From the NCBI GenBank assembly GCA_900316235.1, contig ONCC01000015.1:1-48546 (forward strand): 48,546 bases of DNA, given 5' to 3'. This stretch comes from an uncultured Bacteroidales bacterium (GTDB lineage Bacteria; Bacteroidota; Bacteroidia; Bacteroidales; P3). This document shows, in pieces, positions 1-48,546 of this stretch; positions within the stretch are counted from its first letter, which is position 1; each line of letters opens with the position of its first letter. The notes beneath the pieces are model-generated. The model made no database searches. It was given only the letters and a program-made list of their open reading frames with translations, and was not told where the DNA came from. The translations under genes were made by a program, and so were the position numbers.

Positions 1-162
1 CAGTTCTGCATCCCCGCCACCATGCGCAACGTGAAGCGGCTCTCCATCACCGGCTACGATGCCGCAGGGCAACAGCTCTTCGCCAAAAGCAAGGACCTCA
101 ACCCTCCGCTCGACCTTGCAGTAAATCACATGTACAACATCCCGTCATTCAACATCAATTGA
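1..162 (+). CDS. C-terminal fragment of an unrecognised protein (5' end outside window)
   Basis: Reading frame 1 is open from the first base and ends with TGA at 160-162, giving 53 residues that end in NIPSFNIN. The fragment has alternating hydrophobic and polar residues (VKRLSITGYD), as in a beta-sandwich domain of a secreted or surface protein. I do not recognise the family. It is followed after 24 bases by a small peptide gene on the same strand, so the two may be cotranscribed. A fimbrillin-associated or other surface lipoprotein is possible but only a guess. Confidence 0.5.
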   Translation, partial: QFCIPATMRNVKRLSITGYDAAGQQLFAKSKDLNPPLDLAVNHMYNIPSFNIN

Positions 163-186
163 GAATAGGAAAAAAACAACACAGAT

Positions 187-375
187 ATGAAAAGAAAGAA
201 ATATATCACCCCGACGCTGACGGTGGTCACCTTCAAGGCGGAGCAGGGCTTTGCCGGTTCCGGCAATGCCGAAAAAAAGTTCCTCGACCTGTCCATCTTT
301 GAATTGACAGAAGGCTACAACGGCCAGGCCCAGCAGAACTGGCAAGAGGAAAGCGGAAGCCTTTTCAGTTGGTAA
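187..375 (+). CDS. Small conserved-type Bacteroidetes peptide, 62 aa
   Basis: A 62-residue protein starting MKRKKYITPTLTVVTFKAEQ and ending in SGSLFSW. The start (several Lys/Arg, then Y-I-x-P-x-L-x-V-V) and the Trp-ending tail resemble a class of short, unannotated Bacteroidetes peptides that I know from memory only. There is no clear signal peptide or membrane segment. It sits just downstream of the truncated gene at the window edge and may belong to that operon. The function is unknown. The ATG at 187 follows an AT-rich stretch with a weak purine-rich site. Confidence 0.55.
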   Translation: MKRKKYITPTLTVVTFKAEQGFAGSGNAEKKFLDLSIFELTEGYNGQAQQNWQEESGSLFSW

Positions 376-479
376 AGCAACCGTTGCCACTCAACCTCAT
401 CAACAGACAACGGAAAGAATATCTGGAAACCCGGAAAGTTTACTATAGTTGCAGGATACGGGCGGACGACAAAAAAAAA

Positions 480-511
480 TTTGGCCGGATGCAGGGAAAA
501 GCGTATCTTTG
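480..511 (+). promoter_or_regulatory. Bacteroidetes-type promoter for kinase/phosphatase operon
   Basis: TTTG at 480-483 (-33 element) is followed after 20 bases by TATCTTTG at 504-511 (-7 element). This matches the known Bacteroidetes consensus TTTG-N19/21-TAnnTTTG. It lies 34 bases upstream of the ATG at 545. Confidence 0.8.
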
Positions 512-544
512 CAGCCGCTTTTTCGACAAAAGAAAAAAACAAAC

Positions 545-1396
545 ATGAGCGACTACGAGCAAATCAACCTGGACGACTACTTCCAGACGGGCGAGGGCGG
601 CACAGCCCTGACCTACAACCACAAGGACGGCAGCACCCTGGCCAAGCTCTTCACCCCCGGCGTCGGAGCACAGACGGCCGAGCGCGAGTTCCACGTCAAC
701 GAGGTGGTCTTCGCCATGGGGGTGCCCACCCCCAAGCCCATACGCCTCATCACCGACGGCACACGCTTCGGCGCCGAATACGAACTGATAGCCCACAAGC
801 GCTCCTACACCCGCATCATCTCGCAGGAACCCGACCGGCTGGCCCCCCTCTCCCTGCGCTTCGCCACACTGGCCAAGCAGCTCCACACCACCGAGGCCGA
901 CACCCGGCACCTGCCCTCGATGAAGCAACTGGTGCACGACGCCATCACCCACTACGAAGAGCTGCCACAGGACGTGCGCGAGATGTCGCTCCGCGCCCTC
1001 GACGCCCTTCCCGACAGCACCACCTGCCTCCACGGCGACCTCCACATCGGCAACATCATCACCGACGGCCGGCGCGACCTCTGGATCGACGTGGGCGACT
1101 TCGCCTACGGACGCCCGGAATGGGATCTCTGCATGATGTACTACACCGCAAAGTTCCTCAACGCGGAGCGCGCAGACAGCCTCTTCCACATCAGCCCCGA
1201 CGTGCTGCGCGAACACTGGCGCATCTTCTCGCGCGCCTACTACGGCACCGACGACGCCGACACGCTGCAACAGACAGAGCAGGGCCTCTACCCCTACTTC
1301 GCCCTGAAGCTGCTCTTCGTCATCCGCAAACTCCACAACGGCGAACAGTCCCCCAGCGACGGAGTGCTCGCCCTGGTACGCAAATACCTAGCATAA
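545..1396 (+). CDS. APH-like small-molecule kinase, TIGR02172-type
   Basis: A 283-residue protein of the aminoglycoside phosphotransferase/choline kinase fold. Visible motifs are a candidate nucleotide-binding Lys34 (LAKLF), the Brenner motif HGDLHIGN at 163-170 (catalytic Asp and metal-binding Asn), and the second Asp motif IDVGDF at 181-186. The N-terminus (DYFQTGEGGTALTYN) matches my memory of the TIGR02172 paralogous family of Bacteroidetes and Fibrobacter, whose substrate is not known. The ATG at 545 was chosen over an in-frame ATG at 449, because 449 lies upstream of the promoter at 480-511 and the family N-terminus begins here. The stop overlaps the next start by one base, so translation of the phosphatase is probably coupled. 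A partial second copy of this gene lies 0.9 kb downstream. Confidence 0.85.
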   Translation: MSDYEQINLDDYFQTGEGGTALTYNHKDGSTLAKLFTPGVGAQTAEREFHVNEVVFAMGVPTPKPIRLITDGTRFGAEYELIAHKRSYTRIISQEPDRLAPLSLRFATLAKQLHTTEADTRHLPSMKQLVHDAITHYEELPQDVREMSLRALDALPDSTTCLHGDLHIGNIITDGRRDLWIDVGDFAYGRPEWDLCMMYYTAKFLNAERADSLFHISPDVLREHWRIFSRAYYGTDDADTLQQTEQGLYPYFALKLLFVIRKLHNGEQSPSDGVLALVRKYLA

Positions 1397-2274
1397 TGAA
1401 ACACCACATCATTTTATTCTTTATCCTGACGACAATGCCGATATTCACCCACGCACAGACAGACCGCTTCATACCATTCGAGCGCATAGAGAACGGCCGC
1501 GACCTCGGTGGCCTCGTGATGCAGGACGGGAGAAGGATAAAGCCCTACCGCCTGGTACGCTCCGGCAACCTCTCGCGCGCCAGCGACGCCGACGTGGCCA
1601 TCCTCACGGAACGCTTCGCCCTCAGCAACGTCTACGATTTCCGCTTCGATGCCGAGGTGGGCGGAGCGCAGAACCGCCAGATTGCAGGCGTCAGCTACAC
1701 CAGACTTTCCACCCTGCCGAAAGCCTTCATCGAGAGCTTCTCCTCGGGCCGCACGGACACAACACAGATAAAGTCGGCCGACGTCGTGGACCTCCTGGCC
1801 ACCTACGCCTTCCACCCGCAGGCGCAGGAGATGGCCCGCCGCCTCTACCCCACCATCGTCATGGACACCACCTCGCAGCGCCTCTACGGCAAATTCCTGC
1901 GCGGCGTGCTGAGGGCCGAGGGCGGTGTGCTGTGGCACTGCTCGCAGGGCAAGGACCGCGCCGGATGGGCCACTGCCTTCCTGCTGGCAGCCCTCGGTGC
2001 CGACCGCAAGACAATAGTAGAGGACTTCGACCTCTCCAACCGCTTCTACGCCCCCGTCATCGAGAAGCTCTCGGCACGCATCGCAGAGAAAGGCGGCGGC
2101 GAGGCCGAGCAGGACTTCATCGGCGCCATGGTGGGCGTAAGCGTGAAGAACTTCGAGAGCGCCCTCGACCTCATAGACCAGCACTACGGATCCCTCGCCA
2201 ACTACCTGGCGGAAGCCCTCAACTTCAGTACCGACGAGCAACAGCGACTACGTGACAAATACCTCACCCAATAA
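1396..2274 (+). CDS. Secreted tyrosine-type protein phosphatase (Y_phosphatase3 family)
   Basis: A 292-residue protein. Residues 1-20 form a signal peptide ending THA-QTD, so the enzyme is exported, probably to the periplasm. The family signature NGRDLGG lies at 33-39, and the P-loop HCSQGKDRAG at 181-190 supplies the nucleophile Cys182 and the phosphate-binding Arg188 (CX5R). Members hydrolyse phosphotyrosine or phosphoinositide-like substrates; the substrate here is unknown. The ATG overlaps the stop of the kinase gene by one base, so the two are made together. The two products should nevertheless sit in different compartments, cytoplasm and envelope. There is no membrane anchor or lipobox. 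Confidence 0.88.
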   Translation: MKHHIILFFILTTMPIFTHAQTDRFIPFERIENGRDLGGLVMQDGRRIKPYRLVRSGNLSRASDADVAILTERFALSNVYDFRFDAEVGGAQNRQIAGVSYTRLSTLPKAFIESFSSGRTDTTQIKSADVVDLLATYAFHPQAQEMARRLYPTIVMDTTSQRLYGKFLRGVLRAEGGVLWHCSQGKDRAGWATAFLLAALGADRKTIVEDFDLSNRFYAPVIEKLSARIAEKGGGEAEQDFIGAMVGVSVKNFESALDLIDQHYGSLANYLAEALNFSTDEQQRLRDKYLTQ

Positions 2275-2279
2275 AAGAC

Positions 2280-2453
2280 ATGAAAGAGATAGACATCACC
2301 CAATGGACGCAAGTGGGCGAAGGCGGCAAGACCTACGTCAACCCGGCCGAGCCCGGCGTGTCGGCAAGAAGAATTGACACACAACCACCAACTACTTCTA
2401 CGAAAAAAGGATTCCCGGCAGAAACGCCAGGAATCCCAACCATAACCAAATAA
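2280..2453 (+). pseudogene. Truncated N-terminus of a TIGR02172-type kinase
   Basis: The ATG lies six bases after the phosphatase stop and opens a 57-codon frame starting MKEIDITQWTQVGEGGKTYV. The first ~27 residues match the start of the kinase at 545 (QxGEGGxxxTYN pattern) and the family start as I remember it. The sequence then becomes unrelated, and the frame runs through the rpsO terminator hairpin to a chance stop. More than 85% of the gene is missing, including both catalytic motifs. This looks like a decayed tandem copy cut off at the junction with the rpsO region. Confidence 0.7.
2403..2436 (-). terminator. Rho-independent terminator of rpsO
   Basis: GGATTCC (2409-2415) pairs with GGAATCC (2430-2436), and an inner GGC/GCC pair follows after one mismatch. 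On the minus strand the stem is followed by six T (A-run at 2403-2408). It lies about 50 bases past the rpsO stop. Confidence 0.8.
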
Positions 2454-2487
2454 ATATGAAAAACTATTTTTTTCTGGTGATGTAGCC

Positions 2488-2757
2488 TTATTTACGCAGG
2501 CCAAGCTGTTTGACGATGGCGCGGTAGCGCTCAATGTCAGTCTCTTTCAGATAATCAAGCATCTTGCGGCGTTTGCCGACGAGGCCCACGAGGGCGCGCT
2601 CGGAAACCTGATCTTTCTTGTGCTCTTTCATGAGCTCGGTGAGATGCTGGATGCGATAGGTGAAGAGGGCAATCTGTCCTTCGGTGCTACCGGTATCTTT
2701 GGCGGATTTTCCGTACTGGGCGAAAATCTCTTCTTTCTTCTCTTTTGTCAGATACAT
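2488..2757 (-). CDS. rpsO: 30S ribosomal protein S15
   Basis: An 89-residue protein, the usual length for S15. It carries the typical pattern of the family: TGSTEGQIALFTYRI near the N-terminus, LTELMKEHKKD in the middle and GKRRKMLDYL near residue 62, ending in QLGLRK. S15 binds the central domain of 16S rRNA and nucleates assembly of the platform of the small subunit. The gene stands alone here with its own promoter upstream and a hairpin terminator downstream. S15 represses its own translation in other bacteria; no such structure was traced here. Confidence 0.97.
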   Translation of the reverse strand: MYLTKEKKEEIFAQYGKSAKDTGSTEGQIALFTYRIQHLTELMKEHKKDQVSERALVGLVGKRRKMLDYLKETDIERYRAIVKQLGLRK

Positions 2758-2805
2758 AATATGTTACGTTTGTTTTTCTGTTTTTTTCTTTCTCGTTTAC
2801 GGCTG

Positions 2806-2836
2806 CAAAAATACGACTATTTCCTAAACTGGCAAA
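2806..2836 (-). promoter_or_regulatory. Promoter of rpsO
   Basis: Minus strand: -33 TTTG (2833-2836) and -7 TATTTTTG (2806-2813) separated by 19 bases, a good match to the Bacteroidetes consensus. It is 48 bases upstream of the rpsO ATG. The remaining ~150 bases to the HIT gene at 2986 are AT-rich and show nothing else. Confidence 0.75.
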
Positions 2837-2985
2837 AAATTTTTGCAAAAAATAGTAATTTTAACGTTTATTAAGAAAGTTCAGGACCTGTAAACGAAAA
2901 TATAATCTCCACTATAGCCCTCGAAAACTCAAAATAGGGTTAGTACAAACCACCCAATAAGCATCTAGTAATTTCTACCAATGCG

Positions 2986-3378
2986 TTATTCGATAGCGGC
3001 GGCAATCTCGGCAGCAAGTTTTTTGAGCTCATCGGGAGTCATCTCAACATGATGGCCAAAATTGAGGTCGCCGGGCTTGTTGAGGGGCATGAGGTGGATA
3101 TGCACATGAGGCACATCGATGCCCACCACGGCCTCACCTACCTTGATGCAGGGGCACACTTTCTTCAACCCCTTGGCAACGCGCTTGGCGAAGAGATGGA
3201 GCTCGGTGAAGAGATCGTCATCTAGGTCGAAAATGTAGTCGACCTCCTGCTTGGGGATACAAAGCACGTGTCCTCGCACGACTGGATTGATATCGAGGAA
3301 GGCGAAGCAGTGCTCGGTCTCGAAGACCTTGTAGCAGGGGATCTCTCCTGCCACGATTTTGGTAAAAATAGTAGCCAT
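2986..3378 (-). CDS. HIT-family nucleotide hydrolase/transferase (HinT-like)
   Basis: A 130-residue protein with the histidine triad HVHIHLMP at residues 91-98 (H91, H93, H95) and the N-terminal family signature IFTKIVAGEIPCYKVFE. HinT-type enzymes hydrolyse nucleoside phosphoramidates through a covalent His-AMP intermediate and act in the cytoplasm. The start overlaps the greA stop by one base (TAATG), so the gene is translationally coupled to greA. The greA-HIT order is common in Bacteroidetes. Residues 110-130 form a charged helical tail rich in Glu and Ala. Confidence 0.92.
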   Translation of the reverse strand: MATIFTKIVAGEIPCYKVFETEHCFAFLDINPVVRGHVLCIPKQEVDYIFDLDDDLFTELHLFAKRVAKGLKKVCPCIKVGEAVVGIDVPHVHIHLMPLNKPGDLNFGHHVEMTPDELKKLAAEIAAAIE

Positions 3379-3851
3379 TATCGTTCGATTTTAATAAGTT
3401 CGAAGTTCATTTTTCCAGCAGGGACATTAACTTCCACGACATCACCCACTTTGTGCCCAAGGAAAGCAGAAGCGAAAGGTGAGGTGATGGAAATCTTTCC
3501 CAGTTTAAGGTTAGCTTCGCTTTCAGGTACGATAGTGTATTTCTGCTCCATCTTATTCTTGGTGTTGCGGATGGTGATGATGGAGAGGAGGAGCACCTTG
3601 GAAGTGTCGATTTTAGATTCATCGAGCAGACGGGCATTGGCCACCAAATCCTGAAGCTTGGAGATACGAGCCTCAAGATGGCCCTGGGCCTCCTTGGCAG
3701 CATCGTACTCGGCATTCTCGGAGAGGTCGCCTTTGTCGCGGGCCTCGGCGATGGCCGCCGAAGCAGCGGGTCGCTCAATAGCGATGAGGTGGTGAAGTTC
3801 ATCTTTCAGTTTCTGAAGGCCTTCTTCACTGTAATATTTGATTTCTGACAT
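3378..3851 (-). CDS. greA: Transcription elongation factor GreA
   Basis: A 157-residue protein of normal GreA length. The N-terminal coiled coil carries the acidic tip motif RDKGDLSENAEYDAAKE (about residues 38-54). Its Asp and Glu enter the RNA polymerase secondary channel and stimulate cleavage of backtracked transcripts. The C-terminal FKBP-like domain contains the SPFASAFLGHKVGDVVEV pattern. It forms a two-gene unit with the HIT protein. A terminator hairpin lies just upstream, at the end of the PorV-like gene, so greA needs read-through or an unseen promoter in the ~20 bases before its start. Confidence 0.96.
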   Translation of the reverse strand: MSEIKYYSEEGLQKLKDELHHLIAIERPAASAAIAEARDKGDLSENAEYDAAKEAQGHLEARISKLQDLVANARLLDESKIDTSKVLLLSIITIRNTKNKMEQKYTIVPESEANLKLGKISITSPFASAFLGHKVGDVVEVNVPAGKMNFELIKIER

Positions 3852-3870
3852 GTCGGTTTTTATTAGGGTT

Positions 3871-3907
3871 TTAAAAAGTGGGAAAGGCTCGTTGAAAAGC
3901 CTTTCCC
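3871..3907 (-). terminator. Terminator at end of the TonB receptor/surface protein/PorV-like operon
   Basis: A perfect 10-bp stem, GGGAAAGGCT (3880-3889) with AGCCTTTCCC (3898-3907). On the minus strand it is followed by ACTTTTTAAAA. It lies 28 bases past the stop of the PorV-like gene and before greA, which suits partial termination ahead of the downstream pair. Confidence 0.75.
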
Positions 3908-3935
3908 ATAATGGATTATGTGTCGTTGTTCAGCT

Positions 3936-5009
3936 CTAGAATCTGAAACTGGCTCCAATCGAGTGGGTACCCTTGAGGGGCGAAGCCGACTGGTAGGAGT
4001 AGTTGATGGTGAGACCAATGTCGTTACCGTTCTTCTTGGAGAAGGGGATATCGACCGAAGCACCGGCGCAGATGCCGTTGTTGGCAGTGGCCCTGTCGCT
4101 ATCGTCCCACATACCGGGCTGGAAGATGTAACCAGCACGGAGCTGAACAATCTTCAACAGGCTGTACTCGAGACCAAGGGTATAGTTGTCGCGGAGGAAA
4201 GCATTGGAGGTGAAGCTACCCGCCACGGTAAGGACCTGATCCCACTTATCGAAGAAGAAGTCGTAGGAAAGACCGATATTAAGGCAGGTGGGGAGCTCCA
4301 TCTCGGCGGCACGGGTTTGAACGGTGAAGTTATTTCCGCCAGTTCCAATCATCTGCAACGAGAGACCGGAACCGTCGAACTTCATCGAGGGACCCCAGTT
4401 CTTCAGGGAAATACCGAACTTGAGCTGATCGAACTCACCGGTGACATACTGGATACCGGCATCGATACCAAAACCGGAAGCCGACACGTTATCAGTACTC
4501 TCGGTAACGATTTTGATGACAGCACCGCCATGGATGCTACGGGTGAAACTATGGGCATAGGCCACATTGATGTTCATGTAGCTGGGCGTAAAGGTACCGT
4601 TGATGGGTTCAGGACTATCGAACTTGGTAACAGCGATATCGCCGAATCCCATAGCCATCACATAGGCGCCGAGGACACCAGCCTCAAAGACACGGATGCC
4701 AACACCAAAGGCGTTGATGGTGGCACCTCCCGTAAGGACACTGCGTCCACCATACAGCATCGTATTGGCATAGGCCACTTCGACATTGTTGACGAAAGCG
4801 AGACCAGCGACGTTGTTGAACATAGCATCGAGGCCACGGACATTGGCGATGTTGACACCACCCCAACCGGTGCTACGGGTCCAGGGATTGACAAGCAATT
4901 CGGAGGCACCCGCGGTTCCACGACGTTCATCGTTGCCAGCCTGGACTGACGGGGCGGAAAGCGCCGTGAGAATCACAACTACAGCAAATATACTTAATAT
5001 TTTTTTCAT
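3936..5009 (-). CDS. PorV/PorQ-family outer membrane beta-barrel protein
   Basis: A 357-residue protein with a signal peptide (1 to about 24, ending VQA-GND). The mature start TAGASELLVNP and the segment GWGGVNIANVRGLDAMFNNVAGLAF match the PorV/PorQ family pattern (ASELLxP...GMGGxxxAxxxGxxAxxxNPAGLA). The rest alternates in the way of a beta-barrel and ends in Phe (SFRF), a typical outer-membrane insertion signal. In T9SS, PorV binds the C-terminal domain of cargo and carries it from the SprA translocon to the attachment complex. The gene lies 32 bases downstream of a giant surface protein with such a domain, so it is probably a dedicated shuttle or anchor for it. Whether it is the main PorV or an extra paralogue cannot be told from this window. 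Confidence 0.82.
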   Translation of the reverse strand: MKKILSIFAVVVILTALSAPSVQAGNDERRGTAGASELLVNPWTRSTGWGGVNIANVRGLDAMFNNVAGLAFVNNVEVAYANTMLYGGRSVLTGGATINAFGVGIRVFEAGVLGAYVMAMGFGDIAVTKFDSPEPINGTFTPSYMNINVAYAHSFTRSIHGGAVIKIVTESTDNVSASGFGIDAGIQYVTGEFDQLKFGISLKNWGPSMKFDGSGLSLQMIGTGGNNFTVQTRAAEMELPTCLNIGLSYDFFFDKWDQVLTVAGSFTSNAFLRDNYTLGLEYSLLKIVQLRAGYIFQPGMWDDSDRATANNGICAGASVDIPFSKKNGNDIGLTINYSYQSASPLKGTHSIGASFRF

Positions 5010-5041
5010 CTCTGTAATAATTTAGGTGTTATCAAACTGTA

Positions 5042-8000
5042 TTAGAAACCGAAGGAGTTGAGGTCAACGGGACGCATGGTACCAAACCACTTGATGACAC
5101 GCTCGCCAATACCGGGAACGGTAACATGGATGAGGTACATACCGCCAGCGATGGGGATACCCGACTGGTTGTGGAGATCCCAGTCAACCGTGGTATTCTC
5201 GGCTCCAATGCTTGCATCGCGTGTGATTGCCGTGGGACCAAGGGTACGGACAAGGGTACCGTCCACAGTATAGATGCGGATAGTACAACCTTGTTTTACA
5301 CCGTTCTCTTCGCCAGTGGGCAAGTTGATGATGCGGACCTTGGTTTCGAGCTGGCTCGCGGTCTCATAAGAGGAATAACTGTAGTAGGGGTTCGGGACAA
5401 CATTGATTTGTCCGAGGAGGGAATCAATAAAATCTTGTCTGGCATTGCTGCGGGTGGCGAGGTTCTCGACAACAGCATCCTCAGCAGTGAGCACGAACTG
5501 ATAGGCAGGCATCTCATGGTTCTTGATAATCGTACCGGCATTGATTGAGGTGGTACGGTTGGGAGACATGTAGGTGCCATAGGGGGTGCGGACATCAATG
5601 TTGACCGTGACGTCGCAGGGGATATCCATCGGGTTGGTAAACTGATAGTGGCTGCTGACAAGAGGCATGTTGACCCAAGCGACAGAGGCATAGAGCATGG
5701 CCACAGAGTCGCGGACAAGCAGCTGGGTGGCTGTGGAGCCGGCATCCTGCTCGTCAGAGAGACCGTAATTAAGGAAGTAATTACCCGAAAGAACATATTG
5801 GGTCTTCATCAGTCGGTCGAGCGACGAAAGCATCTGCATAGCCCAACGACCAGCATCGTAAGAAGGCGTGGTGTAGTAGGTGGTCGTCAAAGCGCCAGTA
5901 CGCATGTTGCGGAACGGCTGAGTGGTGGCATTCATCACATAGATGTAGTGACGTCCGCCAATAACATAGTTCTGTGTACCCTCGGTCAAGGAGGCATCGG
6001 GGTTCCACATCATGTCTGCACCATTGTGTTGGACATAGCGGGAATCCTCACCGAACATGATGTTGAGGCGCTCGCCGGTAACAGTGTTGATTGCATAGCC
6101 GGGGAACCATCCCATACCATATTCAGAGATATAGGCGGGACTGTTGGGGTCAGCAAGGTCGGTGGCTGTGGCAGCGCCAGACAGCGTGTTGCCAAGTTTG
6201 TCAACAGACTTGTGGCGACGGGCGCTGAACCTGCGGGCATTGCCCTCGGACTGGGTAAAGTCATCACACATCTCGATAACAGGACAGCGGGTCCACTTGG
6301 AAGTGTCGGCGGTGAAGACAATCTGTACGCTGGGAAGATTATTCAGGGAGCTATAGTTGAGAGCCTTGTTAGCGGAATAAAGCATCAACTTTCTCTCAAG
6401 TTGGTTCCTATCAACACCATGATTGGCCAGCGAATCGTCGTTTGCCATATAATAGGTGAAGTTGAAACCAGGATGGAAGGGCTGGATGGAAGTCAAACCA
6501 TAGGGGCCCCAGAGACCATAGACAACCGACTCGAAGACCTGATCCTTATCCAAAGCTTCTTCGGACCATCTAGCCTCCAGACCGGAGCCTTTGACGACAG
6601 AGTGGAAGTAATCCTCATCAAGATAAGGCTCAGTGACACTGTATTTACCTGAAGTGCTGGTGAAAGTAGCTGCGGTACCTCCAGCATACTGCGCGCCAGA
6701 ACGAATCCAGTTATAGATGAAATAGGAATCGTTGTCGGCCACACCGCTAAGCCATTGTTTGTTCTCGTCGGCGAAAACCATAGAGGAGCCTAGAAGAGCG
6801 CCCTTTGTGGTGGTGTTACCTAAGAACAGACGAGAGGTGGTGCTAGAAACATACTGAATTTCGGAAGCAATAGGCTTGGGATTGACAAGCGTAACAGCAA
6901 GACCCATGTCGAGGAATAGTTGTTCGTTGAAACGACCAATCTCAAAGTCGGACCAAATGGTGTCGCGGTAGGTCCAATGGCCATCAACATAGGAAGAATC
7001 CACATGTCCACCACCCTCGCGGACAATACACCAGCGAGTGGAATTGGTGATTTCAGAGGTGTCCTTGTCAGCATTAATGAAGAGGATATTGAAGCGACCC
7101 TCATGGATCTTCAAGGGATCAATGACACGCACATTGACAGGACCATAGTTCTCCTCGTAGCTGGGATTGGCAGCAATACAGGGGTTGGTCATGACACTGC
7201 GATCAACACCCGCGGAGCTAATATTGACAGAGAAACTGCCGGGGGCTTTCATAAGAAGGGTGTCGATGGTGGGCTGAGTCAGACGGAGTACTGAACCACC
7301 GTTACCGTAACCGCCGAGACGTATGATTTGGGGGCACATGCCGAATTCGGACTGAGCAACCTTACCGCCGTCTTCAAAGACAGGATTGTGGGGGATAACG
7401 GTGATAGGTGTAATACTTCCGCCCTTCTCGTTCTTACGACCAGCAAGATAGGGTTCCTTTTGACCGTCAAGATAAGAGGGGTCGGTCTGGGAATATTCCT
7501 TGTAACGGTTGTGAGCGTAGGCGATGGCCACATAGTAGTATTCACGGTTGTTTACAAGGTTGGTGTTAGCACCGGTAGCAAACTGGTCCTTGGTGATGCG
7601 GAACACATGCTGAATACCAGTATTAGAGCCCGTAACCTTGACGGAACCGGTAAGAATACCTGTACGGGTGTCCTGCGTGTAATTAACCAGGGTTCCTATG
7701 CCTAAGCTGGGAGATTCATTGGGAGTACCGACAAGAATGGAGTCACCATTATCGTCCTTATCCCAAGCATAAACAAGCGAATCATAGTAGTTCTCTATAT
7801 CGCACTGGGCAACGAGAGCAGCCTTGGTGGGATCGTCAATGTCAGCGATGGAGCAATTGGCATCCTTCAACTGATAGATTTGATAACCCTCGAAGCGATA
7901 GTAGATATCGTAGGCATGGCTCTCACCACGCTCGTCGGTATACGAACTGGGAATGGAGGAGGAGGGCTCGATATAGGATTCGCCATAGTTGTTAGAGTTA

Positions 8001-9994
8001 GGATTCTCGTAGGTGAGGTAAAGGATAACCTCGTTCTCAAGTTCCTGGGCAGTGAGTGTGGGAGCATCGGGGCCGTCAAGAACCTTGAAGCAGTTCTCAA
8101 AGAGTCGCTGGCAGACATCGTCAATCTGACGAAGCAACTGGACAGACGACCAGTTATCACCATTGGTAGCCTGGGCGAAGGGGATACCCACCGTAATGTA
8201 GTTCAAAGCTCCGGGCTTAAGGGTGAAAGGACCGGCGGACTGCATGAAACGGCGGTCCATGGCAGAATTACCGGCAGTAATCTCAGTCCAGTCATTGGGG
8301 TTGACAGTCGGGACAACGCCATCGGTACCCCAGTGCCATGGGTCACTGTCATCGGGGAACATAAAGTCGCAGTCGATTTTGGCGGGGTCGATTCCAGAGG
8401 CAATGGCGTTTCCGCCGTATTTCATACGTTGATTGTTCTTCCAGTAACCACGGAGGTAGTTGTAGTAATCGGAAGCTTTGGAAGGCTCACCATTGATAGC
8501 ACCGCTACCATTGTCATAGTACACAAAACGGCGCATACCGAAACGCTCATCGTCAACAATATTGTTACCAAAGTTGACACCATTGATGGCGCAGTTGCCA
8601 ATGACATCACCTTGTTTGAAATACCAGCTCTTATAGTCGAGAGCAAAGAAGTCGTCGGCATGGTAGGAAATGTCGATAGTATCGTAGATGACACGTCCCT
8701 GAGCATCGACAGAGTCGGTACTGGTTCCCTTCTTCTTCATCTTGTAACCTTCAAGGAGCTTGTAAACGGGTTCGCTTGTGGGACGGCTAAGGATATAGTC
8801 AATGTCAATCTTGGGATTGTCCTTGCCATCGGGATCCATGTAGGGGCCCTGGAAGAAGTCAATACCGACTGCCGGGGGAATACCGGAATAACTACCGGAA
8901 CCGGGGCCGTCGCTGCCATCTCCATTGTAGCAGTAACCGAGACCACGACGAACGTCGCAACCCACAAAGTCGTCAAAGGCATATCCCAGGTCGGGATCAA
9001 CCCACTGGCTGAAGTAAGTCTCACGTAATTCGTATGTGGAACGGTTGATAATCTCGTAGGAGTAGAACGTCATGTCGTTGATGCGGTCATTGGTGGAGAA
9101 GGCAAAAGCTTGAGCACGAATCTCAAGACCGATAGGCTGACCTTTGGTCTCGGTATGGGTATTACCCATATCGTTGAAGACCCACCAAATGGTCTGGTCG
9201 CCCTTCAGCACCTGATCGGAAAGGATACCGCCCTTGACATAATTCTTTTCTGTTTCCATAGTAGGCAAAGCAACATTGGCGCGTTCGGGATGCTGTTGCT
9301 TAATGGTACGAGGGCACAACTCATTGTTGAAGTCATACCAAGGATAATCACCATTATGGGGATTGTAGACACCATCGTTATCTGCATCATAGAAAGGAGC
9401 CAGATACGGGGACAAGTCTTCTCCGCCTGCGCCACTGGCCGGCCAGTTGAGGATAACTTCCGTCAAATCCTCGCCAGGATCGGACTTCTGAACCGGGGAG
9501 GCACCAGTATAGTCGAAGTGATCCATGAAGGAGAGAACCTCGGCCTTGGTGATGATGTAGTGTTTGTCATAATAGTTACAAACGGGGAGGTCGGTGGATG
9601 CAGTACCATCGATTTTCAAAGGACCCGGCCAATAATCATCTCCATCCGATCCGAAACGGAGGGCGGCAATACGGAGCTGGTCGTTGACATCGGTACCACC
9701 AATCCACAGAGCTGCGCAGAACAACGGGCAGGTGTTGCTGTTCTTGGGCAAGTGATACTGGGCAACACTACCGTCATACCACATGTTACCATAGCCGTTA
9801 ATCAGGGCACGGACATTGTTGATATTCAGCTCTGCCGTACTCTGGGCGCGCTTACAGGCAGCAGCTTTGGCCTTGACAGCAGCGCTCTTCGTGTTGGCTT
9901 TCTTGCACTCAATGCATTCACGGGCGGAAACCGTCGATGAGAATGTCACCAGTAGCAAGGAGACCAAGACTAATTTGCTATATATATTTTTCAT
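5042..9994 (-). CDS. Giant secreted surface protein with T9SS-like C-terminal domain, 1650 aa
   Basis: A 1650-residue protein with a signal peptide (1 to about 24, ending VSA-REC). The N-terminal part contains NINNVRALINGYGNMWYDG and CPLFCAALWIGG, a pattern I know from very large uncharacterised Bacteroidetes surface proteins. Many Asp/Asn-rich loops (DADNDGVYNPHNGDYP) could bind Ca2+. The last ~100 residues form an Ig-like domain starting NVVPNPYYSYSSYE, with IRIYTVDGTLVR, DWDLHNQSGIPIAGGMYLIHV and a final KWFGTMRPVDLNSFGF. This is the FlgD-like fold typical of T9SS sorting domains, although the tail is longer than in the gingipain type. It lies between the TonB-receptor gene (26 bases upstream) and the PorV-like gene (32 bases downstream). 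No enzymatic motif was found. It is inferred to be a surface-attached partner of the receptor. Confidence 0.8.
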   Translation of the reverse strand: MKNIYSKLVLVSLLLVTFSSTVSARECIECKKANTKSAAVKAKAAACKRAQSTAELNINNVRALINGYGNMWYDGSVAQYHLPKNSNTCPLFCAALWIGGTDVNDQLRIAALRFGSDGDDYWPGPLKIDGTASTDLPVCNYYDKHYIITKAEVLSFMDHFDYTGASPVQKSDPGEDLTEVILNWPASGAGGEDLSPYLAPFYDADNDGVYNPHNGDYPWYDFNNELCPRTIKQQHPERANVALPTMETEKNYVKGGILSDQVLKGDQTIWWVFNDMGNTHTETKGQPIGLEIRAQAFAFSTNDRINDMTFYSYEIINRSTYELRETYFSQWVDPDLGYAFDDFVGCDVRRGLGYCYNGDGSDGPGSGSYSGIPPAVGIDFFQGPYMDPDGKDNPKIDIDYILSRPTSEPVYKLLEGYKMKKKGTSTDSVDAQGRVIYDTIDISYHADDFFALDYKSWYFKQGDVIGNCAINGVNFGNNIVDDERFGMRRFVYYDNGSGAINGEPSKASDYYNYLRGYWKNNQRMKYGGNAIASGIDPAKIDCDFMFPDDSDPWHWGTDGVVPTVNPNDWTEITAGNSAMDRRFMQSAGPFTLKPGALNYITVGIPFAQATNGDNWSSVQLLRQIDDVCQRLFENCFKVLDGPDAPTLTAQELENEVILYLTYENPNSNNYGESYIEPSSSIPSSYTDERGESHAYDIYYRFEGYQIYQLKDANCSIADIDDPTKAALVAQCDIENYYDSLVYAWDKDDNGDSILVGTPNESPSLGIGTLVNYTQDTRTGILTGSVKVTGSNTGIQHVFRITKDQFATGANTNLVNNREYYYVAIAYAHNRYKEYSQTDPSYLDGQKEPYLAGRKNEKGGSITPITVIPHNPVFEDGGKVAQSEFGMCPQIIRLGGYGNGGSVLRLTQPTIDTLLMKAPGSFSVNISSAGVDRSVMTNPCIAANPSYEENYGPVNVRVIDPLKIHEGRFNILFINADKDTSEITNSTRWCIVREGGGHVDSSYVDGHWTYRDTIWSDFEIGRFNEQLFLDMGLAVTLVNPKPIASEIQYVSSTTSRLFLGNTTTKGALLGSSMVFADENKQWLSGVADNDSYFIYNWIRSGAQYAGGTAATFTSTSGKYSVTEPYLDEDYFHSVVKGSGLEARWSEEALDKDQVFESVVYGLWGPYGLTSIQPFHPGFNFTYYMANDDSLANHGVDRNQLERKLMLYSANKALNYSSLNNLPSVQIVFTADTSKWTRCPVIEMCDDFTQSEGNARRFSARRHKSVDKLGNTLSGAATATDLADPNSPAYISEYGMGWFPGYAINTVTGERLNIMFGEDSRYVQHNGADMMWNPDASLTEGTQNYVIGGRHYIYVMNATTQPFRNMRTGALTTTYYTTPSYDAGRWAMQMLSSLDRLMKTQYVLSGNYFLNYGLSDEQDAGSTATQLLVRDSVAMLYASVAWVNMPLVSSHYQFTNPMDIPCDVTVNIDVRTPYGTYMSPNRTTSINAGTIIKNHEMPAYQFVLTAEDAVVENLATRSNARQDFIDSLLGQINVVPNPYYSYSSYETASQLETKVRIINLPTGEENGVKQGCTIRIYTVDGTLVRTLGPTAITRDASIGAENTTVDWDLHNQSGIPIAGGMYLIHVTVPGIGERVIKWFGTMRPVDLNSFGF

Positions 9995-10020
9995 CTTTAT
10001 AATATTTTATCGCGTTAGGG

Positions 10021-13000
10021 TTAGAAGTTATACGAAACAGAAACACGGATAGTACGCGGGCTGGAATAATTCCAGGTGCCATTTTGGTGGGTAATGGTGT
10101 AGATGTCTCTGTAGGCCTGGGGATCCAGGTAAGCATTGATAACCTGCTGCATCTCGGGGTCGGTCAGATAACCGTCGTCCTCGGGGTTACCAGTGACGGA
10201 GAAGACGCCGAGAACATTGCGGATATCAAAGAGGTTGTTGACGGTGATGTCAGCCTTGATGAAGGTCTGGCGCTTGCCGACCTGGATGGGCCACACTTTA
10301 TCGACAACAATATTAAAGTAGAAGCCCCAAGGCAGACGGGCACCGCGGTAGCCACCGACGATAGTAGGCTGCGAGTTGGAGAATGCTCTGGTGTACGGAC
10401 GACCCGACTGGGCAACAGCCATGAAGTTGACACCGAAGTTCTCGAGGAACTTGATTTCTTTCTTGCGCTTCTCACCAGTCTCCTTATCGGTAACGACGCG
10501 GGTGATGACAGGGCCATTATACTGGGCACCGGAACCATAGCGGAAGTCAACATTAGCCTTGAACTCATGGCGACGGTCGTCAGCAATGGGGTTGAGCATC
10601 TTAAGGGTGGTGTAACCTTCCTTGATAAGCTCGGTCATAGTACCAGAGGACAGACCAGTACCTTCAGCATACTGAAGGGTGTAGTTGGCATTAATACGAA
10701 TGTTCTTAGTCTGACGAAGGTCGTAGGCGAGGGTGACACCCTTGATGGTACGGAAGTCCTTGTTGTCGTAACTGTAATAGTTGGGGTTGGGGTCAGCACC
10801 GGCATACTGGACAAGCTGAATCAGGTCGCGGGTCTCCTTGTAGTAGGCCGAGGCACTGATGGCGGAGTTGTCGTTGAGAGCCTGCTGGAAACCGAGTTCA
10901 TAGTTGGTAATGCGCTCAGGTTTCAAGTTGGGGTTGCTGATGCTGCTGATTTTCTTCATGAAGAGGTAGCTGTAGTAGTCGGCCTGCCAACCACCGGAAG
11001 GACGACGGGCAATAATGTCGTAACTGGCCTTGAACTGCGATTTCTCACCAATGGGGAAGGAGAATGCGATACGAGGCATAGCGACAATCTGGGGGGTATA
11101 GCGTTCGAAGGCCTCGGTACCGACCGTATTGTTGGCGATGGCATTGAGACCTCTCTCAGTATAATAAGGTGTGGGTTGACCCGAGTTACCATTGATGGCA
11201 GAGGTGTTAATCTGCTCGACACCGTCGACATTATACCACTTACCGGACGGATCACGGTAACCCTTAATGACAGGCTTACTGGCGCCCTCGGCGTTAGATA
11301 CCTGGTCGACATAGGGAACCCAGTCGTCACCAGCATTGTTGAGGTACTGCCCACCACCACCAATCATGCTGGGGTTGTTGCGAATATCGGCAACGGTGTA
11401 GGACTCATACAGCAGGTAGGGGTCTTTCATCACATACTGGTTACCATTGAAGTAGTCAACACGGACACCAATATTGAAGATAAGATCTTGAAAGTAGAAC
11501 TTGTCCTGGATGTAACCAGCAGCATAAATAGGCGAGAATGCAGGAGCGTAACGATACTTACCGTCGGTAAGGTTAAAGAACTTGTCGAGGCTCCAGTTGG
11601 AACCGCTATATTTCTCACCCGTGTGGTCGTAACCATAATAGGAGACGTAAGCGCCATTGCCTTCGTTGAAGAGCTCATCGACAGAGAACATATTCAAACC
11701 ACCGGCATTGACATAATCCTCAGGCATGTAGCGGTCGACATCAATCCAAGTGTGATCATCAATGGGGCTACCGTCAGAGTTGGTAAAGCCGTTGCTGATA
11801 AGATAATTACGGAAAGATTTGTCGAATTCGGTCTGAGCATCGGAGTTAACCAAGCGATTGTAGTTGACATACAACTGCGAGCCCCGGGTCTCATAAATAG
11901 GATTGTCAAGGTCCAACTGCTGGATATGCTTATTGGCTTCGTCACGCATGAGGGTCCACAGGGAGTAGGCACTGACTCCGTAATAGGAATTCCACATCTG
12001 GTCATACTGGAAACCAATTTCAATTTCATGACCGTAGATATCAGCCGAAGCCTTGGCGGACAAAAACAGGTAATCGTCCTGCGAAAGGGCGAAACTACCG
12101 CTTTGGACACCAACATTGGAAATACGTCCATAGATGCGCGAGGGAGAGTCACCATTAAAGAGGCCTTTATACTGACGGATATAATCAATCATGAACAGGT
12201 TGGGACGAATTTCCTCGAATTCGGAACTGGTGAACAGCTGCTCGTTATAGTTGGCAAGAATAGGATTGTAAATACCGCTACCCGAGACATAGGTCACTTT
12301 GTCACTCCATGCATTCTGAACTTTTGCCCAACGCTGAGTACCATAATAATCAATAAGCTTGTCTTCATAACTACGGGACTTCTCGGTAATAAACTTGCCA
12401 ATGTAACCATATTTGAACACATCGTCGATACTCGAACCAAAATTCTCGTTATAAGACTTCGAAGTCGCGCGGTTGACCATAGCGGTGATGTTGTACATCA
12501 CATTCTTGATGGGGGAAGAAGCCTGAGCCTCATCCTCGTTGGTAACCTGCGGATCTTTGAAGCGCTGGGTGAAGTCGACCGTCAGCACCATGTTCTTCGA
12601 CTCTCCTACACCTGCACCGACAAGAGGCATAGTCAGAGGCGAGATGCCGCCTCCCGGAGAATGTGCCGCGCTGAACTCGCCCGTAACAACGAGACTTGTA
12701 TACTCGGAGAAACGGAAATCGAGGGCGCCCTCCATTGCGATGGAATAGTATTGCAAGTCGGGCACACGGCTGGACGACGTGAAATCATCGGAGGTGAGAC
12801 GGGTAATTTTATGGAAAGAATTACGACGGAGGATAGTCTCAGCCGTATAGTTGGTACCTCCGGTGAGGGGATCGTAGGTTAGAGGATGTTGCTCAATATT
12901 TTCCACGATATCATCGTCAACAATCTGGAACTCATAACCTCTGGCACGATAGTAAGGCCAGTTGCGATAGTTGGCCTGACCAGTGAAGCGGAATCCCACG

Positions 13001-13818
13001 AGGGTACGGTCGCCAGTAACACTGCCGTTCTCATCCTTGATGGGAATCTTATACACAGGACCAGTCAAGTAAACGACCAATGAGTTGAGCAGACGGTAGT
13101 CAAGCCATCCTTCCCAACGGACCAAACCTTGGAAGGTGCTGGTAGGCGGTTTGAGGGTAATAATCTGAGTACCTCCGATAGCCTCACCGATGCTGGCAGG
13201 AGTACCACCAAGGATAACCTGAATTTCGGCGATAGCATCCTTCGGCACATTGATACCCGTACGTTTACGGACACCACCCTGCATGGTCACCATACCAGAT
13301 TCACCACGAGCAGAGCTAGTACCACCGTCGCTATATCCCATACCGCCGACGGCAGCAACGATAGCATCAACAGAGTTACCCGGCATGTGCTGGATATCCT
13401 CTGCACTCATACGCTGACCAGACTCGGGAGAACCCACCTCGATAATAGGCACCTTGTCTGCCTCGATGACAATTTCATCAAGGTTGGTGGCACCAGAGGT
13501 AAGCTGGATGTCAACGACAGTAAAACCGGAAGCCTTCACATTAATGCCGGTACGCTGATAACGATTGTAGCCCACAGAGGACACCTCAATATCATACGTA
13601 CCCACAGCGAGAGGCTTGATGGTGAACACACCATCGAAGTCGGTAGTACCGCCATGCACTTGTTTGCCATCTTGCTTGACGATAACGTTGACAAAGGGCA
13701 GCGGCTCATTTGTCTTTTTGTCTGTAATGGTACCCTTCATTGTGCCTTGAGCGAGGGCAGCCATTTCAGCCATCAGCAAGAGTCCGAATGTCAATAGTAC
13801 TTTTCTAAACATTCTCAT
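10021..13818 (-). CDS. TonB-dependent receptor with carboxypeptidase-regulatory-like domain
   Basis: A 1265-residue protein. The signal peptide covers 1-24 (ending ALAQ). An Ig-like CarboxypepD_reg domain follows (GTITDKKTNEPLPFVNVIV to about residue 110). Next come a plug domain (EIVIEADKVPIIEVG, about 115-260) and a long beta-barrel that ends VSVSYNF, a proper C-terminal barrel signal. Such receptors import bulky ligands through the outer membrane using TonB energy. It is not the SusC type seen with SusD: no susD lies next to it. It is instead paired with the giant T9SS-like protein and a PorV-like barrel. The substrate is unknown. A small membrane protein lies 25 bases upstream on the same strand, so all may be read from the secDF side. 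Confidence 0.92.
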   Translation of the reverse strand: MRMFRKVLLTFGLLLMAEMAALAQGTMKGTITDKKTNEPLPFVNVIVKQDGKQVHGGTTDFDGVFTIKPLAVGTYDIEVSSVGYNRYQRTGINVKASGFTVVDIQLTSGATNLDEIVIEADKVPIIEVGSPESGQRMSAEDIQHMPGNSVDAIVAAVGGMGYSDGGTSSARGESGMVTMQGGVRKRTGINVPKDAIAEIQVILGGTPASIGEAIGGTQIITLKPPTSTFQGLVRWEGWLDYRLLNSLVVYLTGPVYKIPIKDENGSVTGDRTLVGFRFTGQANYRNWPYYRARGYEFQIVDDDIVENIEQHPLTYDPLTGGTNYTAETILRRNSFHKITRLTSDDFTSSSRVPDLQYYSIAMEGALDFRFSEYTSLVVTGEFSAAHSPGGGISPLTMPLVGAGVGESKNMVLTVDFTQRFKDPQVTNEDEAQASSPIKNVMYNITAMVNRATSKSYNENFGSSIDDVFKYGYIGKFITEKSRSYEDKLIDYYGTQRWAKVQNAWSDKVTYVSGSGIYNPILANYNEQLFTSSEFEEIRPNLFMIDYIRQYKGLFNGDSPSRIYGRISNVGVQSGSFALSQDDYLFLSAKASADIYGHEIEIGFQYDQMWNSYYGVSAYSLWTLMRDEANKHIQQLDLDNPIYETRGSQLYVNYNRLVNSDAQTEFDKSFRNYLISNGFTNSDGSPIDDHTWIDVDRYMPEDYVNAGGLNMFSVDELFNEGNGAYVSYYGYDHTGEKYSGSNWSLDKFFNLTDGKYRYAPAFSPIYAAGYIQDKFYFQDLIFNIGVRVDYFNGNQYVMKDPYLLYESYTVADIRNNPSMIGGGGQYLNNAGDDWVPYVDQVSNAEGASKPVIKGYRDPSGKWYNVDGVEQINTSAINGNSGQPTPYYTERGLNAIANNTVGTEAFERYTPQIVAMPRIAFSFPIGEKSQFKASYDIIARRPSGGWQADYYSYLFMKKISSISNPNLKPERITNYELGFQQALNDNSAISASAYYKETRDLIQLVQYAGADPNPNYYSYDNKDFRTIKGVTLAYDLRQTKNIRINANYTLQYAEGTGLSSGTMTELIKEGYTTLKMLNPIADDRRHEFKANVDFRYGSGAQYNGPVITRVVTDKETGEKRKKEIKFLENFGVNFMAVAQSGRPYTRAFSNSQPTIVGGYRGARLPWGFYFNIVVDKVWPIQVGKRQTFIKADITVNNLFDIRNVLGVFSVTGNPEDDGYLTDPEMQQVINAYLDPQAYRDIYTITHQNGTWNYSSPRTIRVSVSYNF

Positions 13819-13843
13819 TGCGTTTACATGTTAAGTTTATATT

Positions 13844-14194
13844 TTATTGATTTATTTCATTGATATAATTATTGGACAATATCATCTGACCTATCATAGC
13901 CTGACGCAAGTCGAACTGAGGACGAGCCGGTTCATCGACAGATGCCACAAAAATCGGCTGAGCTTTCTCCTTAGTTTTCTCATAGACAGGTCTATCAACG
14001 GGTTCAGACTCATAAGTAAAGTAAGGATTTTCCTCAGAGAAATCAGATTCCTCATCTGAGAGAAAAGCATCCTCCTGCTCCTCGTCGGCAGAGTTGTCCA
14101 TAGGGACACTCTGCGCGGCGATAGCTTTGTTGTATTTGGAATACAGTGATACTCCAACAAACAACGCAAGCAGCAGTATGGTGCTAATACTCAT
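13844..14194 (-). CDS. Small single-pass membrane protein with acidic middle, 116 aa
   Basis: A 116-residue protein. Residues 3-19 form one membrane segment (ISTILLLALFVGVSLYS). A strongly acidic stretch follows (DEEQEDAFLSDEESDFSEEN, about 36-55), and the tail is conserved-looking: PQFDLRQAMIGQMILSNNYI. I remember a similar ending (FDLRxAVIYSEIL) in short unannotated Bacteroidetes proteins. It lies between secDF (42 bases) and the TonB receptor (25 bases) on the same strand. The function is unknown; it could be an envelope adaptor linked to secretion. Confidence 0.7.
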   Translation of the reverse strand: MSISTILLLALFVGVSLYSKYNKAIAAQSVPMDNSADEEQEDAFLSDEESDFSEENPYFTYESEPVDRPVYEKTKEKAQPIFVASVDEPARPQFDLRQAMIGQMILSNNYINEINQ

Positions 14195-14236
14195 TATTTT
14201 CTTTACTTATTATATAATATTGTATTCAATAATATA

Positions 14237-17200
14237 TTATTTCTCAGCCACAGCCTTGGTCTTTTCCTTGCCGGAGATCTCATAGACCACAGCGCAAGCG
14301 ATGCACAGGGATGAGAACACACCCACGAGGACACCCACGAGGAGGGCAAAGATGAATCCACGGATAACCTCACCGCCGAAGATAAACATCATCAGCAGGG
14401 TGAAGAAGGTGGTACCGGATGTATTGACTGTACGAGCCAACGTAGAGTTGATAGCATCGTTCATGTGGGTCATGAGGTCGCGCTTCGGATAGAGCTTGCG
14501 ATACTCACGCACACGGTCGAAGATAACCACGGTGGCGTTGATAGAATAACCGATAACCGTCAGCACTGCCGATATAAAGTATTGGTCAACCTCCAGGTTG
14601 AAGGGCAACAGGCCACGGAGCAGGGCAAAGATACCGATAACCAACAAAGCATCGTGGAACAGAGCCGTCACAGAGCCGATACCAAAGCGCCAGCTGCGGA
14701 AACGGAGTCCGATGTACACAAACATTACAAGCAAGCCTCCCAACACAGCCCACCACGAGTGGACCAGGTTGTCGCGTGCCACACCGGCGCCGAACTGGTC
14801 AGACTGGATGATACCCAGCGGGTTGGTCTCCGTCGACTCGAACTCAGCCATGGCAATGGGGGTCTTATAGTATTTGTTGACACCATTGTAGAGTTTCTCC
14901 ACGATTGCGGCCTTCACCTCATCACCATCTTCGTCAATCATATACTTGGTGGTGATCTTCACCTGGTTGCTAGGACCATAGGATTTCACCTCAGGAGCCT
15001 CGTCAAACTGTTTGGCGAGATCACTGCGGACATCAGCGACACTCACGGGCTGGTCAAAACGCACCACATAGGAACGGCCTCCCTGGAAGTCAATACCCAT
15101 GCTCAGTCCACGACCCGCCCAGCTGCCGATGGCAATGGCAATGGCGATACCGGCAATGACATAGAACATCTTACGACGGCCAAGGAAGTCAATGTGAACA
15201 TCGCGCAGGAAGTTCTCCGAGAACGAGAACGAGAAGGTCATCTTGCGTTTGTGGTTGAGAGCCGAGTCAATAAACAAACGGGTGATAAAGATGGAAGTGA
15301 ACAGGGAGGTAACGATACCAATGCAGAGGGTTACTGCAAAGCCCTGAACGGCACCGGAACCAAACATAATCAGCACAATACCGAGCAGGAAGGTGGTCAC
15401 CTGACCATCGATGATAGCGGAGTAAGCGTTCTTGAAACCATTCTCGACAGCATTCGACAGGCTGGAACCTGCACGAAGCTCTTCCTTCACACGCTCATAA
15501 ATGATAACGTTTCCGTCGACGGCCATAGCCATGGTCAGCACAATACCGGCAATACCAGGGAGCGTGAGCACCGCGCCAATGGAAGCGAGGATTCCTATAA
15601 GAAGGAATACATTAATAATAAGTGCGAACACGGAGACCCAACCAGCGCGGTTGTAGAAGAACACCATGTAGATAAGCACGATGACGAAAGCCAGGATAAA
15701 CGACCACAAACCATTGCGGATGGATTCCTGACCGAGCGAAGGTCCGACAACAGCCTCCGACACGATATTGGCCGGAGCAGGAAGTTTACCGCTCTTAAGG
15801 ATATTGGCAAGGTCTTTGGCCTCGTCGAGCGAGAAGTCGCCAGTGATGGAGGAACGGCCACCGGCAATCTCACCGTTGACAGTGGGCGCCGAATAAACCA
15901 GATCATCGAGGACAATGGCAATGCACTTGCCAACATTCTCGCCCGTGATGCGTTTCCATTCGCGAGCGCCAGCGCTGTTCATGGTCATGGAAACCTCGCT
16001 CTTACCATTGGTAGAGAAGTCCTGACGGGCATCCGAGATGCAGCTACCATCAAGCAGGGCAACACCGTCGCGGGTGGTAATCTTGATGGCATAGAGGGTG
16101 TAGATATCACCACCGGTGAAGTGTTCGTCGGCCTTGTTCGACCAAAGGAATTTCACGGTACGGGTGTCGAAAACTTTCTTCTCGGCAGCTTGGGCAAGCA
16201 TGCGGTCAATGGCAGCACGGTCCTTGTCATGAGCCAAACCCACGATGGGGCCGGGAACAGGCTGACCATTGTTATAAGTGTAGGGCATCAACAGATTAAA
16301 GAGGGGATGCTCCTTGCTGAGATTCTCGTTATTGGCATTGGCGCCGGTGTTGACATTGTCGACAGCCAACTGGTCAATCAGATTGGCGGAATCGGCAGTC
16401 TCGGTCTCGGCGACAGAGTCATTCTCAACAGCCTTCTCGCCGGCATTGACAGAGGCGAGGAACTTGTCGATATCATTGAGGAACTGGACAGCATCGGTAT
16501 TGTCATAAGTCTGCCAGAATTCCAACTGGGCGGTACCCTTCAGGAGTTTGCGGACACGCTCGAGTTCCTTGACACCGGGGAGCTCGACAAGGATACGCTC
16601 CGAAGCACTCAGCTTCTGGATGGTGGGCTGAGCCACACCGAACTTGTCAATACGCTTGCTGATAATCTGATAGGTGCGGTCGTAAGCATCGGAAGCCTCT
16701 GCACGCACTGCCTTAATCACATCCTCGTTGTTGTCACCCATCTTGATTTTGTCGCGGAGGTCACCGCTACTGAAGATGGAGGCAAGGGAGACATTAGGAT
16801 CCAGGGCGATAATCTCCTCATAGAACAGGGAAACGAAATCGCGGTTGGTAGTCACTTTCTGTTTGGCCAAAGCATTCTCGACAGCCTTAACGAAAGTGGG
16901 ATCCTCGGCGTTGGTGGTGGCAAGAGCACGCACAACGTCGACGGTGGAGACCTCGAGCATCACATTCATACCGCCCTTCAGGTCAAGACCAAGGTTAATT
17001 TCGCGACCTTGACATTCGCGGTAGGTATAGCCGAGATAAACTTTCTCAGTAGCCATGGAGTCAAGGTAGTGAGCTTCACGGGCATTCATGATAGAATCCG
17101 TAATCATCTGGACTTCCGTCTGATTACTGGTTCTGCCAGCAATCAGTTTCTGTACCTGCTCACTGTTTACGTAGTTTTTTGCATCAGTTTTGGCTTTTCT

Positions 17201-17296
17201 TTGGACAGACGTTGTCACAACTGTAAACGACAATTGGAACAAACAAACCAGCGCAAAAGCCCACGCCAAAAATTTGATAAGTCCTTTATTCTGCAT
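14237..17296 (-). CDS. secDF: Protein translocase subunits SecD and SecF, fused
   Basis: A 1019-residue fusion of SecD and SecF, the usual form in Bacteroidetes. The SecD half has the signature INLGLDLKGGMNVMLEV at about 100-116 after the first membrane segment, a large periplasmic region with a Glu/Asn/Ala-rich linker (about 285-330), and the transmembrane block with AMAVDGNVIIYERVKEE. The SecF half begins near residue 720 with GIDFQGGRSYVVRF and ends with INATVVIFDRVREY and a further helix pair. SecDF uses the proton gradient to help pull preproteins through SecYEG. Here it is upstream of a set of large exported proteins on the same strand. Confidence 0.97.
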   Translation of the reverse strand: MQNKGLIKFLAWAFALVCLFQLSFTVVTTSVQRKAKTDAKNYVNSEQVQKLIAGRTSNQTEVQMITDSIMNAREAHYLDSMATEKVYLGYTYRECQGREINLGLDLKGGMNVMLEVSTVDVVRALATTNAEDPTFVKAVENALAKQKVTTNRDFVSLFYEEIIALDPNVSLASIFSSGDLRDKIKMGDNNEDVIKAVRAEASDAYDRTYQIISKRIDKFGVAQPTIQKLSASERILVELPGVKELERVRKLLKGTAQLEFWQTYDNTDAVQFLNDIDKFLASVNAGEKAVENDSVAETETADSANLIDQLAVDNVNTGANANNENLSKEHPLFNLLMPYTYNNGQPVPGPIVGLAHDKDRAAIDRMLAQAAEKKVFDTRTVKFLWSNKADEHFTGGDIYTLYAIKITTRDGVALLDGSCISDARQDFSTNGKSEVSMTMNSAGAREWKRITGENVGKCIAIVLDDLVYSAPTVNGEIAGGRSSITGDFSLDEAKDLANILKSGKLPAPANIVSEAVVGPSLGQESIRNGLWSFILAFVIVLIYMVFFYNRAGWVSVFALIINVFLLIGILASIGAVLTLPGIAGIVLTMAMAVDGNVIIYERVKEELRAGSSLSNAVENGFKNAYSAIIDGQVTTFLLGIVLIMFGSGAVQGFAVTLCIGIVTSLFTSIFITRLFIDSALNHKRKMTFSFSFSENFLRDVHIDFLGRRKMFYVIAGIAIAIAIGSWAGRGLSMGIDFQGGRSYVVRFDQPVSVADVRSDLAKQFDEAPEVKSYGPSNQVKITTKYMIDEDGDEVKAAIVEKLYNGVNKYYKTPIAMAEFESTETNPLGIIQSDQFGAGVARDNLVHSWWAVLGGLLVMFVYIGLRFRSWRFGIGSVTALFHDALLVIGIFALLRGLLPFNLEVDQYFISAVLTVIGYSINATVVIFDRVREYRKLYPKRDLMTHMNDAINSTLARTVNTSGTTFFTLLMMFIFGGEVIRGFIFALLVGVLVGVFSSLCIACAVVYEISGKEKTKAVAEK

Positions 17297-17343
17297 ACTT
17301 TAGTTAATAATTTTATGTTTTTTTATTATATTCATTGAATGTG

Positions 17344-17374
17344 CAAAAATAATAAAAAATATTGACATAGCAAG
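17344..17374 (-). promoter_or_regulatory. Probable promoter of secDF
   Basis: Minus strand: TATTTTTG (17344-17351) as -7 element, 48 bases before the secDF ATG. At the expected -33 distance lies CTTG (17371-17374) inside TTTTGCTTG, so the -33 element is weak. The divergent radC -7 box TATCTTTG lies close by at 17395-17402. Confidence 0.55.
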
Positions 17375-17394
17375 CAAAATCAAAAAAAAACATG

Positions 17395-17402
17395 TATCTT
17401 TG
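17395..17402 (+). promoter_or_regulatory. Probable -7 element for radC
   Basis: TATCTTTG, a perfect TAnnTTTG match, 28 bases upstream of the radC ATG. No good -33 TTTG is seen at the right distance. Confidence 0.55.
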
Positions 17403-17430
17403 CACCAAAATTCTAGAATAACAGCAAGAT

Positions 17431-18144
17431 ATGAATGATTTTTTTTCTCTCACGCTAAAAGAGTGGGCCGACGAGGATAAGCCACGCGAGAAAATGCTCT
17501 CCAAGGGCAAAAAAGAGCTTACCAATGCCGAACTGATAGCCATCCTCCTGCGTAGCGGATTACGGGGCAAAAGCGTCGTCGAGGTAGCCAAAGAGGTGCT
17601 CACCTCCTCAAGCAACAGTCTGACCACTCTTTCCCAAATGGATTTCAATCAGTTGAGTGCCATCAAGGGGGTTGGACAGGCCAAAGCCACCACCCTCATG
17701 GCGGCACTCGAACTGGGGTGGCGCATGCATGGCGAGATTGGGAACGACAAAGAGCTGGTTATCAATGATAGCAAAGACTTCTTCAACTACATGACACCCC
17801 TCTTGGCCGACCTCGACCACGAGGAATTCTGGGCAGTCTTCCTCAGCAATCGAGGCAAGGTGCTCGGGCGCCAACGTATCTCTATGGGCGGCATGACAGC
17901 CACGCCCGTCGATTTGCGCATCCTCTTCCGCCACGCCCTCGAATACAAAGCCGTCAGCATCATGGTGGCGCACAACCATCCATCGGGGTCACTCAAGGTG
18001 AGCCAGGAGGACAAAATGATAACAAAAAAAATCTCCGAGAGCGGTCAGCTCCTGGAGATTAAACTGCGTGAACATATCGTCATTACCCTCGGCCCTACAG
18101 GTAAGACCGACTACTTCAGTTTCCACGACAACGGCTACCTATAG
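17431..18144 (+). CDS. radC: RadC-family JAB/MPN-domain protein
   Basis: A 237-residue protein with an N-terminal helix-hairpin-helix-like part (LSAIKGVGQAKATTL, residues 75-89). The C-terminal JAMM-type metalloprotease-like domain has the metal-binding signature HNHPSGSLKVSQED at residues 181-194 (H181, H183, D194). The full family length is present. RadC was once linked to DNA repair; its true role is unsettled, although it is implicated in transformation in some bacteria. It is monocistronic and converges with folB, overlapping its end by six bases. Confidence 0.93.
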   Translation: MNDFFSLTLKEWADEDKPREKMLSKGKKELTNAELIAILLRSGLRGKSVVEVAKEVLTSSSNSLTTLSQMDFNQLSAIKGVGQAKATTLMAALELGWRMHGEIGNDKELVINDSKDFFNYMTPLLADLDHEEFWAVFLSNRGKVLGRQRISMGGMTATPVDLRILFRHALEYKAVSIMVAHNHPSGSLKVSQEDKMITKKISESGQLLEIKLREHIVITLGPTGKTDYFSFHDNGYL

Positions 18145-18489
18145 CGTTATCTCCACACTCACCGACACCATCTGTCCTCCGAGGGGAGGATTGAGCTTGC
18201 TAACTTTCACGTTTACAGAGTCAACAGAAGAAAAATTCTGTTTTACCCCCTCCCCTATCCTGCGAGCCACATGCTCAAGCAAATGGGAGGGAATTTCCAT
18301 CTCGCGCTTCACTACCTGATACACTTCCAGATAATTCACCGTATCGGCAATGTTATCAGACACTTCCGCTCGACTTGTATCTGTCACAAACTCCAAATCT
18401 ACACGGAAATGGGTCCCAATGGCACGTTCCTGTTCAAAACAGCCGTGATGCGCATAGAAGCGCATGTCATTTATCGCAATGGTAGCCAT
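18139..18489 (-). CDS. folB: Dihydroneopterin aldolase
   Basis: A 116-residue protein of the FolB family. The N-terminal signature is MRFYAHHGCFEQERAIGTHF, with the substrate-pocket Glu in EQE; the C-terminal part has the SKLNPPLGGQMVSVSVEI pattern (K and P at the usual positions). The enzyme splits 7,8-dihydroneopterin to 6-hydroxymethyldihydropterin and glycolaldehyde in folate synthesis. Its start overlaps the pheS stop by one base, so it is coupled to pheS. No other folate gene is nearby. Confidence 0.93.
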   Translation of the reverse strand: MATIAINDMRFYAHHGCFEQERAIGTHFRVDLEFVTDTSRAEVSDNIADTVNYLEVYQVVKREMEIPSHLLEHVARRIGEGVKQNFSSVDSVNVKVSKLNPPLGGQMVSVSVEITL

Positions 18490-19532
18490 CAGATGATGTT
18501 ATCGAACTGATGCAGGAAGCGGAGGTCGTTCTCAAAGTACAGTCGCAGGTCGCGAATCTGGTATTTCAACATAGCCATACGCTCCACACCCATACCGAAT
18601 GCAAAGCCCGTATATTGCTTGCTATCAATGCCGCAGGCATCCAAAACATTGGGGTCGACCATGCCGCACCCGAGAATTTCCAGCCACCCGGTACCTTTGC
18701 AGATATTGCAGCCTTTACCACCGCAGATATTGCACGAAACATCCATCTCGGCACTCGGCTCGGTGAAGGGGAAGTAACTGGGACGCAGGCGGATCTGGGT
18801 ATCGGGGCCGAACATCTCCTTGGCAAAATAGAGCAGCGTCTGCTTCAGATCAGCGAAGGTCACTTTCTTGTCGACATAGAGGCCCTCCACCTGATGGAAG
18901 ATACAGTGGGCACGAGCGCTAATAGCCTCATTTCTAAACACTCTACCTGGGGCAATAATGCGAATGGGAGGCTTGTGGGTCTCCATCACACGCACCTGGA
19001 CCGACGAGGTGTGGGTACGCAACGCCACATCCATCTTACCCTCCTCCTTCTGTACAAAGAATGTATCCTGCATGTCGCGCGCAGGATGGTCGGGCGGGAA
19101 GTTAAGGGCAGAGAAGAGATGCCAGTCATCCTCAATCTCCACACTCTCCTCAATAGTGAACCCTATGCGGGCAAAAATCTCAGCTATCTCGTTCATCGTC
19201 ACCGACAATACATGACGGCTCCCACGCTGGGCGAAGTCGGCCGGAAGCGTCAGGTCGTGACGATCCTCGGCATCCATCTTCTCCTCAACGAAATTCTTGA
19301 ATTCCTCCACCTTGGCCATTGCGGCATTCTTCAACTCGTTGAGAGCAATACCCATCTCCTTCTTCTGGTCGTTGGGCAGAGCCTTAAACTGCTCGAAGAG
19401 CTCATTCATCACTCCTTTGCGACCCAGGAAGCGGACGCGGAATTTCTCAACCTCAGCGGCTCGGTCCTCGAACTTCTCGATATTCGCCGAGCGAATCTCT
19501 TCAATGTACTGGGAAATAAGATCTTTCAACAT
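18489..19532 (-). CDS. pheS: Phenylalanine--tRNA ligase alpha subunit
   Basis: A 347-residue protein, normal length. It has the N-terminal coiled coil that binds tRNA (about 1-85), class II motif 2 in RTHTSSVQVR...FRNEAISARAHCIFHQVEGL, a zinc-site-like Cys cluster CNICGGKGCNICKGTGW that occurs in some PheS proteins, and motif 3 FAFGMGVERMAMLKY. It charges tRNA-Phe together with PheT, which is not in this window. It lies seven bases downstream of the cyclophilin gene and is coupled to folB. Confidence 0.97.
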   Translation of the reverse strand: MLKDLISQYIEEIRSANIEKFEDRAAEVEKFRVRFLGRKGVMNELFEQFKALPNDQKKEMGIALNELKNAAMAKVEEFKNFVEEKMDAEDRHDLTLPADFAQRGSRHVLSVTMNEIAEIFARIGFTIEESVEIEDDWHLFSALNFPPDHPARDMQDTFFVQKEEGKMDVALRTHTSSVQVRVMETHKPPIRIIAPGRVFRNEAISARAHCIFHQVEGLYVDKKVTFADLKQTLLYFAKEMFGPDTQIRLRPSYFPFTEPSAEMDVSCNICGGKGCNICKGTGWLEILGCGMVDPNVLDACGIDSKQYTGFAFGMGVERMAMLKYQIRDLRLYFENDLRFLHQFDNII

Positions 19533-19539
19533 ATATCAT

Positions 19540-20226
19540 TTACTTTTTTATCACTTTGGTACTGATGATTTTGATATCCTCCAAGGGACGGTCGAAACGG
19601 TCGCGCTTTGCGGAAGCAATTTTATCCACAACTTCCATACCCTCAATTACTTCACCATACACTGTATAGTCACCGTCAAGATGCGGAGCGCCACCTTCGG
19701 TACAATAGACCTTGCGCTGTTCGTCGGTAAAATGCTTGCCGTAACGCTGCCCTATCATATCGAGCTCCCCATCGGACCATACTCTGCCTTGGACAATATA
19801 GAACTGCGACCCCGACGACTCTTTCTTGGGGTTCACATCGTCTCCTTCGCGAGCGGCGGCGAGAGCGCCGCGCTTGTGGAAACAATTGGGGGAAAACTCC
19901 GCCGGGATATTGGACCCAATCGAGTTTTCTCCCAGCATCTTGCCGGGCTTGGCATCCTTCGAATCGGGGTCACCGCCCTGAATCATGAATTTCTCTATCA
20001 CGCGGTGAAAAAGAAGTCCGTTGTAGGCCCCCTCATTCGCCAATTTTATGAAATTGTCACGATGTAAAGGAGTGTCATTGTAGAGTTTCAGTACAATTTT
20101 ACCCTGACTGGTTTCCATCTCAACCATTACCTCTTCTTTCATATTTTCATTCTGTTTATCAATTGTTTGCGAACTCCCAATAAAGGCAGCAAGCAAAAAA
20201 ATTGTCAAAAAATATAACTTTTTCAT
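19540..20226 (-). CDS. Exported cyclophilin-type peptidyl-prolyl cis-trans isomerase
   Basis: A 228-residue protein with a signal peptide (MKKLYFLTIFLLAAFIGSSQ, 1-20). It is followed by a cyclophilin domain with YNGLLFHRVIEKFMIQGGDP (active-site Arg within FHRV) and SSGSQFYIV near the usual position. It catalyses proline isomerisation in folding of envelope proteins. An insertion with WSDGELDMIGQRYGKHF is common in Bacteroidetes members. It is probably the first gene of a cyclophilin-pheS-folB unit, since the spacing to pheS is seven bases. An export signal without lipobox suggests a periplasmic location. Confidence 0.92.
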   Translation of the reverse strand: MKKLYFLTIFLLAAFIGSSQTIDKQNENMKEEVMVEMETSQGKIVLKLYNDTPLHRDNFIKLANEGAYNGLLFHRVIEKFMIQGGDPDSKDAKPGKMLGENSIGSNIPAEFSPNCFHKRGALAAAREGDDVNPKKESSGSQFYIVQGRVWSDGELDMIGQRYGKHFTDEQRKVYCTEGGAPHLDGDYTVYGEVIEGMEVVDKIASAKRDRFDRPLEDIKIISTKVIKK

Positions 20227-20247
20227 CTATTAATAGAATAAATTTAC

Positions 20248-20290
20248 TAATTTTGCAATGCAAAAGTAAGAATAAAAATAGAAACAACAA
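20248..20290. promoter_or_regulatory. Overlapping divergent promoters (cyclophilin minus, lipoprotein plus)
   Basis: Minus strand: TACTTTTG (20261-20268) as -7 and TTG (20288-20290) as a weak -33 at 19-base spacing. Plus strand: TAATTTTG (20248-20255) as -7 for the lipoprotein gene at 20309. The two -7 boxes are only five bases apart, so the polymerases would compete. Confidence 0.5.
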
Positions 20291-20308
20291 GCAAAAAATC
20301 ATAGTTTT

Positions 20309-20719
20309 ATGAAGAAAAAAAATCTCCTCCTCTCCGCAATGCTGTTTTTCAGCACCTTATCCATCTCACTTTTTGCGAGCTGTGACAAAGATACCAACTG
20401 CTATTTGGATGTTAAAGTGGTTGAGGAGTCTGTTGTCGACCCAATTTCCGGAACTGCCATCAGCGGTGTCACCGTCCCCGGAGCGACTGTCGAAGTCTAT
20501 CAGGATGGTGGTATCGTACATGCCAACGGCATCACCAATGGCAGCGGCATCTATTCTACCTACTTCGACGCTCCCGCCATCGTGAAAATCAAAGCCAAAG
20601 AGCAAGTCTACAACGCCGCCGGCCAGGCCATCGGCGAACGTCGCGGCGAGACCGCCGTCCGACTCAAGCAGGGAGAGACCGTTTCCGCCCTCATCACCCT
20701 TGGAAGCCAACTCTACTAA
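20309..20719 (+). CDS. Small surface lipoprotein with carboxypeptidase-regulatory-like fold
   Basis: A 136-residue protein with a lipoprotein signal (lipobox FAS-C, Cys25). After the Cys comes DKDTN, an acidic patch like the lipoprotein export signal that sends Bacteroidetes lipoproteins to the cell surface. The remainder reads as one Ig-like beta-sandwich (VPGATVEVYQDGG, TNGSGIYSTYF, VKIKAKEQVY), similar to CarboxypepD_reg domains. The function is unknown. It lies 22 bases upstream of the DUF4301 gene and is probably cotranscribed. Confidence 0.75.
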   Translation: MKKKNLLLSAMLFFSTLSISLFASCDKDTNCYLDVKVVEESVVDPISGTAISGVTVPGATVEVYQDGGIVHANGITNGSGIYSTYFDAPAIVKIKAKEQVYNAAGQAIGERRGETAVRLKQGETVSALITLGSQLY

Positions 20720-20741
20720 AAAGAGATAAAAACCATAGACC

Positions 20742-22268
20742 ATGACATTTAAACCCACTAAACAAGACCTCGAACAGCTCTCCCAAATGGGTCTTTCCCC
20801 CGAGGGCGTACAACTCCAGATAGACAACTTCAAGAAAGGATTTCCCAAAAGCCACCTCGACGCGGCAGCAACGCCTGACAACGGCGGCATCCGCTGCCTC
20901 AGCGACAAGGAAATAGCCCGCTACGAAAAACAGTACCGCGCACTTGCACGCGACAAAAAAATCCTGAAGTTCATCCCCGCCTCGGGAGCTGCAACACGCA
21001 TGTTCAAAGACCTTTACAGCTTCACCGCCACTTACTTCGGGGTGGCCAAAAATTTCGAAAAGGAGTTCCCCGAGGTAAAAACTTTCCTTGAAAATCTGCG
21101 CACCTTCGCCTTCTACAACGACCTGAAGGACTGCATGGAACGTGCCGACCTCGACATCGACGACTACATGCGCCGAGGCGACTACAGCACCGTCATCAAT
21201 TTCCTCCTCAAGGAGCAGTACCTCAGCTATGGCAGCCTGCCCAAGGCATTGCTGAAATTCCACCGCTACGGCGCTGTGCAACGCACCCCCCTCGAGGAAC
21301 ACATCGTCGAGGGCGCCCTCTATGCCCGCAATAGTGACAACACTGTCAACCTGCACTTTACCATCTCTCCCGAGCACCGCAAAGCCTTCCTCAAGAAGAT
21401 TGCCGAAGTGAAACACTACTATGAGTCCACCTTCGGCATTAAACTAAAGATAACCTTCTCGGAACAAAAGCATTACACCGACACCATCGCCGTCGACGAG
21501 CAGAACAATCCCGTGCGCGACGAGAATGGTCGCCTGACGTTCCGCCCCGGTGGACACGGTGCCCTGATAGAGAACCTCAACGAGCAGCGCGCCGACCTCA
21601 TCTTCGTCAAGAACATCGACAATGTGGTGCCCGACTGGATGAAGCATACCACCGTGATTTACAAGCAGGTACTCGCCGGCATGCTCCTCGAATTGCGCGA
21701 GAAGACTTTCGACGCCCTCCGCACCCTCGACGGCAAGCCCGACAAGCAGACCTTGAGCAGGCTCATCCGCTTCGCCAAAGAAGAGCTTAATATCATGGTA
21801 CCAGAAGGTTGTGATGCCAAAACCCTGCACACCCTCCTCAACCGCCCCATGCGAATCTGCGGCATGGTGAAGAATCTCGGCGAACCCGGTGGCGGCCCCT
21901 TCTACACCATTGATACCAAGGGACGTAGAAGTCTTCAGGTAGTCGAGTCGGCACAGGTCAACCACAACGACCCTCAGCAGGAGAAAATCTTCCAGGCCTC
22001 GACCCACTTCAACCCCGTCGACCTCGTCTGCAGCACCAAGAACTACCGCAGCCGCTATTTCGACCTCCGCCAATATGTCGACCCGCAGACCGGATTCATC
22101 AGCAAAAAGACCAAGGGTGCCCTCACCGTCAAGTCGCAGGAGTTGCCCGGCCTCTGGAACGGCGCCATGGCCGACTGGATTACCCTCTTCGTCGAGGTCC
22201 CCATCGCCACCTTCAACCCCGTCAAGACCGTCAACGACCTCCTCCGCAAAGAGCATTTGGAAGGCTAA
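20742..22268 (+). CDS. DUF4301-family protein, nucleotidyltransferase-like
   Basis: A 508-residue protein that I recognise as the DUF4301 family of Bacteroidetes. Motifs resembling UDP-sugar pyrophosphorylases are visible: KFIPASGAATRMFKDL (77-92, a variant of the nucleotide-binding GxxTRM loop), RPGGHGALIENLN (about 267-279) and FVKNIDNVVPDW. The family has no established biochemical role to my knowledge; a sugar-nucleotide transferase activity is inferred from these motifs. It is cytoplasmic, with no signal peptide or membrane segment. A strong terminator lies 134 bases downstream. Confidence 0.85.
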   Translation: MTFKPTKQDLEQLSQMGLSPEGVQLQIDNFKKGFPKSHLDAAATPDNGGIRCLSDKEIARYEKQYRALARDKKILKFIPASGAATRMFKDLYSFTATYFGVAKNFEKEFPEVKTFLENLRTFAFYNDLKDCMERADLDIDDYMRRGDYSTVINFLLKEQYLSYGSLPKALLKFHRYGAVQRTPLEEHIVEGALYARNSDNTVNLHFTISPEHRKAFLKKIAEVKHYYESTFGIKLKITFSEQKHYTDTIAVDEQNNPVRDENGRLTFRPGGHGALIENLNEQRADLIFVKNIDNVVPDWMKHTTVIYKQVLAGMLLELREKTFDALRTLDGKPDKQTLSRLIRFAKEELNIMVPEGCDAKTLHTLLNRPMRICGMVKNLGEPGGGPFYTIDTKGRRSLQVVESAQVNHNDPQQEKIFQASTHFNPVDLVCSTKNYRSRYFDLRQYVDPQTGFISKKTKGALTVKSQELPGLWNGAMADWITLFVEVPIATFNPVKTVNDLLRKEHLEG

Positions 22269-22288
22269 TTGTTAACAAATCTTAAATA

Positions 22289-22362
22289 CCAACACCCTAC
22301 CACAACCCTATCAACACCCACTGTGGTAGGAGTTGGTTAGGAGTTGGTAAGGAGATGGTAGG
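22289..22362. repeat. Inverted repeat plus three 11-bp tandem repeats
   Basis: CTACCACA (22297-22304) pairs with TGTGGTAG (22322-22329), and CCAAC (22289-22293) pairs with GTTGG (22332-22336). The right arm runs into three 11-bp copies: TAGGAGTTGGT at 22327 and 22338, and the variant AAGGAGATGGT at 22349. The array is non-coding and sits between the DUF4301 stop and its terminator. Confidence 0.75.
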
Positions 22363-22402
22363 TAGTTCATAGTTATCAGGTACAACGAGTTAGATACAAA
22401 AA

Positions 22403-22446
22403 CGGGCACCTGTCGTTAAAACAGGTGCCCGCTGCTATTTTTTTTC
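22403..22446 (+). terminator. Strong Rho-independent terminator after DUF4301 gene
   Basis: A perfect 10-bp stem CGGGCACCTG (22403-22412) with CAGGTGCCCG (22422-22431), a nine-base loop, then CTGCTA and a long T run. Confidence 0.88.
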
Positions 22447-22680
22447 AAAAAATTAACTTAACAGATGTTAAAATGATTCATGTGACAGATGTCTGTCCCA
22501 CACTGTTTGGTGTAGCCCTGTAAGGGCGTCATTTTTTTTTCCGCGGGGCCTTTCCATAAGGATTCGCGTGGGGTGATATTTGCTCAGAGTTGGTCGGGGG
22601 GAAAAATAAATCAGCGCGCTCAAGACAAGTCTTTTTTTTCTAACACAATAAAAAAAGAAATATTGCGTTAAAAGGGTGTT
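22447..22680. other. Non-coding stretch with short palindromes before the HEPN gene
   Basis: No supported gene. Visible are GACAGATGTCTGTC at 22484-22497, a 14-base perfect palindrome, and GCCCTGTAAGGGC (22515-22527), a five-base-loop mini hairpin. T- and A-runs follow. No clear TAnnTTTG promoter for the HEPN gene was found. Confidence 0.6.
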
Positions 22681-23091
22681 ATGAATAAAGAGGAAAGAAT
22701 TGACTACTGGCTGAGCGTGGCCGACTACGACCTTGAGACGGCGGAGGCGATGTACTCCACCGGACGCTGGCTGTATGTGGCGTTCATGTGCCATCAGGCC
22801 ATCGAGAAGACGCTGAAGGCCTATTGGTGCGCCACGCAGGAGGATGAGCCTCCATACATCCACAGCCACAAGCGTCTCGCCGACGGCAGCGGCCTCTACG
22901 CCCAGATGAGCGAACAGCAGAAAGACTTCCTCAACACCATCACCACCTACAACATCGAGGCGCGTTACCCCGAAACCAAGGAGGCCCTCGCACGCAAGCT
23001 CGACAAGGATGCTTGCCGGTATATCATCGATGGAACCCAAACATTACAGACATGGATAAAAGAGCAGTTATCGGACGCGACGAAGCGATAG
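22681..23091 (+). CDS. HEPN-domain protein
   Basis: A 136-residue all-helical protein with the HEPN pattern IDYWLSVADYDLETAEAMYSTGRW...CHQAIEKTLKAYW near the start and FLNTITTYNIEARYPET in the second half. The RX4-6H motif of HEPN ribonucleases is not obvious: the Arg48 region reads RWLYVAFMCH, giving RX8H. It may therefore be one of the non-nuclease HEPN proteins or use a divergent site. The 3' end overlaps the nucleotidyltransferase gene by 40 bases, so the two are made together. Such pairs behave as toxin and antitoxin in HepT/MntA systems, where the transferase modifies the HEPN partner. Confidence 0.85.
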   Translation: MNKEERIDYWLSVADYDLETAEAMYSTGRWLYVAFMCHQAIEKTLKAYWCATQEDEPPYIHSHKRLADGSGLYAQMSEQQKDFLNTITTYNIEARYPETKEALARKLDKDACRYIIDGTQTLQTWIKEQLSDATKR

Positions 23092-23369
23092 ATCTTGTGC
23101 GGCAGTACAAGCATGTCATTGCGAAGCATTTCGCAGAGGAACCTCAGGTGATGCTCTTTGGCTCCTATTGCAAGGGGACGGCAAACAAGGACAGCGACAT
23201 CGACGTTGCCGTTATTGTGCCGTCGTATGGTGACCGCAAGCTGGAATTGTCGAAAGCCTTGTGGCGCGATGTCGACGATGTGAGCCTGCTGATTGAGCCG
23301 GTGCTCATCTCCAAAGAATATCCATCTCCTCTTTACGACGACGTGATGCGTTACGGTATTGCCGTATAA
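23052..23369 (+). CDS. Minimal nucleotidyltransferase (MNT), partner of HEPN protein
   Basis: A 105-residue protein with the nucleotidyltransferase signature LFGSYCKGTANKDSDIDVAV (GS at 37-38, Asp49 and Asp51 binding metal). The ATG at 23052 was chosen because homologous MNT proteins begin close to this point; an in-frame ATG at 23013 would add 13 residues. It overlaps the HEPN gene by 40 bases. In MntA-type antitoxins this domain AMPylates the HEPN toxin; whether it does so here is inference. The third acidic residue of the active site is not evident. Confidence 0.85.
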   Translation: MDKRAVIGRDEAIDLVRQYKHVIAKHFAEEPQVMLFGSYCKGTANKDSDIDVAVIVPSYGDRKLELSKALWRDVDDVSLLIEPVLISKEYPSPLYDDVMRYGIAV

Positions 23370-23398
23370 TCAAGTTTCTTTAGTTGAGTAAAAAAATT

Positions 23399-23423
23399 GG
23401 GGCGGCCTACCCGAGGTCGCCCC
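23399..23423. terminator. Hairpin terminator between MNT gene and restriction enzyme gene
   Basis: A 10-bp stem (one G-T pair) GGGGCGGCCT (23399-23408) with AGGTCGCCCC (23414-23423) and loop ACCCG. The T-run lies on the minus-strand side (A-run at 23390-23396), so it best fits minus-strand transcripts from the restriction enzyme gene. It may also stop the plus-strand pair. Confidence 0.6.
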
Positions 23424-23674
23424 TCTTCGCATTAGTTTACGCTGACGTTTCTTTGGCTCGAGATAACTCGAACAAGTTCGGTTCTCCGCTCGCTTTGCGA
23501 AACGTTAAAAAATAGGGTTTATGAAAAACCTTTAGGTTAGAAAAGCGACCTGCATTAGTGTGGGATGTTCTTTATTTTCCAGATTCCGGCCTTCCGAAAC
23601 AGAACGCTAATTGCCCTCTAAATGTTAATTGTTGTGGGGAAGGTGCTAAAGTGAGCCACGGAGAAACTACACGT
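23424..23674. other. Non-coding stretch with inverted repeat
   Basis: No supported gene. ACGTTTC (23445-23451) and GAAACGT (23499-23505) form an inverted repeat around a small perfect palindrome CGAACAAGTTCG (23469-23480) and a CTCGAG site. It lies downstream of both converging genes. Confidence 0.6.
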
Positions 23675-26608
23675 TTATTCCAAGTTAACGCAATCAAAAG
23701 AAACCAATGAAGATTTGTCTTTAATTTTGTCTGGTAGTCCCGGACCTTGGACCTTCTCACCATTTTGCTCTTTCTCGTAGACTTTCCCATTCAGAACGAG
23801 CAGGAATTGCAGAATATCGGCATTACGGTTCATCCCATAGGCATCGCGCACAGCATTGTCGAGGTGTGCCTGAATTTCGGAGACGGGATTCTCTGGTGTG
23901 TCATCCATGAGGCGGTAGAGGTCTCTAAGGGTATAGTGGTGTTCATCCATTAGTTCATTACGTTTGTCGCGAAGGGCCTTCGACTGTTTCGCCACCTCCT
24001 CTATTTGCTTCTTTGTGGGATTCTGTGGCCACGGGAAACTATCGAAAACGGTGTCGGAAGTATATCTCCAGTCGCCCTTGAGCGTCGAGCATCTTGCCAC
24101 AAACCACTCCCAATGGATGGATGATTGCAGGATGCCGAACGAATAGTCGTCGTCAACAGGGAATGCCTGCAGAGCGTCGCCAGGATTGATGTCTTTGCCG
24201 ACGAACTCAAAGATAGGCCGTTTCGTTACGCGAGAGCATGCGATATACCTATTATGATCCTGTATGATGTCCATTAGTTCGTTGCGAGGGTATGATTGAG
24301 ACCACCAACGTTTATAGAAATTCTCATGGTGATGATTTAGTCGAGCTCTTGGGTTTTGTTTTTTTATATCTTCATTCTTCTTTATTTCTTCTTCAGCCTT
24401 TGCCTTAAACACGGGATAAACATTTTCGTGAAGGTAATCGTACAATTCTTTATACGAGGATACCTCAAATACATCATTTGCTTTTCGGAAATCTATAACA
24501 TAGCGTTGTGGCTGGGAGTGATATTTACCCAGTAGTTCATCTCCTATCAGGAATGGTCTAAGAACTCTTGTATTTCTTTTATCCTTTAGATATGGGGCCG
24601 CTTGATCTTTTGACAGAAGAAAGAATGTACTACCTTGGGTTTGGCCCTGGTAACACACCGCAGAGTTCTTGTTGCAGTTTAATGTCTTTGCTTTTGACAC
24701 ATCAAAAAGGCTGAGCGATGAGTTTATTTCATCAAATTCGTAATCTTCAAACGGAGAATCTTTGCTGTCGCCCTTTTGAATAGACAATACTTTTATACGC
24801 TTCTCTTCACCTTTCTTCCATGTGACAATGGAGACATAGACAGCAGCATCTCCAGACCACACTTCCGTTGATACTGAATCAAGAATAGTACCGCCTTTTT
24901 CGACAATGTAGTCAAGTCCTCCCATACGGGAGTAATTTTGGCGAATTGTATTTGTGCCCACCAATCCTGCATACTGTCCCTTTTTCATAAGATCGTGTGC
25001 CTTACGAAACCAGTATACGCAGAAGTCGGCCCGTCCAGGGACTTCAGGGTACGCCTGTCGGAGGCGAGCGACATAGGCAGCACCGAGTTCTTGGTTCATC
25101 TTGTTCTTCGACTGGTAAGGTGGGTTGCCGATTACCACATCAAAGGCCGGCCATTCATCGAAGAGTGCATCCCGAAGCAGAATGTTGTTGTCCAAATTGT
25201 CCAAAGGAAGGGCATCGTCCAAATCGAGGGCACTGCCATATTGTGAGATACGTCTTTGATAGGTAGCATTGCATATCTCTTTGGCAATCATCATGGTCAT
25301 CTTGGCCAGTTCGACAGCACGAGGTTGTACGTCGATGCCGTAAAAATTACTGGTTCTGATGACAGATTTAAAGTTGACTTTCACCTCTTTCCAACGCTGA
25401 CCAGGAACCCGCAGGTTGGAATTCCGGTGGAATTCGGGGAGAGAGAAAATCTTGTCAATAACTTGGCATTCCAGTTCTTTCATCTCACGATAGGCCACGA
25501 AGAGGAAGTTGCCACATCCGCAGGCGGGGTCGAGCACACGATATTCGCCCATCTGACGCCTTACATCATTCAACTCCTCAAGAGTCTTTGCTTTGTTTAT
25601 CTTTTCCTTCCAAGGCCGAATGATTGTGGGCGTGATTACACGAAGCATATCCACCTCACTGGTGAAATGGGCACCGAATTTATGACGTTCATCCGAGCGC
25701 ATTGTACCTTCGAACAAAGAACCAAAAATAGAAGGATTAACCTTAGTCCAATCTTTTACGGCAACCTGATGGAGTACACTCAAACTATATTCATCCAAGT
25801 CAACCGGGTCAATCTCCTTGAATAAACCTCCGTTGAAGTAGCGGATGTTTTTGAAGCGGCCAGCGCGTGCAGGTGTGAATGAGGCCATCTGACGGAAGAG
25901 GTTGCCGATTTCGTCATAAGCATTGCACTTTCCGTCGATGCAATCTTGTATTATCTGGGTGAAGAATCCTCGTGGGAGAAGATCAACATCTTCGGAGAAG
26001 AAGGCCAGTACACACTGCAGGATAAAGTGCTGGGCACGTTGCTTATCTTCATGCCTCTCTAACGTCAGGTATTGGTATAGTTCGCCCATCAGTTTGGCGG
26101 CATCGCGGGAGATTTCTTCTGTATTGTCTTGGAAAATCGGTGTTTTTCCCTCAAGGAACGACAGACAGGAAAAGCGTTCCGGGAGTTCTTCTAGCGTCAC
26201 CTCGTCCACCTTGTTGAGTTCGTCATAGATGATGAACTTGTCGAAATTGCACAATACAATATATCGGGGCTTTCTGCATCCTGGGCCGATGTCCTTCAAT
26301 GGGACGAGAGCCATCCAATAGTCACGGGCTTGAGGAAAGTGGGATTCGAGGTTTTTAATGCCCCTACTTTTCATCTCTATCAACACTCCATCTTTCCCTG
26401 CGGGACTCCAAATGCAGTCGATGAATTTGGTGGATTTAGTATCGGCTTCCTTCACCCGAAGTTCCATCTGCCCTTTTGCCTCATAAAGCCCCTGATGCCC
26501 AAAAGCGCGAAAAAGGCGGTCGCAAAAAGTCTGTGCTTGGCCTTTCTCATCGCCAGTCAGATTATCTTTCACAAAGGCGACGAACTCCTCAATATCCTGT
26601 TTATTCAT
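23675..26608 (-). CDS. Single-chain restriction-modification enzyme, Type IIL/MmeI-like
   Basis: A 977-residue protein. The N-terminal PD-(D/E)xK-like nuclease part has Asp64 (KFIDCIW) and IEMK at 77-80. A helical linker follows. The N6-adenine methyltransferase core has SAM motif I VLDPACGCGNFLF (about 356-368) and catalytic motif IV NPPYQ (about 492-496). The C-terminal half (DTVFDSFPWPQNP) is typical of target recognition domains in this class. One polypeptide would both methylate and cut, with specificity set by the C-terminal part. The start at 26608 (26617 is the alternative) was preferred over an in-frame ATG at 26716, which lies upstream of the -7 box at 26633-26640. No partner genes are present. 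Confidence 0.85.
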   Translation of the reverse strand: MNKQDIEEFVAFVKDNLTGDEKGQAQTFCDRLFRAFGHQGLYEAKGQMELRVKEADTKSTKFIDCIWSPAGKDGVLIEMKSRGIKNLESHFPQARDYWMALVPLKDIGPGCRKPRYIVLCNFDKFIIYDELNKVDEVTLEELPERFSCLSFLEGKTPIFQDNTEEISRDAAKLMGELYQYLTLERHEDKQRAQHFILQCVLAFFSEDVDLLPRGFFTQIIQDCIDGKCNAYDEIGNLFRQMASFTPARAGRFKNIRYFNGGLFKEIDPVDLDEYSLSVLHQVAVKDWTKVNPSIFGSLFEGTMRSDERHKFGAHFTSEVDMLRVITPTIIRPWKEKINKAKTLEELNDVRRQMGEYRVLDPACGCGNFLFVAYREMKELECQVIDKIFSLPEFHRNSNLRVPGQRWKEVKVNFKSVIRTSNFYGIDVQPRAVELAKMTMMIAKEICNATYQRRISQYGSALDLDDALPLDNLDNNILLRDALFDEWPAFDVVIGNPPYQSKNKMNQELGAAYVARLRQAYPEVPGRADFCVYWFRKAHDLMKKGQYAGLVGTNTIRQNYSRMGGLDYIVEKGGTILDSVSTEVWSGDAAVYVSIVTWKKGEEKRIKVLSIQKGDSKDSPFEDYEFDEINSSLSLFDVSKAKTLNCNKNSAVCYQGQTQGSTFFLLSKDQAAPYLKDKRNTRVLRPFLIGDELLGKYHSQPQRYVIDFRKANDVFEVSSYKELYDYLHENVYPVFKAKAEEEIKKNEDIKKQNPRARLNHHHENFYKRWWSQSYPRNELMDIIQDHNRYIACSRVTKRPIFEFVGKDINPGDALQAFPVDDDYSFGILQSSIHWEWFVARCSTLKGDWRYTSDTVFDSFPWPQNPTKKQIEEVAKQSKALRDKRNELMDEHHYTLRDLYRLMDDTPENPVSEIQAHLDNAVRDAYGMNRNADILQFLLVLNGKVYEKEQNGEKVQGPGLPDKIKDKSSLVSFDCVNLE

Positions 26609-26632
26609 ACAATGCATAGATAATTTTCGCTG

Positions 26633-26640
26633 CAAAAATA
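26633..26640 (-). promoter_or_regulatory. Probable -7 element of the restriction-modification gene
   Basis: TATTTTTG on the minus strand, 24 bases before the ATG at 26608. It limits where the protein can begin. No TTTG is seen at the -33 distance. Confidence 0.55.
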
Positions 26641-26822
26641 CAAAAAATATCCGACCCCACCGAATTATTATTAATCTACATGAATAAAAATACTGAAAAT
26701 AAACAAATTGTAGCAACTTTAACCATTAATCATTACCCTCCCCCACCATATTTCAAGAAAAATAGTGCCGACACAATAAAGAAGGCAGAAAAACGTTATA
26801 GGAAGAAAAACATTTTTGCAAT

Positions 26823-27422
26823 ATGAAGAAATCAACCATTACAATTATCGCTATTGTTGGTGTCCTGGCCGTCATCGTGCTGTGGGGCATCGGAGTGAAC
26901 AACAAACTCGTTACCCAGGAGGAGAATGTCTCCAAGGCATGGAGCCAGGTGGAGAACGTCTACAAGCGTCGTATGGACCTCATCCCGCAGCTGGTGAACA
27001 CCGTGCAGGGTGCCGCCAACTATGAGAAGGGCGTGCTGACGGAGGTCACCAACGCCCGTGCCGGTGTGCAGCAGACCCAAGTGGATCCCTCGCAGCTCAG
27101 CGAGCAGCAGATTGCCGCCTACCAGAAGGCCCAGGACAACCTCACCAAGGCCCTGGCCAACACCATCAAGGTGACCGTGGAGCGCTACCCGGAACTCACT
27201 GCCACCCAAGGCTTCCGCGACCTGCAGACGCAGCTTGAGGGCACGGAGAACCGCATCACCGTGGAGCGCGGCAAGTTCAACGAGGCCGTCCAGGCCTACA
27301 ACACCAAGTTGCGCCGCTTCCCCACGAGCCTCATCGCCGGTATGCTGGGCTTCGAGAAGAAAGGCTACTTCACCGCTCCCGAGGAGGCTGCAGAGCCTGT
27401 GAATGTGGAGTTTAACTTTTAA
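26823..27422 (+). CDS. LemA family protein
   Basis: A 199-residue protein with one N-terminal membrane segment (ITIIAIVGVLAVIVLWGIGV, 5-24). It is followed by the long helical LemA domain with the signature NNKLVTQEENVSKAWSQVEN and RRMDLIPQLVNTVQG, and the late motif RITVERGKFNEAVQAYN. LemA proteins are widespread membrane proteins of unclear function, often next to TPM-domain proteins as here. A T-rich TTTTTG box (26813-26818) ends only four bases before the ATG, so the mRNA leader may be very short or the promoter lies elsewhere. Confidence 0.93.
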   Translation: MKKSTITIIAIVGVLAVIVLWGIGVNNKLVTQEENVSKAWSQVENVYKRRMDLIPQLVNTVQGAANYEKGVLTEVTNARAGVQQTQVDPSQLSEQQIAAYQKAQDNLTKALANTIKVTVERYPELTATQGFRDLQTQLEGTENRITVERGKFNEAVQAYNTKLRRFPTSLIAGMLGFEKKGYFTAPEEAAEPVNVEFNF

Positions 27423-27424
27423 AT

Positions 27425-27535
27425 GAATGAAGAATGAAGAATGAAGAATTAAGAATTGGAGGAAATGGATTGATAAAGTTTAGGCGACTAGTTTGCGTCA
27501 GCCTATTCTTCATTCTTAATTCTTCATTCTTAATT
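27425..27535. repeat. Inverted repeat of GAATGAA/GAATTAA units within 5' end of TPM gene
   Basis: The left arm at 27425-27457 consists of GAATGAA and GAATTAA units. A 20-bp perfect inverted copy of 27437-27456 lies at 27512-27531. The left arm covers codons 2-8, and the right arm encodes the hydrophobic core ILNSSFL of the signal peptide. In mRNA the arms can pair. Confidence 0.85.
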
Positions 27536-28273
27536 TCTGTTCAGGCGCAGACGGGGTGGCTGCCGGAGAAGACGAACCGGCTGGTGAACGACTATTCGGG
27601 CATCCTGTCGGAGACGCAGCGCAACACGCTGGAACAGCGGCTGGTGGCCTTTAACGATTCTACGTCGAACCAGATACTCGTCATCCTCACCCCCACCCTG
27701 GGAGGAGACGACGAGAACCATGTGGCACAGCAGATTGGGCAGACCTGGGGAGTAGGCCAACAGGAATTTTCCAACGGTGTGGTCATCCTCATCAAGAGCA
27801 AAACCTCCGAGGAGAACTGGGGTGCCGTAGCCATTGCCACGGGCTATGGTTTGGAGGGCGCGCTGCCGGATGTCTTCTGCAAGCATATCATCGACGACGA
27901 AATGATAGAGCCGTTGGGTGACGGCAACTACTATGAAGCCATTGTGGCCGCGCTGGAGATTATTGAGCCGGCGGCTCGCGGCGAATACAGTTATGCACAA
28001 TACCGCAAGGACAAACGCCGCAGTGCCCTCATCGGGCTGGGCGTTTTCGTAGGCCTCATCGCCCTGGTAAGTGGATTTCTATTCTACTATGCTAAGAAAC
28101 ATCCCGACCAATGGAAGGGTAACGGCGGTAGCGGTCTCGGCAGCGGCGGTGTTTTCATCGGAGGCTTCCCCACAGGCTTCGGCGGCGGACGCGGCGGTGG
28201 CTGGAGCGGAGGAGGATTCGGTGGCTTCGGCGGCGGCGGTTTCGGTGGTGGCGGAGCCTCGGGAAGGTTCTGA
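27434..28273 (+). CDS. TPM-domain membrane protein
   Basis: A 279-residue protein with a signal peptide (hydrophobic core at about 20-36, ending VQAQ). The TPM domain (about 41-185) carries LVNDYSGILSE, NQILVILTPTLGG and the acidic pair DDEM. One membrane helix spans 197-220. A long Gly-rich tail follows (over 20 Gly in the last 50 residues). TPM domains are thought to be involved in membrane protein quality control or weak phosphatase activity; the role here is not known. It pairs with lemA upstream, 11 bases away. The start codon and signal peptide are built from an inverted repeat (27437-27456 with 27512-27531), which is unusual. The n-region of ~19 residues is also long. Confidence 0.85.
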   Translation: MKNEELRIGGNGLIKFRRLVCVSLFFILNSSFLISVQAQTGWLPEKTNRLVNDYSGILSETQRNTLEQRLVAFNDSTSNQILVILTPTLGGDDENHVAQQIGQTWGVGQQEFSNGVVILIKSKTSEENWGAVAIATGYGLEGALPDVFCKHIIDDEMIEPLGDGNYYEAIVAALEIIEPAARGEYSYAQYRKDKRRSALIGLGVFVGLIALVSGFLFYYAKKHPDQWKGNGGSGLGSGGVFIGGFPTGFGGGRGGGWSGGGFGGFGGGGFGGGGASGRF

Positions 28274-28278
28274 AAAAT

Positions 28279-28372
28279 AAGAATTAAGAATTAAAAATTA
28301 AATTATCTTGGTCGGCTGCGATTAAAAAATATTGTTAATTTTTCAATTTTCAATTTTCAATTTTCAATTTTT
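28279..28372. repeat. AT-rich repeat tract with four TTTTCAA copies
   Basis: GAATTAA-type units recur just after the TPM stop (28280-28304). Four consecutive copies of TTTTCAA follow at 28340-28367, ending at a T-run eight bases before the -7 box at 28376. The tract covers the usual -33 position of that promoter. Confidence 0.8.
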
Positions 28373-28375
28373 TCG

Positions 28376-28383
28376 TATCTTTG
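28376..28383 (+). promoter_or_regulatory. -7 element for the 45-residue protein gene
   Basis: TATCTTTG, a perfect TAnnTTTG match, preceded by the TTTTCAA repeats instead of a TTTG -33 element. It gives a leader of about 70 bases before the ATG at 28459. Confidence 0.65.
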
Positions 28384-28458
28384 CAGCACGTTTGTTTTGA
28401 GCGTAATGCGAATTACAAACTGATAGTCAAGTATATAAACAAATAAAAATTATACACC

Positions 28459-28596
28459 ATGGGTATCAATGCTAACAAAAAAGTGAAGAGAAGAAAGGTT
28501 CGCATCAACGGCAACAAGAACTCCACCAACAACTGGGGTATCACTGCCGCTGGCTGGAATGCTGTGCACAAAGCCATCATCAACGCCGAAGACTAA
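28459..28596 (+). CDS. Small basic protein of unknown function, 45 aa
   Basis: A 45-codon frame, ATG at 28459 to TAA at 28596. The protein begins MGINANKKVKRRKVRINGNK, with nine Lys/Arg in the first 20 residues, and ends with a less basic part containing two Trp (NNWGITAAGWNAVHKA). It has its own -7 box, a ~70-base leader and a strong terminator directly after the stop, so it is a single-gene transcript and probably well expressed. It matches none of the small ribosomal proteins I know (bL33, bL34, bL36, bS21, Thx). A nucleic-acid or ribosome-binding role is suggested only by its charge. Confidence 0.75.
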   Translation: MGINANKKVKRRKVRINGNKNSTNNWGITAAGWNAVHKAIINAED

Positions 28597-28616
28597 TCTT
28601 TTTCTTACAACAAATG

Positions 28617-28640
28617 AGGCCGCTATGCGGCCTTTTTTTG
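28617..28640 (+). terminator. Terminator of the 45-residue protein gene
   Basis: AGGCCGC (28617-28623) and GCGGCCT (28627-28633) form a 7-bp stem with loop TAT, followed by a T run. It lies 20 bases after the stop. Confidence 0.88.
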
Positions 28641-28644
28641 TACC

Positions 28645-29154
28645 ATGAAACAGACAACCCTCTGCTATATCGACAACGGCGACAGCTACCTAATGCTGCA
28701 TCGCGTGAAGAAAGAGAACGACGCCAGCCACGGGAAATGGATAGGCGTGGGCGGCAAATGCGAGGCCGACGAGAGTCCCGACGAATGCATGCTGCGCGAA
28801 GTCAAAGAGGAGACGGGTCTGGAGATTACACAGTGGCATTACCGTGGCATAGTAACCTTTATCTCAGACACTTGGCCAAACGAATACATGCATCTTTTCA
28901 CCGCCACCACCTGGTGCGGCGAACCCGACATGAGCATCGACGACGAAGGTGAACTGGCCTGGATAAAGAAAACCGACCTGCCCGTCAGCCCTGGCATCGG
29001 CGACCCTTCGATCACCCTCTGGGAGGGCGACAAAATCTTCCTCCGTCTGCTCCTCGACGAAAGCGTCCCCTTCTTTTCCCTCAAACTCGTCTACGTGCAG
29101 GACGAAATGGTCAGCGCCACTCTCAACGGACAGCCCGTCTCCCCCCAATCATAA
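28645..29154 (+). CDS. Nudix hydrolase (MutT/8-oxo-dGTP diphosphatase-like)
   Basis: A 169-residue protein with the Nudix box GKCEADESPDECMLREVKEETGL at about 37-59 (GX5EX7REUXEEXGU fully kept, with the metal-binding Glu residues). The N-terminus TTLCYIDNGDSYLMLHR and the GVGGK before the box are typical of the MTH1/MutT-like group acting on oxidised nucleotides. It follows the terminator of the 45-residue gene closely, with the ATG five bases after the T run. It therefore depends on read-through or a promoter not seen here. Confidence 0.92.
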   Translation: MKQTTLCYIDNGDSYLMLHRVKKENDASHGKWIGVGGKCEADESPDECMLREVKEETGLEITQWHYRGIVTFISDTWPNEYMHLFTATTWCGEPDMSIDDEGELAWIKKTDLPVSPGIGDPSITLWEGDKIFLRLLLDESVPFFSLKLVYVQDEMVSATLNGQPVSPQS

Positions 29155-29285
29155 CCACCTCCGTTCTACCCCTGTTCAACCATCGTTCTCCCATTAAAAA
29201 ATAAAAGAACAATGAAAGAATAGGGATCAAAAATATTGACCCACAGTCATTTGTACACCCCCAACAGGTGACAGCGAAACAAGCA

Positions 29286-29861
29286 TCATAAAGTTCTCTG
29301 ACAGATGGACAGCCCTCCCTTTTTGCCGAGGACAAATAGTGTAGGCTCATCTGTTCCATGACACAGGTTGTCAATATACAACGGCTGGTTGAGTATAAAA
29401 CGGTCGCAATGAAAGGTGTCGCCCGCCTTGACCTTCGAGTTGCGAGCCTCCAAGACAATGAAATATCCATTCCCTTCATGTCGCAACCGCATCCTGCGGT
29501 TAGGCTCCCATCCTATTTCAAGCGTTTCTCCCACTTCCAACTGTTCAGCCGTCAACGTGGCGGAAAGCACACGGTGAGAGGTTTGGGCACTCTCCACCTG
29601 GCAGTAGTCGGCCACAAAGGTATGCCAGTCGGGATAGCCTACAAAGCGGGAAAGCACGTCGAGCGTCGACTCACGCACTGTGGTATAACCGTCGATATAT
29701 CCCCATAGTCGTTTCAAAGTGCTGACGCCCACAGCCTCTTTAAGACGTTCCTGCATCTGGTCGTGCAGCCGCTCGAAGTCGATACTTGTGAGGGGACGAA
29801 ACATGGCGGCCTCTTCTACCTGCTGTTTCAGCCTGTCCAAGTGCTTGTTGTCTACTTCCAT
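29286..29861 (-). CDS. Unknown protein with regulator-like N-terminus, 191 aa
   Basis: A 191-residue protein starting MEVDNKHLDRLKQQVEEAAM. The first ~100 residues are helical with VGVSTLKRLWGYIDGYTTVRESTLDVLSRFVGYPDWHTF. This pattern is frequent in unannotated Bacteroidetes proteins and resembles a helix-turn-helix domain of a regulator. The last ~80 residues are beta-rich (VGETLEIGWEPNRRMRLRHEGNGYF). The start was placed at 29861 because the divergent -7 box lies at 29870-29877; an in-frame ATG at 29978 would run through both promoters. It is divergent from the Ser/Thr kinase gene, so the two may be functionally linked. No enzymatic motif is seen. Confidence 0.7.
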   Translation of the reverse strand: MEVDNKHLDRLKQQVEEAAMFRPLTSIDFERLHDQMQERLKEAVGVSTLKRLWGYIDGYTTVRESTLDVLSRFVGYPDWHTFVADYCQVESAQTSHRVLSATLTAEQLEVGETLEIGWEPNRRMRLRHEGNGYFIVLEARNSKVKAGDTFHCDRFILNQPLYIDNLCHGTDEPTLFVLGKKGGLSICQRTL

Positions 29862-29869
29862 AACGACTG

Positions 29870-29915
29870 CAAAAATACAAAATAAATTCCAAATACATTT
29901 TTTTTCGTATTTTTG
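29870..29915. promoter_or_regulatory. Divergent -7 elements between regulator-like gene and kinase
   Basis: Minus: TATTTTTG (29870-29877), eight bases before the ATG at 29861. Plus: TATTTTTG (29908-29915), four bases before the ATG at 29920. Both leave almost no 5' leader, so both messages may be close to leaderless. No TTTG is seen at the -33 distance for either. Confidence 0.5.
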
Positions 29916-29919
29916 CCTC

Positions 29920-31272
29920 ATGGCAAACAGCGAACACCCATCTACTTCCGGCATACCCGACGCGCTGGATTTCAGCATGTCAGTTATTTTTTCACAGCAT
30001 GAGGAGATAGTTGCGCACGGTTATTGTGTGCTTTACCGTGCTCGTCGCTATGGGCGGTGGTTTGTGCTGAAAGGCTTGCAACCCGAACACCGGCACGACC
30101 CGCTCTACATGGCCATGCTGGAGAAGGAATTCAACATGCTGACGGCGCTCGACCACCCCAACATCGTCCATCTTTACAGCCATGAGGTGGATGCGGTGGC
30201 GGGGCCATGCATCGTGATGGAATACGTGGATGGGCGCACCCTCACCGACTTTTTGGAAGAGAAGCCCTCCCTGACGGCCCGCCGTCGTGTGACAATGCAG
30301 CTGCTCGATGCCATGAGCCACTACCATTCGCGCCAAATAGTACACCGAGACCTCAAACCCAGCAACATACTCATCACCCGCAACGGCGACAACGTGAAGC
30401 TTATCGACTTTGGACTGGCCGACGGCGACGACTATGCGGTACTGAAAGAGCCTGCCTATACCGAGGGTTATGCCGCCCCCGAGCAGAAGACACCGGGCGC
30501 TACCGTCGATTGCCGTACCGACCTCTACGCTTTCGGCGTGCTACTCCGCCTGATATTTCCCCACCGCTTCCGCTATATCGCCCACCGCTGCACCTGTACC
30601 TCGCCCGATGGCAGATACCCTTCGGCCGATGCCGTCAAACGGGCATTGCATCGGAGAGACCAGAGGGTTTGGCTTGGGTGGATAACTGCGGTTTTAATTA
30701 TCGCCATATGTACATTTCTTGCTTTCCCCAAGAAACATCCTCACCCCATTCCTCCCATTGAGACCACTCAGAATGAAGTGACAGATACTCCAGCCGGCCT
30801 CTTGATCGACAGTGGCGGTATGGACACAACACAAAAGACAGAGGCTAAAATCAACAAACATTATAGCGTATCCCTCGACAGAGAAAAAGCCGAGATGAAA
30901 CGCTATTCGGACAGTTTGACGTCCGATGTACGCCAACAAATGGACAACATAGTCGACAAGCAAATTGCCACCGCCCTGGTCGGCAAGGTCGAAATACAGT
31001 TGTCGATAAAAGTAATGGAGCAGATGTCTGGCATTAGGGCCCGTAATGAGACGCAGTGGGACAGTTGTTGGTATGAACTGCATGACATACAGGCGGATGC
31101 CACCAAGGTGATGAACACGGATATTGAGGCACGTCAATGGCCAGAAACCCCAGAGGAAAACACCGAGAAAGAGCTGGAGCGTCTTATCGCCGAGATGAAG
31201 CAGTTAAACAATAGGTTTCAAGCACTTTACCGCACCGTAATGCAACACCGTGGGGACCATTTTGTAAAATAA
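29920..31272 (+). CDS. Membrane-anchored Ser/Thr protein kinase
   Basis: A 450-residue protein. The kinase domain (about 25-245) has Lys51 (WFVLKG), Glu70, HRDLKPSN at 142-149, DFG at 163-165 and APE at 186-188, so all catalytic residues are present. The glycine loop is degenerate (AHGYCVLYRARR). One membrane helix at 251-269 separates it from a C-terminal region of ~180 residues with helical charged segments (EKAEMKRYSDSL, EELERLIAEMKQL-like). That region would face the periplasm and may sense a signal. The ATG at 29920 lies only four bases after a -7 box. It is followed by the small RNA candidate and the unusual multi-gene locus from 31670. Confidence 0.88.
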   Translation: MANSEHPSTSGIPDALDFSMSVIFSQHEEIVAHGYCVLYRARRYGRWFVLKGLQPEHRHDPLYMAMLEKEFNMLTALDHPNIVHLYSHEVDAVAGPCIVMEYVDGRTLTDFLEEKPSLTARRRVTMQLLDAMSHYHSRQIVHRDLKPSNILITRNGDNVKLIDFGLADGDDYAVLKEPAYTEGYAAPEQKTPGATVDCRTDLYAFGVLLRLIFPHRFRYIAHRCTCTSPDGRYPSADAVKRALHRRDQRVWLGWITAVLIIAICTFLAFPKKHPHPIPPIETTQNEVTDTPAGLLIDSGGMDTTQKTEAKINKHYSVSLDREKAEMKRYSDSLTSDVRQQMDNIVDKQIATALVGKVEIQLSIKVMEQMSGIRARNETQWDSCWYELHDIQADATKVMNTDIEARQWPETPEENTEKELERLIAEMKQLNNRFQALYRTVMQHRGDHFVK

Positions 31273-31284
31273 AAATGTTAAACA

Positions 31285-31316
31285 TTTGCATTTTTCAAAC
31301 ACTATTCCTATATTTG
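31285..31316 (+). promoter_or_regulatory. Consensus promoter for the structured RNA
   Basis: TTTG (31285-31288), 20 bases, then TATATTTG (31309-31316): both elements and the spacing match the Bacteroidetes consensus. Transcription should begin near 31322, and there is no open frame before the terminator at 31518-31548. Confidence 0.8.
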
Positions 31317-31321
31317 CACTA

Positions 31322-31548
31322 ACGAACAGAAATATTAATATTAATATAACACAAACAATAACAAAGAATTAAAGATAGGAAAACAATAATATAACTACTG
31401 CACACACGTTCGCCATTGGTCCAGAATCCGGAAAATTCAAACACCAAGCAAGATGAGAACAAAGGTGCTCACGTCATATCGTGGGGCTTGTATTCTTGCT
31501 TAGGTACTTTCCGGAACCGTGGATCAGATACAAGGTCCGCGATTTTTT
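31322..31548 (+). ncRNA. Structured small RNA candidate, 6S-like architecture
   Basis: A region of ~225 bases between a consensus promoter and a terminator, without a coding frame. Nested pairings are GGTCCA (31418-31423) with TGGATC (31520-31525), TCCGGAAA (31427-31434) with TTTCCGGA (31508-31515), and AAGCAAGA (31446-31453) with TCTTGCTT (31494-31501), both 8-bp stems perfect. These make one long rod with an internal loop between the second and third stems, and an apical hairpin near 31468-31486. This rod-with-bubble shape is like 6S RNA, which mimics an open promoter; Bacteroidetes 6S (Bacteroidales-1) is a candidate identity, not proven. The first ~90 bases are AT-rich and unpaired, so the mature 5' end may be further in. 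Confidence 0.6.
31518..31548 (+). terminator. Terminator of the structured RNA
   Basis: CGTGGATC (31518-31525) pairs with GGTCCGCG (31534-31541), an 8-bp stem with G-U pairs and loop AGATACAA, followed by ATTTTTT. The left arm overlaps the TGGATC that closes the rod, so terminator and rod closure compete. Confidence 0.7.
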
Positions 31549-31592
31549 ATACCCATACTAACGCCAGCCAAAGCACAAAATTGTAGCGCAAA

Positions 31593-31646
31593 CTGATTAG
31601 GACCTGATTAGAACCAGCAGCAGATGGAATAAAAGAAGTAATTTTG
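31593..31646 (+). promoter_or_regulatory. -7 box with upstream 11-bp direct repeat
   Basis: CTGATTAGGAC (31593-31603) and CTGATTAGAAC (31604-31614) are adjacent copies differing at one base. They end 24 bases before TAATTTTG (31639-31646). No TTTG is at -33, so the repeat could be an activator site for the gene at 31670. Confidence 0.5.
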
Positions 31647-31669
31647 CAAACACATTAAATAAATCAATT

Positions 31670-32035
31670 ATGGGACTTATCAACAACATCAAAGATGCCT
31701 TCAATAAGGCTGAGTTCACTGTTGCACCGAACAAGAAACTCAAAACCATCTCGGCCGACTTCAAGAAAAGCTTCGACCTCACGCTGGCTTTCTACAAGGG
31801 CGTGCAGCTTGCCGACCCCGAGATGACCCTCGCGGCGCTGAACAGCAAGACCTCCAAGGAGGTGAACACCAAGGCCGACGGCCTGAAGATCAAAGGCTCG
31901 ATGAAGGTGGGCGATGCCGAGAAGCTCTTCGACCAAAACTTCGGCGTCACCGTCCAGATCAAGGACAAGGAAGGCAAAGTCCTTGTACCGAACAATATCA
32001 CCATCGGCCAGGCCGCCAGAGGGGAATACAAGTAA
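31670..32035 (+). CDS. Small protein of unknown function, paralogue A of three
   Basis: A 121-residue protein with no signal peptide or membrane segment. From residue ~20 it aligns with the proteins at 34068 and 34456. Shared features are a K-L-K-x-(I/L)-x-x-x-F-x-x-x-F start, T-L-x-x-Y, an L-A-D-P-E-x-T-L-A-A-L segment also seen in paralogue C (FADDNATLASI), G-x-x-x-V-G followed by a charged helix, and (F/Y)G-x-x-V-Q ending with a T-I/L. It has ~15 extra N-terminal residues (MGLINNIKDAFNKAEF) that form an amphipathic helix and could bind a membrane or partner. The function is not known. It is the first gene of the locus that leads to the ion channel. Confidence 0.75.
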   Translation: MGLINNIKDAFNKAEFTVAPNKKLKTISADFKKSFDLTLAFYKGVQLADPEMTLAALNSKTSKEVNTKADGLKIKGSMKVGDAEKLFDQNFGVTVQIKDKEGKVLVPNNITIGQAARGEYK

Positions 32036-32067
32036 AGTTTAACGTTTAATGTTTAAAGTTTAGCGTT
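32036..32067. repeat. GTTTAA-type low-complexity repeat
   Basis: The 32-base gap holds four GTTTA-starting units in a row (AGTTTAACGTTTAATGTTTAAAGTTTAGCG pattern, positions 32036-32065), just before the next ATG. Such AT-rich units also occur around the TPM gene and may be a genome-wide intergenic repeat. Confidence 0.6.
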
Positions 32068-33048
32068 ATGGCTACTACAACCAAGAAGGCAACTCCTGCC
32101 CCCAAGACCACCGCAGCAAAGCCTGCCGCCAAGAAGACCACAACGGCCAAGACCACAGAAAAGAAAACCACCGCAACCAAACCGGTAGCGAATAAAACTA
32201 CCGCTGCAAAGCCTGCCGCGAAGAAAACCACGACAACGGCCAAACCGGCGGTAAAAGTATCGGAAACCACATTAACCGACAGTAAGAAGTTCTCACTCAA
32301 GGGTCTCTTCTCAAAAGGCGACACATTCAAAGACCCGTTTGAAAAAAACATGGTTAAGGTGTGTGCCGGCATGCAAAAAGGTGGTTTTGTATATCAGTCA
32401 TATTGTCTTGAACATCCTGACAACGATAAACGAAGAAAAAAAGAATGGATAGAACATTCTTATTTTCGAGACTTGACGGTAGAAAAAGAATTTATGATAT
32501 GCAAATACCATGTCACACAAAAACAGTGGAAGTCTGTGATGGGGGAAGGCTTTAATCCATCTCCTAAAGAGCATTTAGGTGATGACAACCCCGTTACTGA
32601 CTTCAGCGAAAAAGAATTAAAGGATTTTATTGCAAAACTCAATAAACTAACGGGGAAAAAATATCGACTTCCAACAGAAGATGAATGGATATGGGCAGCA
32701 AAAGGAGCAAATAAAGACAAAGATAGAGGCGGATGGGCTGGCTGCGACGAAGCAAAAGACTTGCCGAAATATGCTTGGTTCGACAAAAATAGTGATCAAA
32801 AATTACATCCTGTAGGTAAGAAAAAAAGCAATGAACTCGGCTTATACGATATGTGCGGAAATTGTCATGACGTATGTATTTGCACGGCAGAAAGAACATC
32901 GAGTAAAGGAACAGTTTTGAAAAAAGGAGAACTAACCGGTCGTGGAGGAGCTTATTGGGGTGCTTATTACAATTGCCAAATTAATTCTGGTTATTACTTA
33001 TTTAAACACTTTAGTTATAGCGGAATACGGTTGATTCTTGATGTTTGA
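32068..33048 (+). CDS. FGE-sulfatase-fold protein with histone-H1-like N-terminal tail
   Basis: A 326-residue protein. Residues 1-63 are almost only Ala, Lys, Thr and Pro in repeats such as AAKPAAKKTT, like histone H1 tails, and should be disordered and bind nucleic acid or acidic partners. Residues ~95-326 form an FGE-sulfatase (SUMF1/C-type-lectin-like) domain with FMICKYHVTQKQWKSVMG, YRLPTEDEWIWAAKG, YDMCGNCHDVC, GRGGAYW and a final GIRLILD. The usual Arg-rich and Cys pair residues of formylglycine-generating enzymes are missing after RGGAYW, so it is probably a binding domain and not an oxidase. The second half is clearly more AT-rich than the first, which suggests a domain joined from another source. 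Confidence 0.8.
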   Translation: MATTTKKATPAPKTTAAKPAAKKTTTAKTTEKKTTATKPVANKTTAAKPAAKKTTTTAKPAVKVSETTLTDSKKFSLKGLFSKGDTFKDPFEKNMVKVCAGMQKGGFVYQSYCLEHPDNDKRRKKEWIEHSYFRDLTVEKEFMICKYHVTQKQWKSVMGEGFNPSPKEHLGDDNPVTDFSEKELKDFIAKLNKLTGKKYRLPTEDEWIWAAKGANKDKDRGGWAGCDEAKDLPKYAWFDKNSDQKLHPVGKKKSNELGLYDMCGNCHDVCICTAERTSSKGTVLKKGELTGRGGAYWGAYYNCQINSGYYLFKHFSYSGIRLILDV

Positions 33049-33054
33049 AAAATA

Positions 33055-34044
33055 ATGAAAGAAATAGTTTTAGAAATTATGTGCTCCATTGCGGAGCATC
33101 TGAAAGTGTCAGTGGCGGTTGACAAACGCACCTACAATGACCAACGTGCACTTATCAACAGCATTTTCAGTGCCACATCAGATAGGGAGTACAACGTTGG
33201 CAGCATTATGCTCCGTCTGACGGTGATTGACTCGCTCTATGCCACTAATGCTGCTTATAGCTACTTCTCCATTGAGGAAATGGCACAACGCATCTACGAC
33301 ATGGGCAGCGAACAGGAGGCGACACGACAGTTCGCCAGTTATGCTCAAGGAAACAATGAGACTGCGGTCGATGCCCTTTTCGACGAACCTTTCGGTATTC
33401 GCAAAAATCTCGCCGAAGGTAGCAAGCAGGTCTCCCTGCTGTCGAAATATGCTTATTACTGCGTATTGCAGGAGTCTCAGAAATATCCTATGGGATTCCC
33501 TATCTACGACAGTCTTGCAAAGGAAATATATCCTAAGCTGTGGGCAAAATTGGACCTTGGAGTCAAATCCACCGAGGAAAAGGAGATGAAAGCATATGTC
33601 GCTGATCTTCGCAAAATTTGCAGCGCCCTCTTCGAGCGGGAGACCGATAGTTTCGGAATGCAACAGTTCGACCTGCTGGATGCCTACCTATGGCGCATGG
33701 GAAAGTTCTCTCACGGAAACCTTTCGCTGATGCTAGAGCGCACGGATTATGTTCGCTTCATTACCAACTTAGGATTGCAGGCCGAAGAACGAGGAAAGGA
33801 CGAGAATGGTCATACGGTATATGAGCCACTCCCTGAATACGCCAAACGAATGCGTTGTATCTACTGTGACAAACCGCTTACAGGCAAGAAGAAGGTTAAG
33901 ATAGCCGAAGACCCCAACACAGTGAATGTGGACGACTTGGTACTTTGTGAATTCGTGAGTGGTGAGAAACCCCCTTTCAACGACATACGCAATCAGAAAA
34001 CTCTAGAAGAAATGTATGTGCATTGGAAACAATATTATAAATAA
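33055..34044 (+). CDS. Protein of unknown function, 329 aa
   Basis: A 329-residue, mostly helical soluble protein starting six bases after the FGE-fold gene. Distinct segments are IDSLYATNAAYSYFSIEEMA (about 57-76), FDEPFGIRKNLAEGSKQVSLLSKYAYY (about 109-135) and MGFPIYDSLA (about 145-154). A C-terminal piece with CIYC and a later LVLC could be a small zinc site. I do not recognise the family and see no catalytic signature. Its position inside the locus, at tight spacing, suggests that it works with the FGE-fold protein and the small paralogues. Confidence 0.75.
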   Translation: MKEIVLEIMCSIAEHLKVSVAVDKRTYNDQRALINSIFSATSDREYNVGSIMLRLTVIDSLYATNAAYSYFSIEEMAQRIYDMGSEQEATRQFASYAQGNNETAVDALFDEPFGIRKNLAEGSKQVSLLSKYAYYCVLQESQKYPMGFPIYDSLAKEIYPKLWAKLDLGVKSTEEKEMKAYVADLRKICSALFERETDSFGMQQFDLLDAYLWRMGKFSHGNLSLMLERTDYVRFITNLGLQAEERGKDENGHTVYEPLPEYAKRMRCIYCDKPLTGKKKVKIAEDPNTVNVDDLVLCEFVSGEKPPFNDIRNQKTLEEMYVHWKQYYK

Positions 34045-34067
34045 TAAACCCACATAATAACTTAACT

Positions 34068-34415
34068 ATGGAAATCAAAGTTGATGGACGCCTTTTGGTG
34101 TCGACGCTCTGCGAGCGATTCAAAGAAGAATTCGGCGGCACGCTGCGCGTGTACCAGGGCAACAAACGCCTCACCGGCGCCGAAAAAGTTAGCGAGATTG
34201 CTACTAAGACTGGCAGCTACGAGTGCCGCGGAAGCAAGACCGTCGGCGGCTTCGAGAAGGACATGATGGAGAACTTTGGCCTGAAGGTCCAGGTGGCTTC
34301 GGTCGACGACTGGGTGCTCGCCCTCGATGAGATGACCCTCTCTAAACTGCCTGAAATTCCCAAGAACGCCAAGAAGGCCGACATGGATGCCCTCAAGGCC
34401 AAGTATGCCAAGTAA
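34068..34415 (+). CDS. Small protein of unknown function, paralogue B of three
   Basis: A 115-residue protein starting MEIKVDGRLLVSTLCERFKE. It aligns over ~95 residues with paralogue C at 34456: (K/F)xxDGRxxVxxLxExFxxxFGxTLRVY, then G-x-x-x-x-G-x-x-x-VG-x-FE, then FGLKVQVA and MTLSKL. After the shared part it carries its own charged tail PKNAKKADMDALKAKYAK. It is cytoplasmic by sequence. The fold looks like a small alpha/beta domain. The two copies are only 40 bases apart. Confidence 0.75.
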   Translation: MEIKVDGRLLVSTLCERFKEEFGGTLRVYQGNKRLTGAEKVSEIATKTGSYECRGSKTVGGFEKDMMENFGLKVQVASVDDWVLALDEMTLSKLPEIPKNAKKADMDALKAKYAK

Positions 34416-34455
34416 AAATTATCACTTTTTATTAACCCATTAAATCCAAATTATT

Positions 34456-34767
34456 ATGGCAGAATTCAAATTAGATGGCCGCATGAAGGTCAAAAGTCTG
34501 AAAGAGAACTTCAACAAGTGCTTTGGCGCCACGCTGCGCGTGTACACCACTCCGGCTTGCAAACAGTTTGCCGATGACAACGCCACCTTGGCCAGCATCC
34601 GTGCTGAGGGTGCCAAAGGCGGTGAGCTCACCGTGGGCGGCAATCTCCGCGTGGGCAACTTCGAAGACAAAATCAAAGAGATGTACGGCATCGGCGTGCA
34701 GGTGGCCGACAAGGCCAACAGCAAACTGGCCGACAACAGCGTCACCCTCGTCGCCGCTGGCAAGTAA
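34456..34767 (+). CDS. Small protein of unknown function, paralogue C of three
   Basis: A 103-residue protein starting MAEFKLDGRMKVKSLKENFN. It shares FGATLRVY, VGNFE and YGIGVQVA with paralogue B and the FADDNATLASI segment with paralogue A, so it links the two others. It ends SVTLVAAGK without a tail and may be close to the basic form of the domain. The function is unknown. An inverted repeat follows the gene at 34783-34814. Confidence 0.75.
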   Translation: MAEFKLDGRMKVKSLKENFNKCFGATLRVYTTPACKQFADDNATLASIRAEGAKGGELTVGGNLRVGNFEDKIKEMYGIGVQVADKANSKLADNSVTLVAAGK

Positions 34768-34782
34768 TTCTTTGCCAACCCC

Positions 34783-34814
34783 AATCCGACGGGTGGGAGA
34801 CTACCCGCCGGATT
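34783..34814 (+). other. Hairpin between paralogue C and coiled-coil gene
   Basis: AATCCG (34783-34788) and CGGGT (34790-34794) pair with ACCCG (34803-34807) and CGGATT (34809-34814), giving 11 pairs with one A-C mismatch. There is no T run after it. It is more likely an RNA processing or stability element than a terminator. Confidence 0.55.
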
Positions 34815-34835
34815 CAAATTCTAAACAATAAACCC

Positions 34836-35096
34836 ATGAGCGTAGAATATTATCGTAAACGCCTTATCGACCTAAGGTCGGATGTCGCCAAGGAGCGCGA
34901 GGCGAAGAAAAAAGACAATGAACGTTATGCAGGCTATGTGAAGAACGCCAGTTCACCCAGCAGCAAGGCCAGCTACCGCAAACAGAAAATCGACCATGCA
35001 GCTAGCCACGACCGCCGCATCGAGAGCCTGAAGCGCGAAATCGAGAGCGCCAAGGCGAGTCTTGCCCGTGAAAGAGAACGTGCCAAGAAGAAATAA
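34836..35096 (+). CDS. Short charged coiled-coil protein, 86 aa
   Basis: An 86-residue protein with long runs of Lys, Arg and Glu. It has two helical parts, YYRKRLIDLRSDVAKEREAK and DRRIESLKREIESAKASLAR, joined by a Ser-rich turn (NASSPSSKASYRK). This is a helical hairpin or coiled coil without a membrane segment. The stop overlaps the ATG of the ion channel gene by one base (TAATG), so it is translated together with the channel. It is inferred to be a cytoplasmic partner or adaptor of the channel. Confidence 0.75.
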   Translation: MSVEYYRKRLIDLRSDVAKEREAKKKDNERYAGYVKNASSPSSKASYRKQKIDHAASHDRRIESLKREIESAKASLARERERAKKK

Positions 35097-36820
35097 TGCA
35101 GAAGTTTAAGCAAGAGTTGGCTCGTGTCTTCGACGATAACCTACGCACTAAACAGTGGCAGAATATCGCCGACTGGATTATCATCGGTCTTATCCTCTTG
35201 AGTACAGTGGAGGTATTCCTTTCCACCTTCGAACCTGTCGTTGAACGATACGGTGCCTGGCTTAATATTATAGACTTGTTAACCACGGTGTTCTTTACCA
35301 TCGAGGTGACGCTGCGCATCTGGTGCGCTGATCTGATAGATCCAAAATACAAAGGCTTATGGGGAAGGGTGCGTTATTGCTTCTCGTTCTATGGCTTGAT
35401 AGACGTTCTCTCTACTTATACCTTCTACATCGCTTTCTTGCTACCAATTCCCTATGCACTTCTTAAGGCATTGAGAATCGCGCGCTTGATGCGCGTGTTC
35501 CGATACCTTAAGGCATTCCGTATCCTCTCGAAGGCTATAAGCAACAAGAGCCGTGAGTTGCTCGTCTCGCTCGAGTTCCTCGCCATTGTAACACTCATAC
35601 TCTCGTTTATTCTCTACTTTGTGGAGCACGAGGCACAACCCGAGGTATATGAGAACGGCTGGACGTCGGTCGTATGGGCGTTCGCCCAGTATATCGGCGA
35701 CCCTGGCGGATTTGCCGACATGCCGCCCGTGACCCTTGCAGGACAGATTATCGCCTGTCTGGTGGGCATTCTCGGCATAGCTATCTTTGCCGTACCAGCC
35801 GGATTGGTGGGTAGTTCGTTCAGCGACGTGATGGAAGAGGAGAAGGATGAACAGGAACTGAGAGACAACGCCGCAGCCATCAACGAGATGATGTTGCTGC
35901 GCAGCCTGCAACGCGAGGGTGTCTACTGGCCTGCTAAAAACATCAGTTTCGGTGACCTTACCCTACTGCTTCACCTAAGCGACGAGGAGATTGTGAAGTC
36001 GGTGGGAGCTTCAAGCAATTTGCGCATCAAGAACCTCGCTGCCGCCATTATGGAACGTGACAGGAAAGCCGATAGGGTTGTTGTCAACCAATTCCACATC
36101 AACACCGACTACGGCAGCCACGTGGAGCGCGGATCCAGCGTCACCATCGTCAACCCTATCGGGGTGGGTGACAACGGGCTGAGCTATTTCGACTGGCATC
36201 TGGCACAGTTGGGAGGTTTCAACTATGTGGCCAACGAGCGCTATTCTATGCAGCATGCCAACCGCGAACGGCGTTGTTCTTTCTACAGCGTCACCGATCA
36301 GAATCAAGGCCATCCCGCGCTGAATCAATTCCTGTCCGATACACTGGAAGGACGCGGCAAGGATGATTGGATTATTGTCGTGGTGGGTGAGCAACGAATC
36401 AAGGAGCGTACACATCTGCATTTCGAATTTGGAGGCGAGACGGGTGAACAGAGTTTCGACTTCGAGGGCGGCATAGCTCCCGACCGTGCCACACTGAGAC
36501 GACTCTTCGACGATATGCAACGCACCCTCGACGAGAAAGTCGGCCTTACGGTCGACGCTCACCAGGTGCAGCCCAAGCTGATGGACACCAATATTGCCCG
36601 CTGGCTGCAAGCACACACCGAAGCCAATGTGCTGCTGCTCTCGTTGTCGTACAAACTGATGGTATTCGACAATGAGGTGTATGCCGCCATCGTGAACATC
36701 GCCGAGGTACTCAATCGCAACCTCGAACACAATTGCCCAGTCGGCTTGCACAAGGAAGAGTATCTTGTCCGTCCCATCAACTCCCCCTATTGGAGAGGCC
36801 TCTACGGCGTAGAGCTATGA
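35096..36820 (+). CDS. Voltage-sensor-type ion channel with large unknown C-terminal domain
   Basis: A 574-residue protein. Membrane segments S1-S4 lie within 24-147. S4 has Arg at 127, 130, 133 and 136 every third position, the mark of a voltage sensor. S5 is at about 155-177, and the pore loop and S6 lie at about 190-243, with the hinge FAVPAGLVGS. The selectivity filter is not TVGYGD: the region reads FAQYIGDPGGFADMPPVT (196-213), longer and altered, so ion preference cannot be assigned. After S6 comes a coiled coil (EEEKDEQELRDNAAAINEMM) and then ~290 residues of unknown type, including a beta-rich part (HLHFEFGGETGEQSFDFEGG). The gene is coupled to the coiled-coil gene upstream. Confidence 0.85.
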   Translation: MQKFKQELARVFDDNLRTKQWQNIADWIIIGLILLSTVEVFLSTFEPVVERYGAWLNIIDLLTTVFFTIEVTLRIWCADLIDPKYKGLWGRVRYCFSFYGLIDVLSTYTFYIAFLLPIPYALLKALRIARLMRVFRYLKAFRILSKAISNKSRELLVSLEFLAIVTLILSFILYFVEHEAQPEVYENGWTSVVWAFAQYIGDPGGFADMPPVTLAGQIIACLVGILGIAIFAVPAGLVGSSFSDVMEEEKDEQELRDNAAAINEMMLLRSLQREGVYWPAKNISFGDLTLLLHLSDEEIVKSVGASSNLRIKNLAAAIMERDRKADRVVVNQFHINTDYGSHVERGSSVTIVNPIGVGDNGLSYFDWHLAQLGGFNYVANERYSMQHANRERRCSFYSVTDQNQGHPALNQFLSDTLEGRGKDDWIIVVVGEQRIKERTHLHFEFGGETGEQSFDFEGGIAPDRATLRRLFDDMQRTLDEKVGLTVDAHQVQPKLMDTNIARWLQAHTEANVLLLSLSYKLMVFDNEVYAAIVNIAEVLNRNLEHNCPVGLHKEEYLVRPINSPYWRGLYGVEL

Positions 36821-36865
36821 ATAATTTAGAACTATTGAACCTTTGAATTTTTAAATTCCTCAATT

Positions 36866-37159
36866 ATGGCAGCATTTCTTTGGATATTTCAGTTTATCAG
36901 CCCGATAGCGTTTGTTCTCGGGGGATTGTACCTGTTGGAGGACCCGTCGCCGCTGGCGATAACGCTGGGGTGCGTTGCTGCGGTAGTGGGCCTCATCATC
37001 GGCATCGCTGGCTGGGCGGAGACAGTGCCACCACGCTGGTTCTGGGTAAAGAGCAGCACCGAACTGGCCGGCAGCCGCATCATGACGGCCATCGGCTACG
37101 CCATCCAGTTCTTCTTCCTCCCTCCCTTCATCATCGGTCTGATAGAATACTTCGGGTGA
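36866..37159 (+). CDS. Small multi-pass membrane protein, 97 aa
   Basis: A 97-residue protein with three predicted membrane helices (about 4-23, 30-50 and 71-94) and a short loop with ETVPPRWFWVKSS. I do not recognise the family. It follows the ion channel by 45 bases on the same strand, so it may be a small accessory subunit of the channel. No charged catalytic residues lie in the membrane parts. Confidence 0.7.
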   Translation: MAAFLWIFQFISPIAFVLGGLYLLEDPSPLAITLGCVAAVVGLIIGIAGWAETVPPRWFWVKSSTELAGSRIMTAIGYAIQFFFLPPFIIGLIEYFG

Positions 37160-37229
37160 ATCGGCTCAAATGTTGGCGGATTTAGCATTTTTTTTATTAT
37201 CATTGAGCCGATAATTGGAAAAATATTGC

Positions 37230-37237
37230 TATCTTTG
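37230..37237 (+). promoter_or_regulatory. -7 element of a short leader transcript
   Basis: TATCTTTG, a perfect TAnnTTTG match. A TTG lies at 37203-37205, slightly too far upstream for a standard -33 element. Transcription would begin near 37243 and meet the hairpin at 37358. Confidence 0.6.
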
Positions 37238-37262
37238 CACCGATTTTCGTTATTACGTTGCG

Positions 37263-37331
37263 ATGGATATCTATAGGGAAATGATTCGTGAGCAGTTGCC
37301 CACCGTCACGCTTTTCACTGACGAGGGATAG
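37263..37331 (+). CDS. Short leader ORF, 22 codons
   Basis: ATG at 37263 to TAG at 37331, peptide MDIYREMIREQLPTVTLFTD followed by EG. It begins about 20 bases after the predicted start of transcription and ends 26 bases before a terminator hairpin. The arrangement resembles a leader peptide with an attenuator, but there is no run of one amino acid that would sense a charged tRNA. It could also be chance. Confidence 0.35.
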   Translation: MDIYREMIREQLPTVTLFTDEG

Positions 37332-37357
37332 CAGAGAAAAGCATACCCCTCCCGAAA

Positions 37358-37394
37358 GAGCATATCTTCCGCACAAGAAGATACGCTCTTTTTC
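37358..37394 (+). terminator. Terminator or attenuator upstream of the ATPase gene
   Basis: GAGCATATCTTC (37358-37369) pairs with GAAGATACGCTC (37377-37388) with one A-C mismatch, followed by TTTTTCTC. It separates the short leader transcript from the promoter of the ATPase gene. Confidence 0.75.
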
Positions 37395-37449
37395 TCACCC
37401 TATAAATACCATTGAAATGAAAAATAAATGCCAATTCAAAAACTTTTCG

Positions 37450-37487
37450 TATCTTTGCGAAAAATTTCGTTGCGAAAAATTTCGCAA
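37450..37487 (+). promoter_or_regulatory. Promoter with palindromic operator-like site for the ATPase gene
   Basis: TATCTTTG (37450-37457) is a perfect -7 box. A near-palindromic copy of TTGCGAAAAATTTCG starts at 37455, inside the box. A second copy, extended to the perfect palindrome TTGCGAAAAATTTCGCAA, lies at 37470-37487, 15 bases further on. A repressor bound there would block transcription; the likely binder is unknown. Confidence 0.6.
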
Positions 37488-37505
37488 CACTAAAACGCTA
37501 AGTAT

Positions 37506-38561
37506 ATGAGCCCTTTCAAGTTTGGCACAATCGTAGATGGCGATTTCTTTACCGACAGAGTGGCAGAAACAGCCCTTTTGAGTCAGAAATTAGACAGCGA
37601 AAACCATATCGTACTTATCAGTCCACGACGTTTCGGAAAAAGTAGTTTGGTCTACAAGGTGCTTTCCGGCATCGACCGTCCTCAAATCCAAATAGATTTA
37701 CAATACTCGTTGAGCGTTGAGGATTTCGCTGCACAGTTGGTGAAGTCTGTTTTCAAGATATTCCCATTGGAAAAAGTACGTCATGCAATGACCCATTTCC
37801 GAATAGCTCCCATTCTCTCCACAAATGCTGTTACAGGCGCAATGGAGGTCAGCTTCCAGCCGCTGGCCAATAGCGGGGTTCTTCTGGAGGATGCAATGGC
37901 ATTGGTGGGGAAAGTAACACAGCCCAGCCGACGCATGATAGTGGTGCTTGACGAATTCCAAGAGGTGGTCAAAATCAAGAAAGGATTAGACCGACAACTG
38001 AGGTCGTTAATGCAAAAACAAGAGAATCTAAACTATATTCTGATGGGCAGTCAAGAGTCGATGATGGAAGCTATCTTCGAGAAAAAGACCTCCCCATTTT
38101 ATCATTTTGGTCAGATGATACGGCTACCCAAGATACCCTATGATGATTTCCACGCTTATATCGTTGACCGTATGCCGAAAGCGAGTTCCGGTGTAGCCAG
38201 TGAAATTCTACACTTTACCTCATGCCACCCCTACTACACACAACAACTCGCCTCACAGGTATGGGATATGTTCACGTATCAAGGTTGCAAGGAAGACGTG
38301 GTTTCGAGGGCTGTCGAAGCGTTAATAACGATGCACGATTTAGATTATGAACGACTATGGCAAAACCTAAACCGCACCGACCGCTTCACCCTACGACAAT
38401 TGGCAGAGATGAAGCAACCCATGCAGAATCGGAGCCAGGCTGCCAGCACTTCTTATAGTTCACTGCAGCGTCTTATAAAGGCAGGTTTTATCATCCGAAC
38501 ACCGCACTATGAGATAGAAGACCCATTCTTTCACCGTTGGATACTGAAAAATATAGTATAG
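37506..38561 (+). CDS. AAA-type ATPase with C-terminal winged helix (archaeal-ATPase-like)
   Basis: A 351-residue protein. It has Walker A SPRRFGKSS (39-47), a variant with Pro-Arg-Arg typical of this Bacteroidetes and archaeal ATPase group. Walker B is MIVVLDEFQEV (about 139-149), followed by a sensor segment LNYILMGSQ. Residues ~290-350 look like a winged-helix domain (FTLRQLAEM, SYSSLQRLIKAGFII, ending IEDPFFHRWIL). The group belongs to the STAND/MNS-type P-loop ATPases, many of unknown function and some linked to defence or mobile elements. It has its own promoter with a palindrome and lies 21 bases upstream of the helicase gene. Confidence 0.88.
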   Translation: MSPFKFGTIVDGDFFTDRVAETALLSQKLDSENHIVLISPRRFGKSSLVYKVLSGIDRPQIQIDLQYSLSVEDFAAQLVKSVFKIFPLEKVRHAMTHFRIAPILSTNAVTGAMEVSFQPLANSGVLLEDAMALVGKVTQPSRRMIVVLDEFQEVVKIKKGLDRQLRSLMQKQENLNYILMGSQESMMEAIFEKKTSPFYHFGQMIRLPKIPYDDFHAYIVDRMPKASSGVASEILHFTSCHPYYTQQLASQVWDMFTYQGCKEDVVSRAVEALITMHDLDYERLWQNLNRTDRFTLRQLAEMKQPMQNRSQAASTSYSSLQRLIKAGFIIRTPHYEIEDPFFHRWILKNIV

Positions 38562-38581
38562 TTGCATGTTAAACTAAAGGA

Positions 38582-41206
38582 ATGGAACGGCAGTTTGACC
38601 CGTGGCAGCAAGAAGCCATCGAGATTAGCGGCGGACGGCATCTGGTGCTGGCTCCGCCGGGATGCGGCAAGACCGACATCTTGACGGAGCGTGTGGTGCA
38701 CGCCCACGAGCAGGGCGTGGAATACCGCGATATGTTGTGTCTCACCTTCACTAACCGCGCCGCCAAAGGGATGGCGCAACGCATCGCCGACCGCACCGGC
38801 AACCCCGTGCCCGACGACCTCTTTGTGGGCAATATCCACCGCTATTGTTCCCAACTACTTTTCAATGAGGGCATTGTAAACCACAATAGTGCCATCATTG
38901 ATGAGAGCGACGTGGAAAACATCATCCAGGAAGAACTCTGTAAACATCTCCACATCGAGAGCCGCACAACGGAGCTAATGCGTTTCCAACATGGACTGCA
39001 GCAGATGGTTCTCGGCATGCGCGGCGAACTGGTGCTGCACAACGAGATGTTCCATACCGGCGTCGTGTCAAAGCTCTGCGACGTGCTGGGGCGCCCTTTT
39101 GACGAGGACAATATCGCCGCCATCTACTCCGACATCGACAACCTGATGCAACGCTACAGCGTCCTCGAGGAACTGCCCGCCGCCAACCTTATGCGGCTGG
39201 CCAAAGCCTACGAGCGATACAAGGAGGAAAACGACCTGCTAGACTATGACGACCTGCTGATATTGGCGTACCAGAATTTAAAAGCAGTACAAGGGAGTGC
39301 AGAGGAGTGCAAGACAGATGCAACAAGGCGCTACCGCTGGATAGAAATTGACGAGGTACAAGATTTGAATGCTTTGCAGTTCGCGCTGGTGGACCTCTTC
39401 GCTGCCGACGATGCCACCATCGTCTACCTCGGCGACGAGCAACAAGCTATTTTCTCGTTCATCGGAGCTAAGTTAGAAACCCTTGAGGTGCTGAAACGTC
39501 GCTGCCAAGGCCAAATCCACCACTTGCACACTAACTACCGCTCACCACGCTACCTCCTTGACCTACAAAACGATTTTGCCGTGCGCAACCTCGGTATCCA
39601 ACGTGACATGCTACCCTCCACCGATCTCAATCCACCCCATGCCCCAGAAGACCTCTGTCTCCTCGACGTCGGCGACGCCCAGCTGGAGAGCTATTATGCC
39701 GCCCGCTTCGCGAAGCGCTACGGTGACCTAGACCCCACTGGAAAGGTGGCCATCCTAGTGAGCACCAACCGTGAGGCCGATGAGATTGGCGAGGTGATGA
39801 GTGGCATGGGCATCAGCCACTTCAAAATCAGCGGCACCGACCTCTTCTCACTGCCCGCCATGCGACTGCTGATGGCCCACCTCAGCGTCCTCACCGACGA
39901 GATGGTCTTCATCGCCTGGGCGCGCCTGCTGTGGGGCCTCCGCATACTGCCCACCTACACCGCAGCGCGTAACCTCATGCGCGACCTACGCCGCGTAGCG
40001 CTCCTGCCGACCGATTTCCTACGCTATCCCGACAGTTCCTACCTACAGGAATTTGTCCACGCCTATGATACAGAAGAACTTGTCATCTTCGACACCGAAA
40101 CCACCGGCCTCGACGTCTATCACGACGACATCATCCAGATTGCCGCCGTCAAAGTGCGGCAGGGAAAGGTGGTGGGCAAACCCTTCAATATCATCCTTGA
40201 GACCGATAAAGAGCTGCCGGAGACGGTGGGAGGCCACGAGAACCCCATGCTAGAGGTTTACCGCACCAGCAAGCGCTATCCGCGCGCCGAGGGGTTAAAG
40301 AAGTTCATGGACTATTGCAAAGGAAAGGTGCTGGTGGGGCACAATGTGGAGTATGACTATCAAATCCTACTGCATAACCTCCAACAGAGTTGCCCCGATA
40401 TCGACCTTACGCAATCCAACCCATGCTATTTCGACACGCTGAAATATATCCGCTTGGTGCGGCCACGGCTGCGCCAGTACAAGTTGGGGCACTTGCTTGA
40501 GGTGTTGCACCTTGAAGGGCAAAACAGTCACCAGGCCGACGACGATATCATGGCCACTCTTTCGCTGCTCAACTTCTGCCACCTCAACGCCATACAGATG
40601 GTTTCGGAGCAACGCCTTTTCATCAGTGACCACCAGAAGGAGGTGAACAAGTTCCATGAGCGCTACGCCGAAATGTTTCTCAACTCCAATACGGCCGACG
40701 GTGTCGTCACCGAGCTACAAAGAGCCTACAATTATCTGCTTGAGGCCAAACTCATCGACCCCATCGATAAATGGCGACATCTGATGCATTACCTCGAGTG
40801 CGACCTAATCCGTACCGACCTCTACCCCACCCTGCGGCAGCAATTGGAGCGCTACATCACCGACCTCAACACCAGCAAAGAGGCCGACCTCTGCGGCGGC
40901 TCGCTGGAGGAGCGCTACATCATCTCCACCGTACACAAAGCAAAAGGATTGGAGTTTGAGACTGCAATCATCTACCGTGCCATCGACGGCAGTTATCCCG
41001 GTAGCCATAGCTGGACAGAAAAACAGATTCAGGAGGACGCCCGCCGCCTCTTCGTGGCCCTCTCACGCTCGAAGAAGCGCCTCTGTATTATATATGATGA
41101 GTATTACGGACGCTCCGCCCATGCCCTGAGTCCTTTTCTGGAAAAAGTCAAGGAGCACTTCACCGTCTACCACCGCTCGCCCGACGGCAAGATTCGCGAA
41201 GTCTGA
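38582..41206 (+). CDS. UvrD-like helicase with embedded DnaQ-type 3'-5' exonuclease
   Basis: An 874-residue superfamily 1 helicase. Helicase motifs are Walker A APPGCGKT (24-31), Ia LTFTNRAA, II IDEVQDLN (about 258-265), III YLGDEQQAIFSF, IV region TNYRSPRYLL, then V VHKAKGLEFET (about 784-794) and VI RRLFVALSRSKKR. Between IV and V sits a DEDDh exonuclease domain of ~190 residues: ExoI FDTETTGL (503-510), ExoII LVGHNVEYD (about 583-591), ExoIII HQADDD (about 650). All catalytic acids and the His are present. The protein could unwind DNA and trim 3' ends. It lies in an operon-like pair with the ATPase upstream, and no RecB or AddA partner is seen. Confidence 0.9.
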   Translation: MERQFDPWQQEAIEISGGRHLVLAPPGCGKTDILTERVVHAHEQGVEYRDMLCLTFTNRAAKGMAQRIADRTGNPVPDDLFVGNIHRYCSQLLFNEGIVNHNSAIIDESDVENIIQEELCKHLHIESRTTELMRFQHGLQQMVLGMRGELVLHNEMFHTGVVSKLCDVLGRPFDEDNIAAIYSDIDNLMQRYSVLEELPAANLMRLAKAYERYKEENDLLDYDDLLILAYQNLKAVQGSAEECKTDATRRYRWIEIDEVQDLNALQFALVDLFAADDATIVYLGDEQQAIFSFIGAKLETLEVLKRRCQGQIHHLHTNYRSPRYLLDLQNDFAVRNLGIQRDMLPSTDLNPPHAPEDLCLLDVGDAQLESYYAARFAKRYGDLDPTGKVAILVSTNREADEIGEVMSGMGISHFKISGTDLFSLPAMRLLMAHLSVLTDEMVFIAWARLLWGLRILPTYTAARNLMRDLRRVALLPTDFLRYPDSSYLQEFVHAYDTEELVIFDTETTGLDVYHDDIIQIAAVKVRQGKVVGKPFNIILETDKELPETVGGHENPMLEVYRTSKRYPRAEGLKKFMDYCKGKVLVGHNVEYDYQILLHNLQQSCPDIDLTQSNPCYFDTLKYIRLVRPRLRQYKLGHLLEVLHLEGQNSHQADDDIMATLSLLNFCHLNAIQMVSEQRLFISDHQKEVNKFHERYAEMFLNSNTADGVVTELQRAYNYLLEAKLIDPIDKWRHLMHYLECDLIRTDLYPTLRQQLERYITDLNTSKEADLCGGSLEERYIISTVHKAKGLEFETAIIYRAIDGSYPGSHSWTEKQIQEDARRLFVALSRSKKRLCIIYDEYYGRSAHALSPFLEKVKEHFTVYHRSPDGKIREV

Positions 41207-41224
41207 TTTTTTTCATCACAATTT

Positions 41225-41232
41225 TACTTTTG
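41225..41232 (+). promoter_or_regulatory. -7 box for the sigma factor gene
   Basis: TACTTTTG, a TAnnTTTG match, 25 bases before the ATG at 41258 and after the helicase stop. The -33 element is not clear. Autoregulation by the ECF factor is possible but cannot be read from the sequence. Confidence 0.5.
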
Positions 41233-41257
41233 TCCTGTTCAAACGTATATTAAGCAA

Positions 41258-41791
41258 ATGAACAGCACGACGGACATAGAACTGATGCAGCAGCTCCGAA
41301 AGGGCAGCGAGGCCGCACTGCGGGAACTCATCGAACGTCACCGCGAGCGGCTCTTCCGACTGGCCTACCGCCTTTTGGACGATCGCGACTATGCCAGCGA
41401 TGCCGTCCAAGAGACCTTCATCCGCCTCTGGACGCATGCCCGCCGCTACGATCCGGGCAAAAACCTGTCCACCTGGCTCTGCACCATCTGCGCCCGTCGC
41501 TGCTATGATGAGCTGCGCCGTCGGCAACGCCACCGCAAGACCCTTTCCGAGATGCCCGCAGAGGACATCCAGTCAGACGACCTGGCCGCCGACGAACTCC
41601 TCACCCTCCTACACCGCACCATCGCAACTCTGCCTCCCAAGCAGCGCGTGGTCTACCAGTTGCGCGAGATAGAATGTCTCTCCACCGACGAAGTCGTCTC
41701 CGCCACCCGCATGTCTGCCGACCAAGTGAAAGCCAATCTCTTCGTGGCACGCAACACCGTCAGGGAAAAACTAAAGCAATATGGAATATAA
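41258..41791 (+). CDS. ECF-type RNA polymerase sigma factor
   Basis: A 177-residue protein. The sigma2 domain (about 10-85) has RHRERLFRLAYRLLDDRDYASDAVQETFIRLW. The sigma4 domain (about 110-175) has LPPKQRVVYQLREIECLSTDEV and MSADQVKANLFVARNTVREKL. It lacks sigma1.1 and sigma3, as ECF factors do, and steers RNA polymerase to an unknown regulon. Its end overlaps the next gene by 11 bases, the usual layout for sigma and anti-sigma pairs. Confidence 0.93.
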   Translation: MNSTTDIELMQQLRKGSEAALRELIERHRERLFRLAYRLLDDRDYASDAVQETFIRLWTHARRYDPGKNLSTWLCTICARRCYDELRRRQRHRKTLSEMPAEDIQSDDLAADELLTLLHRTIATLPPKQRVVYQLREIECLSTDEVVSATRMSADQVKANLFVARNTVREKLKQYGI

Positions 41792-42095
41792 CGAACTGAT
41801 AGAAAAAGCCCAACGCACGCCTGTCGATATTCCCAACACCGACACCATCCTCAGCGGCATGCGCCGCACGGTGCAACGACGCCGTCAGCAGCAGTGGGCC
41901 GCCATGGGTGCCATCTGCCTAGTGTTGGCTGTCGCACCCCTATTTTTAACCCTTCAACCCTCATCTTCCAACCCGTCTCCCACCCTGGCCGAGAGCGTCA
42001 GCGCCACGCTTCCGTCCGCGCCCGGCGACCTGCCGGCACCGCTGGCCGGCTACCGTCATTCAATCCGTAACCATCAAACAACAACCCTGATATGA
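41781..42095 (+). CDS. Small single-pass membrane protein, likely anti-sigma partner
   Basis: A 104-residue protein with a cytoplasmic N-terminus of ~39 residues (ELIEKAQRTPVDIPNTDT), one membrane helix (about 40-58, AAMGAICLVLAVAPLFLTL) and a short Pro/Ser-rich outer part. It overlaps the sigma gene at its start and the lipoprotein gene at its end (ATGA). By position it is a candidate anti-sigma factor; it lacks a visible zinc-binding HxxxCxxC motif and a FecR domain. The identity rests on gene order. Confidence 0.65.
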   Translation: MEYNELIEKAQRTPVDIPNTDTILSGMRRTVQRRRQQQWAAMGAICLVLAVAPLFLTLQPSSSNPSPTLAESVSATLPSAPGDLPAPLAGYRHSIRNHQTTTLI

Positions 42096-43057
42096 AACGT
42101 CAATCAATTATCCTTGCGGCGGCCTCGCTGCTGCTGGCTTCCTGTGCCGCACATTATGTGGCCACCGACACCGTAAACCGCAACCTCGACGGCTCACGCA
42201 GCATCTTAACTTCCCGCAGCGAAAATACCCTCTTCAAAGGCTGGCGCGAAGACACCCTTGCCACACCGCTGCCCTTCGACTTCCGCAGCGAGAAAGACAC
42301 CATGCGCTACTCCTACACCATAGATATTATCAACGGCGGATGGAGCGTGCAACACGACAGCATGCCGCGCCTGCTGCAACCCGAGGCGACCGTCGACAAA
42401 AGTTTCCGCTGGTTCACCACCCGCTATAGCTACACAGCCCGTTTCCCGCAGCTCGACAGCCTGCCGGTGCCCATCTCCGACTACCTCACCGACGACGAGC
42501 AGCGGCTACTCTTCACCCCCAACGAGTTGCCCGCCGACTGGACCGGCACCGACCTATACAGCATGCTTGACAAGCTGAACACCAAGTATGTAAAATGGTG
42601 GGACCATTGCCTCTTTGAGAAAGAGATGGAAACCTATTCCGCCCTCTGCGACAGTACACAACGGGCATTGCTAACCCAATACCACGACACGTTGCTAGCC
42701 CTAATCCTTGCCGACCTGCCTAACGAGCGCAAATCATTCGGGAACGTAGCACAGAACTTCCCCGAGCTGGACTTCATCGGAGACCTAGACCGCAACGACA
42801 ACACACTGTCCTGGACTGCCTCCTTCTGGGCCTACGAACACTGGAACCTAGACGCACAAGTACTCTGGCGCGTCGTGCTACCAGGCGACCACATGGTAGA
42901 GCACATGGTCAGTGCCGACCGCATGATTATGGGTGACTACGTGATTGAGGAGTACGCAGACGTCGTCAACTGGTGGGCCTGCGCCCTGACATTATTGCTG
43001 CTTGTCGGCGGAAGCCTGCTGATAGGGCGTAAGATCTCCAGAAATCAAAGCTTGTAG
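42092..43057 (+). CDS. Lipoprotein with C-terminal membrane segment, in sigma factor operon
   Basis: A 321-residue protein with lipobox LLAS-C (Cys18) and residues AAH after it. The middle is soluble and rich in Trp, Asp and Tyr ([34 protein letters not shown]). One hydrophobic helix lies near the end ([19 protein letters not shown]). I do not recognise the family. It is the third gene of the sigma/anti-sigma unit, so it may be an envelope sensor or a target of the sigma factor. Its 3' end overlaps queF on the other strand by 13 bases. Confidence 0.72.
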
Positions 43058-43503
43058 TTCCGCAGGCGGTGTTCGGCCAAGGCCTCGTATTGGGTGCCGG
43101 GACGGCCGTAGTTGGCATAGGGATGGATACTGATGCCGCCACGCGGAACGAAGAGGCCCAGCACCTCGATATAACGCGGTTCCATCAGCTTGACGAGGTC
43201 GTCGAGGATGATATTCACACAGTCCTCATGGAAGTCGCCGTGGTTGCGGAACGAGAAGAGGTAAAGTTTGAGACTCTTGCTCTCTACCATACGCTTATCG
43301 GGGATGTAGAGGATACGTATCTCGGCGAAATCGGGTTGCCCGGTGATGGGGCAGAGCGAGGTGAACTCGGGACAGTTGAACTGCACCCAGTAGTCGCGCT
43401 CGGGATGGCGATTTTCAAAGGCTTCAAGGACCTGCGGAGCGTAGGTCTCGGGAATGTCAGCCTTGTGGCCTAAGGACTGGAGATTATCTTGTTCGCGGTT
43501 CAT
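43045..43503 (-). CDS. queF: NADPH-dependent 7-cyano-7-deazaguanine (preQ0) reductase
   Basis: A 152-residue protein of the short single-domain QueF type. The catalytic Cys is in [16 protein letters not shown] (about residues 47-62), and the substrate-binding Glu is in [23 protein letters not shown]. It reduces preQ0 to preQ1 in queuosine synthesis. The start at 43503 was chosen because it overlaps the queE stop as ATGA, the same coupling used throughout this operon; an in-frame ATG at 43545 would add 14 residues inside queE. It is the last gene of the queuosine operon. Confidence 0.93.
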
Positions 43504-44087
43504 CGTATATTGAGGATTTTGTGGATTTGTAAAGAGAGTTTCCAACGGGGGTCTTTCTTGATGTACTCGATGGCAGCCTCAGTGATTGTTCTGTTGCGAA
43601 CAGGGTCGCCGGTATCGCAGGGTTGAAGGAAACGGGCATGAGTACACATGATGCCGGGATACATGGAAGGTTCGTGCTCGCCGTCGAAGACCAACTTTAT
43701 CTCATCAACTATGCGGAGCACCGGCTTGGCACTGTCGCCGAGATAGGCATCCTTGGGCGAGAGGGTAATCCAATCCACATTGCCCGGCAGTCGGTAAGTG
43801 CCGTTGGTCTCCACGGCCACAAAACGGTTGGCATTATGCAAAGCGTTGACCAGCGACCGTGTGAGTTGCAATGAGGGTTCGCCGCCGGTGATAACCACCA
43901 ATCGGGCAGGATACTTGGCCACCTCGGCCACTATTTCTTCCTCGCTCATCTCGGTGCCACACTCATGCTGCGTATCACAAAAGGGGCAACGCAGGTTACA
44001 GCCACTCAGGCGCACAAAGACTGCCGGGGAACCAACATAGTACCCCTCCCCCTGCAGACTGTAGAATATCTCGTTTACCTTTATCAT
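43500..44087 (-). CDS. queE: 7-carboxy-7-deazaguanine synthase, radical SAM
   Basis: A 195-residue protein with IFYSLQGEG at the N-terminus and the radical-SAM cluster motif CNLRCPFC (CX3CX2C, about 32-39). A SAM-binding ITGGEPSLQ follows. It turns 6-carboxytetrahydropterin into the 7-deazaguanine ring. The start was set at 44087 (MIKVNEIFY) because it overlaps the queD stop in an ATGA. An in-frame ATG at 44171 would add 28 residues inside queD without family likeness. Confidence 0.94.
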
Positions 44088-44419
44088 TCGTCGATTTCGT
44101 AGGTGGCGGTATTTCCTGTAGTCTCCTGGACGTCGACTCGGTAGCAGTTGGGTACCTGCTGCTGGCACCAATGGGCGATATTCTCGGCCGTGGGATTGCA
44201 GCCAATGACATCGTTGATGACCTGATGGTCAAGTCGGTCGACAATCTGACTCTTGATTTTGGAGAAGTCCACCACCATGCCGTTATGATTCAATTCCTTG
44301 GACTTACAATAGATGGTAATCTGCCAGTTGTGTCCATGAAGTTGGGTGCATTTGCTCGGATAATCCAGTTCCAACCTATGCGCTCCCGAGACTTCAATAT
44401 GTTTCTTTACGTAGTACAT
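44084..44419 (-). CDS. queD: 6-carboxytetrahydropterin synthase
   Basis: A 111-residue protein of the QueD/PTPS family. Zinc-binding His residues are in SGAHRL and LHGHNW, the nucleophile Cys in SKCTQLHGH, and Glu in NPTAENIA. It makes 6-carboxy-5,6,7,8-tetrahydropterin from dihydroneopterin triphosphate. It lies eight bases downstream of queC and overlaps queE. Confidence 0.94.
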   Translation of the reverse strand: MYYVKKHIEVSGAHRLELDYPSKCTQLHGHNWQITIYCKSKELNHNGMVVDFSKIKSQIVDRLDHQVINDVIGCNPTAENIAHWCQQQVPNCYRVDVQETTGNTATYEIDE

Positions 44420-44427
44420 ACTATTTA

Positions 44428-45078
44428 TTATTCGTAGATGGTAGGGTCTGCGATGCCCGCCTCTTGGAAAGCCTCACGCCGTTCGGTGCAGGTGCCGCAG
44501 GTGCCACAATGCTTTTCACCGCCGCGATAGCAGGAGTAGGTCTGGCCGTAGTCGATGCCGAGTTTAGCACCTCGCCTCACCAGGTCAGCCTTGGTGAGAT
44601 TCGTGTAGGGTGCTGCAATCTCCACATTAATATAGGTGCCGGCCCGCATGGCCGCGTCCATCGCATGGATAAACTCAGGACGGCAGTCGGGATAAATGGC
44701 GTGGTCACCACCATGATTGGCAATCAGCACGCGCTTGAGGCCGCGACTCTCAGCCAATCCGCAAGCGATGCTAAGCATGATGCCATTACGGAAGGGCACC
44801 ACTGTGCTCTTCATATTCTCCTCATCATAATTGCCACTGGGAATGGCATCGCCGCCACTGAGGAGCGACGACTGGAAGTAATGACTCATGAAACCCAGCT
44901 CGATGACGATGTGCTCGATGCCCAATTGTTCACAATGGTGACGAGCACAGGCAATCTCGCGTGCCGCATGGTTGCTTCCATAATCAAAAGTCACGGCGAG
45001 CGCGACACGTTCACGCTCCTCGTAGAGTAGCGTCGTCGAGTCGAGCCCGCCGGAATAAATGATTACCGAATCTTTCAT
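44428..45078 (-). CDS. queC: 7-cyano-7-deazaguanine synthase
   Basis: A 216-residue protein with the PP-loop SGGLDSTT at residues 9-16 that binds ATP and a zinc site at the end (SCYRGGEKHCGTCGTC). It converts 7-carboxy-7-deazaguanine to preQ0 with ammonia and ATP. Its start overlaps the stop of the SIMPL-domain gene by four bases (ATGA), so the SIMPL gene is in the operon. With queD, queE and queF the route from dihydroneopterin triphosphate to preQ1 is complete here. Confidence 0.95.
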   Translation of the reverse strand: MKDSVIIYSGGLDSTTLLYEERERVALAVTFDYGSNHAAREIACARHHCEQLGIEHIVIELGFMSHYFQSSLLSGGDAIPSGNYDEENMKSTVVPFRNGIMLSIACGLAESRGLKRVLIANHGGDHAIYPDCRPEFIHAMDAAMRAGTYINVEIAAPYTNLTKADLVRRGAKLGIDYGQTYSCYRGGEKHCGTCGTCTERREAFQEAGIADPTIYE

Positions 45079-45782
45079 TTCAGATAATACTCAACGGTAG
45101 TCACCACACGGATTTTCTTCACCTGAGGGGTATTCTCGTCGAGGTCCTCCACCTCGAAGTAGCCCTGCGAGGCGGTGCGCATCTTGCCAATCTTGCTATG
45201 GCTATTGTTGGCGAACTCATCGGCAGCTACACGGGCATTCTCGAGACTCTCACGAATCATCTCGGGTTTGATATCGTTGAGACCCAGGTACTGGTAGTCA
45301 GCCCAGGTATTGGCCAGGATGTTCTGGTTTACGAGGTCGGTCTCGAGTGTCTGCTGCAACTTGCGTACCAGGTCAAGGTTCTTGGTGAAGACGGTGACAG
45401 TCTGGTTAGCATTGTAGCGGAAGGGAATCTGGTTGGGATTGCTGGCCCACGAATAGCGGTCCTCGTAACTGGCGTTACCTACCTTAATTTCCTCCTCGGA
45501 GAAGCCGGCATCGCGCAGCTGCTTGACGATAATGTCGTTGTTTTTGCGAATAGTGTTGCGCAAGTCAGCAAGATCATTAGCCTTCTCGCCGTAGCTAATG
45601 CGCCACACCACGCGGTCGGCAGGCACTTCCTTCTCGCAAAGACCACGCACTTTGACAGTATCGTCGTAGGATTTCAGTGTCTTGACGGTGCAGACCATAA
45701 AGATGCCCAACACCAAGGCTGCCAATACAATACTGGCGCCCATAATGTAGTTCTTTTTGAACAATGAGGAACTTCCTTTCAT
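45075..45782 (-). CDS. SIMPL-domain (DUF541) envelope protein
   Basis: A 235-residue protein with an N-terminal membrane helix (about 14-32, MGASIVLAALVLGIFMVCTV). A SIMPL domain follows, with VKVRGLCEKEVPADRVVWRISYG at its start and the long helical and beta segments of the family. SIMPL proteins sit in the periplasm, and their role is unclear. The start at 45782 (MKGSSSLFKKNYIM) has positive residues before the helix as expected; an in-frame ATG at 45839 would add 19 poorly fitting residues. It is the first gene of the queuosine operon, a combination without an obvious reason. Confidence 0.85.
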   Translation of the reverse strand: MKGSSSLFKKNYIMGASIVLAALVLGIFMVCTVKTLKSYDDTVKVRGLCEKEVPADRVVWRISYGEKANDLADLRNTIRKNNDIIVKQLRDAGFSEEEIKVGNASYEDRYSWASNPNQIPFRYNANQTVTVFTKNLDLVRKLQQTLETDLVNQNILANTWADYQYLGLNDIKPEMIRESLENARVAADEFANNSHSKIGKMRTASQGYFEVEDLDENTPQVKKIRVVTTVEYYLK

Positions 45783-45876
45783 TTTATAATGTATTTGTGG
45801 TTCGCATATTAGGTATTGAGGAAACGTCTTTTCTTGCATTTTATTGTCCGAAGGATTCGTATTTCATTTTTTTTCG

Positions 45877-45884
45877 TATCTTTG
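45877..45884 (+). promoter_or_regulatory. -7 element of the symporter gene
   Basis: TATCTTTG, a perfect match, 29 bases before the ATG at 45914. It is preceded by a T-run. The -33 element is not clear. Confidence 0.6.
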
Positions 45885-45913
45885 CATTCAGATTAACAAT
45901 AAAAACAATCGTC

Positions 45914-47137
45914 ATGAACATCGCCACCACACTTTTGAAGAAATACACCAGCATCAGCCTGATGCTGAGAATATTCATTGGTCTACTGATAGGTGCCGTC
46001 CTGGGTCTCACTCTACCTCAATGGGAAGCTATCTCCCTACTGGGAAAGATCTTCGTCAGCGCCTTGAAGGGCATTGCGCCGGTGCTGGTGGCGGTACTCG
46101 TCATGTCGTCCATTGCCAAAGCCGGTAAAGGCTACGGGCGGCGGTTCACAACGCTAATAGCCATCTATATACTCTCCACCTTTATCGCCGCTGTCTGCGC
46201 CGTGGTGGGAAGTTTCCTGTTCCCAGTGACGCTGGACCTGGCCGAAACAGCCTCGGTCGACTCCTCCGTAGGCTCGTTGAGCGATGTGTTTTCCAACCTG
46301 CTCACCTCCATGGTGGCCAATCCTGTGGTAGCCATCTCCAATGCCAACTATATCGCCATACTCTTCTGGTCCATCGTGATAGGTATCTCGCTGAAGACCA
46401 TGGCGTCGAAAGCCACCGTCGACGTGGTGCACGACCTCTCGTCGGTAGTCACCAAGGTGGTGCGTTGGGTCATTCAGTTCGCCCCGTTCGGCATCTTGGG
46501 ACTGGTGTTCACCACCGTGCGAGAAAGCGGTCTGTCGGTCTTCTCCACCTATGGCCACTTGCTCCTGCTGCTGATGGGGTGCATGCTAGCCAATGCCCTT
46601 ATCTTCAACCCCCTCATTGCTTTCATCTTAACCAAGAAGAATCCCTACCCGCTGCTCTTCACCTGTCTCAAGGAGAGCGGTCTGCAAGCCTTCTTCACCC
46701 GCTCGTCGGCAGCCAACATCCCCATCAATATGGCGTTGTGCCGGAAGCTGGGACTTGACGAGGATTTCTATTCTGTCAGCATTCCGCTAGGTGCCACCAT
46801 CAATATGGACGGTGCGGCCGTCACCATCACCGTCTTCGCCCTCGCTGTGGCCCATACCCTTGGCATCGAGGTCAGCTTTGTCTCGGCCCTGTTCCTCGGG
46901 GTGATAGCCACCCTCGGTGCCTGCGGCGCTTCGGGCGTGGCCGGCGGCTCGCTGCTGCTCATTCCCATGGCCTGTTCCTTCTTCGGCATTGGCAACGACG
47001 TAGCCATGCAGGCCGTCGCCATCGGCTTCATCATCGGCGTGGTGCAGGACAGCGTGGAGACGGCATTAAACAGCAGCGGTGACGCGTTCTTCACGGCCAC
47101 CGCCGAACAGCACGACTGGATGAAGAAAAATGAATAA
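45914..47137 (+). CDS. sstT: Na+/serine-threonine symporter
   Basis: A 407-residue protein of the dicarboxylate/amino acid:cation symporter family, SstT type. Eight or so membrane helices are visible. The substrate and ion core is present in ASTFFTRSSAANIPINMA-like segments (FFTRSSAANIPIN) and PLGATINMDGAAVTITVFAL. Residues GASGVAGGSLLLIPMACS lie in the second hairpin. It imports Ser and Thr with Na+. The start at 45914 follows the -7 box; an in-frame ATG at 45764 lies upstream of the promoter. A bidirectional terminator follows the gene. Confidence 0.95.
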   Translation: MNIATTLLKKYTSISLMLRIFIGLLIGAVLGLTLPQWEAISLLGKIFVSALKGIAPVLVAVLVMSSIAKAGKGYGRRFTTLIAIYILSTFIAAVCAVVGSFLFPVTLDLAETASVDSSVGSLSDVFSNLLTSMVANPVVAISNANYIAILFWSIVIGISLKTMASKATVDVVHDLSSVVTKVVRWVIQFAPFGILGLVFTTVRESGLSVFSTYGHLLLLLMGCMLANALIFNPLIAFILTKKNPYPLLFTCLKESGLQAFFTRSSAANIPINMALCRKLGLDEDFYSVSIPLGATINMDGAAVTITVFALAVAHTLGIEVSFVSALFLGVIATLGACGASGVAGGSLLLIPMACSFFGIGNDVAMQAVAIGFIIGVVQDSVETALNSSGDAFFTATAEQHDWMKKNE

Positions 47138-47138
47138 T

Positions 47139-47172
47139 AAAAAAGCCCTCACCTGACGTGAGGGCTTTTTTC
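47139..47172. terminator. Bidirectional terminator between sstT and hutU
   Basis: A perfect 8-bp stem GCCCTCAC (47145-47152) with GTGAGGGC (47158-47165), flanked by an A-run on the left and a T-run on the right. It can end sstT (plus) and hutU (minus) transcripts. Confidence 0.88.
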
Positions 47173-47186
47173 CTAAGAATACACTA

Positions 47187-48546
47187 TTAGAACAAACCTT
47201 CAAGGACGCTGTCGTCGACAAGGTTGGGCATCGTGACCTTGAGCTCGGGGCAGATGTCCATGGCGCGCTTGATGGCGAACATGGCGCCTTCGTTGTTACG
47301 GGCCCAGGAGCGGCGGCTGATGCCGTTGTTGACGTCCCAGTGGAGCATCATGCGGAGACGGCGGTCACAGGCCTCACTGCCATCGAGCACCATACCGAAG
47401 CCACCGTTCATCACCTCGCCCCAACCTACGCCGCCACCGTTGTGGATAGAGACCCACGTAGCACCACGGAAGCTGTCGCCGATGACGTTCTGCACAGCCA
47501 TATCAGCACAACGGTTCGAGCCGTCGTAGATGTTCGAAGTCTCGCGGAAGGGACTGTCGGTACCGCTCACGTCGTGGTGGTCGCGGCCGAGCACGATGGG
47601 TGCGGAGATTTCACCCTTCTTGATAGCCTCGTTGAAGCGGGCAGCAATCTTGGTGCGGCCTTCGCAGTCGGCATAGAGGATACGGGCCTGGGAACCGACA
47701 ACGAGGTGGTTCTCCTTGGCACCCTTGATCCACTGGATGTTGTCGTGCATCTGCTGTTGAATCTCTGCGGGAGCTGTGGCAGCAATCTCACCCAGCACCT
47801 CCATGGCGATATGGTCGCTCTTGTCGAGGTCCTCGGGCTTGCCGCTGGTGCAAACCCAGCGGAAGGGGCCGAACCCGTAGTCGAAGCACATCGGGCCCAT
47901 GATGTCCTGTACGTATGATGGATAACGGAAGGCGGTCTTGTCGGCATTCCAGATGTCGGCACCGGCGCGGCTGCTCTCAAGCAGGAAGGCGTTGCCGTAG
48001 TCGAAGAAATACATACCCTTGGCGGTAAGCTTATTGACCGCAGCCACATGGCGACGGAGAGATTCTTGAACCTTCTCCTTGAAGAGTTCGGGTTTCTCGG
48101 CCATCATCACCTTGGCATCCTCAAAACTGACTCCCACGGGGTAGTAGCCACCAGCCCAAGGGTTGTGTAGCGAAGTCTGGTCGCTTCCAAGGTCCACCTT
48201 GATGCCCTTCTCGGCGCAGTATTCCCAGAGATCGACGACATTACCTTGGTAGGCATAGCTCTTCGCCTCCTTGGCAGCGATGGACTTGTTGACGGCCACG
48301 AAGAGCTCGTCGAGGTTATCGTGTACCTCGTCGACCCAGCCCTGCGTGTAGCGCTTCTGCGTGGCAGCGGGGTTGATTTCGGCTGTAATGGAGACTACAC
48401 CAGCGATGTCGCCAGCCTTAGGCTGGGCACCGCTCATGCCGCCAAGACCGGCGGTGATGAAGAGCTTGCCTGCCGTGCCACCGCCTAGCTTGCGGGCGGC
48501 ATTCAGCACAGTGATAGTGGTACCGTGCACAATGCCTTGCGGGCCG
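47187..48546 (-). CDS. hutU: Urocanate hydratase, 3' part (5' end beyond window)
   Basis: The frame is open from the window edge at 48546 to the stop at 47187, giving 453 residues. At the edge it reads GPQGIVHGTTITVLNA, the well-conserved NAD+-region entry of urocanase, so the true start lies outside and the GTG at 48528-48530 is an internal Val. Further motifs are GGMSGAQPKAG, QTSLHNPWAGGYYPVG, FDYGFGPFRWVCTSG with the active-site region, and HNGGGVGWGE near the end. The enzyme converts urocanate to imidazolone propionate in histidine degradation. No other hut gene is in the window. Confidence 0.96.
   Translation of the reverse strand, partial: GPQGIVHGTTITVLNAARKLGGGTAGKLFITAGLGGMSGAQPKAGDIAGVVSITAEINPAATQKRYTQGWVDEVHDNLDELFVAVNKSIAAKEAKSYAYQGNVVDLWEYCAEKGIKVDLGSDQTSLHNPWAGGYYPVGVSFEDAKVMMAEKPELFKEKVQESLRRHVAAVNKLTAKGMYFFDYGNAFLLESSRAGADIWNADKTAFRYPSYVQDIMGPMCFDYGFGPFRWVCTSGKPEDLDKSDHIAMEVLGEIAATAPAEIQQQMHDNIQWIKGAKENHLVVGSQARILYADCEGRTKIAARFNEAIKKGEISAPIVLGRDHHDVSGTDSPFRETSNIYDGSNRCADMAVQNVIGDSFRGATWVSIHNGGGVGWGEVMNGGFGMVLDGSEACDRRLRMMLHWDVNNGISRRSWARNNEGAMFAIKRAMDICPELKVTMPNLVDDSVLEGLF

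Follow-up and report, generated by a model that had tools for sequence, protein, structure and literature searches.

A variable Bacteroidales cassette of duplicated small-domain proteins, a likely coiled coil, and a voltage-sensor channel

The window analyzed here is the entire 48,546-nucleotide stretch of DNA from an uncultured Bacteroidales bacterium (contig ONCC01000015.1). The ORF listing confirmed that eight open reading frames are present between positions 31670 and 37159 as described earlier, all on the plus strand and closely spaced, with intergenic gaps of, in order, 32, 6, 23, 40, 68, -1, and 45 bases; the end of CC86 overlaps the start of the channel gene by one base (Table 1). Directly upstream of this unit are a serine/threonine protein kinase gene and a divergent gene for a 230-aa protein, both of which recur with it. 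The kinase ORF is open from position 29719, the ATG at 29920 being the likely start; its product matches many PADLOC kinase models (best E = 4e-40) and has a putative C-terminal membrane segment. The 230-aa protein, for which no Pfam family was found, is judged from its sequence to be kin to a family of ~200-aa proteins in other loci, and its position suggests a possible regulator. The original prediction had also invoked nearby restriction and HEPN genes. Both an MmeI-type restriction gene (23675-26713) and a HEPN gene (22681-23088) are real, but they end ~5 and 8.6 kb, respectively, before position 31670, with LemA, TPM, and NUDIX genes in between. No known structured RNA was detected at the gathering threshold. 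The GC content of the island is 0.49, compared to 0.52 in the rest of the window, and a check for foreign composition was uninformative.

Table 1. Genes of the locus and its upstream neighbors; counts refer to 80 other Bacteroidota loci or, where indicated, to 61 sampled genomes
Gene	Coordinates	Strand	Features and occurrence
230-aa gene	29286..29978	-	Family of ~200 aa in 37/80 other loci, often divergent from kinase
Ser/Thr protein kinase	29920..31272	+	PF00069, E = 7.9e-32; 36/80 other loci
P1a, first paralog class	31670..32035	+	N-terminal MGLINNIKDAF segment; 54/80 other loci at E = 1e-30
FGE-fold (FGS, lectin-like) protein	32068..33048	+	PF03781, E = 3.9e-19
U329, variable cargo	33055..34044	+	No family; 10/80 other loci; 5/61 genomes
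P2b, second paralog class	34068..34415	+	9/80 other loci at E = 1e-30
P3c, third paralog class	34456..34767	+	Predicted duplicated beta-alpha-beta fold
CC86, highly charged 86-aa protein, likely coiled coil	34836..35096	+	65/80 other loci
CHAN, six-TM voltage-sensor channel with C-terminal domain	35096..36820	+	DPG type in 48/80 other loci
TM97, small membrane protein (97 aa)	36866..37159	+	28/80 other loci

The three small proteins had been predicted to be paralogs that share an F/TL/Y, VG-E, and G-VQ pattern, and both claims are borne out. A search of the 2.43-Mb assembly with P2b picked up both other paralogs (E = 5.5e-8 and 1.3e-4) and no further protein at E = 0.001; these two align to P2b with 40% and 33% identity, and eleven residues are invariant in all three (F18, F22, T25, L26, Y29, V59, G60, E63, G71, V74, and Q75). 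The three small proteins are internally duplicated, and the family consists of three old classes, with 2584 clusters in the protein database, the named ones being called hypothetical or uncharacterized (alignment A4 omits 2 of 32 representatives). Chance similarity of the three proteins was rejected on the combined evidence of the search, the alignment, the duplication, the family, and the tree. Recent tandem duplication was rejected as well, the classes being old in a tree of 50 representatives of 146 proteins, in which their branching order is unsure because, as the tree tool warned, P1a and P2b join by their long branches. As predicted, the small proteins also represent a new family of domains, one that neither Pfam nor NCBIfam covers with a model (the only Pfam rows, DUF2804 and MKT1_C at E ~0.1, were for P1a), and P3c has no significant sequence match in the PDB. 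Together with U329, CC86, and TM97, they yielded only weak rows in Pfam, NCBIfam, and PADLOC (best E = 0.032). The start of P1a has an amphipathic-helix hydrophobic moment of 0.58, which is suggestive only. Compared with a sister species (G023), dN/dS was 0.039, 0.025, and 0.064 for P1a, P2b, and P3c, respectively, 0.043 for CC86, 0.093 for the channel, 0.168 for TM97, and 0.188 for a flanking helicase gene, the higher values being rough given a dS of 0.46-1.56. Cultured carriers among the family matches include Porphyromonas uenonis and Bacteroides caecigallinarum.

Structure prediction covered P3c and the channel; for the small domain, a ubiquitin-like beta-grasp fold is weakly suggested. 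With such a fold, the small domains could be conjugated to targets or bind in the manner of ubiquitin, but, unlike ubiquitin-like proteins, the small domain is internally duplicated, and it lacks the Gly-Gly end of ubiquitin modifiers: all 30 rows of alignment A2 terminate in GK or GR, in some cases followed by a further residue. We consider this explanation very improbable.

The ion channel and FGE-fold assignments were both upheld. The channel (PF00520, E = 2.3e-24) has a voltage-sensor part at approximately residues 1-260 with six TM segments. In an alignment of 36 of the 37 representatives of 46 members (530-600 aa), the S4 arginines R127, R130, R133, and R136 are invariant in 36/36 sequences. 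The ion transport domain and charged S4 resemble those of voltage-gated K+ channels; however, the pore signature is YIGDPGxxAxxP, so that, unlike in KCNQ/Kv channels, the filter is DPGxxAxxP, and the K+ selectivity filter TxGYGD was found in none of the 36 window-type sequences. A further difference is the C-terminal domain (residues 303-546), which is predicted to adopt the N-formylglutamate amidohydrolase/poly-gamma-glutamate hydrolase fold, here fused to a channel. Identity of this tail to 2odf, 2q7s, 5onj, and 3a9l is 9-15%, and no PDB profile match to these enzymes was obtained. Three tail positions are conserved in the channel alignment: E381 (35/36), H442 (34/36), and D463 (35/36). The tail may serve to bind a ligand or to gate the channel. 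In six loci, the slot of the window channel after CC86 is occupied by a second, sodium/calcium-type channel, which resembles Nav/Cav channels (the L030 protein matches a T-type calcium channel at E = 2.4e-24) and is absent from the window. A C15 peptidase accompanies 2 of the 7 loci with the window-type channel tail and 26 of the 49 others, which does not establish a link between the peptidase and the tail type.

We compared the locus with 80 other Bacteroidota loci that were chosen by a match to P3c, so that P3c counts in this set are by construction. The original prediction that the genes travel together proved correct for the small domains, CC86, and a channel: of the 36 loci flanked by 8 kb on each side, 34 contain CC86 and 29 a channel of one type or the other. 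The channel, CC86, and paralog genes found in the 80 loci are all on one strand; at least two family members occur in 60 of 81 loci. The prediction failed for the FGE-fold and U329 genes, which are variable cargo, not core: the FGE core is found in 1/80 other loci and U329 in 10/80. Such rarity would fit unrelated genes that have come together by chance in a variable region, but the CC86-paralog-channel association extends across Bacteroidales families, with a fixed strand and low dN/dS. A chance assembly is refuted for P1a, P3c, CC86, and the channel and possible only for the cargo genes; as an account of the locus, it has next to no probability. Among the 36 well-flanked loci, both channel types are missing from 7 and a kinase match from 15, and 7 of the 36 kinase matches in other loci are on the opposite strand. 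The Lys/Ala/Thr-rich N-terminal tail of the FGE-fold protein resembles the tails of 20 paralog-domain proteins from other islands. The family marks loci of up to ~20 genes (L045).

The other loci encode additional partners. OmpA-type proteins with an N-terminal domain and one TM segment are present in 47/80 loci, their cytoplasmic part being either RTALGI or the paralog domain, which is also fused to other long regions. Also found were TerB-like proteins (19/80), DUF4230 (14/80), a 431-aa family whose start resembles that of a lipoprotein (25/80), the outer-membrane-type family PF13557 (13 loci), a KAP NTPase like QatA/PifA (E = 1.8e-24 and 1.3e-33; 16/80), and a PD-(D/E)XK nuclease family. 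These wall anchors, outer-membrane, lipoprotein, and TerB members, along with the two channel types, would suit a system that senses envelope damage or ion imbalance, with the kinase tuning the response. However, the window locus has only the kinase and the channel of these parts, and P3c has no match in 51 of 61 sampled genomes, so the cassette is not a core stress system. An envelope or ion stress role appears unlikely.

Many gut and rumen Bacteroidales carry such a cassette, and in sister species, the chromosomal site of the unit is empty or holds other cassettes. At this site, G036 has the kinase, TM97, and a U329 relative without a paralog, CC86, or the channel, and G007 and G009 have the kinase with TM97; these arrangements indicate that the kinase, TM97, and U329 are only loosely tied to the small domains. 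TM97 is found at the site without paralogs (L117-L119), and a channel relative without a paralog match was found in G034, a 68% complete genome.

A variable, accessory site, found empty, with an island, or with another cassette, would also fit an anti-phage or abortive infection system. In such a system, invaders would be detected by cargo such as the FGE-fold protein, and the cell would be shut down by the cassette's channel, nucleases, or NTPases. FGS domains have been proposed as invader sensors (PMC8195603), and other loci contribute the KAP NTPase, the PD-(D/E)XK nuclease, and an OmpA protein that matches ZorB weakly (E = 2.2e-6). The immune role originally suggested was not established, however. 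The small proteins have no PADLOC model, the FGE-fold protein, U329, and TM97 gave no PADLOC match either, and the channel and CC86 reached only E = 0.033 and 0.049, respectively, against that collection. At E = 1e-20, 15 PADLOC families were detected among 140 proteins flanking 50 loci, compared to 68 among 130 control proteins, so the island flanks show no enrichment of defense genes. This test counts families, not proteins, and scanned 140 of 259 flank and 130 of 182 control candidates; GajB-type matches are inflated in the controls because these are 20 stretches around UvrD-like helicase genes. Neither the 50,697 phage records nor the 72,556 plasmid records searched contained a match, so a phage or plasmid gene was rejected, and viral contigs yielded 21 pattern stretches but no relatives. 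Overall, we regard an anti-phage function as somewhat unlikely.

The closest parallels lie among effector-associated domain (EAD) and ternary conflict systems (PMC7159879, PMC8195603), whose partners include FGS domains, kinases, KAP NTPases, and OmpA-type wall-binding domains. EAD systems resemble these loci both in such partners and in using one small adaptor domain, alone or fused, in several copies per locus. Unlike in ternary conflict systems, MoxR and vWA, present in 8/8 genomes, are absent from the island contigs, some of which are short. Pfam holds EAD models, but none matches the small proteins here, and, unlike in EAD systems, the large partner seen most often is a voltage-sensor channel. 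The OmpA-type proteins of related loci share one TM segment and a wall anchor with ZorB of Zorya, a wall-anchored inner-membrane protein (PMC11890865); the window locus, in contrast, has no OmpA-type protein. In the open PMC literature, no title or abstract start describes the locus, which could be in print elsewhere.

We give about an even chance to the interpretation that the locus is a variable Bacteroidales cassette in which small-domain adaptors couple interchangeable sensors and effectors, via CC86, to an ion channel. The link between the small proteins and the channel that was proposed originally is partly supported. The duplicated-domain proteins would act as cytoplasmic adaptors between varying partners and the channel, holding them together through one another and CC86, likely a coiled coil as read from its sequence. 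A signal might be sensed either by the channel tail or by the cargo (in this locus, the FGE-fold protein and U329) and would then be relayed by assembly or phosphorylation, probably under the control of the upstream kinase, with ion flux across the inner membrane as the outcome. More tentatively, the three-class domain and CC86 may form a new signalosome that converts intracellular or envelope signals into ion flux by wiring interchangeable sensors, effectors, and wall-anchored OmpA to either of two voltage-sensor channels that are unrelated to each other, one combining a DPGxxAxxP pore not recorded before with a ligand tail that is amidohydrolase-like.

If the adaptor interpretation is correct, this family would provide a way into many hypothetical genes simultaneously and would add an adaptor family beside EADs. 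It would also bring to light bacterial channels that tie voltage sensing to a modular scaffold in the cytoplasm.

The eight plus-strand ORFs between 31670 and 37159 that the original prediction described are present as it reported and are separated, in order, by 32, 6, 23, 40, 68, -1, and 45 bases. The resulting island comprises three small paralogues (P1a, P2b, and P3c), an FGE-fold protein, a 329-aa protein (U329), a highly charged, likely coiled-coil 86-aa protein (CC86), a voltage-sensor channel with a DPGxxAxxP pore (DPG type), and a 97-aa small membrane protein (TM97). An AAA ATPase gene (37506-38561, +), which is also retained at this site in the same-genus genome G036, lies between the island and a helicase gene and weakly matches PDC-S01 of PADLOC (E 1.8e-5). 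The MmeI-type restriction-modification gene (23675-26713, -) and the HEPN gene (22681-23088, +) lie apart from the island.

Coordinates of the island genes and of related proteins in other genomes
Feature	Sequence	Position	Strand	Remark
Divergent 230-aa gene	window	29286-29978	-	
Ser/Thr kinase	window	29719-31272		ORF; likely start 29920; end 397 bases upstream of P1a
P1a	window	31670	+	
FGE-fold protein	window	32068	+	
U329	window	33055	+	
P2b	window	34068	+	
P3c	window	34456	+	
CC86	window	34836	+	
Channel	window	35096	+	
TM97	window	36866	+	
Radical-SAM/SPASM protein	L117 (G036)	5032-6594		PF04055, E 1.6e-17
Protein sharing start of L117 radical-SAM protein	L118 (G009)	3680-5299		
Protein sharing start of L117 radical-SAM protein	L119 (G007)	3649-5214		
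Distant small-protein relative	L113	9399-9776		
Distant small-protein relative	L114	8911-9282		
Distant small-protein relative	L115	9395-9805		
Distant small-protein relative	L116	9541-9912		

A scan of GTDB species genomes yielded 137 relatives of P3c, and 80 loci were retained (L025-L104), all from Bacteroidota by record title, chiefly Bacteroidales or families thereof; the cultured carriers include Porphyromonas uenonis and Bacteroides caecigallinarum. Because these loci were selected by P3c, only the other genes test linkage. CC86 was found in 65 of the 80 loci, P1a in 54, a DPG-type channel in 48, an OmpA-type protein in 47, a kinase in 36, TM97 in 28, a TerB-like protein in 19, a KAP NTPase in 16, U329 in 10, and P2b in 9. 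Among the 36 loci with at least 8 kb on each side, CC86 was present in 34, any channel in 29, P1a in 27, a DPG-type channel in 25, and a kinase in 21; the small-domain genes thus travel with CC86 and a channel. Every CC86, channel, TM97, C15, TerB, KAP, DUF4230, and U329 gene found in the 80 loci is on the P3c strand, as are 29 of 36 kinases. Across 61 genomes (that of the window and 60 relatives), P3c matches occurred in 10, CC86 in 9, and both in 8 (p 1.3e-7); in the ninth CC86 genome (G035), a partial P2b adjoins CC86, and the two paralogue matches without CC86 lie at a contig end (G001) and on a 5.5-kb contig (G052).

The paralogue domain occurs by itself and at the N-terminus of longer proteins. 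Five loci (L044, L045, L046, L062, and L068) encode a 432-437-aa fusion of this domain with an RTALGI domain, a transmembrane segment, and OmpA; longer proteins headed by the paralogue domain are also encoded in L017 (with a weak DUF533 match, E 9.4e-5), L018, and L020, and the order is reversed in L021 (2105-2851), where an RTALGI-type domain comes first. Of 81 loci, 60 carry at least two small-domain ORFs, and none carries more than five. A Lys/Ala/Thr-rich N-terminal tail is found on 22 island proteins, of which 20 match a paralogue and two are the FGE-fold proteins encoded in the window and in L029; at E 1e-5, no FGE core beyond that of L029 was detected in the 80 loci. Given the HxDxKPxN-type loop in 33 and the DFG motif in 35 of 37 kinase matches (window included), most island kinases look active.

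The window channel best matches KCNQ channels (KCNQ3, E 7.9e-19). A second channel type, whose pore carries TxEGW or TGDAW-like motifs, is encoded in 15 of the 80 loci (14 called by pattern, L066 by eye on the sequence); 8 of these loci also have a DPG-type channel, and the other 7 do not. The second type begins 3 bases past CC86 in L028 and L030; in L031, L033, L064, and L067, it comes directly after CC86 in gene order, 280-391 bases away. The L030 channel, the one of the 15 compared with solved structures, matched calcium and sodium channels (best E 2.4e-24); in a single comparison, it matched the window channel weakly (E 5e-5). Thus, what follows CC86 is an ion channel but of no fixed kind, and this interchangeability is the strongest reason to take ion flux as the output of the cassette. 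Four channel variants (P0270, P0271, P0290, and P0296) have a lipoprotein-like start and no voltage sensor and share the DPG pore signature and tail. A pyroglutamyl-peptidase (C15) gene, present in 29 of the 80 loci, is often directly 5' of the channel; the channel tail is predicted to resemble another glutamate-cleaving enzyme fold.

By a manual reading of coordinates, 13 of 37 same-genus genomes carry the NUDIX and UvrD-like genes that flank the window unit together on a single contig, with order and strand preserved. The island lies between them in 3 (G000, G008, and G023), less than 1 kb in 5 (G002, G010, G015, G022, and G025), and other content in 5. The G036 site has no paralogue, CC86, or channel gene and encodes a kinase together with TM97, a radical-SAM/SPASM protein, and a U329 relative; those of G007 and G009 encode a kinase, a 200-aa relative of the divergent gene, TM97, and a protein with the same start as the radical-SAM protein; that of G012, a kinase and the 200-aa gene; and that of G004, neither of these two. 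Because kinase and TM97 occur here without small-domain genes, they are common to several cassettes of one site. A 204-aa protein is also present with the kinase, in place of small-domain genes, in L117-L119.

No match was found in phage, plasmid, and viral-contig collections. Among 395 genomes sampled across the phylum, six matched at E 1e-5: that of the window, one from another class (6e-33), and four weakly. In other orders of the phylum, the small proteins have distant, solitary relatives of about 123-136 aa (L113-L116), with no CC86 or channel relatives seen in the surrounding 19-kb stretches.

The locus has the anatomy of an adaptor system, with several copies of a small domain, fused or unfused, and changing partners. 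It resembles in this the EAD systems, which couple sensors, e.g., FGS domains, to effectors by the same plan (PMC7159879, PMC8195603). The paralogues would hold cargo together, CC86 would connect them to the channel of the given locus, and the kinase or cargo would set the channel state. The original interpretation, cytoplasmic modules acting through the channel in an immune or stress device, stands in part. Immune use is plausible, but known defence genes among 140 proteins flanking islands (50 loci), compared with 130 control proteins, gave it no support. Unlike ternary systems, marked by MoxR and vWA, the island contigs of 8 genomes encode neither. The small-protein family and the window channel type are new relative to the libraries searched here; the working principle of the locus is a variation on an already known adaptor plan.
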